From assembly GCA_027382625.1 (NCBI GenBank), contig JAJKFJ010022651.1:62001-126000 (forward strand): a stretch of DNA of 64,000 nucleotides, given 5' to 3'. Source of the DNA: Tetmemena sp. SeJ-2015 (taxonomy: Eukaryota; Ciliophora; Spirotrichea; Sporadotrichida; Oxytrichidae). The notes beneath the pieces were generated by a model that was not told the origin of the DNA, did no database searches, and saw nothing but the letters and a program-made list of their open reading frames with translations. This document shows, piece after piece, positions 1 through 64,000 of this stretch (positions are counted from its first letter, which is position 1; every line of letters starts with the position of its first letter). A program made the translations under genes and the position numbers.

Positions 1-1
1 A

Positions 2-3000
2 TAAATTTTGAGAGCACAGACAGAATTCTAATGTGTAGAGAGAACTGCAGTTGCTCTTATGCTTAAGGAATTGAAGGAATCTTTTAAATATCTTATCCTT
101 CTGGTGCATCGTCTATCAGTATTTACACAAATACTGCCATCCCACCCAAGTTCGCAACTTAAGGTGCTCATTATGAGCTTTGCTATCAAAAGAACTCGGT
201 AACTGCCTCCTAGAACTTTTCAATCGGTTAAGTTTATGTCTAAAATAGGTAAAAGTAATTGTATATAAATGATGATGAGTCTGTAAGCTCAATTAAGATC
301 TATTATTTTCTAATAGAATCTCCTGTGAAATATGTGAGTCCCTTTAACAGAGGAATCCTAATAATTCAGTACAGCACATTCGTCTCAGATGGTGAGGATG
401 TTGCTTACAACGACTACATCTTGTTTACAGACTCACCTAATTGCAGCTATGTGAAAGACTTAGACAGCTCTACATACTATTCTCGCCAGATTAACACTTC
501 TCATACTTGGAATTATATGTAAGACTTTACTTATTTCTTTCTAAAATTGCATTTTAGTTAAAATTCTGGAAGATACCTGATGTGCTGGAGATCGGGTGCA
601 GCATTGGCTTTAAATTATAACGACCAATCCTCAGATCCATTTATTAACTCCTTCATTTAAGTCAATGAGTTCAACTACTATATGGGGATTCAGCAATTGC
701 AGCTCTCTGATAACTCTGCTCCTACTCAAACAAACTTTTAGGCTGAATACCTCTTAATATATAACCATTAAAAAAATGTATGAATAAGTTAACCTCTCAA
801 TACACTTGAACAAAGGGTACTTTTTACCAGGTGATGTCTTTCGTTTTTATTCGTCTCCAGGAAATTCCGATCGCTGTTTCGTTTCAAATTTAAAGACTCC
901 AGTTGACTTGCGATTTTATAACATATAAGCTAATGGGGTGCCACATGTTGGGAGTTTATGGGTTGGAAAATAAGGTATGATTCAGGGCTTGACCTCAGTA
1001 ACTGACGATAATAAGCTGCATATGTGCTACAGGCCACTTTGTGAGCTTACCAACGGCTAGCTACTAGATGGTAAGTGAAACTAGAAATCAAAGCACCACA
1101 TCTTAAAGCCTGTTTATAGTAAAATCTTATGCCAGTATCAAGATGAATTATGATTTCTATGTGATGAACGTCACTCAAGTGGCTAACTTTTTCTACTTGG
1201 AAATTTCAGAGTGGTTTACATCTTATGGAGGCACTATCTCTTCTACAGATTACGTTTACTTCAGATTCTTCGATCAAGGCATGGGGAAACTTTATCCTGC
1301 TAGTCATCCTACCATGGTCACCTCATTTTTAATGAAATTTGTTTTGATAAACATTTGGGCGTATTGACATAGTAAGGCTAGGTGTGGATAGTGATGGCAA
1401 TTTTATTGAGACGAGTGAAATAGTATGGGCCTAATACAACTTAACAAATAGAGTTCTCAACTAAGTCCAAAGCGATGTGAACTGCAGCATAGATTTTACT
1501 TGCTATCTTTTCAAGTCTAGATACAATACAACTCTAGTGGCAGGAGAAATTTACTACCTGAATCTATACTCCTACTCTTTCATGCAAAGAATAAAAACCT
1601 AGAACTACTACCTGTTTGGAGATGTGTATCCCTCCCTTGTCTCGCAGTAGTATCAACACCTTTTCTTCGTTCGCGATTGGGACGTCTATCCCATAGATGG
1701 AGGCTTCGTACCACAAGACGCTTTCTAATTCACTCTTAGGGGCAAGAATCTCCTTTACTCTATACCTAGCAGATCACAAATCATAAATGGGAATAAACTG
1801 TAAGTCGCTAACTACACAACCCTTGGCATCAATGTAACATTCACAATACTCAATAATCTCGACTGCTCTGTCAAGAAGAATCCTATGGCAGTGATACTTA
1901 AGGAGAATATCAAGAATGATTAAATCACGCTGAGCAACTTCAATTTGTACGGTTGCTCATCAGGAAGCGTCTAAGCCTCTTTCTACGTATGGAGAGGCAT
2001 CAGAAACAATAAAACAGGAGTCATGATTAAAAGCGCGTTTCTTATTTTTCAGGAGTTTTCACAAACATTCATGTCATGAACAAGTTAAACATGTCGCTTG
2101 GTGAGTTAGGGTGTCCTTCAACTTGCTTCAGATGCAACGGCACAGACTCTAACTCTTCCTGTCTGCTATGTGCAAATCCAACCTCCAAGTATCTTCACAA
2201 AGGCTCGTGTCTTGATAAGTGCCCTTCCTCGTCTCCCTACTTTTCATCCTACCAAATGTATTACAGTGGGAAGTAATATAATGCCTATCAATGCTAGGAA
2301 AAGTGTAATGGAGATGGTTTTTACCCAGCAAAGGAGGGACTTTAAACTGCTCCTAATTCTTCAATCCCTTGCGAAAATTAATCATTCTTTAATTCATTAC
2401 CTTCTTTTTCAATGCATGAGCTGTTTTGATGGTTGTCAGAATTGCAATATAAATTGACCAGGCTAGTGCACAAAGTGCTCTCCGATTCGCTTTCTCTTCG
2501 ACGGGAAATGTGTTACCTCATGTCCTGATAATGATCTAGATGAAGACCTCTATGCGAACGTAGTTTATCAGTACGCACCTATCTTCACCAACTACACTTG
2601 CCAAGAGACAAGTGACTCTATCCAAATGAATATGACCTCCAAAATTTTAAATCTTCACTATAAGCAACTATTTTAAGATTGAGGAAATTAAAGTTGAGTT
2701 CGTGAGCTTGGGCTACAGAAACGCTCTTCCCAAAGACAAGCTAACAGCTATTAAAGTAACTGTGCGCTAACTTTACTAAAATGCCTCCAATTATAATATA
2801 AGCCTAATTTAGTGGAAGCAGCTAGATCCCTATGCCAACTATAAAGTTTAATTTAATAATAGGATAGATCTAATATCATCAGTATGACTTTAAAGTTGCG
2901 TCTTTTAGCACCTCTTCAATAAAGAACAAGTTCATCTTCTCAAACCTGAATACTCTAATGTCAAATCTGACTGGTTATCTAAATACGACGAGTGCAGCTG

Positions 3001-4860
3001 TCGCACTGAGCAGCAACTCTTTCAAGTATCAAGGGGAGACTCAGGTTTTCAGAGTACTCTGCAAGGTTACAGACAAGTTTAAAAATTTCGGCTATGCTAT
3101 GGGGGAGTTCTATGCAAATAAGCCGCCCATCACTAATACTCTCATTATTACTTCCAAGGATCCATAAGCTTTTAAATAATGAGGAGTCAAATGATGCATT
3201 AATAAATTTGAATTTACCACAACTACACTATGAAGACAATTTTCAATATCACCACAATTATTATCCATTGAGGTATATTTAGGACTAGAATTTAATTAAC
3301 TAGAGTGCAGACTCAACGCAAAAGGCTTGGTACGACAGTGTAGACGACATAGACAACACACTCTACTACAAACTCATAATCGTAGTCAACTCAAAATACT
3401 TCCTCATAAAGCCCTACACTTATCAGCAAATGACTTTCATAGTTATGTTAAACATTAAAAAAGAAGTTTAAAGTGCTCATTATTTGATAATTATTTAATT
3501 ATCATAACATTATTTTTTTATTTTCGTTGAGCTTTTAAAGTTTCAATTAAATTTTCTATTTATTATCCAAAAATTATTAAAAGGCTATGTTTACCTAATT
3601 CTCAAGCAGACTCTTAGTTTGCTCTCGCTCAGTTAAGTGTATATGCTATGGATTAGGGCTCTGCTTCGTCATACATGATGGTTTAATTCAATATCTCCAA
3701 CTCTATCTAAGATAACGCCCGACCCTAGACCATTTAAATTGCTTGCTCTAATGATTTTACTTATATTTAAGACTTTGAGGGATTTTTATAATATGTCAAT
3801 AAACGGCACAGCTTAGAAAGATACTTACTACTAAATGATGATCTCCAACTACTTTGAAGTAATGTTTTCCCCTTTAGTCAGTCCAAGCACTATCGGCTAG
3901 ATTTGCATCTTCGATGAGGCTTGCAACTATGGCTCTTGTTAAAATGGATAAACTCCGAATATTCTTGAATAATTTGATTTGAAGATTATAATATTCTCTG
4001 AAGAGTTTACTGCACTTGCGATGGAGGGTATGTTGGCATTTATTGTGAGAAGACAGTGGAGGAGTACGTCTTAGCAACTGTAATTAGTAACTTGACTATT
4101 GCTTCCTTTGACTACTACTTTTAAAATCACACTTACCTTGACAAGTAAACTTTTAAATAACACACTACTATGTAAATATCAACACCCTTTACTAATTTTA
4201 CATGCCTGGGGACCTTGAGTACATCGTGATGCTAATGAGGGGCTTTTTATAGTCTTATGAGACTGTATCTCTCTACAATAAAATATTTAGCAAATTCCAT
4301 ATGAGTTGTTTATTAAACTCCTCTCTACTCAATTGATCTTGCCTTGACCTGGATGAGTAATTGCATTTTCGCTCACACAGAGATAGTATATGCCGTACTA
4401 GTATGAACTCTACAACGACTTCTATGATGTGATGGGCAGGATACTTGGTAAGCTGCACTTTGACAGGATCAAACAGCTAAAAGAGATATCAGATGGATTT
4501 AGCTCCAGGGCTTACTAGGATGCAACTCTCACTCTCCAAGAGAGAGAAATTAACAGATTAAATGGGATGATGCTAAAGTATGGAGATGTGCACAACTTTA
4601 AAAATAAGGTGAGGAGATGTTCAATTTTTCAACTAAGAAGAGTATGACTTGCTAGCAGCGACAGTCATGCAAAAGTGGCAAGACTGCTTAGACGAATTCA
4701 CAAGGGTGGCTCTGCTTAGAATGGACCCAAGCCAGTCAGCTAAGTATCAAACTTACTCTTACATAGGCATAAACCCTTACCTGGAGATCCAACTCAGTCG
4801 AATGCTCTCTCATAACATTTTGTAACATCGATTCCTATATATCCACATATAATCAAAAAT
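2..4860 (+). CDS. Giant cysteine-rich extracellular protein, copy 1 (partial)
   Basis: Read with TAA/TAG as Gln, nearly the whole stretch is open, interrupted by a GT-AG intron at about 518-556 and several AT-rich breaks (for example 246-280 and 3475-3620) that I take as IESs or introns. The 5' end lies outside the window. A Cys-rich, furin-like repeat block lies at 2107-2260 (CPSTCFRCNG, then CLLCANP, then CLDKCP) and an EGF-like patch at 3900-3960 (CNYGSCQNGQ). Segment order and motifs follow the next gene closely: compare YYLNLYSYSFMQ here (1551-1590) with YQLILYSYSFMQ at about 10007-10040. This copy loses similarity right after SRMLSHN (about 4797-4820) and has no membrane segments, so its C-terminus is missing, degenerate or encoded elsewhere. 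Function unknown; a secreted or surface protein is inferred from the paralogue. Confidence 0.6.
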
Positions 4861-4924
4861 GAAATATAAGTTTAAAGCAGATCATATCAAAATGACTTAA
4901 CCCAGAAACTTGGAGAGTTCCAAT

Positions 4925-7900
4925 ATGCTTGATAAAAGGAAACTTATTACTCTAAAGCATACTATAAACCAATAGATACTCAATCTCATTATTCTTTGCG
5001 TCATCTTTCACTTGCAAATAGCTAAAGCAGACACCATTATAAAAGTATCGAATTGAGTCAGCTTCTAAGCTCCTTCAGATTGCACGAGCGCTACTTGTAA
5101 TAGGATAGACTACTTTTCACACATAGATTTGCCCCTGAAATACCATTCAGAAGGAGGGGCATTTCAGGTAGATGGACCGAATTAGAAAATTCACATGCTT
5201 GCAAGATATAGTAAGTTGTTCTCATCGACTAAGTTCTTCTATAGCAAGTTAGGACTTGAAGACTTTCAAATTTCAAGAAGCAAGCATTGCTGGCTCAGCC
5301 TCGTCAGCTTTTACCTTTGCCTTGAGTAATGTAAGCAAAATTAAATTGTCCAATATATCCATTATGTTATTTATAGACTTATGGCACTAGCAGTCAGCTC
5401 CTAATTTACAATACTACTGTCTATAAGAGAGAAAATATTTGTTGTATATTTTTAACAGTCTATGGATTTACTTACAACTAGTATCCAGCAACGGGATCTC
5501 CAGACTATTTGAGCTTGATTTACTATGACAGAATCACTGACGAACTCAGGGTCATGTTTAAGACGAGTGTCCTAGCTACGTCAGTGACTGCTGGTTTTTA
5601 CAAAGGTGTTGTGAAGGCTACTGGTAGTAGGCTTGTTGAGAGTCTCGCATAAGGTATTGGAGCTTATGTAAGTTGGGCTGAATTCGAGGAAGGATTCTTC
5701 GAAATCTACATCGGAGCTACAGTCACAAATCCAACAAGTAGGTTAATGAAGTTTACATCTATTATAGACCAGAATGAAACTGATTTCTATATTGGCAAGT
5801 TCAATACTAAGCACAACTACACAGAGTGGTATCGGTAGTCATACTAGCAAGGCTTAAATGAAACAGTGCGAGGTGTCCACTATAACTCTTATTTTAGAGT
5901 TTATCTTTTATCTTCAATTAAATTTTAACTCTGATAATCAAATAGCAGTCCTAGCTGTTGAAGTTTACAGCAATTTCTATTTGAATGTGTCCACTTATGA
6001 TACATTTGCAAATCCTGCCTATACTAATTAGTCTAACATAGCTGTAATTGCTTTCGACAGATACTGTAAATTTCTTTTCATTACAATATTTATTTGCTCA
6101 GTCGGTAATCGAAGGTACTTGAACCTCTTGGGTGATTCTACTAAGAATGATACCTTTATCAAGATGCAGTCTTTTGGCAGATTCTTATATGTCCTTCTAC
6201 AAAGAGAAGATCATAAATTGAAACTTAAATTTAAATTAATCTTATTTTTAAAGATAAGCCTAGCTCAAGCTCCCAATTCACTTACAACATATGGCTATAC
6301 TAGATTGCTCTTGATACAGGATTTATCAATAAGATTGTAAAGATAGCCTCACGAGGCTACTAGGATGAAGTTTTAGACATGCAAGTTAATTACAAAGGCA
6401 TTTACATATTTGCGAATATGGTAAGGATAACTTAATTTATTTACCCTTCTGCAGGGGAATTACATTTGCCAAGACACTTGTACTACTTAATGGGATAATG
6501 GATACACATACGCTTTAAGTTTAAGCTTGATATTTCTCAAGCATGGCACTCTTACTATCGTAGATGTAGAAGTAAGGAGATTACAGAGATTAAATTCACT
6601 TTTAGTCGGATCTAATTATGACACTTAAAAGCAAGCTTGGAGGCTTCATTCCTAAAAAGTAAACTTTGAATGGTCGTCATTATCACTATTTTATAGATTC
6701 TACATCCTTAAAAAGACTTACAGCTCTAATGTAATTGACTTTCAATATGTGTTCCTAGCTTAGAGAGACGACTACTCTGGTCTATATAAATGATGATGAT
6801 TAATATTCCTAAATGATTTATTGCCTATACTACACAGTTTTAGATGATGATTCGAAGCTGTTCTAAACGACAACTGGCTGCGGGGCAAATTGCAAATATT
6901 GCTCTCCAAGAGATACATCGCTTTGTCTCCAATCATACTATAAATTAGCACTTTTAATTATCAATTTAATTATCACTAAATGCGCAGACTATTCGAGCTA
7001 TAGACTGTAGAACTATCAGTGTGTGGCGATAGCCACAGCTTTGACAGGAAGTTTTGTAGTTTTAGACATCGACACCCAAGTTAACTACGTGCAGGCATGT
7101 CATCCTTCGTGCGCGACTTGCTCATCCTATCCTTAATGCTTGACTTTAGAATACCAAAATTTACTTATTATATTGATTTATTTGACTTGTGGTACTGGCT
7201 TTACATTTAGATCTATTGATTCCACTTGCGTTTGCAATTCTCCAAATGTGCTTTCAAACGGATTGTGCCTCTCTCAATGCCAACCTAGGTACAGTAAGTA
7301 TACTTCTTTGTTCTTTATACCTCAATAGACGGCTTAATGCAAACTACCAAGAGTGCAATAACTTCTAAGATTTGTGTAGCCAATCAAGAAATTAATTATT
7401 TTAAGCTATTAATCTTTACTTTGAAATTGTGTAAATGTCCCTCTAACAGCTTAGGCATAGTTGATTTCTCTTCTGCTCCCGCAGTCTCTGATACAACTTC
7501 CACTAGAGAAACTTTACTCAAGACTTCCAGTCTTTTGCTGCGCACTAGGCTTGATAGAGGATACTTGCAGCTAAATGCTTCCAGCAAGGTAACTGCTCTC
7601 CCTACCTCATTTACATTTGGATTCTGGTTCCTCATGAAGAGTGATGGATCTACTAATATGACTAGGGGATTTGACCTGATTAATGCTTTTGGAAGACTGT
7701 TCTTTTATGCTAACTATTCCTCAGCCACTTCTACTCACACTCTTAAGACTCGTTTCGTTGTTGATCCCTCAGGCACTCCCAACACTAATCTCAAAACAAG
7801 CGCATATATTTATAAGAGATAAGATTCTTGTTTAAACTAATGAGAACACTGCAACTCTAGCTATCAACAAGAATCAGTGGTACAAAGTAGTAGTGAGTGT

Positions 7901-10900
7901 CAAATCTAACCCTGCAGCAACATTCACGATGGACATCAATTACATAACTCAGGCAGGCGCAGTAACACCTTACACTCTCACTTCCACTAGTGGATTTTTC
8001 CAATTGCCTTTCAATCCATCAGTGCTTTTGGGCATGGTTTCACTGCCTTGCTACAATCCAATTTTCCCAGGAGCTTTTAGAGAAGTTCTCTTCTTAGAGG
8101 GTTACATGGCTCCGAGCTAGGTCAGTGCTGACTATAATCGAGCCTTGAGAGGCTATGGATTTGAGCAGGCTACTTATCTACAAGTCTTACTTTACTATCC
8201 TCTCGACAACGAAAGCCCAGATTAAGACCAGTACACGTTCATAGTTAATGATCGCTCAAAGTATGCAGTTTAAGGACCAAACCTAACTTACAAATACTAC
8301 AAGCCTCTGGAAAATTAATACGAACCAGTATTTTCTTCTGATGTCGGGGATTTAACTCTCTATGTGAGGGACTAGATTGCATCTTGCAAAGGAGTAGAGG
8401 TTAGCACAAAGATCTTGGATAGGGCTGTAATGAGAGGAGATCACCTCAATGATAAACTGCAAATGATAGACACCTACGTGGGCAGTGCAACTATTGGAGA
8501 GACCTCAGATTTGATCTTCATTCATTCAATACTTTTCTTTATCATTGAATCTTAGTATGCGAGACAAATTGCTCTTGTATTTCCGGAATCAAAGGAAGAT
8601 TCTAGGTTACGACTGTCACAACAGGAGTGAGTCTCACCATAAACCCTCTCACAGGTCTTCCACCACGAGATCTCACAAAAGGGAGACACTATGAAGTCTG
8701 CTACAAAAAGAATTCAGCTACTAACCAGTAAATGTACCCTCTAGGCTAAATTTACATATGTAAGCCTACTTATATCTCTCTTAAGTGTGATCTTTAGTGA
8801 AAACTGTCCAGTATGTGTACCCCTTCAATCGAGGTGTGTATAAAGGAGAGCTGTTAGCAATTGCCACTGTAGGTGGAGACATTGCCACTGGAGACTAAGT
8901 CTACTACACAGCTAATAGCAACTGTGACTTCACTACTTCAACAGCTTCTGATGTTACTTTTACTCGCCTACAAACAGGATCCTTTGGCTAGCAAGCCTTG
9001 TAAGTTATTAATCCTTTTATCTATATCTTGCTATGTAGTTCTAACTCTGGACTGTTCCAAACTTGTTGGAAATCTTCAGTAGCAGTGGACACAACTCAAA
9101 GTTACTATTTACAAATAAACGATAACAACTACTGGATGAGCGTGGGCGACCCAAGACTCTCAGATAACCAAGCACCGACCACTGTGAACTTGAAAGAGAA
9201 ATATATTGAGCTAGATTTCTCAGATACTCCCTTTCTTCCTGGCGATATTTTCAAGTAAGATATAAACATAAGTTTGATAATGGCTTTAATTACATTTCAG
9301 GTTCTATACCTCATCTACATTCACTGACTGCTACATCCCAAAGTAGAAGGGACAATATCAGAGCTTCTTCAACATAAGATCTTCTGGCATTCCATTTTTC
9401 TCCCCTATCTGGTTTGGAACCTCAGTTGGAATTACTAACTTGGCAGTGGGTGACAACATTGTCTAAGTCTGCTATTCCTCTTATGCCGAGAAAGCAGACA
9501 CTTCTTTCTATCGAATTCCTAAGCTTTAAAATAAAGCTAATACTCTTAAAGTTCTTTTTAAGGCTTGACTATGATTCATATGACGCAACTGTTTCATCTT
9601 TGAGTACTAATGCTCTGCTTCCTGAGATTGATCACTTCTTCGTACCCTATGGAGGCACAGTCAATTCCACTGTCAACGCTTCGTTTTGGATCTACCCAGT
9701 GGGTACTACAATTAAGAGTGGCTTTGTAAGCAATCAAGTGTTCCCAGCTCAGCACCCTACCAGCAATCTCAGGGGAAAGATAGAGATCAGGCGCATGGCA
9801 GTAAACCAGGATGGAGACTTCATTCAAACTTCTGAAAGTCTGTGGGTCAAGAGTGACCTTACTCATTTGAATTCAGCCACCACTCAAGGCGCACTCCAAT
9901 CAATAAAATGGTCTACTTAAAGTAAAGTCATTTTCAATTTATAAATGCCAGAATTTCGGATTATGCTCAATTAACATCACTAATTTGGTGGCTGGCGAGA
10001 TCTATTAGCTCATCCTCTATTCTTATTCATTCATGTAAAAGACTACAGGCGGAAGCAGTGTCTATCTGTTTGGTACCTCAGCAACTGATGTGAAACCTAT
10101 GGCAAATCATCTATTCTTTGTTAGGGGCTGGAGCTTAAATACTTTTGATCCTTAAATCGTGAGTTATCAAGGACCTTATCTAGAGTTTAAAGGATAGAAA
10201 CTTCTCTACTAGAATAATTCCAGAGTTAAAGGCAAATATAGATCATCTCAAATTATTTTAATAAGTTTAAGCTTTCTTGACTAGTAATGTAACAGAAGCC
10301 AATTTTACTACTAAGGCGATAAATGTGACATTCTAAGTTAAGAATAGCCCACTCTGTATCCTTAAGCGACCACCATACGGGACTGTGCTGAGGGAAGACA
10401 TATTTGACGATAAGTTCATTCTCAGAGATTTGAATTTCAATGGTTGCAAGACAGGATCGTTTATCTATTTGAGAAACTATTTGATTTTAATGATCGTTGT
10501 TTGCAAACATTTATCTTTGGCGAGGTATCAAGAATGCCTAAACTTTATAAATTAAACTATGTTACATTTTTAAACAGGGGATTTCACAAACCTCTTTGTC
10601 TCAAACCATTTGGACTTTTACCTTGGTGAATTTGGATGTGATGATGGATGTCTGAGTTGCAATGGCTCAACTCCTAATTCTTGCCTCCTCTGCACTTAGT
10701 ACGACTCTACTTTCCTTTCTAACGGCTCTTGTCTTACTACATGCCCTGAAGCTTCCCCATACTTTACCACTTATTCTATGGTGGCTGGGAGCTCTCGCTA
10801 CACTGGAAGGTAGTGCGTTTAGTCTTGTCCTGAGGGCTACTTCCCTAACTTCGATCTCAAAGCTGAGAACAACGGTTCAGTGCCTTGCATAGCTTGCTTC

Positions 10901-13900
10901 TCGGGATGTTAGTAATGCTATTCAGATAAACCACAGAGCTGCGAAATTTGCTCTCCAATCAGATACCTACTGGATGGGCTATGCCTTAAAAATTGTCCTG
11001 ATAATGATGTGGATATTTCCAAAGTTATAAGGAACGTCCTTGTTTACGCTCCAAACTATTCTAACTACACTTGTATGCCTACTAATAACGCTTTCACGTC
11101 AAATGAAACGAACGTCATTGGATTCTAGTTTGTGGAGATGGGTTACCGACGCAAGATACCCAAGGATCAGATAGTCTACTTCAAAGCCACAGTATTTGCT
11201 GCAAAAGAAGTCAGTGAAATCTACCTGAAGTAAATGGAGCCAACAGCGGACGTTTCTGGAGCTTGTGATGCAACAGGTTATTGCGATCCTAGCTACTGGA
11301 CTGATGCAACAACGAAGAATAAATTCGTGTTCGACGATGTGACAACAATGAGTCTTGATGATGGGTACATAACTTCACCTTACGCTTATAAAAAGCTGAG
11401 AATGTCTTCCTTCAACTACTTTGTGGATTCAGAGGTATTTCGTATCACTGGCAAGGTAGTCACAAAGTCATTCGATATTGCATCTGATGTGATCGAGTTT
11501 GCAGTGAATGACCCTCCTATTACTAAATCAATAATCGTGACAACATCAGACAAGTACAGAAACTAGACTATGTCAACTTGGTTCAACATTACTACTCTAA
11601 ACTAGACAATCACTTCGGGGTAGAAAGGCTGGTACGATAACATAGATGACACAACTCAAAAGCTCTCCTTCAAGCTGTTCGCAGATACGGGAAGCAGTTG
11701 GATCTATATTTGGCCTTCAACATACTAGCAAGAGACGTTCATATTCCAGCTTCCATTCATTAGCACCGCCTACGAACGTCTTACTGTTGACTTCTATGTC
11801 ATGTGTTAAGATTAGTATGCAGCTACAGGCTACAAGTACTACTCCATCTTAAATTAGAAATGTATGACTTATACATTTACGATAAATCCACGAATGTTAC
11901 AAACTCTTACTCCGAAAGCATAAGGGCTTCAACTCTGAATGGTTTCTACAACTCCATGAAAAATTACTCTCTCAGCTACAGCAATAAAAACATCGGACAT
12001 ATAAGTTATACTATTCTTAATTATATTAAAAAAGACACAGACTTCTGTAGATCAGCAACTTCTTCGAAGTGGCTTTTGAATCACCGAGATTGTCAGTGAT
12101 AAGTGGCTCCTACTGCCTCAGCGATTATCACTATCCTTATTTATTACTACTATCCTAATAGACTAACCATTTTAATCACTGTTTCGACAACGGTTATTGC
12201 TCTAGTCAGTTTAGTGGGTTCCCTGAATGCATCTGTGATGCAGGCTTCATGGGCGATTACTGCCAGCTGTAGATAAGTGAGACAGCTCAAGCCATTGAAC
12301 TAACAGAATTTGCAGTGAGCTATCTAGATTACTACTTCTAAAACTTCACCTACTCCGATCTCTATAAGAGCACTGATTTGGAATTCACAGTCATGCTTCT
12401 GAAAGGCATAGTTAAGAACTACGAAACTGTGACGACTGAATAGATAACGAGAGCACTTGGGCATGTGAGGAACTGTATAGAAGCTCACACTGAGGTTGTC
12501 TACACATACTCACTCTACTTTTATGATGACTTCATAGAGCTGATGTCACGTATCCTAGGCAAACTCAGATATACAAGGCTAGATCTAGACACTGATTTCA
12601 CTCTCTAGTCAGCTGAGATAGACCAAAGAATGAACTTATATATTTTCATCATTAACTTTGAATGGAAGACTTGGAGAAGGTAGTGTAGCAATGGCAGTCG
12701 TGCTTGGACGAGTTCTTGAATGTGCTGATGCTTAAGATGAACAAGCAGAGTTTCTACAAGTATGAGCGTTCTTCAACCTATTTAAGGGTTTCCCTCAGTC
12801 GAATGCTCTCACAGGATATCATCAACGCCACCAATTACTAGCAGATCACCACCTTCTTTATGGATTATCAATTACTATAAGATGATTGGGTATGAGTTTA
12901 ATTATTTTGAGGACTCAAGTTCCTTGAACGACGTACAAGTGATGGGACCACCGGGATTTCTAAACGGCATACCAGATGTTAATGCAGTGAGCGACTTGAG
13001 AATAAAGTTAGTGAAATATATCGCAAGCCCCTTCGTCCACCAGCCAGACATAGATAAGTTAATTGATGGCCCTGTAATTGACTCTAAAGCAAATGATGTT
13101 GCGATTATTAATTGATTTCCAGATACTTGATGCTAACACTAAGCCACTCGATATTAATGTCTCCAGTAGAGTTAATAAAGAAGTTATTTTCTTTCTATTG
13201 CTGATGAGATAGAGTTAACAAGTCGGGGTACTTGCAGTATCAGATCCCCTACACGCCTATGAAGAACATGGATCCTCAATTCTTGAGATGCGCGTGGTAC
13301 AATACAACCGCCCAAGCCTTCTCGACTAAGGGATGCGGTATCCAGCTCTATGATCCCAGCTACTAATTTCTAATTTTTCTTGTAGTTAATTATCTAAAAT
13401 ATAATTTATTAATTTATATATGTGTACTGCACGAACTGCAAGCCATCAGTGACGTTTGCGATGTGCTCTTGTGAGTAGGTTATTGCTTCCAAAGGCAACT
13501 CCAGGATATCATTGGTGTTCGAGCCCACCTACGACGACATCGATGGCACCCCCAAGCTGGGACTCTACACCGACTACTATGGCATGAACTACTGGCAGGA
13601 CTCCTTCGGCTTCATCGCTGTGGTGGGCGCTTGCGTGGTCTACGTGCTTGGCCTCTTCACCGTCATCATCCTCGACATCCGCCCCCAGAGACTCGTCAAC
13701 ACATTCCTATGGGAGTTGATGATGGACTTCAGGAACATCGACAGGTTCGGTCTGAGGGACGACAACGATGACAACAAGGACGAGGTGGGTCTCAAGTCCC
13801 ACAACACCCACAAGACTGTCTCTCATCAAACAGACTAGGGACTCATGGGCAAGGGCGGCAAGAAGACTGCCATCTACCCTCCCACTGAAGGCAAGGGAGG

Positions 13901-16900
13901 CAAGAAGAGCAAGAAGGGAGCAACCAAGGGGGAGGCTCTGTTTATGGATGATGACGAACTATTTAAGAAGCCCTCTGGAGGGAAGGTCCCCGCTAAGACT
14001 AAGGGCAAGAAGAAACCTGGGCAGGAGGACGACGTGGCCATCTTTGACTATGGAGAGGGCGAGCAATACACAGTCAAGGGAGGCAAAGGCAAGAAAGTGA
14101 TATCCAACAAGGGCAAGAAGAAGCACAATGATAACGACGAGATCGAGCAGTTGGACTTAGATGGGGACCAGCAGCTAGACAGCTACCTGCAAGACAATTC
14201 CATCATGCCTCTTCGTAATTAGCTAGCACCTGGCAATAATCAAGCGGTGAAAGGCTCTAAGTCAGGCAGGAGTTCAAAACTTCATAGTCAAAGAGTGTCG
14301 GGCAGAGCAAATGAAGGCTTGAAAGACACTAACATGGATGTTGAGGGAGATGAGGAAGTTAAACAAGAATCCGTTCCCCACTCTAGACGCAGCTAACCAC
14401 ACTCCTCAAGAAACTATGAAGGAGGCTCTAAATATCATCTTTACCTTAATCTCAATTAATATTTTTGCTCTGAAGAAGATAAGGATGAGGATTAAAAGGA
14501 GTAGCCCTTTATAATATACTTTCTATCAGTGCTTGATTGAATAAGAGTAGCAGCAATAGGAGGAGAGAGAGTTAGGTGCTGGTGAAGGATAATTTATGAA
14601 AATTCCCATGACTCAGTCTAAGCAGATAAAGAAGAAGAGAGGTGGTACATCCTCCAACTTCTAGCACAATCAGCAACTCAATTAATTAAACGACCTTATA
14701 AGTCACCCAGCTGCCATTCCACAGCTAAGTGAGTCATCTTCCATTCTTCTCTTTTATACTAAGTGTGCCCTTAGAATAGGGTTACAGTAAGAAGGAAACC
14801 AGGAAGATGAGGGCAACTGATATCAACATAAATAAGAATGTCTCTGCTTCTGATCTCATGGGCCACAGCCTAGTAGACCTTTAATCAAAGTAAGATCAGG
14901 GCTATGGTCAACAGACAGGTGTGAACAAGCGAAGAGTGGCACTCGATGACATAGTAGGAGAAGAAGATAATGAGGATGATCAAGTGGCTGAGATTGATAG
15001 GGATATTGAGGACATAATTATCTGTAATCACTCTTATCATTCCTTCGTCTATAGTTTTAATTGAATGGGCGAGGGTGGATTCCACCCAGCAGGCAAATTC
15101 TCAACTATGCGTAGCACCAAGAAGAAGAAGAAGCTCAAGAAGAGAGCAACTGCTGCTAAGGGATTCACTCATTTCTTTTCTTAATGTGGATTGATGCAAG
15201 CTAGTGACGCCAATCAAGAGACGGAATAGCAGAGAGATGCAGCTCAATCCAGGCCAGATGTGTAATAGACCCCTTAACTTCCCCTGCCTGGCATGCTCAC
15301 TGCTCCTGAGCAAACTAATCCCTAAACTTTAATAGTCTCTCTATTTAAACTACAGGGTAAACACCTAAAGAGAGCAGCAGTAAATAGCAGACGCCCTCAG
15401 CAAGAGCAGAAGCAGCTAACAAGATTCAAATTGAAGAAGATGCAAGGCTTGAAAGCTCTCACAGACCAAATGAACCTCAATCCGAGAAGCACAGTGCCAA
15501 GGCTACCCCCTCATAGAGATCAGCAGCCTAGTCGAAGTAGCAAACTCCCAAAGCTTCAAGCATGCAGAAGAAGCTCTTTATCTTTTAAGTTCGAGGATGA
15601 CGTAGTAGAAGGCAATCTAGGAATCAATGAAGAACTAAAAGATGGCCATGACTAAGTATCAACTTACATGCCAAAGAACCCCGCCAAGGGCAAGCAGCCC
15701 AAGAAAGGAGAGCCTAAAACTTCTACTACGAAGGGTGGCTCGGAGCAAGATTCAGACAGCTCATAGCATACAAGACCAGGTTCAGGATCCAATGCAGATC
15801 AAGATACTTCAAATCCTAACTTCAAGTAAAAGAAATTCAATAAGCATGACCCGGATCCAATCTACCTTGGGCCACTATCTATGCAAGCAAACAAGCCTCA
15901 AAGCAAGATTTAAGAGTTGAGTTATGCAGACGCTCCAGACAAGCGACAGTTGAGACCCACTGAGTATAAGAGTATAGAGGAGGAGATTAGGGATCTCAAG
16001 CTTTCAAAAGAAGAGGAGATGTACAAGTTCAAGAACATTTTCAAGGTAAGTAGTTTCTTAGATCTTCTTAAGCTCACTTTATAGTATGGTAACCCAATTT
16101 TGAATATATTCTACGTTGACTCGATCAATTTAATAATTTTGAATAACGCTACTCAAAAGTTTTATCTCAATCCTGTTTCCACGACATGCAAGATGGACCT
16201 TGCTGATGCTGAACCTGGTTTTGATATGGTTCTTCTGCGCTGTAATTTACAACAACACAAAGTCTCCTCTGACTATACCAGACATGAGCAAGAAGGCTAG
16301 CTCCCTCGCTTTTCAAGATTCTTGGATAGCTCTTTCAGCGCCCATTGGAAATATCATTCTCATGTACCTGTTTGCCGCATTTAAGATAAATGGACTTTGT
16401 TTATATCTTCCATAAAGAATTTTCGATTGTTCAGAATAACGGATGCTAGGATAGTATTTTCAGCTGACTTGCAAACACTTAAGGAAATGATGTAAGGAAT
16501 CTCTCTGGAAGTTATATATCTTTATTAGGGTTGAGCTGAAGAAAGAAATGGCTCTTAGATTTGTGATGGCCTACTTCATCGCCCTAAACTCCCTCTCTAA
16601 TATAAACCACAGTCTACTTTAATTATCATAGAAAGTTTATCAGTATTTGCAGCAGTGTTTTGGTATGTGATAAACTTCACAGCCACCTTTGGGTAAGCAT
16701 AGATTACTTTTACATTATCTTATCAGATGGAAGACTAGTTGGTCCTGGTGGTACAGTGGCTGTTCTGCGGCCTTCTTGCACTTCTTCTTGTACGATTCAG
16801 TGATAAATATCCTCCACTGGGTGGCTTACAAGACTTGGAGGAAGCTTGGTTTGTTCATAGGAAGTGTCAGATAACTCAAATGGGCGAAGGAAGAAGCTTG

Positions 16901-17067
16901 ACTACTATTTTATGTTTGGATTTAATGATTCGAAGAAGAGTGTCTATCAATTTTAAGTTGAAATTATCTCAGTTACAGATATTCCTTAATTACATTTTCA
17001 TTTCTTCCATCTCTTTAAATTAAACTTCATTTTAAATTTCATATCTTCTCCTTACTGTAGATATTGA
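4925..17067 (+). CDS. Giant GPS-motif multipass membrane protein (polycystin/adhesion-receptor-like), copy 2
   Basis: Starts with a clear signal peptide (ATG 4925; hydrophobic ILNLIILCVIFHLQIAKA) and runs about 12 kb with introns/IESs. In order: LamG/concanavalin-like stretches (about 5460-5900 and 7440-8100), furin-like Cys repeats (about 7090-7290 and 10630-11000), an EGF-like patch near 12180-12270 (CDNGYCSSQFSGFPECICD, with Gln from TAG), then a GPS-like Cys/Trp motif (RCAWYNTTAQAFSTKGCG at about 13286-13345, followed by YCTNCKPS and MCSCEQ near 13424-13480). The first membrane segment follows at about 13590-13680 (FIAVVGACVVYVLGLFTVII). A Lys/Gly-rich cytoplasmic loop (13840-14220) and a long low-complexity loop precede further hydrophobic segments at 16200-16270, 16340-16400, 16560-16620, 16640-16690 and 16740-16800. 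GPS followed by membrane spans is the layout of polycystin-1 and adhesion receptors; no PLAT domain was recognised. One in-frame TGA sits at 5054-5056, just after the signal peptide. Exact intron ends and the stop are approximate. Confidence 0.55.
13286..13480 (+). other. GPS-like autoproteolysis motif region
   Basis: Within the giant membrane protein. The pattern Cys-x-Trp ... FSTKGCG ... CTNC ... MCSCE resembles the GPS/GAIN core (Cys-Trp, Trp/Phe-Ser-x-x-Gly-Cys, then Cys-x-Cys) and sits just N-terminal to the first transmembrane segment, as expected. An AT-rich non-coding segment (about 13365-13420) interrupts it. The cleavage residue pair (usually His-Leu followed by Thr/Ser) is not evident, so cleavage is uncertain. 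Confidence 0.45.
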
Positions 17068-17494
17068 AAAATAATATTTATCGTGAATCTTTAGAAAGTT
17101 TGATTTATTCAAAAATGCAAAATTAATATGTAAAGCACGCAGCTACAGTAAGGCATGGAGGGTCCAAGATAAGTATAAAGAAATTAAAGTTAATTTCAAT
17201 TATAAAAGAACTTACCTCTATTGAAGTATTAATTAACTCTTCTTCAACATTTTCTTTTAAATACTTTAAAAAATGATAGATTAGCAACTATTTATTTAAT
17301 ACTCATTCTGCAATACTTGTTAAGTGGTGGGGTTAATGCGAGTTGTTAATTTATAGTAAAGTAGGATTGATAGTTATTTAGATATGTGATTCATGAATTA
17401 GTTTCTCCCACTATCAAAGCAGTTGAACAACTCCATCCATTCTTTTGCCTGTGTTAATTTATATATGCAGGAGGTTAACTTGCTAGCTAATCAT
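17068..17494. other. Intergenic, AT-rich, between convergent genes
   Basis: About 430 bp between the 3' ends of the giant membrane protein and the desaturase. Runs of A and T, no credible reading frame on either strand, no repeats or terminator-like structure noticed. Confidence 0.6.
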
Positions 17495-18573
17495 TCATGA
17501 GTACTTGAAGTCTCTCCTCACTCTCTGGAACAGTCCTGGGTGGTTAAACAGGAAAGTAAACAGCACTCTCGCGTAGGATGTGTGGTAGGATAGAGTCTCA
17601 TAGTATTCAGGTGCAACATAATACGACAGATTAACTTATAGTCACTGGATTTATAAGTGCAAGTGCCTTGAGCTTAGTGAGATTTCTCCAGGGGATCCTT
17701 GGGAAGTCGTGGTGCTCGATGTGATAGCCGCCGTTGAACATAATTTTATTAAGTGGTCCGTAGTAGGAGAAGGTGTCTTAGACTTGCTCTGGGTCGTTGA
17801 CGTAAGCAGTTTCCTTGGTCAAGCAGTAGTGCTCTGCGATGAAGTGAACAGCAGGCACATGGATACCTTGACCCAAGAAAGTGGCGCAGAAGAAGTAGAT
17901 GAAGGAGCAGGGTCCAGTCAAGTACCAGGCTGAACCGATATAAAGAACTTGAAAAGCTGCGCCGATGACATCTTCGATGGTCAAGCGTCGAGGGCAGACC
18001 ACTTGCGGACGGAAGGAATACAAAATCACTTGAAGGAACATGAAACAGAAACGGGTTAAGGTATTCTTCGAGAACAGATAAATTCAATGAAATACGAATG
18101 TGAGATATCGGTGTATAGATATGCTTCAAACTCAGTGGGAAGGTCTGGATCATACATAGGCTTGTCTTATTTATTCGTCCTTTACATCTCTTTCTTGTTC
18201 TCTTCTCCGAGGTCTATCGAGATGTAGAAGTGATGAGGCATGTGATAGTGCAAGAAAGTCCTATATGCAGGCAAGAACAGAGGCATCTCAGCAACCACTC
18301 CAGCTATAAAGGCTCCCCATCTCCCAGTGAACACAAGTTAATGCGAGGCTTCGTGAATCGCAAGACCAGCACTGCAAGCCCAGAAACCTCCAAATAGCCA
18401 TCCAAGTAAGACGAGGGTACGTAATTGTAAGCATCTCCAACATAAGTGCCGAAAATGCAAGCGAACAGCCAGTGGCTTCCTGACATCACGCAGAAATCTA
18501 AGAATGTCCAAGGGTCATTACCCTCCAGCTCCTTTATCTTATCTCCATAAAATTCCATATCCTTTTTCATCAT
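17495..18573 (-). CDS. Sphingolipid delta-4 desaturase (dihydroceramide desaturase family)
   Basis: Membrane di-iron desaturase that introduces the 4,5-trans double bond of ceramide in the ER. All three His boxes are readable on the minus strand: IHEASH (18341-18359), HYHMPHH (18231-18251) and FNGGYHIEHHDFP (about 17705-17745), followed by the family-typical APEYYETLSYHTSYARVL segment. YDPDLPTEFEAYLY (about 18117-18160) matches the DxDxPTxFE region of the family. The start MMKKDMEFYGDKIKEL is the first in-frame Met. The frame changes near 18430 (before LGWLFGGFWACSAGLA) and again around 18050-18200, so IESs, introns or base errors interrupt it. Length without interruptions, about 310-320 residues, fits the family. 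The stop is TGA at 17495-17497. Confidence 0.85.
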
Positions 18574-19016
18574 AACAAATTAATTCTAACAGGGTTTACT
18601 TCTCTCTCATTTCGTATGAGCGTTGAATATGCCACGAGTTTCTATCAGTTCTCCAGAGGAATTCCTTCCTTTCAAAAGCGCTTTTAGGTGAACCTTGAGA
18701 GGTAACTGATTCCTTATTTTCTTCTAGGAACACTCTTTGGGCTTATCAATAGTAGTGTTTTGATGCATTTCTTTAATTGATGTCATTTATTAAAATAGCT
18801 TAGTTAAATATATTTCCATCACTAACTCCTGAGTGAGATAAAGAGAGATTCATAAGAAATGTTTTTCGAATGAAAGCTAGTAAAAAATTAAATCCAAAAT
18901 GTCGCACAGAGTAAGACTATGCTGCTTATATCATCAGTTCTATATTCAATTTCAATTCTTACTCTTAGTAATCCTTTGCATTAGGACTATTAATATATCA
19001 TTGCTCTTATTTTTAA
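18574..19016. other. Divergent intergenic region
   Basis: About 440 bp between the divergently transcribed desaturase (-) and the next gene (+). AT-rich with no supported frame; presumably holds the 5' flanks of both genes. No specific promoter element can be named. Confidence 0.5.
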
Positions 19017-20281
19017 ATGGACCCTCGATAGTAGAGTCACAATCCTCTGAATTTGAATGACTTTGAAAACGACCCCAACTTGGATGATGAGACTAAAGCA
19101 AAACTAAGAAGAGAGAAGGCGGCTATAGAGAGGAAGCGTATAAGGGAGCTCATCAGGCTACGCAGAGATGTAGAAGCAGAAAAGACTTCTGCTGGTATCT
19201 GGTCGAAGCAAGCAGAGCAAGAATTTAACAGCAGAATCCTCCTGCCTAACTCACTTCTCCGAACTGTTAAAGTTATCATCATATGTTCCATCTTGACCAA
19301 AATATAATTCTTGAGATGTGATGACCTTCGTGTACGTGGCTTGGGTGGGTGGTCACAGGACGACTGCTTGCTAAAACACCCTGCTTAAATCAATAACGAC
19401 TGAGGATCGATTCTTGTACCTGCTGTATTGGTTTACTACCTTCCTGCATCTGCTGACCATAGTTTTCATGTTCTCTAACTTTGGCAGAGGAACTGTAAGC
19501 ACTCCTATTACTTTTCTAATTACCTTACAGGTGGTGTTGTGCGTGCTGATAGGCATTACAAGTTTAGTGTGGCATGTGACTAACGTGGTTCTCTACTTTA
19601 CAATAAATGACAACACTGAGAAGCTGCCAGTCTCCGATGCTATGTAAGCTCTTTCCTTTAGTTTTTGAAAAGCTTCAACTTATTTGTATTAGCATGTACT
19701 GGGTGGAGATGGTGATGTGCGTTATACTGATACTCTCAACTGTGGAAAATTAAAAGCGATAATAGACCTAAAATTTACTTAATGTGCAGGTTTTACTAAA
19801 GGTTGACTTTGTGCCTCTAACTCCTGAAGAGATAGAGAAGATAGAGTTGAGGGAGCTACGCCATCGAATGGAGATCAAGTAGCAACAAAGAGCAGCTAAG
19901 TAGCAGAAGGCTGCAGAGCACATGAGTCACGATTAGTACTCCAAGGTCAATGATACCTCCAATGCTAATATCAACGCAAAAACTCAACCAATTATTGTAA
20001 AGTTTATTGGAAATAATTCTCAAGAGAATGGAGCAAGAAATAGAAGGTAGGTTGCTGGAATATCGGAGGCGGATGAGGACATACAAGGTCCCAAGAGATA
20101 ATATGGGAAGGGAGAACGCCTTCATGAATCAACAATAAAACAGCCATAGGAACTCAGCAAGAAATCATTGATAGATTAAGAAACTCAAAATGAAATTGAA
20201 ATAGAAAGAGATCCTTATCTACAATGCTTTGGAACAATTTCTTAAAATTCTTAAGTCATTTCATTTACAGTCCAAACCTGA
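19017..20281 (+). CDS. Unknown multipass membrane protein with charged ends
   Basis: Starts MDPRQQSHNPLNLNDFEN, the two adjacent Gln being TAG codons. The N-terminal 80 residues are highly charged and helical (RREKAAIERKRIRELIRLRR). Hydrophobic segments follow at about 19260-19300, 19405-19475 (LYLLYWFTTFLHLLTIVFMF) and 19500-19600 (ITFLITLQVVLCVLIGITSL), with another near 19690-19745. The C-terminus is basic and Gln-rich (EIKQQQRAAKQQKAAEHM, about 19870-19925). Breaks near 19300-19375, 19645-19695 and 19745-19800 look like introns or IESs. I do not recognise the family; four membrane spans with long cytosolic ends is as far as the sequence goes. TGA stop at 20279-20281. Confidence 0.6.
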
Positions 20282-20417
20282 TGAATATAATTTTTAAAAG
20301 GAAATTATAAATTTCAATTACTTCCATTAAAATCAAGCAAGGTTGTACAATCGGCATTCAAGAAATTTCCATTCTCATAATAAGCAACATATCAATAACA
20401 AACATCAAATCTAAACT

Positions 20418-21867
20418 ATGTGCAAGACATATGATGCCTGTGGCATATTCCTCGCAGTATTTGTAAGTTCCTTCATTGATCAAATTCAAAAAACCATGTC
20501 AAGATATTTGGTTCACAAACTAGAGCGTCATAGTCATCATAGTTTGCGATTTAAATGCAAATGATTTCAAATTATCTTTGCACTGATTAATTCTCTACTT
20601 AGACAGTTTGTCTGTTGCTTTTTGGAAACTTAGTATGCAACTACTTCTGTATCTTTTATTGGTACTATGAACCTAATCCATCCAAGCAAACTTTTTATGG
20701 TAAGATATATTTCCCTTCTTTCTTCTAGGTGAAATAAAATATTTCATTTTAGGGCTCCCGTTGAGCGGTATGGGTACTTTCTACGGATTAACTTTCAATT
20801 TCACGTGCTTAATGAGTTTAATCGCACACGTTAGAGCAGCTTTTGCAGACCCAGGAGTTATAACCAGGCAAAAGGTAATTTAAAATTACTAAACAATAGC
20901 CACATCTTATCGTGTTTATTGATATTTGCTTAAAATTAGAAACTTAACCTTTCATTAGGAGCCTCCAGGTCATATGGACCCTGCAAGAGTTAAATTTTGC
21001 AGAAAGTGCGATGGGGCATGGAAACCTGAAAGAGCCCATCATTGCTCTGAATGCGGTAATGTGTATTTAAAGTAAGAACAAGAAGGAGTAATTAAAATGT
21101 CATAGATGGATCATCACTGCCCTTGGGTAAACAATTGCGTGGGAGCAAAGAACTTGAAATACTTCATGCTATTCATAATCTACACAGGGCTTTCCGCAGC
21201 TTATCTCTGCCTCATGCTGATTCTCTCTTTCTACCATTTGATGACTGCTAAATCTAAAGTCACCAATAGAAAGATGTAAGGACTCTAATCTATTTCACAC
21301 TTCCATTATAGGGATACACAGTTGCCTTTATTCTATGTGTGGTTGCGTTCATAGAAGGCATCTTATTTACATTCTTCTGCTTCGAGCTTGTATAAGAGCA
21401 GTTTGAATCGATTGGGGATAATTAAACCTACGTCGATGACATGAAGGAGACTTTCGGTCGTCCTCAAGCACTTATCGATAACCTATTCCAAGCATTAGGA
21501 GAAGACTGGACATGGTGGTGCACTTTTATTTCAAAGTCTTCGTAGTTTTATTAATTAAGTGTGATGGTGGATGATTCCGACCCACCCAGTAGTTGAGATG
21601 AACTATTTCGAAAAGCTCTATACCATAAAGCAGCTAAAGAAGATGAGAGAGTTCGAAGAGGATGAGTATGATCCAGACAAAAAGGAATTAGGGAATGCTT
21701 AACAATGGGCATGGCTTGAGAAAAGACTTCTAATAGGTTCTGTAGTTATGTCACAGTGGAATTATTTTTTCTCAATAATTTTAATAGTGGTATGGTTCGG
21801 TTAGCGAGATACTTTGTGCAAGACAATTTCATCGGAATAGCGAGCTGAAGGTTTTCCAGTCCACTGA
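20418..21867 (+). CDS. DHHC-type protein S-palmitoyltransferase
   Basis: Integral membrane acyltransferase that palmitoylates cysteines of target proteins. The cysteine-rich catalytic domain is explicit: [20 protein letters not shown] (about 20994-21053), then after a break [20 protein letters not shown] (21106-21165), with the catalytic Cys in DHHC. Hydrophobic segments flank it on both sides (two before, in 20590-20850, and two after, at 21166-21240 and 21312-21385), the usual four-span layout. Introns or IESs interrupt it at about 20464-20600, 20700-20753, 20876-20958, 21058-21104 and 21277-21312; the IES at 21519-21570 has a perfect 7-bp pointer. The C-terminal part has the [11 protein letters not shown] stretch across that IES. 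It ends at TGA 21865-21867. The family call is firm; substrates cannot be inferred. Confidence 0.88.
21519..21570 (+). other. IES in DHHC gene, pointer ATGGTGG
   Basis: The 7-bp direct repeat ATGGTGG occurs at 21512-21518 and 21564-21570. Removing one copy plus the AT-rich segment turns a broken frame into [14 protein letters not shown], in register on both sides. There is no GT...AG at the ends, so this is an IES and not an intron. Confidence 0.85.
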
Positions 21868-22096
21868 ATTATCAATTCGTGACTTCTTAGTTATAAATAG
21901 ATCAAACTTAACAATAAGCAGTTATTTTAGTATAATTTGATACGAGTTATATTGTTGCCATAGACATTTAAGGTCTCTCTCTTTCAGATGGAAAGAGTTT
22001 GTTGAAGTAAATAAATTTCAATTATTTTGTCTTCGTTCTGATACTAAATGAGAATAATTAATCCCAAGGTGTTTAATTACAAATAAGGAAACAAAC

Positions 22097-25000
22097 ATGG
22101 ATATAGAGGCAACGAGTATAGTCACTCTCCTCGTCATAAATGGGCTAGTTCAAAATATTTATTCCTTATCATGAACAATGAATAAGTTCTAGGTGGAGTG
22201 TTGATCTATTACAGCTTTTTTTACAAGTGGGACAATAAAAACTATGATGACTTGGCCGAGAACATAGGCAACCGCTATGAGAAAGGGCCTAATAACGGGA
22301 GAGGGGTGACTCTTAATGCAGATCTATTCATTGGAGAGGAGGCTTCAAATATAGAATCACTGCTCGGTAAAGACGATACCTCTGTCTAGTATATGCCAAG
22401 TGGCCCTTAGAAGAGTTTGGGTATTGGAAGGAATCAACTGGGCTCAGACTTGACTTCTATACCCTCTAGATTTGCAGGACCCTATGGAATGAGTAGGGAG
22501 GGTGGAGCTGGCATTGGTGGCTCGTTCTACTCTCGAAGGAATAGTATTCTACATAATGATAGGATGAATTCTTTTAACTATGGTGCCTCGCAAGGTGGGA
22601 CTGGTGGAAAATATCTTGCCTCTGGTAAGAATGACGTAAAATTTATATCATCTCAATATGGTCTTTTCCAGTTATTTACAGCTTACTATAGAGTATAACT
22701 ACATTTAAGAGTCGGAAGGGGAGGAAAAGGAAGATTAGGGAGAGGCTCTTATAATAGAGAGACCTCGAAGCTGGCGCCATCTCTTCTACACCTTATATTC
22801 TGTTGATCGAATACAAGCTTTTTAAGCTTCAGAATGCTGATGGATATTTCTATCTTCTCTTCGTCAAATACTCAGCAGTACTTTTCTCTATGAGTAAGTA
22901 GTATATTTTAAGGTGCTTAACTCTTTATAGTGTCTGTGATGTCGCTGGTTATTTTGCTACCAAGCTACACAGTCCTTCATGACTCAAAATTTAACTACCT
23001 CCTAAGAGATATTAAAGCACTAGATAAATTCACCTTATCTGACTCTCTTCAAAACCCTCAATTGCATGAGATAATAATATGAAGCTTTGTTTTTGTCCTC
23101 AAGTAGTATTGGTTGTAGTGTTATTCACAGTGATGTATACAACGATGGCCTATTTCATGGTAATAAAGTTCTCTCAGCGCATGAGTGACTTCTAATTCGT
23201 GCCTCAAACCCAGTTCGTTGATAATTTCGCAGCCATGCACTCTATAATGATCAGAGGAATAAATAGAGCCATGGGTGTTGCAAAAGCTAACCAACTAATT
23301 GCTAAAGTCTTCGAAGAAAGGTTTGGCCATAACAAAGTTGTCCAAGTTCACATACATCTATATTTTCTCATTAAATATATGAAAAAAAGTTCAAACGATA
23401 AGAATAACTGATAACGTGTAGAATCTATACCGCAGGAGATAAATTTATCAAGCCAAGTATCAGAAGTAGAAAGCATCTCAATCACACTCACAATACAGAG
23501 ATAACATCATGGTTGGATCTCGACTAAGTGCAATCGCAAAATGGTGGATGCAGAGGAATATTATGGAGGCAAGCTGGAGCAAATAGAGAATCAATGGGAG
23601 AAACTTTAAGAGCAGGCCTTGAATGAAAACATAGGAGTGGCCTTTGTTTCCTTCAAAATTATTTTATAAGGATGAAGTATTTTTGGAAGTTATTGATTCA
23701 AAGATAAGGAGTGTGTGACTGAGACTATTGATGAGTTTGACTTGGTGAAAACAAAGCTTGTGACCCATCCTAAATACAAAGACTTGGAAATTGCAAACTG
23801 GGAGGTCGAGTAAGCTCAGCCCGCTTGCGATATTATATGGACACAAATGAACAAAGGAAAAACAAGACCCTTCTTAGTTCGCTTCTTACTCTCATTCTTG
23901 CCTGCAATAGTTTCTGTTATAGTCCTTTCATTCTCAATTTACATTGATCAAAGTTTCAAAGCAAGAGAACTTTGAGGCACTTTCAGTCATTAACAAATAC
24001 TTGCTTTCCTTTGGCCTCTGCTTATTTTACTTTGCTCTCCTGCCTTTCATAATCTTCAAGGTGGTCTAAATTGAAAGAAATGAACTTAAGTCCTCCAAAG
24101 AGCAAAGCTTTGTTACGAAGAATATCAATCCATAAAACTTAAAGTTGTTAATTTAATCATATCACTTTCTATATCATCTTGATGGTGATTGAACACTCTG
24201 ATTATTCCTTACTGTTATCTTCTCAGTCTATACCTTTTCAAGAGATGACTAGCATTTGAATGTAGATGTCTAAGAATCTCCTAAAATTCCTAAGAACGTT
24301 ATTACTCAATCTGATGCCGACTTTTTTGCCCCAGTGGTAAATCCTTAATAACAATCTCAGCAACAAATCAGAATGATGACTTCTCCTAACATTAGCGATT
24401 TTCAAACTTCCTTATTCTCAAGTTCACTTGATAATTAAATCGTATCACTTAAATTATGATCATCAGACTTTATAATGACATAAACGAATTCATGGCAAGA
24501 TCAATTTCAAGCAGCCATGAGTTTTTCCTGAGATTTATAATGCAGCTATTTTTGATAACTGTGATCTGGCAGATCATAATGAGTCCTAAAAGAGTAATCA
24601 AGTCCTTCCACTAAATGGTTGCAGCTGGTTAAAAGTACAAGTTCAGAGTAAGTAGCTATCTTTTCTCTTAACTAATATTTAGCACTGGTTCTACGACATT
24701 GGTTTCAGAAATGCAATAGCAGTTGCTCTCTTTATCTTCACTCTCTTCTTCTCAATTACTGTGCCTCTGATTCTTCCAATTTCAACTATGGTTTTTCTCA
24801 TCCTTGTAAGAATTAACTTTTAAAGCTTAATATCTGTAGTACTACGTAGACAAATACAACCTGATTTACATCTTTCAAGAATTTTAATTCATTATTTTGT
24901 TACATCTATCCAATTGACTTCGAGTCAAAGGGGTTATACCGCAGATCCCTTGTGATCTACTCAATTTTGGGAATTCTACTTTTCCAGCTGATGATGTTCC

Positions 25001-26330
25001 TAGTATCTGGGAGTGTCCTTTCAAAGAGAGTTAACATCTACCTGTTTAGTTAAAATGCTTATTCTAATCAAATCCTAACTTATTCCTTTTTAAAATTGTT
25101 TGCCTTTCTTGGTGATCCAGTCTATGATCGTATTCACAGTGTTTGAGTTCATCCGCAAACCCTGGGAAGGAAAGGAGGATGCAGCTTCACTCGCACTTTA
25201 GCAGTAAGCGAACAATCTCTTTGACTCTATAAGTTCTTATCACACTAACAATAACGAGGAACTCTAAATGCTAGATAAGACTTCAGGTCTAGCTCCTGGG
25301 CCTCAAGCTTCCGTAATAATTTAAGACGGTGCTGAATCTTAACTTGAGAAGAAAATTTAACTTTATTGAAGTGTTTAGCTATTTCAATGTTTAAGAAAGA
25401 TGACTCAAAGAATAAGTCAGGACCCTAAAGGCAGTAACCAGAGACATACAGTGAGATGTTAATTTCATATCTACAATTAAATTTTTGTGAGAAGATAAAT
25501 ATTCTAAAGGTGGCTTACGAAAACCCGCTAGATGTTTACTTCTAGTAAGAGTAGGAAAATAGATTCTTCTAAGGCATCGATGAGGAGTAGCTTGGTATCT
25601 CAGTACCAAATTTGTTCTCTCCAAAAGATTCCTCTTAGAAGAGATCTTCAAGGGGTATTATGCTATTTTAATTCCAAAAATCCGCTCTCTTTAATATATG
25701 GGGGTATCTTTGGAAACTCTGCTTTCGTGAACGGACCGATGGCTATGAGTTCAACAGATATGATAAAAGGAGTGGGAATCGCAGGAGCAGCCCACACTAC
25801 TTACAACGGAGGAGGCACCTATTCTCAGTTCAATCAAGATTTAAGAATATTTTCATTGAATAGTATGCACCTGCTTTTAATTTTAGTAGATAACTAGGAG
25901 AACTTTCCCTTGGATGCTGCAGAGCTTGATGACCTTGATAAATAGAGATACAGTGATTTAAATAAGTATATGCGTGAGTCATATACAATAAGTTCTATTT
26001 GATGATTTCCAGAAGAGGATAATGATGACTCCCAATTTAAACCGATTAGGCTCGGCCACCTAAGGGGGCAGAGCAGAGATGACAGGACGGGTTCACTTGG
26101 CAGAGGCAGGAGAGAAAGTGCAAAGACGAATCAGACTTAAAAGCATCCAGACAAGTAAAGAACTTAATTAAAATGAGAATTAATATTTTAGATGAGCAAT
26201 TACTTATATTGATTATAGTGATAAAGTAAAGAGCGAACACTTACAGTAAGTCCCCTTATATCACAAAGACCAGGTAGACTGCAGCCAACAAGTGGGAAGG
26301 AAATCTTAATGAAGAATGAACAAAGGAATT
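22097..26330 (+). CDS. OSCA/TMEM63-family (DUF221) mechanosensitive channel-like protein
   Basis: Large multipass protein. Begins MDIEATSIVTLLVINGLVQN, then a cytosolic stretch (KWDNKNYDDLAENIGN) and a Gly-rich insert at 22417-22620. The RNA-recognition-like cytosolic domain of the family is visible as VAFVSF (about 23638), KLVTHPKYKDLEIANWEVEQ (23755-23815) and CDIIWTQMN. Next come membrane segments FLLSFLPAIVSVIVLSFSIY (23881-23940), the 24000-24060 span, and the most diagnostic piece YDIGFRNAIAVALFIFTLFF (24685-24745) followed by SITVPLILPISTMVFLILYY and VDKYNLIYIFQEF. Further spans lie at 24955-25020 and 25125. The C-terminus is polar and low in complexity, to about 26176 or 26330. Family members are calcium-permeable stretch- or osmo-sensing channels. 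Many short breaks (introns/IESs), so exact boundaries are approximate. Confidence 0.75.
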
Positions 26331-26339
26331 AAAATCAAT

Positions 26340-26735
26340 AATCTAAATGCAAAAAAGTATATATAAAACAGAAAATAAATTAATCAAATTGAAATAGTTA
26401 TAAGATTCTCATCTTTTTAACTTACTTTGAGTTATGTGGATAAAATAAAAGACGAAATCTTCTTTCCATTAAGTTAAATTAAATTTGCAACCTTACTTTA
26501 GATTACTTTGAGATTGGCTATACTATTTTATAATTTACAAAAGCAGTTTAGGAATGAGTTTTTTTCAAGATGATTAGAAATGAGTCTCTCTGAAATTTTC
26601 AAACTTTTGCAACATAAATTAAGAAACATTCATTTAAATTCTTCTACTTTATGCAGACCAGCGATAATGTTTTGTTTTATGACTATCGAAAGTTGCTTAA
26701 ACTTTTCGTTGTTGAGTTATTGAGATGCTTTAGAC
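26340..26735. other. AT-rich intergenic region
   Basis: About 400 bp between convergent genes, very AT-rich, with no supported frame on either strand and no repeat noticed. Confidence 0.5.
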
Positions 26736-26736
26736 T

Positions 26737-29700
26737 CAGCCAAAGAAACTTAAAAAATTGTGGGTTTAAACTTTGAGAGTCTTGTTAGAAGAGGTGGATG
26801 TTTGGTTTTGCTTTTACTTAAGGAGGAGTGACTTCATTAGCTACTTCTTGAGTTTCCTCTTTTCTCTTTCCTCTCTCTCTTTTTGAGTTTCAGGCTATTT
26901 TTATTCTGAAGTCTTTTATTCCTAAGGAGTATCTCTCCGGGCTCTAGCGTTATAATCACTCTCTGCTGGTGTCAAATTGAGCTCTTTATCTGTTGGTATC
27001 TTTAGCGTAATATTTTAGGTGGAATCTGCTGTTGCAAAAGATTTCATCATTGAATCTTATAATAATTCTAATGAAACATTTAAATCTATGTGGCCCTTAT
27101 GTAATGAATTCTTGCTCTTTTTAGTCATCAGTGAATTATTCTGTTCCTATGGCTCCATTTTATGTGAAAGCGATCTTGAGATTTAGATTTTAAACATCGA
27201 TAAAGTAGAGAGATAATTAATTTAAAAGAAAGCTAATTAATCGATAGACCTCTGATTTTATATGGTTGAAGATTTTTAATTAGCAATAGGCTGTAATTGC
27301 TATCCCTGCCTTGTATCATTCTAAGTCACCTTTATAAATTGTTCTCAAAGTTTAAAGTTATAAAAAATTGTTAATCCTGTGATGAGGTGTAAGGAAGTTT
27401 AATGATGTGAGAATCCTCTATGTTCCTAGATATTTAGCTCTAGGTCATAGTTCTATTAAGCCTTAGCTATAGTAAGTTCTTAGTTGGTAAGTTTTCGTAT
27501 TCACTGCTTGCTCTTACTAAAGCAGATATCTAATCATTAAAATTAAGTTCATTTGCTATTTGAGACTTTTCAAAATCAATATATTCTTAATCCTTTCCTA
27601 AGCGCTTCGATTGCTTTGTCTTCTTAAAAAAAAAATTAAAATAAAATATAAACAATTTATCATTCTTCCTCTTTAACTTAGTAAGCGATTAAGCTACTCG
27701 TTTCTTATCACTGGCATTTTCAAAATCCTCTTCATCCTTAAATCTCTTGAGAGTGGTTAATTTCCTGATCAAGTCTTTTTTACTGACTTGCGAGTGCAAG
27801 CTCTTTTTCTCCTCATCATCTTCACTTTCATGAGACTACTCTTCTATATTTAAATAACTGACCGTCGGATGCAAGCGCGTATTCTACTTCTTTATAACTG
27901 CCTAATTTCCTTATAAACCTTCAATTGAACCCGCTAAAATTTAATGAACTTTGAGAATTTTAGAACCGTTGAAGGTGTTCCTCCTAATATGAGAGGGCCA
28001 TTTAGATGAATGCTTCGCAAGTAGATTATTAGCTCCTGTGTAGTAATCTGAATTAATTTACGATTAGAGAATAGGCTATGAGAGTAGCTAACTGTCGTGA
28101 GTTCCATAACTCATCATAGAGGTTTGAGTTTTCTAACTCACAAGAGGGTGGGGACTTACACTATTAGAACTTTTATCTTTTTAAATTTTCCCCAAATATG
28201 GAAGCTTATTCTAACTTTATAATACATGTCTTAAATTGAATTTGAATATGCAACATTTTGAGAAAATTACTCTTATATTTCAATGAAACTATGTGGACTA
28301 TCATCCTCTTCTTTGATAGTGACAATCCGCTGTAGAGTGGTCCCTGGTAAATAGCTCGAGTTAGGTTGATCTATGCTTATCTTCAATGAGCGCTTTCTGA
28401 ATTTTGACAGAGTTGTTATAGTTGGTTTAGACGCAGCGTTTCCTTCAAAAGGAAGATCTATCTTTTTTTGTCGTTACCCATTTTCTCTGTAGACTTAAGA
28501 CCATGATGCTGATATTCATTATCATTAAACTATAATAGATATCTAATGTGGATATGGAGGATTTAATAATAGGTAAGAATTTAATGGAAAAAAAGGTTCA
28601 TCATGGAAATCACAAGCACTCAAAAAAAGTGGCAGTTAACTACTGCAAGGCTTAAATAATCTGTATAACATTGCCTGAGAAACCTTGTAAAATTAACTTA
28701 AATATTAAAACTATAAATTAGATTACAATGTTAAAAAAGATTCTAAAAAATAAGTGATGATGAGTTTATCAGCTGGAGTAAATTCTTCCTCTGTGAACTC
28801 ACTCGCTTCACTCAAAAACATTTCTAGTTAATCTACTTAAAATACTGATAGACTAGAATATACGATGAATGTGTAATAATCCTTGGTAAGAAGTGACTTC
28901 CTTCTGAACGACTCAGATTAGATTCCATCCCCCATTTAAGTATAAATAAATGAGTGCAGAAAAAGTGATGATGCATTTAGACTTGTTTATACTCTGTTAC
29001 TTTAGGGCTATTAACGCTCAGGTGACTAGTTATAATAATTGCCTTCATCTTATCTTAACTGACGCTAGCTCTGAAGAGCTGAGTATTCACTGTTAGATAA
29101 ATTCCAGTCACTGTACTCTTCTTAGTCAAACTCTACATTTCTAAATGCGAAGAGAAAGGGACCTCTCACATGACTTCTTTGGTTCATTAAGAAGTTCCCT
29201 ACGAAAAAAAAAATTTAAGAAGCAAGGGTATTGTGATATTGGTCTATTGCTTGAGGAACTTAGTTGTTCTCGAGGCTAGATCCTCATAGTGCATATCTTG
29301 GTCAGATGAGACTTCTCCTCTTTATTCGCTTTAAGGATTTTTGGACTTGCTTCTCACCAATTTCAAATTCAGTGACTTTAATTTGAGGAAACTCTGGCTC
29401 TTGAAGTAGTTAGAGCTGAGGTGTTGTTCTTTTGATAGGCGCCGGGTGCTTTGGCTTAAAAGTAAGAAGCTTTAATGTGAGGGATCTAGAGCTTGGTACT
29501 CTATTTACGCAGGCTTTTTTATTTCAACTCACTGTAAATAATATGGCATGTTCAAAAGATGTAAAGTTGGATCAAATTAATAAATTTGGCAAGGTCTGCA
29601 TAATTATTAAGCGAACTTTTTTATTTCTAAAGCATCAGGACTCTCTTAAAGCAACGAGACTTTACTCCTTATTTAGCTCGATGTCACATTAAATGCCTAT

Positions 29701-30570
29701 ACTCTTTCCTTATACTTCTTATTCTAACACTAGTTCCCTTTCATCTGTGTGATTTAATTATGCCTCTAATTCGTATGCCTTATGAGACTGTTCTGTGGCA
29801 TATCATGGAATGATTATTAATTTTCCAAATTATGATTTTGGTGATTCAAGTGCACACCCTTATTCTTCGCATCTATTTTTTTCTCTTCGCTTTGTGACTT
29901 ATTTGGTACTGGAGATTCTTAATCCAGCTTTTCTATTTGAATCAAATTTGGATTTTAACTTCCTCAGGAGGTTGCGTTTTTTATCTTTGTGGTTCAGAGA
30001 ATAGAGATGTGAATGGATTATTTTATAGAAATAGGAGTTGATCCTCTGTGTATTCAAGTAAGTTCTTCAATTTGCTATCTTTCTTTACAGCTAAAATAAC
30101 AAGATATTTAGTATTTAATGAAAAAATGAAAATAAATTAAGATATGCTTTTAATAAAAATTTATATAGGATTTAAAATGTAAGTTTATAATAATGTTATG
30201 AATATTATCCTATTAACGCATTCGTACTATTACAGAATAAAAATTGAGTTAGAGGAAAAAATAAAAAATTGGTTTATTGTAAACAATGATTACAACAATA
30301 TTTGAGTTTTTATTTGATATTATCTTGAATGTGGAGTTAAGTATGACCCTATTTCGAGCTACTCACTTAGTCACCAATTGCGACTGACTGAGTATTCAAT
30401 AATTCTCTTTCATCATGTTTTGGAATTTAGCCATTGACATTAAGGCCCATAGTTTGTTACTTGACTTCCTCATTTAGGGCCAATCTATCTCTTTCCTTTG
30501 TAAAATCCTATTGCTTGTTCTATAAAATTGAGGTGGTTTCCCTTTACTACATCGTTTATAGTGAGTTGAA
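26737..30570 (-). CDS. Large charged, Ser/Gln-rich low-complexity protein
   Basis: Coding is visible on the minus strand only when TAA/TAG are read as Gln. Examples: 27717-27890 reads ESEDDEEKKSLHSQVSKKDL then IRKLTTLKRFKDEEDF; 30330-30510 reads KERDRLALNEEVKQQTMGL then NVNGQIPKHDERELLNTQSV; 29800-30000 reads KRNLLRKLKSKFDSNRKAG; 29250-29450 holds a Ser/Lys-rich stretch. The frame switches repeatedly, so several IESs or introns are present and I cannot assemble the full protein. It may be more than one gene. No catalytic domain is recognisable; composition suggests an intrinsically disordered nuclear or cytoskeletal protein. The likely stop is near 26737. Confidence 0.5.
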
Positions 30571-31536
30571 TCAGTATTTTTATTTCTCTCAGTAATTATA
30601 TTACTAGATTATTCTATATTTGATAAGATATATATTTATTTATCTTGCGTACTTGTGTAATCGTACTAAATTATGCATCTACAAAATTTATAAATTAAAA
30701 TAAGATGAGATTATTACTTCATTAAATTGATTATTTTTCATAGCAATAATTATGTAGGCAGCAAATTTGACTTTAGCCCAGATTACTATCCTGGAGTTAA
30801 GCAGTATGTTTTTAATTAGCAATATATTTTTTTAATTAACAAAAATAGCGAAAACATATTGCTGCTTTCTTAACAATTGATAAAAAGGAAAATTCTTTAA
30901 GAACACATTCAATTCTATATTTCCAGTTTATTTTTTATTTAAGAAAAGATAAAAAAGCAAAATTCGTTCTCAATTTGCTTATTTAAGATCAATATTTAAT
31001 TTCCTTAATAAATAAATTAGGACTAAAGTGTAAGATATTTATTATTGGTAAATTTTATTAACTCAGAAGCAAGTTTAATATCAATTGATGCAAAAAAAGT
31101 TTTCAAATTACAAAAATTATATGTTATAAATGCAACAATGATTGTAGATAAAATTATTTATTATCATATTCTTTCAGAAATGAAATGGATATTTTTAAAT
31201 CAAAATTGAAGGAGGAAAGAAATCTATCAAATAAAGTTTAGAGCATTTCATCACATTCATTAAGTAATGCAAAAAAAATCTACCTACCAATTCATGAATG
31301 GCTGCAAACTATTAGAAGATAATTTAAAAGTTGAATTTAAATTTTGAATGACGATATGATTAGATGATTTCAAACTAGTTGAATACAATAATTGATAGCC
31401 AGGCATTACAAACTCTCAGATCTATAACTAATCTGCCAAGTTCATTTCATAATTATTAGCAATTATTTTATTAGGCAAGTTTGAAGATACGATACCAATA
31501 TTGTAATCACGACACAATAAGCAGAGTTAGTTAGCC
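30571..31536. other. Very AT-rich region, mostly non-coding
   Basis: Nearly 1 kb dominated by A/T runs with stops in every frame even under the ciliate code, except for a short coding-like patch at 30742-30815. It fits IES or intergenic DNA. No transposase, terminal repeats or tandem repeat were seen. Confidence 0.55.
30742..30815 (+). other. Isolated coding-like patch (possible orphan MDS)
   Basis: Within very AT-rich DNA, about 74 bp has balanced composition and reads SNNYVGSKFDFSPDYYPG then VKQYVFN. It stands out from both flanks and could be a displaced macronuclear-destined segment of a scrambled gene. The source gene is not identified in this window. Confidence 0.3.
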
Positions 31537-32342
31537 TCACTGGAGGAAAGCCATCTCCTCTGCTGAAGCCTTGCTCCAGTCGATTTCGTAAACTCTCACG
31601 TAGTCAATAACGTATTGTTGAGGGAACTGAGTTGAACCATCGGGATCGCCGGGCCAGTTGCCGCCAATAGCGAGGTTGAGAATCACGAAGAACTTCTGGC
31701 CGTGGTCGAAAACCCATTGATCTGGGCTGGTCTCACTCTTTTAGATGGTATGGTAGGTGTTGCCGTCCACATAGAACTCGATGTGATCTGGTTGCCAGTT
31801 TACTCCATAGGTGTGGAAGTCATTTGCGAAGCCCTGATCGAGATGGTAGCCAGAGGTGCGGTCGAAGCCTGGTGAGTGAAGAGAGGAGTAGATGTTTTGG
31901 GGTCTCTGCCCACCAACTCCATAATGTCGATCTCACCGCATGCTGGCCAGCCAACTTGGCCGATGTTCTCACCAAGAAGCCAGAAAGCAGGCCAGATGCC
32001 TTGTCCGAAAGGCAACTTTGCTCTCATCTCAAACTTTCCGTAGAGAATAGAGAACTGACCAGCTGAGTTTAGCTTGGCAGAGGTAAACTGGTTGCCACCA
32101 TAGTCTTCTCTCAAAGCTTGAATAGTAAGGAAGCCATTAGACACCCATGAGTTTTAACCGCGATCAGTGTAGTACTCTTTTTCGTTGTTACCCCAACCAT
32201 TTCCACCCTGGTCGAAGTGCCACTTGCTGCGATCGATTGAGCCGCCATCGAACTCATCATTCCATACTTGGACCCACTGCCATGCGGCAACTTGGGATAG
32301 AGTCACTGCTCCAAGGAGCAAGAGTGCTGCGAAGTTTCTCAT
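31537..32342 (-). CDS. GH16 family glucanase-like secreted enzyme, copy 1
   Basis: About 268 residues. Signal peptide MRNFAALLLLGAVTLSQVAA, then WNDEFDGGSIDRSKWHFD and GWGNNEKEYYTDRG typical of laminarinase-type GH16 enzymes (endo-beta-1,3 or 1,3-1,4 glucanases). The catalytic motif GEIDIMELVG (ExDxxE, about 31915-31945) keeps nucleophile and acid/base. The C-terminal half reads FANDFHTYGVNWQPDHIEFY, NLAIGGNWPGDPD and DYVRVYEIDWSKA, all conserved. A one-base frameshift sits at a C run (about 31903-31906), where one more C would restore RDPQNIYSSLHSPGF; most likely a sequencing error. No IES is needed otherwise. It heads a tandem array of three GH16 genes on this strand, probably used to digest algal or fungal glucans. 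TGA stop at 31537-31539. Confidence 0.88.
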
Positions 32343-32599
32343 TTGCTTAGTTTACTTAGATTGGTAGGGAATCTTTTTAATTATTATAGAGTGTTGGGAA
32401 GGATCTGAATTTATATCTGTATTAAATGTGTTTAAAATATTATAAGCTAATATCCTTTAATTTTTGTAATAGAGACTTAATGAGTTATAAAGAGTGCTTT
32501 TCAAAGGGAGCAATTTAGTTAAGAGTTATAGGGCCAAATTAAAATGCTGTATCACCCGTTTACGGGAGGTTTATAATCTGTGAGGAATGATCTCTACTT

Positions 32600-33493
32600 T
32601 CACTGAGAGAGGAAACTTTAGCCGTGAGAGTGACCTTTATCCACCTTGTAGACTCTGACATAGTCAATCTCGTACTTGGCTGGGAACTGAGTGGTTTGAT
32701 CTGGGAAGCCTGGCCATGAGCCGCCAACAGCTAGGTTGAGGATAATGAAGAATTCGTGATCGTCGAAGGGCCAGAAATCTTGGGTCTAGCTAGAGTTTAC
32801 TGACATGAAGATCTGACCATCAACAGTGAAGTCGAGCTTACTTGGGTGCCATTCAACTCCAAATACGTGGAAGTCAGAATGGAAACCCTAGTCCAAGTGG
32901 TAGGTCTTGTTAGCGTTAAAGCTTGGGGCTTAGAGTTTAGAGTATGTGTTCATTGGGTCTCTGCCGATGTATTCCATCACATCGATGTGTTAAAAATACA
33001 AGCAAATAGAATTAAGAATACGATGCTTCCAGTTTTGGGCCAGCCAACTTCTTATAAGTTGTTTCCAAGGAGCCAAAAGGCAGGCCACATGCCTTGTCCC
33101 TCTGGAAGTTTTGCTCTGGCCTCAATCTTTCCGTACTTGAGGGAAAACTTTCCTGCTGTGTTAAGTCTTGCAGAAGTATAGTGATTGCCATTATATTCCT
33201 CTTTCAAAGCCTGAATCACAAGCTTTCCATTTTCAAGATAAGAATTTTGGGGTCTATTGGTGTAGAACTCATTTATAAAAATGAAGAGGAATTATAGCAT
33301 AAACTTTTTACTCAAGTTCGTTGTTTCCCCATCCATCTCCGCCGATATCGTATTTCCATTTGCTTTAGTCGATTTAGCTTCCATCGAACTCATCGCTCCA
33401 CACCAGTTTCCAGTTGTACGATTACTACTGAGCTTAGATAGTAGCTACAGATAGGCTTAGCCCTAAAAGGCTTGAGATAGAGATAATTTTCAT
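32600..33493 (-). CDS. GH16-like secreted protein, copy 2, with altered catalytic Glu
   Basis: Starts MKIISISSLLGLSLSVATIQ (signal peptide), then WKLVWSDEFDGSQIDQSKW and GGDGWGNNELE. Two IESs with 5-bp pointers are needed to read through (33272-33314 and 32988-33025). After removal the protein is continuous: NGKLVIQALKEEYNGNHYTS, then GQGMWPAFWLLGNNLQEVGW, then the active-site region and DYVRVYKVDKGHSHGQSFL to TGA at 32600-32602. Joining at the second IES gives PKTGSIDVMEYIG, so the GH16 motif ExDxxE becomes SxDxxE: Ser replaces the Glu nucleophile. The remaining acid/base Glu is kept. This copy may be inactive or a binding protein, unless the germline junction is misread. Confidence 0.82.
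32988..33025 (-). other. IES in GH16 copy 2, pointer CATCG (minus strand)
   Basis: CGATG on the plus strand at 32983-32987 and 33021-33025. Excision restores IDVMEYIGRDPMNTYSKL. It lies directly inside the catalytic motif codons, so the nucleophile position depends on this junction. Confidence 0.75.
33272..33314 (-). other. IES in GH16 copy 2, pointer TGAGT (minus strand)
   Basis: ACTCA on the plus strand at 33267-33271 and 33310-33314. Excision joins NNELE to FYTNRPQNSYLENG in frame; unexcised, the frame meets TGA inside the AT-rich segment. Confidence 0.8.
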
Positions 33494-33772
33494 TAAATAC
33501 GTCAATTCTATATTATAGATATCGAAATTGTCTTATTCCAAAATACTTAACTAGAATACAAGGTAATCGACAATCATTGAGAAGTGATTTGAACTTAAAA
33601 TGAGATTGTTAAATACTAAACTTTTGAGGAGTAGAAGATTATTTCATAAATTTTATTAATCATTAGCATTTGATATTGAGTGATTAAATCTAGAATAATA
33701 TAGTGTTTCTGGCAAGTCTTGAAAAGATATGCCTCAATTCAAATTATGTGGCTTTAGGCTCTCAGTGGTAGT

Positions 33773-34675
33773 TCACTGAAGGAAGCTTTCTTCAATTTGA
33801 TCAACGTAGACATCAACTTTCTAAGTGTCAAAAGGAATCTACTCGACCTCAGCGATCTCAGCGTTTTGCTATAACTTGTAAACTCTGACATAGTCAACAG
33901 TGAAGTGATGAGGGAACTTGGATGCTGGAGAAGGAGCACCGGGCCAGTTTCCACCGATAGCAAGGTTTAGAATGATGAAGAAATCGTGGTCGCCGAAGGG
34001 CCAGTGGTTGGGGCTTTCACTCTTGTAAACAGTGTAGTAAACCTGGTCATCAAAGTAGAAAGATAGGTGGTCAGGGTGCCATTCAACTCCATAAGTGTGG
34101 AACTCGTGGCTGAAGCCTTCGTTTCTCTCGAAGGCATGAGTAGTGTCATAAGAGGTAGCATGTAGGGAAGCGTGAACCTTTGAGGCGTCGTTACCCACCC
34201 ATTCCATAATATCGATCTCACCACAACCGGGCCATCCAGCTTGGCCGAAGTTGTTTCCGAGAAGCCAGAAAGCAGGCCAGACTCCACTTCCTGCGGGAAG
34301 CTTGGCGCTCATTTCTACCTTTCCATATTGAACTGTGAACTTTCCAGCTGTGTTCATTCTAGCTGAGGTGTATTCATAAACTCATGAATGTCAATCAGCA
34401 ATTTAAGGAAAGGAAATTAAAGATTGAGAGCCGCCATAGTCTTCTCTGAGAGCCTGAATTATGAGCTTTCCATCTGAGACATAAGAGTTCTCGGGTCTAT
34501 CAGTATAGAACTCGAGCTCATTGTTACCCCAGCCGTTGTTGCCAGTGTCATAGTGCCACTTGCTTCTATCAATTGAGTTGCCATTGAACTCATCGCTCCA
34601 GACCAACTGCCAGTTGGAGGCAGAGGCAAGCTGAGCGGTTCCCAAAACAAGTAATGTTATAGCTGATTTCAACAT
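33773..34675 (-). CDS. GH16 family glucanase-like secreted enzyme, copy 3
   Basis: About 283 residues after removing one IES. Signal peptide MLKSAITLLVLGTAQLASAS, then WQLVWSDEFNGNSIDRSKW and YDTGNNGWGNNELEFYTD. After the IES (34375-34425) it reads YTSARMNTAGKFTVQYGKVE and keeps the intact active-site motif GEIDIMEWVG. The C-terminal core EFHTYGVEWHPDHLSFYFDD, NLAIGGNWPGAP and DYVRVYKL is followed by an acidic tail (QNAEIAEVEQIPFDTQ) that contains TAG-encoded Gln and is longer than in copies 1 and 2. TGA at 33773-33775. Expected activity is endo-beta-glucan hydrolysis in the secretory or phagosomal route. Confidence in the family is high, in the substrate low. Confidence 0.9.
34375..34425 (-). 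other. IES in GH16 copy 3, 3-bp pointer AAT (minus strand)
   Basis: ATT (plus) at 34372-34374 and 34423-34425. Removing the 51 bp joins DYGGSQ to YTSARMNTAGK in frame. The short pointer makes the exact cut uncertain by a base or two. Confidence 0.7.
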
Positions 34676-35486
34676 GTGCTTAGAAGAGTTTATGAGTTAA
34701 GATTTTAATTATTACAGAGTACCTCACCCCTTAAATAAGGGTTGAATACCACAGATGTTAATAATCTATTTTCTATAATAAATATCTTCTCGAGGGTTAT
34801 AAATAATATTCTTTTTGTATTTTGTTAATATCTTATCTCTAGTGAATCTATATTCTCTCCTAATATAATAGATAGATATGTGACTTTGAGAATCTTAAAT
34901 CTATGATAGATTGGGAGGGTTTGCTTGACTATAATATGATGATAGTTTCCTTTAATCTTGTATAATGATGATGGTTTTTTTTATATATCAATCAGCTTCT
35001 ACATTTATGAATGAAGATATATCTACTTCGTTTTTTCACCTATCATCATTAATCTATCTATGTTAATATTATTATTCTCTTCTTGTTTTAAGTTTCACTC
35101 TTAAAGTCAGCCAGACAACCAGATTTCATAGCTCTCTATCTATCCAGTGGAAAAGAATTGATGAAGAACTACCCTGCAGTTTGGGCTATTGCTCTAAATG
35201 CTTCTTCTTAATTCCAGATACACATTCTGCGCATTCTTATTCATTTAAGGACCTTCATCTCAAATAAACCCTAGCAGAAAAGATCGGACAACTTAGAGTA
35301 GTTTTGATAGATAGAAGATAGAAAGGGTTTAGTGAAGCAATGAGCAATAAAATTATAGTTTTGAGTAATTATTAAAGTAAATTAGCGAGATAGTTGTAGT
35401 GAGTGATTAATTGATGTATGATAGATAGAGGGATCCACCACTGATAATTAATAATAAATATTCTAATATCGAAAGTCTGCGAGCGA
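34676..35486. other. Intergenic region upstream of scrambled GH31 gene
   Basis: About 800 bp, AT-rich, between the start of GH16 copy 3 (-) and the start of the first GH31 gene (+). No frame supported; a divergent promoter region is inferred. No telomere-addition motif is visible. Confidence 0.5.
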
Positions 35487-37673
35487 ATGTCAGAACTAGA
35501 TAGAGAGAATCTAAAACAAGACGAGCGCGCGCGCTTGGTAAATGACTCCGAGCAGGTGCCTGCAACCGACGCAGCTGCTGCCAAAGCAAAGAAGAAGAAG
35601 ATATTCATCGGAGTGGGTATCTTGCTACTTATCGGAGTTATCCTCGCTATCGTGCTCCCACTTACACTCAAGGGCGGTGATGACAACGGCCTCAACCCAA
35701 TCGACTCACCAGAGTACAACCCCTACGCAGTCGACGGCACTTCCATCAAGGAGACCGTCTTCAACCAACTCTTCGTCATCAAGTCACCCTAGACCCCTGC
35801 TAAGGCCTTCATGGCCAAGGAGGCTCTTGGAGCCTATAAGAACACTGACTACAAACCAGTCAACCCCAAAGATATCCCAGTTGGACAGAATAACAACTAC
35901 CTCACTGAGGAGATCTAAGTTAACTTCACCATGGTCGATAACTACAATCTACGTCTCTACCTCAGCGACAACAAGGCAGATCCCAAGAACACTCACGAGG
36001 TGGCTGATAAGTTCTTCCAACGCCCAGTTTATTCATGGGAAGCTAGACTCTCGCAGATGAACTTCCAGATCACCAAGGAGAAATTCGAGTGGAGCATCGG
36101 CAACATCTACTCTATAATTTAGTAGGTGAGCTACTATGTCTTTGATAGCAGTTTGCTTTGAGTTGTTGATAGTTATAAGAATGAAATCCTGAGCACTAAG
36201 AACAGAAAGCTATTCATGAGTGATAAGTACTCAGAGATTGGATTCGTTCTTCCTTCAAAGCGTTGCTACGGTCTCGGACAGAGAAATGCTCAGTTCCAAC
36301 TCCAATACGGCTCTTACACCCTTCACTCTCGCTTCAGACCCGAGGGTCTTTAGACTGACTCAGGACTTGGTGACCAGGCAGGTAACCACATCCACCCATT
36401 CGTGATGTGCCAGACCAAGGATAAGGACTTCATGGGCATGTTCTTCGTCGGCTCTGCTCCTCAACAGTTTGAAGTCATTTACACTAGCAAGGACGACAGA
36501 ATGATTCTCAACTACATTACTCTTGGCGGCCCAATCGAGGTATACACAATTATGCGCGGTAAGGTAGAAGACATCATCACCAAGTATCACACCATGATTG
36601 GCTACTCCACAATGCCTCCCTTCTACGCTCTCGGTTTCTTCCAGGGCTCTAACGCTTACACCTCTCTTGACCAGGTCAAGTCAGTTGTGCAGCAGTTCAC
36701 CGACCAGGGAGTCGCTCTTGAAGGTATGATCCTCAACAACTACAATCAACAGACCCAGCAGACTTTCACTGTCAACAGTGACAAGTTCAAGGGATTCAGT
36801 GATTACTACACCACTTTCAAGAAGGGCAACTAACACATGATCCTCGGCACCAGCGTTCAATTAATCCATAAATCGTAGTGAGTGTTAAGAAATCTTGTAT
36901 TGATTGCAATTGCTGGCAACTATCCTGCCTTCACTGCTGCTTCTTCAGCACAGTGCTTGGTGAACAACCTTGACGGAAAGGCTTTGATTGGTGTACTCAA
37001 CAAGACTCAAGTCTACTATATCGATCCCCATGCTGACAAGGCAGCCGACTTTTATGCCACTCAGTACTCCACTTTCTACGACCTTGTTGGAGGATTCGAG
37101 GGCATCCAGCTCTAGGACTCCTTCATGGCCAACCAGATCAATGGAGAAGTCAGCCAAGCTACCCCTACTAAGGAAATTAAGGGCAGACGCCTTGACTTCG
37201 GAGAAGAAACTCTCGGAGGATTTGAGCCATATTAGATTAATGAGGACCAAACCAAGTTCAGCACCTATACTCTTCCTTTCTTGCCCTCAAAGGACCACAA
37301 CTTGGATGAGAACACCATCTCTCTCAACGCCACTCACGGTTCTCTCCTTACTCCTAATCTCTTCCTTCACAACTTGAACGCTCACGCTCACTTGCAGCTT
37401 CTCAGTTCAACTCTCAATGGACTCACCAAGATGAACGGCCAGAGACCTTTCATTACCACTGACGCTTCTTTCCCAGGCTCAGGCGCTCTTGGAGCTGGCC
37501 TCATCACTGACCTTCACAGAACTTGGGACAACCTAAGAGGTGTGATTTCTCAAGCTATGGGACTCTCCCTCTACGGAGTCGGTAACACCATGGTTGATTC
37601 TTGCGGTTCTCTTGGCAAAATGGACCAGGAACTTTGCGCAAGATGGATGCAACTCTCTGCTTTCATGCCAATG
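35487..37673 (+). CDS. Gene AC, first segments (MDS 1-2): N-terminal half of tandem GH31 protein
   Basis: Starts MSELDRENLKQDERARLVND, then a Lys patch and one membrane span (IFIGVGILLLIGVILAIVLP, about residues 39-58): a type II membrane anchor as in sucrase-isomaltase. The lumenal part shows GH31 hallmarks: KLFMSDKYSEIGFVLPSKRC (about 36208-36265), HPFVMCQTKDKDFMGMFFVG, PIEVYTIMRGKVEDII, MPPFYALGFFQGS (36612-36650), GQRPFITTDASFPGSGALGA and CARWMQLSAFMPM. An IES at 36149-36172 is resolved; another near 36860-36905 is not fully resolved (HMILGTSV joins AIAGNYPAF). The nucleophile motif WxDMNE is replaced by FEGIQLQDS (37096-37122), so this unit is probably not hydrolytic. Coding stops abruptly at the 13-bp pointer 37661-37673 and resumes at 39493. 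Composition is GC-richer than the neighbours. Confidence 0.88.
36149..36172 (+). other. 24-bp IES in gene AC, pointer TTGATAG
   Basis: TTGATAG at 36142-36148 and 36166-36172. Removal changes a frame ending in TGA into YYVFDSYKNEILSTKNRKLF, which aligns with gene B (FFFHDPETQERLLETKNRKL). Confidence 0.85.
37661..37673 (+). repeat. 13-bp pointer TTTCATGCCAATG, joins AC segments 2 and 3
   Basis: The same 13 bases recur at 39493-39505, with different flanks on both sides. Joining through the repeat gives CARWMQLSAFMPM followed by VRNFYNETYLDPVSG, the normal GH31 order, across 1.8 kb that contains part of gene B. Confidence 0.92.
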
Positions 37674-37809
37674 CTTTGATCAATAAGGATGCTAGTGTAT
37701 ATGCTATCGCATTAATGAAGAAAGGAATAATTGGATTCTTTCGGAGACAATTAATTAATTATAAAAGGAAGGATACAACTTTCATCAACTATCCTCTGCC
37801 TAAATAAAC

Positions 37810-39427
37810 ATGCTAGATAGAAATGACACGTCAGCAGAGGCTTTGGATAACTCAGCCTCTGGCAAACTCATAAATAGAGACCGTACCGGTCAATCTCCAA
37901 TAGAACAAAGAGATGAGAGTGGTGATTAGTTTAACAGCTAAGGTGAGCTAGTTAAAAGCAATGATGAGAGCATACTTTTTCTAAAAAATAAGCCTTCTAC
38001 TCTTCAAAATCCTTAGCAGAAATTCGATTCAATCCCATTACCAACGGATGGAAAGAGTAAGAAGCAAGGGCTAAAGAGGAAGCGAATTAAGTGGATAGTT
38101 ATCTTGGTACTTATCTTCATCGCAGTTGTGCTGGCAATTACTTTGCCAATCGTATTACTAAAGGGAGATAGTTCTCTGCCTGTCGATCCATTCTCCTACA
38201 AAGAGTTCAACTTTATAAAGCTGAAGCAATCTGCTCCAATCACTGCGACTGTTTATATTTAATAACTTTGATGATGATTATTATTTAGGAATATTGGTAT
38301 ATGTTTACAATATCGACTTGACTCTTGAGTAAGCACCCTAATCAGAGTATTCCACAATCGATTGCAGGGACCTGACAGAAGATGACATGGAAGAGTTAGG
38401 CATCGACAGTTGCAAGCTTACTAAATTCTACCAGCGCTTTATGGAGGCAGATCAATCAACAAGCACCATTTAATCGTTACTCGCTCTACCACACAGGCTT
38501 GCTCAGCATTTTTATCAGACTCCAATTAACGCAAACCTTTCAAAACATTAGCTAAAATTAGATTCAAGAGAAAGTAATATTGTGAAGAAAGCTGGAAGTC
38601 TCTTCTCTATTGAGGAGCATCTATACTTTTAAAGACTGAAGGCTGACAAAAAGTAAAAAAGCTTAAGAATTAAAGCAATGGAGGGGAAAGTGGGCGAGAA
38701 TGTAGGGTATAAGGGAGTAAATTATAGACCAGTCAATCCTAGGGATGTCAGCGTCGGAGTTGTCAACAACAAAGAAACTCAAGCAATGTAGTTTCAGCTG
38801 GGACTTATCGACAACAAACAGGCTAGGATTTTCATTTCAGATAAACTTAGAAAAATATAATGAAGAAAATGAGGCATTTCTCAAATATAAAAGTTTACCA
38901 ACCCTGAGTAGAATTACACAGTGAGTGATTCTATACTTAAAAGACCTCCTTTGGCTTTTGAAGCTCGACTAAGCCAAGTTGGTTTCAACTATTCAAGTGA
39001 TACAGGAGTTTTTAAATTTATTTTGGTTTGAATTATTATACAACTTTAAATTTTTAGGTTTACTTTTTCTTTCACGATCCTGAAACTCAAGAGAGGCTTT
39101 TGGAAACTAAGAATAGGAAGCTCTTCATGTCAGAAAAGTTCAGCGAAATTGGTTTTGTTCTGCCAACTTAGCGAATATTTGGAATAGGTTAAAGGCATGG
39201 GAGCTTTCAACTTTAGCAAGGAACCTATACGCTTTGGTCAAAAGGAAGAGACTATACCAAAGAATACATGCCAGAAGGATAATGGCTTGGGTGGGCTAAA
39301 CGGACCAGGTGTGCATCCATTCGTTATGGTGCAGACTAAGAGCAAAGATTTCATGGGACTGTTCTTCTTAGCAACAACACCTCAAGTGTTTGAGATTATT
39401 CATTTCGATGGCTATGACGAGGCAGTT
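37810..39427 (+). CDS. Gene B, first segment: second GH31-like membrane protein, N-terminal part
   Basis: Starts MLDRNDTSAEALDNSASGKL; a basic stretch (KKQGLKRKRIKW) leads into one membrane span (IVILVLIFIAVVLAITLPIV, about 38095-38155), again a type II anchor. The lumenal part parallels gene AC: GVNYRPVNPRDVSVG, FEARLSQVGFNYSSDTG, KNRKLFMSEKFSEIGFVLPT, HPFVMVQTKSKDFMGLFFLA. IESs at 38256-38307 and 39030-39061 are resolved; a break near 38855-38915 is not. One extra A near 39297 shifts the frame before NGPGVHPF. Coding ends at the 15-bp pointer 39413-39427 and resumes at 40020, on the other side of AC segment 3. The whole piece lies between AC segments 2 and 3. Confidence 0.85.
38256..38307 (+). 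other. IES in gene B, pointer TGTTTA
   Basis: TGTTTA at 38250-38255 and 38302-38307. Excision joins PITATVY to NIDLTLEQAPQSEYST and removes an in-frame TGA. Confidence 0.82.
39030..39061 (+). other. IES in gene B, pointer GGTTT
   Basis: GGTTT at 39025-39029 and 39057-39061. Excision gives GVFKFILVYFFFHDPETQER and removes an in-frame TGA. It ends in TTTTTAG like an intron, but lacks a usable 5' GT in the right phase. Confidence 0.72.
39413..39427 (+). repeat. 15-bp pointer TATGACGAGGCAGTT, joins the two segments of gene B
   Basis: Second copy at 40020-40034, flanks different. Joining gives HFDGYDEAV then LNYIQLGGALEIYVMMRG, which matches MILNYITLGGPIEVYTIMRG of gene AC. The skipped 592 bp contain AC segment 3. 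Confidence 0.92.
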
Positions 39428-39492
39428 TCCATATTGAATTTCAAGGGTTTGAATACAGTGATATCCTATCTAAGTTGCGTATTAGATTATCA
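39428..39492 (+). other. IES between gene B segment 1 and AC segment 3
   Basis: 65 bp of AT-rich DNA that belongs to neither gene, bounded by the 15-bp B pointer on the left and the 13-bp AC pointer on the right. Confidence 0.8.
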
Positions 39493-39969
39493 TTTCATGC
39501 CAATGGTTAGAAACTTCTACAATGAGACCTACTTGGACCCAGTTAGTGGAACCCGTAACACCACTGACCCCTCAGAGCTTTCAGCTTTCACTAATTTCGA
39601 TTTCTCCTTCGCCTACAACTCTGCCATCTCCAACCGTCTCCCCTACCTCCGCTACATCTACTCCCAGCTCTACTACGCCTACAGATACGGAGCCGCAGTT
39701 GTGAGACCTCTCTTCTACGACTACCCTGAGGACGATAACGCCTTCGACCAATCTAACTACAAGGCCTTTGATACTTACATGCTTGGAGACTCCATCAAGG
39801 TCTCTCCAGTGCTCGACAAAGGCGTCAAGAATGGCGACACCTATCAGTCCTATTTCCCCGCTGGAAAATGGTACGACCTCAACAACTACACCACCGTCAT
39901 CGATACCACCAAGGGTGGAAAATTAGTTGACTTGACTTCTGATTACGCTTTCACTAGCATTCACTTGAA
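39493..39969 (+). CDS. Gene AC, segment 3 (MDS 3), inside gene B
   Basis: 477 bp that continue gene AC: VRNFYNETYLDPVSG, then SNRLPYLRYIYSQLYYAYRY, then VVRPLFYDYPEDD, YKAFDTYMLGDSIKVSPVLD and YFPAGKWYDLNNYTTVID. This is the end of the GH31 barrel and the start of the beta-sandwich. It is GC-richer than its flanks. The left edge is the 13-bp pointer and the right edge the 11-bp pointer ATTCACTTGAA (39959-39969), which reappears in reverse complement at 45461-45471. It breaks gene B in two, so the two loci are physically interleaved. Confidence 0.9.
39770..39785 (+). repeat. 16-bp repeat GATACTTACATGCTTG shared with the 3' end of gene B
   Basis: Also at 41866-41881, where recognisable gene B coding stops. 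It encodes DTYML in both. Either a pointer that would let gene B reuse the rest of AC segment 3, or simple paralogue conservation. Confidence 0.5.
39959..39969 (+). repeat. 11-bp inverted pointer ATTCACTTGAA, joins AC segment 3 to the inverted block
   Basis: The reverse complement is at 45461-45471. Joining across an inversion yields DYAFTSIHLKAGKIIPIQKN, the expected GH31 'IHxRxGxIxPxQ' sequence. Confidence 0.9.
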
Positions 39970-40019
39970 TCGAAATCAATAATGAGGGAAAGAAGATTGT
40001 GATGTGTTATTTATTTAAT
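39970..40019 (+). other. IES between AC segment 3 and gene B segment 2
   Basis: 50 bp of AT-rich DNA bounded by the two pointers; not needed by either gene. Confidence 0.8.
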
Positions 40020-41881
40020 TATGACGAGGCAGTTCTAAATTACATCTAGCTTGGTGGAGCGCTTGAAATCTATGTGATGATGAGAGGCTCAGCTTAAGAG
40101 ATAATATAGAGATACCATTCATTCATAGGCTTCCCGGCCATGCCTCCTTACTACGCGCTTGGTTTCTTCCAAGGATCTGAGGCTTATAAAGCTTCCCCAT
40201 ATTTTGCTATATATATATTTAGAGTTAATCCATTATAAACTGCAGTTTACGATGGACTAATGGCTAGGGATGGAAGCACCAAACTACGCTAAATATGACT
40301 TCCCTCTTGAAGGAGTGGAAGTAGAGCAGTATTGTGATCAGAAGGATAGGCTTTTCACTGTTAGTTACGATTCATTTAGGAACTTACCCAACATGACAAG
40401 AGACCTGCACACCAATAATCAGAAGATACAGCTTGGTCTTTACAGCTATGTGGCTCAGTCACAATACGGATCCTATGACATTTTAGACAAAGCAAAAGAG
40501 CTAGATTTATTCGTCAAGAGTGGCAATGACGCAACCAAAGGCTAGGATCTTTACAATACACCTTTGAGGTACAAGGAGGGAGGATATGTGTTTGATGTGT
40601 TCCACCCAAATATAGCCGCCTTCTTCCGCTATGGTATTTTGGCTCTTGACTAAGCTATGGAGTTGAGAGGCATCGATGGTTTCATACTCAGGTATAATCA
40701 AATCTACAGTGATGTTTCTGGAGAAGTCTAGAAGCCTTAATCAGCTAAGGATACTTCGCAAAATGAACCTGCTGCTTTTGATACTATGAATAGTTCCTCT
40801 TTAGTGAATAGACAAGTTAATTATAAGTAGTAAGTCTCAGAAGCGGCATCGTTCCTTCCTCTCTCTAATCCTGATATCACCTTCATTGAAAAAAGTCAGG
40901 ATGTAGCTGCATCTGTGAGTCGTTAATTGTCCTCAGTATCGAATGAAGAGTCTGTAGGATTCGTTGAAAGTTACTTGCTACCGAATTCTTCCTCTTAGAA
41001 CACTAGCTAATCAACATACTACCTTCCGTTCTTACCTGGCTACGTAAACTGGGGATTCCTAGACAATCACTCGATTTCCTTGAATGCTACTCACTATTCA
41101 AACGGAGACTCCTCTATCAAGGCAAGCAAGTTCAATTCTCAGTTTTACCTTCACAATAAATTAAAAACTCTTGTGATTGTAAGAGAGTTAAAGCATTATG
41201 TAGTGAATGTATTTGGGCACATGGAGATGAAAGTGCTTTACGACGCTTTACTAACAGCTGACGGATATACCGGACAACAAAACAGACCTTTGATATACTC
41301 TGAGTCTACTTTTGCTGGCTCAGGAGCATTTGGAGGAACTTGGCTTGGAGATATTCCTTTCTTATGGCAATATTAACTCATCTAAGATAATATTAAGATA
41401 GTTATAATTGAAGCAAAGTTTGAGGCTTGTAGTTTCACAGCTATTCAACATGAACATTTTTGGAATTCCAAACACCTTTACCGACGTTTGTGGAGACGCG
41501 GGAACTCATCATGGTGAACAAGAAGATCTGTGTCTAAGGTGGGTACAGCTTGGGGCTTTCACTCCCTTTGTCAGAGACTATTTCAACTCACTATACTTCA
41601 ATTACACTCAAAACAAAACTCTAGACTCTGGTAGTTCAGAACTCTACTATCTGAGTGATACTTACAGAGATGCAACCAAGTCAGTTCTATATCAGCGACT
41701 AGAGTACACAAGGTACTTGTATAGTCAGCTATATTACAGCTACAGATACGGTGGTAGTGTTATGAAGCCTCTCTTCTTTGACTATCCAGGCGATGATAAA
41801 CTCTTAACTCTTGTAAAATTACACTAAGAATAGCTATAAGGTTTAGTTGCTTTAGTGGCATCGAGGATACTTACATGCTTG
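40020..41881 (+). CDS. Gene B, second segment: GH31-like barrel without nucleophile
   Basis: Continues B after the 15-bp pointer: LNYIQLGGALEIYVMMRGSA, MPPYYALGFFQGSEAY, then YDFPLEGVEVEQYCDQKDRL, GGYVFDVFHPNIAAFFRYGI, and LRGIDGFILRYNQIYSD (40660-40712) where active GH31 enzymes have FDGxWxDMNE: the nucleophile Asp and the flanking Trp are absent. PLIYSESTFAGSGAFGGTWL plus GD, GIPNTFTDVCGDAG, LCLRWVQLGAFTPFVRDYFN and YSQLYYSYRYGGSVMKPLFF follow. There is a resolved IES at 41372-41408, and breaks near 40190-40265 and 41806-41852 that are not resolved. It ends at GIEDTYML (41857-41880) with no C-terminal beta domain and no TGA in context, so the rest of B must come from elsewhere. Confidence 0.83.
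41372..41408 (+). other. IES in gene B, pointer AAT
   Basis: AAT at 41369-41371 and 41406-41408. Joining gives IPFLWQLKQSLRLVVSQLFN in frame; unexcised, the frame meets a TGA inside the segment. Confidence 0.65.
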
Positions 41882-41929
41882 AAAAATTCGAATCGAAATA
41901 GTCCGTAAGACTGATAATTTTTATTATTT
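41882..41929. other. IES/spacer between gene B end and inverted AC block
   Basis: 48 bp AT-rich spacer with no coding, between the last recognisable B codon on the plus strand and the last codon of the inverted AC block on the minus strand. Confidence 0.65.
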
Positions 41930-41940
41930 TTGGAAGCCCA
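41930..41940 (-). repeat. 11-bp inverted pointer TGGGCTTCCAA, joins the inverted block to the last AC segment
   Basis: Minus-strand TGGGCTTCCAA here recurs on the plus strand at 45533-45543. The join reads INVLWASKSGLSSIKSVTL, in frame, and leads to the only suitable TGA. Confidence 0.88.
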
Positions 41941-44900
41941 GAGGACGTTGATGTTGCCGATGGAGTGGTCTGCGGGGACGACAGCTGGCATCTTCATGCC
42001 TCCGGAAGGAATGACAGTGAAAGTCATGGTCTTCTTATCATCAGTTTGAGTAAGTGCGATATCGAATCTCTTATAGTTTGATGCATCATCAGCAATAACT
42101 GACACTCCATCATCGAAGTAGATGTGACCTTGGGCAAGAGGTTAGGTGTTGGGGGTGGTGGTTGGGTCAGTTGGGAGTGCGTAGAAGTCAGTTGCGAAGG
42201 TAGTCAAGTCGAGGGTCTTGCGTACCTTTTGGGCAGTTGCATCCTGATGAGGTACGATGTAACCGTTTCTCAAGTGAATGTAAATTTCGAGCTACAATAT
42301 TCTATATGCACATCAATCATCAAGGTTTAGTAGCTCTCAAGAAGAGTGAGGAAAGTCTGGTATCCATTAGCACCGCCTGGAGAGTCGAAGCAGTCCTCAG
42401 CAAGGTTCTAGATCTCGGGGTAGATTCTGCACCATCTGTCTTGAGGGAAGTAGTATTGTCTGCTCTTGGTGAAATCAAGAGAGGTAGTCTCCATGGAGAG
42501 CTTGAGAGCGCTTCCGAGAAGAATGTTTACTTGCAAGTCCTTGTAGGCGTAGGTGTCAAGAGGGTACTCGTACATAAGAGGCTTGAAGAATGAACCTCCT
42601 TGAAGTGCGAATTCGAAGAAGGAAGAGTAGTAGTACTTCACAAAGCGGTAACGATTGACAAGGGCCATTTGAATGACGTCAACGTAACGAGTGGTAGTAG
42701 TAGCATTAATCTTGTCGATGAATCTGTATGGCTCTTGAGGCTTGGTGGCATTTTGGTTATGGTTTCTGGCAAAAGGATACAGAGATCCGAGAATATAATC
42801 ATAGATCATGAATCGTACTTCAAGCTTTTGAATGTGCCATCTGGTACAGATTTCATTGGTAGCGTCTCCGTTGAAACCGCAAATATCTGAGCCCATGAAA
42901 GGAAGAGCGAACAAGTTGTAGGAGAAGATACCGTCGACTGAGAGAGCCATGTATTCAACTGTTGACCAGTTGTCTCCCATCCAGTGGTGACCATACTTTC
43001 CGATACCTGGGAAATCAGAGCTTTAAATCGTATCTTTATAGATTTAGATCATTTGATACAGAAATCTTCATAAGTAAATGATTTATAATAATAAGCGGGT
43101 GAGGATGTAGGGTCTGAGGTTTCTCTTGCTGATGAGGTACTCGGCAGTTGCCTTGGTTTGCATAAGAGGGAAGAGGTTGTGCACATCGTACTCTCTTCTG
43201 TTGATGGAATCGTGCCAGCCGTCCACTCCGATGGCCTTATCCTCGAGATCTCTCCATCCTGGGACGTAGAAGGGCTTGTTTCTGTAAGAGTCAACAGGTC
43301 TTTCCTCTGGCTTGCAGTAGCCATTGCAGAAGTTAGTGGCTTCGTTTTCGTCTAGCCACACTCCGTCGAAGTTCAACTTTTGGTTAGTGAACAAGTCATC
43401 AAAGTTTAAATTATCAGTAAATGCGAGTGAAGCTATTGTTCCGATTAATAAGTTAGCAACCCACCATTCGACAGCAGAAGGCTTGAAGAAATCGGGGAAG
43501 TCAATATCTAATCAAACTCATGCAAACATTACAATGCTGAATTGATTATATTGAAGTAGGCGTTTCCGCACCACACTCCAGCGGTCAGATAGTTCTTGTG
43601 GTCGTCTTGCTTAATGAAGACATCCTTTGCGATACCGTCATCGAGAGCCTTGTAGCCCTGGTTTAGTCTGACTGCAACTCCAGCGTCCATAATGGGTACG
43701 AAGTGGCGTCCATCCTTGTGGACTTGGTCGACGTACTCTGGTAGCTTAGAGTAAGAAGAAGGAGCAATGGTGAATAGCTTGTAGTCATCTAGATAGTCAA
43801 TATCAGCCCACATGGTGTCGAGAGGAAGATCGAAGTCCTTGCTGATGTAGGTGTTGTACACGTTGACCCAATCCTGGTCAGTGACCCAGCCGAAACGGCA
43901 CTGCTGCCATCCGAAAGCCCAGAGAGGAGGAAGGGTGGGGAAACCAACCAACTTAAAAGATGGTTGAAATTCAACTTAGAGTAAGTCTTGATGAGGTCAT
44001 CAGGCTTGAGGCCGGTGAAGAAGTACTTGGAGATGCGACCACCGATGTTGATCTTGTGAATCTGAGTTTGCTTAGGTCCAGTTGTGACTTAGCCGTTGTC
44101 AGAGAATACGATGTAGTCAGTAGGGTAAGAGCTGAGATCAAAAACTCCGAGCCAGTCCTTGGTCTTTCCATTAAAATATCATTCAAAGGATAATTCAATT
44201 TACTTAATATAACGCTATTGTTAGACTGGAAGGCATAGAGAGGTTGGTAACCGTACATGTTTCTGCCGGGAGGAAGTCCATCATCGATAGGGTTAGCCTT
44301 GATCGAAGGTCTTTCTGGAGTGGATGGCTCCGTTCTGGTTCTTGTAGAAGAGATCACCTGCTCTTTCTCCCATACCGATCAAAGGTTGGTCAAATCCCTT
44401 CGTCTTGGTTCATCACGAAGATGCCTGAGTCAAGTACGAAGAAGTCTGAAATGTAGAGTCTTGTGGGGTCACTCCACCACAGAAAACAGTTTAAGGCATT
44501 AAATAGAACAGAAGAGTGGTTGTGTCTGCAGTATCCTTGTAGATTTGGTAGTTGAAGACGGTCTTGTCATCTCCGTTGACCTTGAGGTACTTGGAGAGCT
44601 TGTTGGCGAGTTTGTCGGTGGGGAACAAATCGGCCATCTTGGGGTTGAAGACGGCATCAGCAGGAGGAGCGTAGAGCTTAGTGTACTTGCTGGTGAAGTC
44701 ATCCTGGGTAGTGATCTCAACGTTGAGAGTTCCCATATCGTCCATAAAATTAAAAAAAAGGTCTATAAATCATATATCCATCTGCTTAAAGACTGCAACG
44801 AGGTCTGGGAGGAGCTTGCCTCCAGCCTTTGCTGGTAACACTAATATAGAAATAATTGTGATCTTAGATGCCACTTTAGTTTAAGAGTGTAAGGTCCAGA

Positions 44901-45471
44901 GGTGGTCGTTGGTGACGTCGGAGGACTTGACAACGTATTGGAAGGTGGTGGAGTCGCAGAAGTTCTAGTCGACTTGGCTGTTTCCGAACTTGATGAAGCC
45001 GATGTCCTTGAAGTTGATGGTGGGGTTGGCTTCGGAGGGTTGAAGGGTAAGCACCTTTGAAATAGGGTTGTAGCTTGGCTTCTGGAGGCTCACTGGTTGG
45101 TTGAGGCCGAGGTAGCAGGCGAAGTCGGAATCCTTGAGGTCTTCAGCGTCGAGGATCTGGATCTGGCCGAGCTGGTGGATCTGGTAGCCAGCGGGAGGGA
45201 CGTAGGTGAAGTCTCCCTCTTGGACCCAGAAGTTGATGCTCTTGGCTGCATAGCGGAGTTTCCAGTAGGTGAAGTCTTGGTGGTTGTCATCCTTGATGGC
45301 ATAGGAGTTGGCGGAGATGCCGTCGTCGACAAGTACGTAACCCTCAGCGTAGGAAGCTTCGTCTCTTGCAATGACGAAGGAGGTCTTGTACTGAGTCTGG
45401 AAGTCGTAGGTGGTCTTCTTGGACTGAGTGTTCTTTTGGATGGGGATGATCTTACCAGCCTTCAAGTGAAT
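41930..45471 (-). CDS. Gene AC, inverted block: end of GH31 unit 1 and the catalytic GH31 unit 2
   Basis: Read on the minus strand from 45471. First, the C-terminal beta domain of unit 1: IHLKAGKIIPIQKNTQSKKT, GYVLVDDGISANSYAIKDDN, FTYVPPAGYQIHQLGQIQIL, ending near FCDSTTFQYVVKSSDV. The same frame runs on, without TGA, to KLLPDLVAVFKQMD and through an IES into DMGTLNVEITTQDDFTSKYT, which begins unit 2. Unit 2 has a complete active site: DYKLFTIAPSSYSKLPEYVD, nucleophile motif FDGVWLDENEATNF (about 43335-43375), GHHWMGDNWSTVEYMALSVD with acid/base Asp, then PFMGSDICGF and CTRWHIQKLEVRF, and VYFDDGVSVIADD near the end. IESs at 44746-44781, 44485-44513 and 43955-43977 are well resolved, others (about 44180-44215, 43505-43545, 43390-43450, 43025-43085, 42285-42335) less exactly. 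Single-base indels occur at homopolymers near 44290 and 44395. The block ends at the 11-bp pointer 41930-41940. Confidence 0.87.
43955..43977 (-). other. 23-bp IES in gene AC, pointer AAGTTG (minus strand)
   Basis: CAACTT (plus) at 43949-43954 and 43972-43977. Excision gives TYSKLVGFPTLPPLWAFGWQ, the conserved GH31 entry to the barrel. Confidence 0.85.
44485..44513 (-). other. 29-bp IES in gene AC, pointer TTCTGT (minus strand)
   Basis: ACAGAA (plus) at 44479-44484 and 44508-44513. Excision gives DTTTLLWWSDPTRLYISDFF. Confidence 0.85.
44746..44781 (-). other. 36-bp IES in gene AC, pointer ATGGA (minus strand)
   Basis: TCCAT (plus) at 44741-44745 and 44777-44781. Excision joins PDLVAVFKQMD to DMGTLNVEITTQ and removes the TGA that would otherwise separate the two GH31 units. 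Confidence 0.82.
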
Positions 45472-45532
45472 TCTTAAATCTTCTCTCGATCTTAGCATAC
45501 ATAGTTTTGAGATAAAAAGATAACTTTATTTT

Positions 45533-45697
45533 TGGGCTTCCAAGTCAGGCCTCAGCAGCATCAAATCAGTCACTCTCACAAAGCTTGACAAGTCAACTGC
45601 CGTCATCACTCCCGCCACCTCTAAGGTCGAGACAGTGACTCTCCCCATCAATACCTCATTGTGGAACATCGACAACATCGCAATCGTTCTCAACTGA
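45533..45697 (+). CDS. Gene AC, last segment (C-terminal end and stop)
   Basis: Begins with the 11-bp pointer (45533-45543) and reads SGLSSIKSVTLTKLDKSTAV, ITPATSKVETVTLPINTS, LWNIDNIAIVLN and TGA at 45695-45697. It is a short beta-rich C-terminal end, in plus orientation although the preceding 3.5 kb of the gene is inverted. GC-rich codon use matches the rest of AC and differs from the AT-rich flank. Confidence 0.85.
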   Translation, partial: WASKSGLSSIKSVTLTKLDKSTAVITPATSKVETVTLPINTSLWNIDNIAIVLN

Positions 45698-46017
45698 GCA
45701 ACAAACCAAACCCCCTAAACTATTATTAACTACAGATGAGCACTCTCTCTTCTAAGTTGTTTATCGATTATCCATCTGCAAATCTATTATTTGAACAAGC
45801 TCTCTGCTTGCAGAGTGTGCCTATTCCATTTAACAAATTTAACTTAACTCTCTATGCTCATTTACACCTCACGAGAAGAAGAATTAGAAGTAAGATTGAT
45901 GATAAAAAATATTCGAAATCTTTTAATCAACTAGTCTAAATTGCAGTTCTTTACATAGCTAGTAAGATTTCTTTGATCTCCTTCATTCATTTTGATAGTT
46001 GGTAGCTATTTATATTT
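45698..46017. other. Intergenic region between convergent genes
   Basis: About 320 bp, AT-rich, between the stop of gene AC (+) and the stop of the HMG-CoA reductase gene (-). No supported coding or repeats. Confidence 0.55.
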
Positions 46018-48600
46018 TCATAACTTGTGTCTTCCCTTTTACTGGTCAATTAGGTATTAAAGTTGAGGCTCTAGCTTATAGTACAAGTCTAGGAAGGAAT
46101 TCACTTCCTAATGTTGCCTCTGGTCGAAGAATTTATTCTGCCTCACTTTGCGAGCTACTAAAATCTCCTCAACATAAGGTTCTGCGAAGTTTAGCAAAAA
46201 GTCAACTTTGAGACCCACATTATTTGGATCGAGTGGGTCTATCTCAAGGCCGTGGTTTACTAGCAGCCAAAATCCATAAAGAGAGTCTGATATAAATAAG
46301 AGTAATTCACGAAGAAAAGTAAATTAATATGTATATGATGCCTTTGGATCTTTCCTGACCAGTAGACTTCTGAGAGCTACAGCTCTTATCTCATACGCCC
46401 TGGACAGGTCATCTATTAGAATTATCAAATCCGAAGGAATGGGCTCGTCAAGACCTATGCAATCTGCTAGTGCTATCATCTGATGGTTTAATCTCTTTCT
46501 TTTCACTTCAAGTCTACTATAGTAAATAATACTGGACTCTAAAAACATAACTTCAGCATATTCAAGCAGCATCTCTCTGGTTACCTTCTCTCCTTTCTGA
46601 CACTTCTCTACAGCTCTTTGATACATCTAAGGAGCTTAGACGAGAGCATCTATGATTATAATGTATTCCTCGAAGATTAATTTCCCTAAAAGTTTGCTTT
46701 TCACATCTGCATCTAGGTACACCAACAGATTGAATGTGATCTCTTAGAGAAGAGCAAATCCTAAGGGTAGCACTAAGTCCTCAACTTTATCTTCATTCAC
46801 AGGTGTAGGGATGAACTCTCTTATCATTTTATGGGCTTTTTCTCGAGACTCTCCTGAATTTAATACTTTCAACATGCTCTCAATGAAATTCTAAGTACTA
46901 CCCTAATCAAATGTCAAGAGATTAGAGATTAGGAAGTTTGACAGAATAGTGAGGACCTTAATTCTGTACTATGTCAAAATCAAGTCTTTCGTTATGGTGA
47001 TATTCTTGGAAAAGCTAATAGATTTTAGGAGAGCTAAGAATGATCGCATCCAATTTAGGTCCTTATCCCAGCCGAACAAATAGTAGTTTAGCTTTCCTTC
47101 AAACTCTGAGAGCTTTGGATCGTTCTCTAAGCTGAGATGATAAGTACGTTTAGTAGATTTGCAATCAAAGAGAATAGTAAAAGTCAGGGTTCGGGGAGGA
47201 AATCTTCTTTGATCTCTACATAGAAAGTGCTGAGGTCTTTGATTTTTCTTTGCTCTTGATGAGTTTTGAAAAGCTCGTGTCCCTTTAAGTAGGTTTGAGC
47301 TGCTTTGTGTTGATCTTATTCCTCATTTTCATAAACTCGACAGTATCATTTATAAGATCATGTGGAACTCCAGCTGAAATAGCTACGTTTCTAGCATGAA
47401 GATTCATGTGGCCCCTTTAAATACCCTCAGTGCTTAGTGCACGAATAGCAGCTAAGTTTTGAGCAAGACCAACTGAAACCATGATTTAAGCGAGAGTCTA
47501 TGAAGTAGGATAGCCAAGGAATTAATGAGTGTTGATATATGAAGGATTGGTCTCAATGGCTCCTCCTTTTGTTCCTACGGATATAGGCATCTCGAGTCGA
47601 CCTTTAAACTAATCACCTTCTATTCTGTATCTAGTCAGTGGCATATACCTCCCTCCAAGAGATGCATAAGAGTGAGCAGCAGATTCGATAGCTCTCCAGT
47701 CTTAGCCAAGAGCGATTGCTACAGCATCTATTCCATTCATGATGCCCTTATTGTGAGTAGTTGCTCTGTATTGATCAAGCTCAGCAAATCTCTGAGCTTC
47801 AATTATTTTCAAGCAGATATCTTGTCCAGGTAAATTTTTCCAGCTCATGGCCTTTACTGGGATTGAAAACTCTGACATAGTAAGTCTCTCTGTGCATAGA
47901 TTAGTTAAAATTCTGACTGCTACTCTGCCTTGACCTATTACTTCCTGAATGTAAGGAGATGTATTCTCTGCAATAGTGTTTATGATGTTAGCACCCATGC
48001 TTTCCTGCACATTAACAAGAAGCTCTACTACTATCATCGCATTATCAAGTTGCCTCACTCTTATATCCTCAACTCCACCTCCTCTCTTTACCATGTTCTC
48101 ACAGTGCTTATTTGCATAATCGATTATCTACTTTCTGTTAATCTTGATCTTATACTGAGCATCTTAGAAGTCCTTGACTTCAGTGATTTGGATTTAAGCG
48201 ATCATAACTGGAGGAGTGCTCTAGCAGATAAATCTCAAATATTATGATAATATAAAAAATTGGAGGAATGTATAATCCTGAGCCCTTCTCTCCTATAAGT
48301 TTGGCAATCGCACTACATGCAGCTATCACGGAGGGCTCTTCTATAGCCATAGGGACCACGTAATTTGCTCCATTTACCTTGAAACCTAGGCCTAGTCCTA
48401 AAGGCAGAGGCAATATCAGTTATCATTATATTTATTTAACTAATTAAATTAATATGCCTATGCAGTTCTCAATCATATAGTCTGCAGTATCTGGCGAGAG
48501 ACCTCCCTACTTCAGAACATCAGTATCCAAGTCGGGATATATCTAAGTCAACTACAAATTAGGTTTAATAACAATGCTATCCTAAAGTAAGAAGGGAGGA
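46018..48600 (-). CDS. Class II HMG-CoA reductase with a long C-terminal extension
   Basis: Converts HMG-CoA and mevalonate. After removing two IESs it reads LKQGGLSPDTADYMIENCIG, ILPLPLGLGLGFKVNGANYV, VPMAIEEPSVIAACSAIAKL, GEKGSGFICQSTPPVMIAQI, later DQYRATTHNKGIMNGIDAVA, QDWRAIESAAHSYASLGGRY and IQRGHMNLHARNVA. MAIEEPSV and THNKGIMNG are signatures of the class II (bacterial-type) enzyme, not the class I membrane form. Downstream the frame continues for well over 300 residues beyond the normal end (KDLSTFYVEIKEDFLPEP, then an all-helical, Leu-rich region to HQEVNSFLDLYYKLEPQLQY and TGA at 46018-46020). That extension is unrecognised. Two one-base homopolymer deletions (near 47307 and 47195) are needed to connect it, so it could instead be a separate protein. 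The N-terminus, near 48600 or further upstream, is uncertain. Confidence 0.82.
48235..48277 (-). other. IES in HMG-CoA reductase, pointer GATT (minus strand)
   Basis: AATC (plus) at 48231-48234 and 48274-48277. Excision restores EKGSGFICQSTPPVMIAQIQ; otherwise the frame runs to a TGA. Confidence 0.8.
48417..48455 (-). other. IES in HMG-CoA reductase, pointer ATATT (minus strand)
   Basis: AATAT (plus) at 48412-48416 and 48451-48455. Excision restores IENCIGILPLPLGLGLGF. No GT-AG ends; the interior is almost pure A/T. Confidence 0.85.
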
Positions 48601-48748
48601 ATATAGTTTGAGCATATGTGAATGTGATTAATTGAATAGCTTTGTAATTGATATGAGAATGTATCTTATTGAGTAAATTAACGTGTTTTATGCTCTTATT
48701 AACTTATTATAAGTTTGATTTTAATAACCATTCACTCTTTGAGCTTCC

Positions 48749-48990
48749 TCATAATTTAGGCTCATAATTATCGGTATTTACCTCGTTTAATCTCTGCTGC
48801 ATAGGTTTCTTGTGGAAGATAAATTTAAAAGTTGATAAGTGGATAAATGAATGGGAAGTTGGAGATAACAGATTTAAGAACAGTACTTTCGTTCTGAATG
48901 ACATGTGAAGGTTGCGAGTGCACCTGACCCTCGATAGTCCTGAGTCTTCTCTCAGCTGTCTTGGAGCTCTCAAAAGAAATATATGATATC
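48749..48990 (-). CDS. Short coding-like fragment, unknown
   Basis: Minus-strand frame reads SSKTAERRLRTIEGQVHSQP, then an AT-rich stretch, then ETYAAEIKRGKYRQL and TGA. The first and last parts look coding and the middle looks like an IES. It may be the displaced N-terminus of the reductase gene on the same strand, or a separate small gene. No family recognised. Confidence 0.3.
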
Positions 48991-49091
48991 TTTAAAGGAC
49001 TATTCTATAATAATTCTTCCTCCCTTACTTGACTTATTAGAATAAACGTGTGGTGATAATGAAAATTAAATTAATTTTTATAAGCCTAGAA

Positions 49092-50636
49092 ATGAAAAAA
49101 TTCTCGATCACAGCTCTCAAAGCTGCGAGGCAGAGCTACCATAAAATACCATTGTCTAAGATAAATGAAAAGAGTAGTAAAGCAGTCCATGAAATGCTAT
49201 TAGACTTTAATAATTAGGCTAAGCTTGTTGCAGTGAGTATGAGAGGTTTCTCATCTCAGAATACTGATAAGGAAAAGGCGGAGAGCTTTGAAGGAGACTC
49301 CTATCAAGAGAGATTGAATAGAAATGCTAATAAAAGAGCACAAACTTCAGCAGATTAAGAGGGAGATAATCAATCTATTAAATCATCTTTTCTTTTTAAA
49401 GCTTGAATCTTTTAGATAATGCAACAAAGCAAGGTACTTCAGAGGGTGGAGCTGCAAACTCTTTTACAAATAAAAACTACAAGAGACCGGATTTTCTGGA
49501 TGATAATTATGACCATCTTGAGAAGAAAGATTTCTCTGTCTAAAATGATGAGGAGATCTTGCCAGACTATCTTGTCAAAGACGCTCCTACTTACAAACGT
49601 AACCCAGTCTCCATTAATCTCCCCTGGCTTATTTATGGAGCCCCAGAGATGGAGATCAAGACTCGTTACATGGGAGAGTAAATTTTCTCTCGCATGAAGT
49701 TGCATAAGAACGAGGTGCTAGAGCATCTCTTTAAGATATATCGTGCGGTACTACTCTCCTCTTAAGACAGAGACTTTGAGTTCTTAGAGTAGTACTGCGA
49801 AGAGACCTTTTATAAGAAGTTCCGTAATAGATTAAACGAGCTCAGAGTTAATGGAATAAAACTTGAAGTGGAGGAAGATATGTTTGCAGATAGGGGTAAG
49901 CCCATGGTAGTTGAGGCAAATATGTACGATCATACCGTCATTAAAGGCTTATCGCCAATCAGAAGGGAAAATGGGTTGGAGACTGATTACTCTATTTTTA
50001 ATGACATAGAAAACATGGGCTACATCTCATACGTCCCCAAGTAACCTCAAATAATTTCAAAACTATTCTTATTATCGCTCAAGGTTTACTTGATGGACCC
50101 TAAGAACTTTTCCGACATTAAGGTGAATAAAGAAATTCATAAGGACGCTCACAGAGTGATCTTCAGAGCCTATGTGAATTTCAAGACTGGCTACAAACTC
50201 TACTTGAAAGACAAAAATGGTAGAGACCTCTTCAAATATCCTGAGAACACTGACTACACCTGGCGCCATGTCGGAGTTTTTGAGACTCTGCTTGACCCTC
50301 CTCCTACATTCTTTCTTATCTCTATATCTTCAAATATCTCAATTCAAGAAATGGAGTGGAAGTGAAAGTTTGACAGAGTGGATCCAGAAGCATACCTTTG
50401 GAGTTTGGAAGTTGGTGGACTTAGATAACTGGCTGGTTGGAAACCCCTTGGTCATTCCTAAATTTCAGGTAAAGCAGAGAGTAGTAAGTGATGGAAGCAC
50501 TGTTAAGGTACCTGGCTAGAACTTTGGCGAGTAACCTGGTATGTATAATCCAAAGACCTCAGCCTCAGATGCTTAAAGTAGTTAGTCAGGGTCCCCTCCA
50601 ACTCAGGAGTAAAAGTTCGACCCCAATAATCTTTGA
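49092..50636 (+). CDS. Probable mitochondrial protein, Tim44/mL45-like
   Basis: Starts MKKFSITALKAARQSYHKIP, basic and without acidic residues, like a mitochondrial targeting peptide. The body reads KRPDFLDDNYDHLEKKDFSV, EVLEHLFKIYRAVLLSSQDR, FLEQYCEETFYKKFRNRLNE, NPVSINLPWLIYGAPEMEIK, DAHRVIFRAYVNFKTGYKLY and, near the end, FGVWKLVDLDNWLVGNP. The order (helical N-part, then a YCEETFYKKF patch, then a beta-rich region ending in Trp-Lys-Leu-x-Asp) recalls the Tim44-like fold of inner-membrane and large mitoribosomal subunit mL45 proteins, but identity is weak. An 18-bp IES (pointer CTTTT, about 49389-49407) lies near residue 100, and breaks exist at 50042-50085 and near 50285-50330. The stop is TGA 50634-50636. 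Confidence 0.5.
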
Positions 50637-50983
50637 AGAAGATAGAATAAACCACTCTTGTATTTAAATTAAAGCTCTTTACTTATTTCTTACTGTTTTG
50701 GCATCCGTGAAGCCAAGATAGAGAATTAATAATAATACTACTACTCCGATGAATCGACGACATAGGGTTAAGATTTATTGAATTATAGACTCAGATAAGA
50801 TGAGCTAAGTTGAAAATACATGTTAATTTTAGTTGCAGGCAATCGGCACATAGTTTCATTCTTTCGATGCTCATGCTCACTTATCCTACTTAATTACACA
50901 ATCTCTGAGATAAAATCAATCATTTAATCCTAAATTTGCTGCTTTAAGATGCTAGTGACGACTTCTCATCATAGCTAAGACTC

Positions 50984-51529
50984 TCAGAAGGTGATGTTGC
51001 TTCTGCCACCGGGAGGGTTGTGAACTCTGACTGAGGTCTTTGCTGCGCCGCCAGTGCTGCCATCCTCGCTCACTTGGGCCTGAGCAACGCTGCCAGCTGC
51101 GACTTGAGGTTGAGAGGTGACCTTGGCTGCAGCTGAAGTCTGGTTGCCGGTGCTTTCTCCCCATCCGAGAGAGAAGTTGCTGGAACCACCTGGAGCTTGG
51201 TGAGTCTTGACTGAGGTGTGGACATCCTTCTTCTCCTCCTCTTGGTACCAAACGTTGGATGACTACTGTTGGTTTCTGACCTTCACCTCTGGCTGGGGAT
51301 CTTAAATTATCTTACAACCTAAACATGATATGCGAGTATCTTGGGTAGTTGCGATGTGAGCATCAGTCTGGTTTTTAGGCTTGGCGACTGGCTCTTCATT
51401 GCCCCATCCGAAGGAGAAGGTGCTCTAGCCGCCTGGTGCTTGGTGAAGCTTTACTGATGGTTGATCCTTTCTTAATTGAAATACAAAGTTTACAAAGCTA
51501 TAAAAGTAGCTTTATTTTCTATAGTCCAT
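50984..51529 (-). CDS. HN1/Jupiter-like microtubule-associated protein
   Basis: Small Gly/Ser/Gln-rich protein with two copies of a motif typical of HN1/Jupiter proteins: VKLHQAPGGQSTFSFGWG (about 51405-51465) and VKTHQAPGGSSNFSLGWG (about 51163-51216). It ends in a third, C-terminal variant VRVHNPPGGRSNITF directly before TGA (50984-50986). Jupiter/HN1 proteins bind microtubules through such PPGGxSxxxF repeats. The likely start is ATG at 51529, followed by an AT-rich break before RKDQPSVKL. A 39-bp in-frame segment bounded by AAGAT (51304-51342) may be an IES whose length is a multiple of three. The ciliate role is inferred: cytoskeletal, microtubule lattice. Confidence 0.6.
51304..51342 (-). 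other. Possible 3n IES, pointer AAGAT (minus strand)
   Basis: ATCTT (plus) at 51299-51303 and 51338-51342. The 39 bp stays open when read through (Gln at TAA), so frame alone cannot prove excision; the AT-rich content and flanking repeat suggest it. Confidence 0.45.
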
Positions 51530-51790
51530 GTTGGTTGATGGTGTGTGAGTGATTTGAATTTAAATGATTATAAATTCAAGTTTCAAATTCACTCAATTAG
51601 TGAGTTAGAATCTAAATCAACACAAGATACCCACTCACTTTCTCACTTAGTTGCGACAGACGTAGGTGTAAAGCATCATCATCAAATAGAAAAAGCTTTT
51701 CTTTAATACTATTTCTAGCACCACTTTGTATCATCTGTGCCTTAAAATCGTAATTTCTTAAGTTCAATTGTGAATTTATAATAATCAAAC

Positions 51791-52706
51791 ATGGCAAAAA
51801 CTTTAAAGATTAGTGTATTCAAAGCGATAAATCTATCTCTGATATCTTTGCTAATTATTAGCGGAGCTTTGAGCTAGCCCATCACATTCACTATCGGAGA
51901 GGGTCAAATTAAATGCTTCAAGGATGATTTCGTGCAAGGCTAGGTAAGAATCCAGGAAAGAACATGGATCCTCATGAATTCTTATTAGGATCAGTAAAGG
52001 CTTCCATTTTTAAAAACCTTTTTTCATCTCAGTATATCTTGTATAGGTCCTAGACTTGTTTTTGGAGTTATTCTAAAACATCGACACTTCAGGAGCAGCT
52101 TCAAGAAGACATCTCAAGGCGTGTTGACCACTATTTACGATCCAAACCTAAAAGGAGGTGGCACAGTATTCTCTCTTGTAGGAGACTCACAAGGGTTTCC
52201 AGAAAATAATTTCAACCACAGGAGTCCACAGAGTCTGCGTGTCGGGAAGTCCTGAGATTTTCAGGAAAAACCCTGAAATCAAGTAAACTGATCTATAAGT
52301 ACTTTTAAAGATAAATAGTATTGACTTGAATTATGAGATGAGTATCTAGATAGAGGCATCTCATGTGCACTCAGATGACGATACACATCCTAACTCAGTG
52401 ATCTCCAAAGACTCTCTAGTGACGAGAGAGCACATTGACAAAGTAGACATCGAAATTGACTTGCTCACCAAGAAAGCGGAAACCATTGTGCAAGATCAGC
52501 GCAGGCAAAGAGATAGGTAGATGGAGCACTCATTAAATATAAAGGTGTTACTACATTATTAAGATTAGAATAACTCACGAGGGTATGACACTTTCTCCAG
52601 TTAGTTCGTGCTGATAGTAGCAATCTAGATAGTAGTCATCATCGCAACTGTAGTATGGCAGATCATCAGTCTCAGAAAGTTCTTTGTACAGAAAAATCTC
52701 CACTGA
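51791..52706 (+). CDS. p24/emp24 (GOLD domain) cargo receptor
   Basis: Type I membrane protein of COPI/COPII vesicles between ER and Golgi. The signal peptide ISVFKAINLSLISLLIISGA is followed by the GOLD-domain start (ITFTIGEGQIKCFKDDF), a GT-AG intron at about 51943-52046, and VLDLFLELFQNIDTSGA. Then come the middle of the domain (NSIDLNYEMSIQIEASHVHS), the coiled coil (HIDKVDIEIDLLTKKAETIV then DQRRQRDRQMEHS) and the final transmembrane segment (VLIVAIQIVVIIATVVWQII) with the short cytosolic tail SLRKFFVQKNLH. Gly-Glu at the GOLD start, a coiled coil and a short tail with Phe-Phe and basic residues are the family pattern. Frame breaks near 52125-52215 and 52555-52580 suggest IESs or base errors. 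TGA at 52704-52706. Confidence 0.85.
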
Positions 52707-52919
52707 AAGCAAAGAATTATTTATGTTTATCATCATTCATTATATCGTGAGGCCATTAGAGTGAGTATACAATTGATCCATTGATTGGCAAAATAAAATT
52801 TAAACCTTCAAAATTAAGAGTGAAATTATTTCGATCTATTTACATTTCTACACTTGTGAAAAATTTTACCTTATAATATTTATTTTCTTGTTAAAGAGAG
52901 ACAAAAATAGAAAGAGGGA

Positions 52920-55255
52920 ATGGAAGTAGATGATGATCATATTGACGGTAATAGCTGGAAGGAAACTTTATAATTGAAAGAATATTATTTAAATTCGGGA
53001 CTCACTCTCTCTGAAATGGCTTGGTATACTCCTATTCCTCAGAACGATCCACCCAGTAAGTTCAACATCCCTTTACTTGCATATCAATCTGCAGCTACTG
53101 AAATATTGCCATATCGATAATTAAATAGTTAAATCTCTATTGCTTAGATTTAACAATTGCAATATGAAACCCAAAAATATACCTGACTAATATTGACTCT
53201 TTTTGGTATAGGCTCGCGGGCTGCTCACTCGTGCGATAAAGTGCACAATAATTTGTACATCTTCGGAGGGTGGAATGGCAAGAACGCACTTAATGATCTC
53301 TACGTCCTTGACATTGACAAATACATCTGGTAAGTTAAAACAAGCAACTCAAACTTCTCACTTCATTATAAACAACAGACCTGTCTTAAAATGTGGCGAG
53401 TGACTCTGGAAAGGTATTCGCACTCTAGAAAAGTTGACAAAATTTGAATTAGCTCTCATTTTGATCAAATACGGTTGAATTCGTAGCAGGAAATTGATTC
53501 CATAAAAGTTTTCTAGTTGCTTAACAGGATTCTTTCAGAATGAATTCCACGAAATTATTATAAACTTCAAGAAGTTAACAACTGTCTTTTTTAAGCACTT
53601 TCGAACTTGCTAACTCATTTGTAGGAGTGACCCAGAGACGTTTGGGCCGACCCCTGCCTGTCGAAACAATCACACTACTGCAGTGTACGGGGACAAGATT
53701 TACTTCCATGGAGGACACGACGGCAATTAATGGCTGGACGATCTCTACATCCTCAACACATCCTCCATGGTCTGGCAGAAGCCCAAGGTATCAGGTTAGG
53801 TAAGAAAAAGAATAATATTTAATCGAAATTCACAATAATCCCATAAGCAATCACTGAAACTTTATTAAATCGGTTTTCTTACTTTGATTTGGAAACTACC
53901 AACGTGAATACTTCATATTTAGTCAAATCTCTTATGCCTGATAACTTCTTAACGCTTAGCTTTAGAAACCATCAGCGAGGGCTTGCCACACGATGAGCAG
54001 AGTTGGGCGGAAGCTTTATATGTTTGGTGGCTACGACGGAGATAAATGCTTTAACGACATTGACATTTTGGACTTGGATACTGTCACTTGGATAAAGCCA
54101 CCAGTGCAGGGTATGCAGCCCATGGCTCGTAACGCCCACACCATGACTGTGCTTGGAACTAAGCTGTATCTGTTCGGAGGCCACTCAGGCAACAAGCACT
54201 TGAAGGACTTGCATATTTTTGACACGGAGACTCTCACCTGGACTGAGCCACTCATCTACGGCAGTCCTCCCAAGGGACTCAGGGGACATACTGCCAACCT
54301 CATCGGCAACAAGATCTACCTCTTTAAAAATATATAATAAGTTAAATAAAATTAAATAAATTAATTTTTTATATTATATTTTTATAAATATATTTTTTGT
54401 TATATTATTTTAAATATGACTCTTTGGAGGGTATGATGGGCGAGGGAGGTCATTTAAGAAGATCATCCCTTCAAACGACTTGTACGTGCTAAACACTGAC
54501 ACTATGCGGTGGAGCCACCCCACAGAGAGCGAGAAGGCCCCCGCAGGCAGACAAAGACACACTGCTTGCGTAATTGGCACAAGCAGTTGTTTATCTTCGG
54601 AGGGTTCGACGGATGCAAGTGGCTCAACGACATTTGCATTTTGGATATCGGCAAACTGGAGGAGAATGAAATAAATAACGAAGCAGTCAACTCGCTCATA
54701 CAAAACATGCGCAAGATAATCAACAACCCTACCTTCGCAGATGTGGTATTCCTAGTAGAGGGAAAGCAAATATATGCACACAAGGCTATACTATCTGCTC
54801 AGTGTGAGCACTTCAGAGCTATGTTCATGTCAGGCATGAAGGAAACTTCCCAAGCCTAGATTGAGGTGAAGGACTGGTCCTACTCCTCTTACCTGTTCAT
54901 GATGGAGTACCTCTACTCTGGCTCCATCCAGTCCTTCAATAAACAAGTAGCTCTGGATTTACTTGGCTTGGCTGACGCCTACATGCTGGAGGGCTTGAAA
55001 TACCTATGCGAGAACACTCTCATCCACAACGTGGATAACGACAACGTGTGTGCTTTACTCATAGACGCAAATAAGTACTCAGCCCTGGAGCTGAAGAAGT
55101 TCTGCCAGACCTACCTCATGAAGAACTTCTCCGAAGTCAGCAACACAAAGGCCTTCGAGGAACTAGAATACTACCCTAGTCTCCTCATGGAGGTCACCAA
55201 GCTTGTATTCACTAACGTCAACTCCAAGGAGATCTCCCAATCCTTTTTCACATGA
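52920..55255 (+). CDS. Kelch-repeat BTB/POZ protein
   Basis: N-terminal Kelch repeats followed by a C-terminal BTB domain, as in leucine-zipper-like regulator (LZTR) and RABEPK-type proteins. Kelch blades: NNLYIFGGWNGKNALNDLYV, DKIYFHGGHDGNQWLDDLYI, RKLYMFGGYDGDKCFNDIDI, TKLYLFGGHSGNKHLKDLHI, LFGGYDGR, and QLFIFGGFDGCKWLNDICIL. BTB: FADVVFLVEGKQIYAHKAIL, SAQCEHFRAMFMSGMKE, EYLYSGSIQSFNKQVALDLL. Such proteins act as substrate adaptors for cullin-3 ubiquitin ligases. Three GT-AG introns are clear (53060-53210, about 53332-53624, about 53811-53963), plus a 100-bp IES (54326-54425). A one-base deletion in an A run near 54578 shifts the frame before QLFIFGGFDG. TGA at 55253-55255. Confidence 0.9.
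54326..54425 (+). other. 100-bp nearly pure A/T IES in Kelch-BTB gene, pointer CTCTTT
   Basis: CTCTTT at 54320-54325 and 54420-54425. Removal joins KIYLF to GGYDGRG, completing a Kelch blade. The interior is almost entirely A and T, in sharp contrast to the coding flanks. Confidence 0.9.
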
Positions 55256-55714
55256 GGACATTTAAATGAGTAAGAGTTTTCTCTTTGCTGAATGAGCAGT
55301 TGCGTAACTACGCGTCACTGCTATTATCATATTCATTAAGGGTGGAGAGAAAAGATAGTTCACAGAAAGGGTAGCTGTGGACTGCAAACTAACTATTCTC
55401 ACTCTCTCTGGCTCTTTTCAGTTGTTGCTAATAATATCTTAAGTTGTTGTTTAATGTTTTCATCTAACCTTTTACTCTTTACACAATTTGATTATGATGA
55501 TGGTGGTGATAGTATACTACGATAAAGTTAATTTCATTATAGAGGGAGAATAAAGAAAATAGATATAGAAAGCCTAAAGCTTTGCAGAATTCAGTTAGCT
55601 CAAAACTTTAAAGGCCGCATAGAAGTTAACTGCTATTGAAGAGAGTGAGCATAACTTTATAATTGGTAGTTAGTGAAAAGAATGATTCAAATCTTGTGTT
55701 TTGTTGAGAATTGG
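55256..55714. other. Intergenic region between convergent genes
   Basis: About 460 bp AT-rich sequence, no supported frame on either strand and no obvious repeats. Confidence 0.5.
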
Positions 55715-58124
55715 TCACTCAATAGTAGCGATTGGCGACTCCTGATTTGTTTGTGGCCATCTCTGACACGCCACCACCTACGTTCATAGCACTCATACCT
55801 GTTGAGGCTCCACCGATGGTATTGCGAGACATTTGCTTCTTAGTACCAGCAGGCACGGCAAGTCCTTAATTGCGAGAGGAGGCAGTCACAAACTTCGAGG
55901 ATCCGGAAAAACTACCCTTCAAAAAGCTGCCATTATCAACTCCCTTCAGGTAGTTACTAACCAAGTTACGATTCTGGCCATTGGCCTGCATCTACTGTTG
56001 AACCAAGGATCCTTAGAGACCGTTACCTCCAAGGCCCTAGTTGTAGATGCCTGCTGCGTACATGTTTTGCTTATTGTTGAGAGATTTAGACTGCTGAGCA
56101 CTTCCCACAGTGTTGTTGAACTTGTTTGAGATAGTCTTTTGATGGCTTCCCATGCCTGAGTTTATAGAGTCAAGTAAACCACCAGGCCCTCCTCTGCTGT
56201 TCTAGATCAGAGAGCCTCCGCTTATGTTTGGCCCATTACCGCCTATTATCAAGTTGTTTGACTGAGCTGAGGACTAATTAGCGCCTGCGTAGAAAGTCTA
56301 GCCGCCTGCTAGTAGCATGTGGTTGCCCTCAATGGCACCTCCGGACAAGAGTTTTACATTAGGGTTGTTGGCACTTGTAGTTGAGTTGCCGCCTTTATTT
56401 GAACCTATGGAGCCTGATGTTTTAATAAAGAAGTGAAATAAATAAAGTGTCTTGAAAGAGTTGCCTCCTAGATTCCGTGACTTGCCTGAGGAAATGATGA
56501 GCATATTATTCTGAAGAGAGTAAGTTCCAATGTTCTAAATAGCCAAAGAGTTATTGAAGCTCATGCTATCTAGTCCGTTGGTAATTCCAGCTACGCCTCC
56601 TGCAAGCTTCGCTCCTTACATCCCTGGCTTATTGATAGTGTGTGATTTTGCATTCAGGTTATTACTATATAGAGTTAAAATCTTAAAGTAGGCTTACTAA
56701 AAAGTGCTACTCATGTTCTTAGTATTCCTTGATTACGAAGTAGCTGGAACATGGCCAATTTGGTAGGTTTGCTAACCCAAGTTTGAAGGCAAGTTCTTTG
56801 GCGCACCCTGAGTAGACATCATATTTTATTTGTCTCTATTTGATCTTTGTGATGAGCGACTATAAATAATGAGTTAGATCACAAATAGAGAAGAAAAAGA
56901 GAGGGAATGTGAGTGTTGAAGATAATCTTTTTTACTTTTGATTAGACATGGATATGTTAGCCCCAGCTGTCATAATAGATTCATTATAGCCTAATTACTG
57001 CTTGAGCTTTTGGATGTTCTGCTGTGTTTAGCTCATGGCCTATCTCTCTAGATTATTCATCATCTCTTGCTGCTGATGTAGTTGGAGTTAGAGCTGTAGC
57101 TATTTTTGCTACTACTATTGATGAGAAAGTGACTTGCTCGCTCCGTTATTGGTTTGAGGGGTCTTGCCCCTGCTCATAACCACGAGTCCGGAGGCTGCTC
57201 CTTCGAGATTAGTTATCTAAGCTTGGGTCGGTTACTAGGGCTAAGCTCCATAGCCAGTGTATTGTTGCTACTGGGACTGCATATAATTGCCAGTCGCTAT
57301 CATAGCATTAAATATAAGTATTTTACAATTACTATATTCACTAATGCATTTATGTCACCTGCTTTGACATTCTTGGATATTTTTTAGGAATTGCTGATCA
57401 TCATTAAATGAGCAGCGTTCGATGAAGATGTCTTATCATCCGATTTACTCCTCAGTTTCTATATGGGCTGCTACTGCTACACTTGATGTAAGCTTTGCTA
57501 TGAATGCTCATACTGACCATTCATTATAAGCATAACGATGATTACAATTTAGAAGTAACTTTTAAATAAAAAGATTGTTAGTGAGAGAGGACTGCTTTTG
57601 TTGAGTGACTACGAGGCTGTTTGAGCCGTACTCAGGCCCATGCATCGCATCTTAATTCCCATTGGAGACCGTGCCCTGAATATTATTATTTTGATATGCT
57701 TGAGCGGTTGCAGCCTAATTCACTTGAGATATGGATTACTAACCAAGTGACTTTCTATCCCTTGTGTGTGGCTGAGTAACTCCACTCACGCCTTTTATCA
57801 AGGCTTACTTTTCCTTCGCGAGCATGTAGAGTTGAGCGTGTGCAATCAGCAAAATCCAAAAACTTAAGATGAATAGAAGGATTAGTATACTGTGAATGAT
57901 AGGATCTATGGCGAGTGTTGCGCTTGCTTGTTGCTCGACCACGTCTTGAGGTTGTTGCATGATCCAGTCTATCTTTGCGAGAACTCGCTTCATGCGTTTG
58001 CAGAGGTCGTTATACTCGAAGTGTGCTCCATTATCGGGGTCTGTATACTTCTATCCCTGGTCGTCTTCGAAGTAGATACCCTTGTAGTTGAGTAGATCAC
58101 TCGGCCCTTCGCCTGCAGCTGCCA
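55715..58124 (-). CDS. Q/N/G-rich protein with one hydrophobic segment
   Basis: Start ATG 58124: MAAAGEGPSDLLNYKGIYFE, then DPDNGAHFEYNDLCKRMKRV. A hydrophobic stretch (ILILLFILSFWILLIAHAQL, about 57845-57900) is either a membrane span or an IES read in frame. Downstream it is Gln-rich and partly coiled coil (HQQQQQKQLQLQLQLHQQQE, about 57070-57130, many Gln from TAG), followed by NIQKLKQQLGYNESIMTAGA. It then becomes Gly/Asn/Ser-rich: KNLPSNLGQQTYQIGHVPAT (about 56750-56810), GGNSTTSANNPNVKLLSGGA, and the end reads GGASTGMSAMNVGGGVSEMA, NKSGVANRYY, TGA 55715-55717. Several frame switches (about 57300-57420, 56850-56940) mean IESs. Function unknown; a low-complexity scaffold is inferred. It could be two genes. 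Confidence 0.55.
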
Positions 58125-58493
58125 TTATTAATTCTTCCTTTTCTTTAAATTAAAGATCGCTTTATTGCTTTAGTGGGTTTTATTAGTGGTAGAGAGAGGT
58201 GGGTGGTAAGACAGAGTTTAGCTATCCAATAAAATGGTTGCTGTTATATCTTCTTCAATTATAAATTTTAATAAATTTTATTATTCAAATCGCTATCCCA
58301 AGAGCTCACTGGAATATAAAAGTTCATTATGGAGATATATGAAATTAAGTTTCTATAGTTTTAAATAGGTTATAAGAACTTTAAAGTCCAATTATATATA
58401 AAAGTGGCTTTCCTAAGGAAAAGAATAACTCAAATCTATGGTTTATAAATAATGTAGGAGACTTTTTAGCAAAGACTATGCTTTGAATTGCAT
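58125..58493. other. AT-rich intergenic region
   Basis: About 370 bp with strong A/T bias and no supported coding. Confidence 0.45.
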
Positions 58494-58880
58494 TCACTAT
58501 CTGATAAATTTGACTCTTGCTCTATGCATTTTCAAGTCTCTTATTTCGAAATCCATCTCTATTAACTCTCTTTCATTCCTTGCCTTCAAATTATCTAGAG
58601 TGCGGTCCATTCAATTAAAAAGTCGAGTATATAAATTTTCATTAAAAATATTTTAATCTGATTACCCTCTCACCTCCCAGTACAGCTCGTCTCCCTAAAG
58701 AATTATTTTCTTGAAATTGATTGTAGTTAATGTTGGAGAAGTTTTCCAATTAACTCTTGCTCCTTTTATTCCTTTTTTGATTTTACTTTTAGCTGTTCTG
58801 TATCTGCTGCTAAAAGTAGAGCGCCTACTAATGCTACTGTTAAGAAATTAATAAGTTCTCTAACTCCAACTGCCTCTTCT
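58494..58880 (-). CDS. Small coding segment, possibly the C-terminus of the next gene
   Basis: The minus strand reads NWKTSPTLTTINFKKIILQG then DELYWEVRG (about 58680-58765), a break, then MDRTLDNLKARNERELIEMD and FEIRDLKMHRARVKFIRQ before TGA 58494-58496. The second part is a charged helix. It lies just downstream of the large Q/N-rich gene on the same strand and may be its last exon or segment, or a separate small gene. Confidence 0.4.
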
Positions 58881-58976
58881 AATGAGCAAATACACATATA
58901 TTGAAAATGGTTTTCTAATGATTGGTTATTGAGGTAGATTCGTTCAACTTTCCCTTCTTTTAGAGGTTAGAATTCT

Positions 58977-61900
58977 TCAAGAGCTGCTACTAACTTTCTT
59001 ATGATTTTAAGTTCTTCTCATTTTACCACAGAGATCATTAACATGAAATTATATTTTGAGTGAAGATGCAGGATTTGATGGAGGTAGGAGCAATGGGCGT
59101 TGACTGTCAAAAGATTTAGTTGCAGTAGTCGCTGCAGTGGAGTAGCTCTCAACTATGGTAATTCCATGATTGAAGTTATTGTTATCGCTGTTTCTTTTTA
59201 AGCCACTCCCGCCTGCTATGCGATTATTTATCTTACTCAAGAGGCTTGAGTTATAATCTCTCCTTCCAGTATTGGATGTTGAGTTAGAGTTCTTGTCTGT
59301 GTAGATGTTTTCAAAAGTCACCACACTGTTTTTGGTATTCACATAGATTAAATGTATTACAAAATTATTTTGAATAATATTCAAGCCTCCGGAGAGCTTA
59401 CTGAGATAGAATTTCCTAGAAGGATTTTCATTCATGGTTTAAAGCTGCTGCTACTGCACTGAAAAAATAAGATATTGAAGATTCCACGATGTACTAGTTC
59501 TTGAGCGTTGTAAAGTTGTGCTGTGCTTACGATGACTTATTTTACAGTAGGTTTAGCTCCCGCTGTGCATCATTCTTCTCGGCTGGAATAGGTGGGTCTG
59601 CCAAATACTCTCTGCTGTTGATATGAGTGTCATAGTGCTCATCTTTAGATCTGTTCAGTCGCTCTCTAATTGCAACATGCTATTCAAAATTTCTGCTTGC
59701 GAGGCCATCTTAGAAGCTTGGTAACTTGTATTTTCCACTTTCTGCCTGCTAAGTCAAGTCATTTTTATTCCTTCTGAAAGTAACAAGGATTTTTTGCTAC
59801 TGATTGTTCTAATCTCCCCCTTCCTCATTTGGTTCCTCATCAAAATAAGTATTTGTGCTATCTCTGATGCCTATCAAATTCAATCTTTAGAATTTATAAT
59901 CCTGTTCCTCTCTTGTGGAGGTCCTAGAATCACCAGCCATTAAAGGTCTTCTTGTCTCTTTAGCATGAATACTTTTCCCTTTCTCATTTTTAAATTATTA
60001 CTAAGGCACTCCTAAATCGTGATGGTCTTTGAGATAACTATAGTCTCGCTATTCAACTGTGTGATTGGAAATGTATTTGCGATTTATCTTGTTCCCGTAA
60101 CTTACTCCAGCATCAAGGCTAGTGGATTTGTTTTCTATACTAGGAAGATTGCGAGCATTTCGTTATAGACTAAGTAGCAGGCTGTTCTAATCTTGGTAGT
60201 CTCTCATTACTGTTTGAAATTTGTTAGACTTCAAGGGCAATAAAGTTTGAGGTGTCTAGCCTAACTGAGTTAAATTCCCAGCTCTAGACACAAAATGCTA
60301 ATCGGCTTGTATCTTTCTCTCCAGGACTTAAAGAGCAAAATCAAAATAAATCAATATCCAAGTATTGATAACTTCTAGTTATGAAAGGTGTTAGAGATCT
60401 CTATTCTTGTCTTTATTGAATTATGGAGATACAGAGCCACGATTACTGTAATCATTGTTGTTGTTAATTTAACTACGGTTTGAGCTAGGTTAGTAACTTA
60501 AGCTTCCTCCTCTCTGTGGATTAAAGACTTTCTTTTTCGAATATTACCTTTAGCTTAGATAGTTTACTTGCTAGCGAGAGCTTTCCTTTCCAATTGCTAG
60601 TAGTGAATGGTTTAAAAATGAGTCAAGCTAAGACTTAGAAGGCTTGCTCTAGAGCCTTTATTTCAAGTAACTTTCTATGTCAGGGAACTAAATCATAAAT
60701 ATATCCTAATGAGATACTGAATTATTGTAATAAATCTCATTCTTTTGTGGTGCTCGTGAAGAGTCATTCATTTATAAATCAGTTATCACTTAGTTATAAT
60801 TTCTTTGGAGTGTAGATAGGTCAGAGTTTAAAACCGAGCCCTCTTGCTTTAATTGGACTCCTGTCATCTGATCTCTTACAAAGCTTGCATTTCTTTCTGA
60901 ACTATTTGCACCTTTGAATCTATTGCCACCCATTTGCCTTTTCTTGAAATTGAGGAGGTTCTTTTAGTTCTTACTGCTTAGTTATGGCTTTTACTAAATG
61001 AAACTATTGGGAGTGAATTCCACACCACTTTGATTTAAGGCTCCTCTATCACTTAGTTTGAAATTAGTTGTCGAACTATTCTAATCCCGATGGAATGAAG
61101 GGCCTTAGTTAGTTGAGGTACCTATGCTATGCGAATAATTGTGATTCTTTAGATAGGTATAGGTCGCTTGTGGCTTGAAGAATTCCTGTCTTGTCATGAG
61201 GCTCTAAAACTTACTTTCATCCTCAATCTCTTATATAGAAATTAATGAAGTAAAATTCTTATTCTATGGCCTCAAGTCCTATATCTTAAGTCTGAATTGC
61301 TATTTCATTTTGAGAGTCTGAGATATTTTGGAGTTTCGAGTGGACAATCTTTCTACTTTATTCAACATCTTTAAGTTATTGGGATACTCTATCTTGCTTC
61401 TCCATGGGCTAATCTTTAACCTTTTCTAGACGATTATGAACCTCCCTCTCATTGATTTGTAAAGGCTTAGCTTATACAGAAAGCATCATTCCAAGTATTC
61501 CATCTGACGTTCTGCTGTCAATAAAAAAGAATGAAAACTAACACTAAGACTATTTATGTCATGCTTGTTGGAATCTTTAGATTTTGTTGACTTCCTAAGT
61601 GGGTTTCTCTTTCTCTTATTCTTGGAACTTTCGAGTTGGTTTTTATCATCACCAATAGGTTTATATTCAGCATTCCCCTCGTTTATTAAATCCACGACTG
61701 AAGGATGCTACATATTTGAAGCTTCGCTTGCTTATGAATTACCTAAATCTCTCGTGACTGCTTATTCTTAATTGCTATTTCTGCGATTAACTCTGGTTGA
61801 TGATGAAGTGCCATTTTACTTTTAACCTATAGTAGATTCCTGTTTCTTTAGTTTCTTTTTCTCTAGTAATTTTGAGGGCACTGTAAGACTATTAGGATCA

Positions 61901-62724
61901 GTGATGATCGCGTTTTACCTTGAAGTTGGTAATTCAGAGCCATTCTCATAATAGAAATAAACTCTATAAATATTAGCTTCATTTTATTGCAATTTCTAAT
62001 AATTGATTGAGAGCTAGGGATCCAAGATTAATTCTGAAAGTCTCCTACTCTATTTGAAATTTATTAGGGTCGCCCTCTGTGTTTTCCCATCCCACGATTG
62101 CTTCCTCTTTTAGACTCTTCCTTATCTTTAAATCTTAAATACACTACTTATTCATAGAATTTATCTGTAAAGATATTAAATTATTTATCTATGAGCCTTG
62201 ATTCTGGATTTTGCTTAAGAAAGGTAGTTTGTGAACACTTTTCTCTTTATCCTTTATATCTTCCTGTTGGGAAGAACCTTGATTGCTTTGAGGGAGGATC
62301 AAATTCTTCTCTGATTAAGGATCATACCTTTGCGTGAAAGCTGATGACCTCCTGCCAGCTACCTTATGTTAAATATCTGGAGGAGTTTATCTAACTTAAA
62401 ATAAAGTTTGTATGATTATAGCTTATCTAACTGAATGGCCTCGCTAATGATAATAAAATTTATAAGAAACGGAGAATATATAAACTTATTGTGATTTATG
62501 GAAGTAGCAGCTTAGCTTGAATATCTGCTTTCACTTGGATTATGCATAGATGAGTGGCGCTGATTGCTCAACTTTTAAGAATTTCTGGTCCCTTTATCAG
62601 CGAAATTATGCTTCTCTGATCCTGCCTATGACATTTGTTCATTAGAACTTTATTATCTTTCAACATCTAAGAGCTAATCACGTTCTTTGGCTTTCATCTT
62701 GTTTCTTTAATTATAAATATCCAT
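58977..62724 (-). CDS. Large N/S/Q-rich low-complexity protein
   Basis: Begins MDIYNQRNKMKAKERDQLLD at 62724, then QQSSNEQMSQAGSEKHNFAD. The whole stretch is rich in Asn, Ser, Gln and Lys with many TAA/TAG Gln codons. Samples: EYKPIGDDKNQLESSKNKRK (about 61600-61665), GPSFHRDQNSSTTNFKLSDR and GVEFTPNSFIQQKPQLSSKN (60960-61110), and the C-terminal part NENPSRKFYLSKLSGGLN, KNSVVTFENIYTDKNSNSTS, SFDSQRPLLLPPSNPASSLK (59060-59435), ending at TGA 58977-58979. Frame switches imply IESs, for example near 62410-62480. No conserved domain recognised; likely intrinsically disordered. The single-gene interpretation is provisional. Confidence 0.5.
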
Positions 62725-62789
62725 TTTACTTCCAGCTGATCGATTAAACTTATTTTCACTCTTTTTCTCTTCTTTTTTACATAATTATA

Positions 62790-63180
62790 CTAATAAGATA
62801 TTAAGGGAGCTCTCAAGGGCATTGCCAACTGGCTGGAGTTCAGGCTGAGGCTTAGCCATTTAGCCTTGCTTCACAGCGTAAAATCTCCTTTGCTTCTCGT
62901 CTATCTTGGTCAAATAGAAGGTGCCAGGGAATAGATGCTCAATTGAACCCTAAAGCAAAAGTTAGTTCACGATGAAGACTTAATCAATAAGTCAATTAAA
63001 CACGTTTGTATTGACCAGAAAAATTAAAAATGCTTCGGCAGAAATTAAACTTACTTGTGGCACGATATTGCTCTTGCCGTGCATCTTCTCTCTGTAGGCC
63101 ATCAATCTGTCAAACTCTTCAGCTGGGATCTTTATTCTGCTCTCAAGTCTAGTTTTAAACACAAGAAGATAAGCCAAATA
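62790..63180 (-). CDS. HMG-CoA synthase, C-terminal segment
   Basis: The minus strand reads LLVFKTRLESRIKIPAEEFD, RLMAYREKMHGKSNIVPQ, then after an AT-rich break (about 62955-63055) GSIEHLFPGTFYLTKIDEKQ and RRFYAVK, finishing with MAKPQPELQPVGNALESS. The FPGTxYLxxxDExxRRxYA block is the conserved C-terminal end of eukaryotic HMG-CoA synthase, which condenses acetyl-CoA with acetoacetyl-CoA in the mevalonate pathway. Only this end is seen. Sequence immediately upstream (63190-64000) does not look like the rest of the enzyme, so the catalytic part is elsewhere in the germline or beyond the window, again suggesting a split or scrambled gene. Confidence 0.65.
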
Positions 63181-63199
63181 CAAGATCCAAACTGAAAAT

Positions 63200-64000
63200 T
63201 ATTAAGAATTAAATACTTATAAATCTTATATATATCATAAATCCTCATTAAAGTTTCTACACTTCATAACTAGGTCAGCAGCCCAGTCTCTATGACTTCT
63301 CTCGGTAAACCTTCCCTCCTCTAAGCTTTGAATTGAACCAGAGACTCTCATTTACGACCCTCGAAGGTGAGACTAGCTTCTCATACCCAATTTATTATGT
63401 CCCGCTTCATTTGAGTAGTATTTGTTAATGCTGAGCATGCTGGGCTTGTCCTTTTTGTTGAAGATTATCTCCTTAGTAGTGTGTCGTTTCATGAATTCCT
63501 TCTGTATCTTAGCTCGTTCAGAGTTACTCAGGAATTTGATCCCAGAAGCCGAGGAAGGCATGGGATCCTCAAAAGCCCACAGTTACTTTAGCATGTTTTT
63601 GTGCTCCTGGTAAGCCTTAACTTGAGCCACATCTGCCATCATGCTTTGCTTCTGAGATTCTATGTAAAACAAAGATGAATTATAAGATATTTATTGTGAA
63701 AGTACTTTTGACTTTCATCTTAAACCATCATGCCTGGCTGAGTTGTATGAAGCTGTTCGACAAAGTTATCATACAATAGATAAACGAGTTTAAGTTATTC
63801 TTCCTTTTCTTCTCTTCCTTCTCAAAATACTTCCACAGATCTACTTGTTGATAAGGAGAGAGCAAGTAATTATTCTCTTTGAGAGGATCCTTTAGGGTAG
63901 GAGAATTGCCTGGGCTCTAATCACGGTTGAAGATGGTGTCTATCTTCTGCAGCATATTTCTCATTCTAGGACTTTGAAGAAGCCTTTCCTTTTACTAGGT
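63200..64000 (-). CDS. Partial unknown gene, helical and charged
   Basis: Minus-strand coding runs off the right edge: RNMLQKIDTIFNRDQSPGNS, KENNYLLSPYQQVDLWKYFE (63800-63960), an AT-rich break near 63660-63790, then MMADVAQVKAYQEHKNMLK and DPMPSSASGIKFLSNSERAK (63500-63650), IQKEFMKRHTTKEIIFNKKD and PSMLSINKYYSNEAGHNKLG (63380-63495), and after a shift SIQSLEEGRFTERSHRDWAA (63265-63340). The family is not recognised. It is incomplete at its 5' end because the window stops. Confidence 0.45.

Follow-up and report, generated by a model that had tools for sequence, protein, structure and literature searches.

Interleaved paralogous GH31 genes in ciliate germline DNA from Tetmemena sp., one of which may borrow the 3' half of the other

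The two genes and their joins

The window, by which we mean the whole stretch of 64,000 nucleotides that was analysed, contains two GH31 genes, AC and B, in six blocks that follow one another in the order A1, B1, A2, B2, C and T, all on the plus strand except C (Table 1). Frames were read with TAA and TAG as Gln and TGA as stop (table 6), and all joins are inferred from the germline sequence, through repeats and frames. AC runs from A1 to A2, then through C from 45471 down to 41930, and finally through T, again on the plus strand. On this proposed map B1 falls within AC's gap (37674-39492) and A2 within B's gap (39428-40019). Each gene thus places a segment in a gap of its partner; PMC5940158 defines interleaved loci by one or more such segments per gene. 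As in scrambled loci of the stichotrich type, AC segments are out of order or inverted with respect to the reading frame, and pointers of 13, 11 and 11 bp in AC and of 15 bp in B restore the frame. Taking interleaving and inversion alone, we consider it very probable from the sequence that this is scrambled, interleaved ciliate germline (micronuclear) DNA. A search of the window with Rfam at gathering scores returned nothing.

Table 1. Blocks, pointers and short IESs of genes AC and B (window positions)
Feature	Positions	Strand	Remarks
A1, AC block 1	35487..37673	+	has the start codon, a putative transmembrane anchor (seen by eye) and the larger part of the N-terminal GH31 module; open in table 6 once two short IESs are removed; PF01055
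Pointer A1/A2, TTTCATGCCAATG, 13 bp	37661..37673	+	exact repeat of 39493-39505
A2, AC block 2	39493..39969	+	in-frame continuation of A1; inside gene B's gap
Pointer A2/C, ATTCACTTGAA, 11 bp	39959..39969	+	second copy inverted, 45461-45471
C, AC block 3, inverted	41930..45471	-	end of first module, linker, second GH31 module with WLDENE; one frame after removal of 12 short IESs; PF01055
Pointer C/T, TTGGAAGCCCA, 11 bp	41930..41940	+	second copy inverted, 45533-45543
T, AC block 4	45533..45697	+	C-terminal end, TGA stop; in-frame continuation of C
B1, B block 1	37810..39427	+	has the start codon, a putative transmembrane anchor (seen by eye) and the GH31 module's N-terminal part; inside AC's gap; open once short IESs are removed
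Pointer B1/B2, TATGACGAGGCAGTT, 15 bp	39413..39427	+	exact repeat of 40020-40034
B2, B block 2	40020..41881	+	GH31 barrel; ends in GATACTTACATGCTTG
Proposed pointer to A2, 16-mer GATACTTACATGCTTG, end of B2	41866..41881	+	its only further copy in the assembly is at 39770-39785
Proposed shared part of A2	39770..39969	+	inside AC; proposed B continuation; 16-mer at start, in frame
B2 flank, possible trace of lost copy of A2's end	41882..41929	+	GAATCGAAAT at 41890-41899 = 39967-39976
IES in A1	36142..36165	+	pointer TTGATAG
IES in A1	36856..36903	+	pointer TT; boundary uncertain
IES in C	44815..44901	-	pointer CTC; boundary corrected against C113
IES in C	44746..44781	-	pointer ATGGA
IES in C	44485..44513	-	pointer TTCTG
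IES in C, 16 bp	44381..44396	-	pointer GAT
IES in C, 19 bp	44288..44306	-	pointer TCGAT
IES in C	44173..44219	-	pointer AAT
IES in C	43956..43978	-	pointer TAAGTTG
IES in C	43508..43551	-	pointer ATAT; contig C113 diverges from window inside
IES in C	43407..43454	-	pointer AACTT
IES in C	43022..43096	-	pointer GCT
IES in C	42795..42833	-	pointer ATT
IES in C	42292..42350	-	pointer CTC; several alternatives
IES in B1	38251..38302	+	pointer GTTTA
IES in B1	38853..38882	+	pointer AAATATAA
Interruption in B1	39026..39057	+	GGTTT at both ends (IES); also GT...AG intron ends
IES in B1	39277..39301	+	pointer GGA; boundary uncertain, not AT-rich
IES in B2	40184..40232	+	pointer TTATAAA
IES in B2	41155..41205	+	pointer AAT
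IES in B2	41367..41412	+	pointer GCAA
IES in B2	41803..41849	+	pointer CTT; alternative with pointer GATA

An earlier note on this DNA had proposed that AC breaks at 37673 and restarts at 39493 through a 13-bp repeat, that B does so at 39427 and 40020 through a 15-bp repeat, and that B occupies AC's gap with a piece of AC inside B's. Exact copies of both repeats were confirmed, neither extends further, and the positions of B1 and A2 agree with the nesting. Its reading of the region as ciliate germline DNA with pointer-like repeats at the joins is likewise upheld. However, that two-gene map missed AC's inverted third part and its end piece on the plus strand, and its account of B, correct for the two blocks and the 15-bp join, missed the incomplete 3' end.

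The exact repeats at the long joins exceed the lengths given by a random-window null: of 59,398 pairs drawn at random among the region's 41-base windows, 29 share a word of at least 11 bases, five one of at least 13 and none one of at least 15. The 15-mer TATGACGAGGCAGTT has exactly two copies in the assembly searched (146,216,379 bases in 5213 contigs), both at this locus. With 14 short IESs taken out by hand, AC becomes one frame of 5742 nt with its sole TGA at the end. B has no TGA in 1044 assembled codons, the other frames holding 22 and 39. In both genes the lack of internal TGA is partly by construction, because the short IES boundaries were hand-picked to restore frame and homology, several having alternatives; a frame of 477 codons (40084-41517) is open in B without any removal. 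AC would be assembled from A1, A2, inverted C and T by recombination at the 13-, 11- and 11-bp pointers and, with the 14 short IESs also excised, would encode a double GH31 protein of 1913 aa with a putative membrane anchor, while B1 and B2 would be joined at the 15-bp pointer.

Alignment with outside GH31 proteins is continuous through every long join that those proteins reach, P0003 hardly extending to the A1/A2 and B1/B2 joins. The in-frame passage through GH31 sequence that had been claimed for these two joins holds in the alignments to P0001 and P0002, weakly on the right side of A1/A2, where only 5/33 and 5/28 residues are identical. At the C/T join, the alignment to the C-terminus of P0003 crosses the junction with 8/40 and 12/40 identical residues.

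The bit scores with PF01055 are 143.9 for A, 159.5 for B (E-value 1.7e-46) and 290.9 for C, at a cut-off of 23.5, and 306 of the 770 aligned residues of A and B are identical; these alternative parts are thus paralogous, as the earlier note had held for the two genes. Their DNA identity is 48.6%, and by codon position it is 50, 63 and 32%. Concerning other organisms, protein searches returned no close ciliate relative: the best protein matches were P0002 and P0003 (34%), one mollusc protein (25%) and, for B, P0012 (28%), and the Euplotes crassus alpha-glucosidase P0026 covered 22% of the query when aligned with B, at 31%. In the PDB, C is matched best by 9kz6, a maltase-glucoamylase. In the C module the nucleophile Asp is in place and WLDENE fits WxDxNE, the predicted motif of an active enzyme. 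AC resembles sucrase-isomaltase and maltase-glucoamylase in having two GH31 modules in one chain and a hydrophobic N-terminal stretch; unlike in these enzymes, no P-type trefoil domain (PF00088) was detected in A, B or C at E 0.001, and the N-terminal modules carry Gln (AC) and Arg (B) at the position aligned with the nucleophile.

Contig C113 and the reading frame of C

Contig C113 matches the window only at 43533-45233 (97.7% over 1.7 kb), ends at the latter position and is probably the second haplotype of this locus. Over 1425 MDS bases, its coding sequence and that of C are separated by 15 substitutions, every one of them synonymous (a probability of about 1e-10 under neutrality), with no frame-breaking indel, whereas 276 IES bases hold 13 substitutions and eight indel bases; at the sequence level, this part of C shows purifying selection. 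C113 confirms the contiguity of the stretch it covers, not the joins. Other contigs match other parts of the window at the 94-99% level, as C113 does (16 of 17 candidates were scored, the window's own contig not being listed, and then three of four), and the assembly contains only parts of this apparent second haplotype.

Single-base frameshifts in C, considered as errors or as signs of a decayed gene, are explained by two IESs, one of 16 bp and one of 19 bp, together with a boundary near 44.82-44.90 kb. An IES at 44830-44865 was rejected, because an insertion of C113 and two of its deletions, each of a single base, would then fall in coding sequence. The revised boundary (44815-44901, CTC) was picked after those indels had been seen; the count of 15 synonymous and no nonsynonymous substitutions is the same under both.

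The 3' end of gene B

As B1 plus B2, gene B is incomplete because its sequence stops inside the GH31 fold, and the window holds no 3' half that belongs to B alone. The second copy of the terminal 16-mer GATACTTACATGCTTG lies in A2 at the paralogous codons and in frame, and the assembly has no third. Continued through this join, B becomes an ORF of 2159 aa, with 17/40 residues identical to P0002 on the left and 13/40 on the right. Part of the 16-bp identity could stem from paralogy, since DTYML is conserved; A and B have five identical residues in a row in 25 overlapping windows, of which only DTYML has 15/15 identical bases, the others having at most 13, and the longest exact run of DNA between A and B is this terminal one, at B's end. 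The flank of B2 aligns to A2's end with a score that was equalled or exceeded in 19 of 2000 shuffles and in 11 of 2975 random stretches, a likeness tested after it had been seen. The second half of A2 is single copy in the assembly and in germline order, and C113, probably the other haplotype, carries a second copy of part of C.

Judging from these features, B most likely needs AC's 3' segments, a use of AC's 3' half to which we give moderate confidence. B1 and B2 would be completed by these segments, entered via the 16-bp GATACTTACATGCTTG midway in A2, and the locus would then yield two somatic genes, whose 5' halves (793 and 1039 residues) are alternative and paralogous and whose 3' half, of about 1120 residues and carrying the intact catalytic motifs, is shared. 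B would formerly have owned a copy of the shared segment and then lost it. As a whole, assembly of AC and B with B borrowing AC's 3' half after losing its own copy is the best explanation, and we hold it to be reasonably probable. More tentatively, we suggest that one locus may give two genes in which either diverged, catalytically dead N-terminal module (A or B) is set on a single shared catalytic half, the flank of B2 being the scar of the lost copy. B's junction falls inside an intact A segment, so that one product would carry this DNA without a break while in the other a segment would start there. It should be noted that a pointer within an AC segment, and not at a segment boundary, is unusual.

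The interleaved map would be the same if B's own 3' half lay elsewhere or were missing from the assembly, which is fragmented into its 5213 contigs with a partial second haplotype, C113 itself stopping at 45233. A shorter pointer would also be possible, words of up to 8 bases (gene strand) being common with other GH31 loci. We regard such a separate half as unlikely: GATACTTACATGCTTG has no third copy, and among the 22 matches of a genome search with the A2-to-C protein the close ones were only this locus and C113, the apparent haplotype. C113 was not our first choice as a private 3' half of B, given its restricted match at the haplotype-like level. Of 15 distant GH31 matches, 13 are preceded, upstream of the point where B ends, by sequence of their own, and the remaining two, both on C3835, start farther downstream, next to other GH31 pieces; as continuations of B these loci were rejected, the longest word common with B's end being 8 bases for the 11 read on the gene strand (all 15 had been read on the plus strand, the gene strand for four). 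An 11-base AT-rich word is common to B's end and L022 on the wrong strand and was taken as chance.

B might instead be a truncated or decaying duplicate or, in the terms of the duplication-and-decay model described in PMC9797194, a mere IES of AC, which alone would be the gene. B's missing end of the GH31 fold and a 3' flank that resembles a deletion of A2-like sequence would suit this, and a truncated product is possible because, if the last short IES is not removed, the frame continues to a TGA at 41912-41914. It is nonetheless improbable in view of the long TGA-free frame, with 477 codons in one stretch, the coding-type codon-position pattern, the PF01055 score and B's own 15-bp join; nor is B less similar to P0002 (192/551 identical) than A is (185/598). 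A third possibility is that the assembly is chimeric here, or that the genes are collinear and carry long introns; C113 and C357 do diverge from the window. This we consider very improbable: neither a chimera nor introns would leave each long join with a frame-restoring exact repeat (11 to 15 bp), two of the repeats are inverted and inversions cannot be spliced, and C113 supports contiguity within C, though not the joins.

Relation to known scrambled genes

Interleaved and nested "Russian doll" loci have been described in Oxytricha trifallax, the interleaved ones being mostly scrambled: among 15,811 somatic contigs, 387 are interleaved only and 47 interleaved and embedded, segments are sorted using pointers and guide RNAs, and one pair of paralogous scrambled loci comes from tandem duplication (Braun et al. 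2018, PMC5940158). The present locus is like these in that each gene's segments lie in the other's gaps, and differs in that the interleaved pair are paralogs, a case not discussed in the available text of that paper. Alternative MDS processing was reported for 69 O. trifallax loci, 31 with common 3' regions, six more with both ends and 38 scrambled, the alternative parts being alike at the protein level in 54 of the 69 (Chen et al. 2015, PMC4684698). B with AC's 3' half would fit this pattern, sharing here being inferred and not seen; unlike in those loci, the proposed junction lies inside the other gene's segment and a weak trace of a lost copy may exist, whereas the available part of that study reports no traces of lost shared-segment copies.

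The earlier note had regarded the interlocked pair as new. Since interleaving and segment-sharing paralogous genes have both been published for O. trifallax (PMC5940158 and PMC4684698), the arrangement is not a new kind; it is a new example of an already known genome scrambling, and our literature search found nothing on the interleaving of paralogs beyond these two papers and PMC9797194. The duplication-and-decay model (Gao et al. 2015, as described in the available text of Feng et al. 2022, PMC9797194) likewise has local paralogy beside scrambling and the loss of one copy forcing the use of the other. Here, unlike in that model, some 800-1040 residues are still encoded in both copies, which would yield two genes in place of a single odd-even gene.

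If our explanation is true, the locus would be a compact and testable case of the origin of scrambled and shared-segment genes: a local duplicate would have lost its 3' part and persisted on its neighbour's, the pair becoming locked in mutual gaps. A step of duplication, loss and borrowing would then have been caught, for which Chen et al. 2015 (PMC4684698), as far as its available text goes, found no traces. The pair also raises the question of how guide RNAs sort the segments of adjoining paralogs, for which shared and private pointers offer a natural comparison. The modular outcome suggested would be two degenerate N-terminal modules that may each be placed on one sugar-cleaving module, predicted to be active.

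Interleaving of the two genes and inversion within AC

The region is broken up under the usual code and gives longer frames when TAA and TAG are read as glutamine (table 6), and, taken with the pointer-flanked interruptions, this fits stichotrich-like ciliate germline DNA. Ten frames were scanned for domains and five gave matches above the curated cut-off, with unrelated genes (GH16, HMG-CoA reductase, DHHC and BTB domains) among them. Just upstream of the GH31 locus lie apparently three GH16-like (beta-glucanase) genes in tandem, with PF00722 in both tested stretches and resembling sequence on four other contigs (C357, C1671, C4091, C1899). The HMG-CoA reductase family gene (PF00368, 241.8 bits), judged by eye, looks like the bacterial class II type. 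A strongly purine-rich stretch, where the AT skew exceeds 0.2 between 14 and 16 kb, contains long table-6 frames encoding charged protein.

The earlier note had proposed two threaded GH31 genes, AC breaking off at the end of block A1 and resuming at A2 through a 13-bp repeat, and B passing from B1 to B2 through a 15-bp repeat. Both repeats were confirmed as exact and maximal at these places, and the two copies of the B1/B2 15-mer are the only ones in the whole assembly. As a null, 60,000 pairs of 41-base windows were drawn at random within 35-46 kb, of which 59,398 remained once those lying close together had been skipped; 29 had a common word of at least 11 bp and 5 one of at least 13 bp, the longest being 14. 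The proposed coordinates covered all parts of AC, but the inversion of one block had gone undescribed. At the end of A2 the protein goes on at ATTCACTTGAA, whose sole other window copy is inverted; past this join the minus strand carries the AC coding sequence as far as TTGGAAGCCCA, whose sole other window copy, again inverted, returns it to the plus strand and a TGA at 45697. We are highly confident of both interleaving and inversion; germline DNA by itself could hardly make them more secure.

Features of the GH31 locus and its surroundings (window positions unless a contig is named)
Feature	Position	Strand
AC, block A1	35487-37673	+
AC, block A2	39493-39969	+
AC, block C	41930-45471	-
AC, block T	45533-45697	+
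B, block B1 (ATG at 37810)	37810-39427	+
B, block B2	40020-41881	+
ATTCACTTGAA copies	39959-39969; 45461-45471	
TTGGAAGCCCA copies	41930-41940; 45533-45543	
GATACTTACATGCTTG copy in A2	39770-39785	
B flank	41882-41929	
Extra residues in A2	39740-39768	
Lost nucleophile, A	37090-37130	
Lost nucleophile, B	40665-40705	
GH16-like genes	31500-34750	-
HMG-CoA reductase gene	47168-48325	-
Purine-rich stretch	13800-16500	
C113, first ORF	1430-1882	-
C113, second ORF	3019-3471	+
C3835, GH31 pieces	33356-41638	-

The assembled genes

Once 14 short IESs are taken out, AC's four blocks form one frame of 5742 nt (1913 residues) with a terminal TGA, and the alternative frames of its two parts, counted in a version 17 residues longer, hold 13 to 42 TGAs. 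B has its own ATG and its own hydrophobic stretch. Its eight short interruptions, bounded by pointers 3 to 8 bp long, were removed by hand; seven are AT-rich (0.72-0.84), the exception being 39277-39301 (0.48). At 39026-39057 (32 bp) GGTTT at either end coincides with GT...AG ends, so that IES and intron are indistinguishable. This leaves 1044 codons free of TGA, the other two frames containing 22 and 39, and a 477-codon frame at 40084-41517 is open without any removal. Since IES boundaries were chosen by hand so as to restore frame and homology, short pointers taken singly are no evidence.

The Pfam GH31 barrel scores 143.9 bits in A, 159.5 in B and 290.9 in C (cut-off 23.5), and the best solved-structure match of C is maltase-glucoamylase. 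When AC and B were aligned with three outside GH31 proteins (P0001, P0002, P0003), the long joins fell within aligned sequence wherever these proteins extend. Identical residues left and right of the join were 13/40 and 12/40 for A2/C and 11/39 and 14/40 for B1/B2 against P0002 (P0003 does not extend to B1/B2), and 8/40 and 12/40 for C/T against P0003 (P0002 ends short of it), while A1/A2 was strong on the left (14/40) and weak on the right (5/33). P0002 (1599 aa), whose contig of 5461 bases stops short of the C-terminus, has the two-module layout of AC with a similar linker, and so has P0003 (1188 aa) from the first-module end onward. Directly before DTYML, A2 is longer by about four residues than B, P0002 and P0003; this stretch, flanked by two GCCTT repeats 24 bp apart, may hold a further in-frame IES.

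Contig C113 of the same assembly matches 43533-45233 at 97.7% and then diverges inside IES 43508-43551. Because other contigs match other parts of the window at 94-99% (33000-34944 at 97%, 55610-59000 at 95%, 57350-57521 at 99%, 57574-59000 at 94%), it is most simply another haplotype. Of the 12 IESs in C it spans 8, and it crosses no long join. Over 1425 MDS bases all 15 substitutions are synonymous (probability about 1e-10, neutral expectation 0.217 each), with one in-frame 3-base insertion; 276 IES bases show 13 substitutions, 6 bases deleted and 2 inserted, one IES boundary having been revised with this comparison already in hand. Beyond its departure at 43532, C113 (1-9231) carries at least 9.2 kb of non-window DNA, and since two ORFs of identical translation oppose each other there, this DNA may hold a mobile element or an inverted repeat of large size.

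The missing 3' half of gene B

Homology of B to A ends at 41881, within the fold. The final 16 bases of B, GATACTTACATGCTTG, have two copies in the assembly, the other lying in A2 on the paralogous DTYMLG codons. In the A/B codon alignment, ended by choice at this site, it is the longest exact run (15, or 16 with the following base; runner-up 12), and of the 25 overlapping five-residue windows in which the two proteins agree only this one has 15/15 bases identical, the rest having at most 13. A and B are identical at 306 of 770 aligned residues (50, 63 and 32% identity by codon position); GC at third codon positions is 0.41 in B, against 0.60 in A and 0.64 in the shared part, and B is no more divergent from P0002 than A is (192/551 and 185/598 identical). 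If B is joined to A2 at GATACTTACATGCTTG, the outcome is a single frame of 2159 aa that closes with one stop and ends in the same 1120 residues as AC.

When the assembly (146,216,379 bases, 5213 contigs, the window being 62001-126000 of contig C3287, which is 153,734 bases long) was searched with the A2-to-C protein, all 33 candidates were scored and 22 matches emerged: 4 in the window, 3 on C113 and 15 elsewhere at 26-39% identity. Thirteen of these 15 carry sequence of their own upstream of the point where B ends, and the remaining two start further downstream, on contig C3835 beside other GH31 pieces. The several minus-strand pieces there, spread across 8 kb, may belong to a further GH31 gene that is scrambled or has wide interruptions. 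The B flank can be aligned with A2's end, GAATCGAAAT being common to both, which would fit the deletion of some 170-180 bp from an A2-like copy; the alignment score, tested only once the match had been noticed, was equalled by 19/2000 shuffles and 11/2975 random stretches. We infer with moderate confidence that B is completed by the 3' half of AC, which is the most economical reading.

Predicted products and known loci

In Oxytricha, joining of segments at pointers is RNA-guided, according to PMC5940158. AC would be assembled in the order A1-A2-C-T, and B as B1-B2 followed by the 3' segments of AC from 39770 on. The GH31 nucleophile is gone in both N-terminal modules (Gln in A, Arg in B); the shared module retains WLDENE, and its WMGDN aligns to WLGDN of maltase-glucoamylase, motifs which we take to be those of the nucleophile and the acid/base. 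Because the nucleophile is lost in A and B and kept in the shared module, the two predicted products would carry different, probably non-catalytic N-terminal modules on one active module. A putative transmembrane anchor of the N-terminal parts was read by eye.

For O. trifallax, PMC5940158 gives 387 of 15,811 somatic contigs as interleaved only and 47 as interleaved and embedded. Shared segments are described for 69 loci, 31 with common 3' ends and 38 scrambled, the alternative parts being similar in 54 of the 69, and no traces of lost copies are reported (PMC4684698). PMC9797194 describes local paralogy alongside scrambling and also sets out the duplication-and-decay model by Gao et al. 2015. 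Among largely open-access papers we found no published case uniting the interleaving of two paralogs with sharing. The kind of arrangement is already known and this locus is a good further example of it, and the feature worth following is that the B flank may preserve a remnant of a lost copy.
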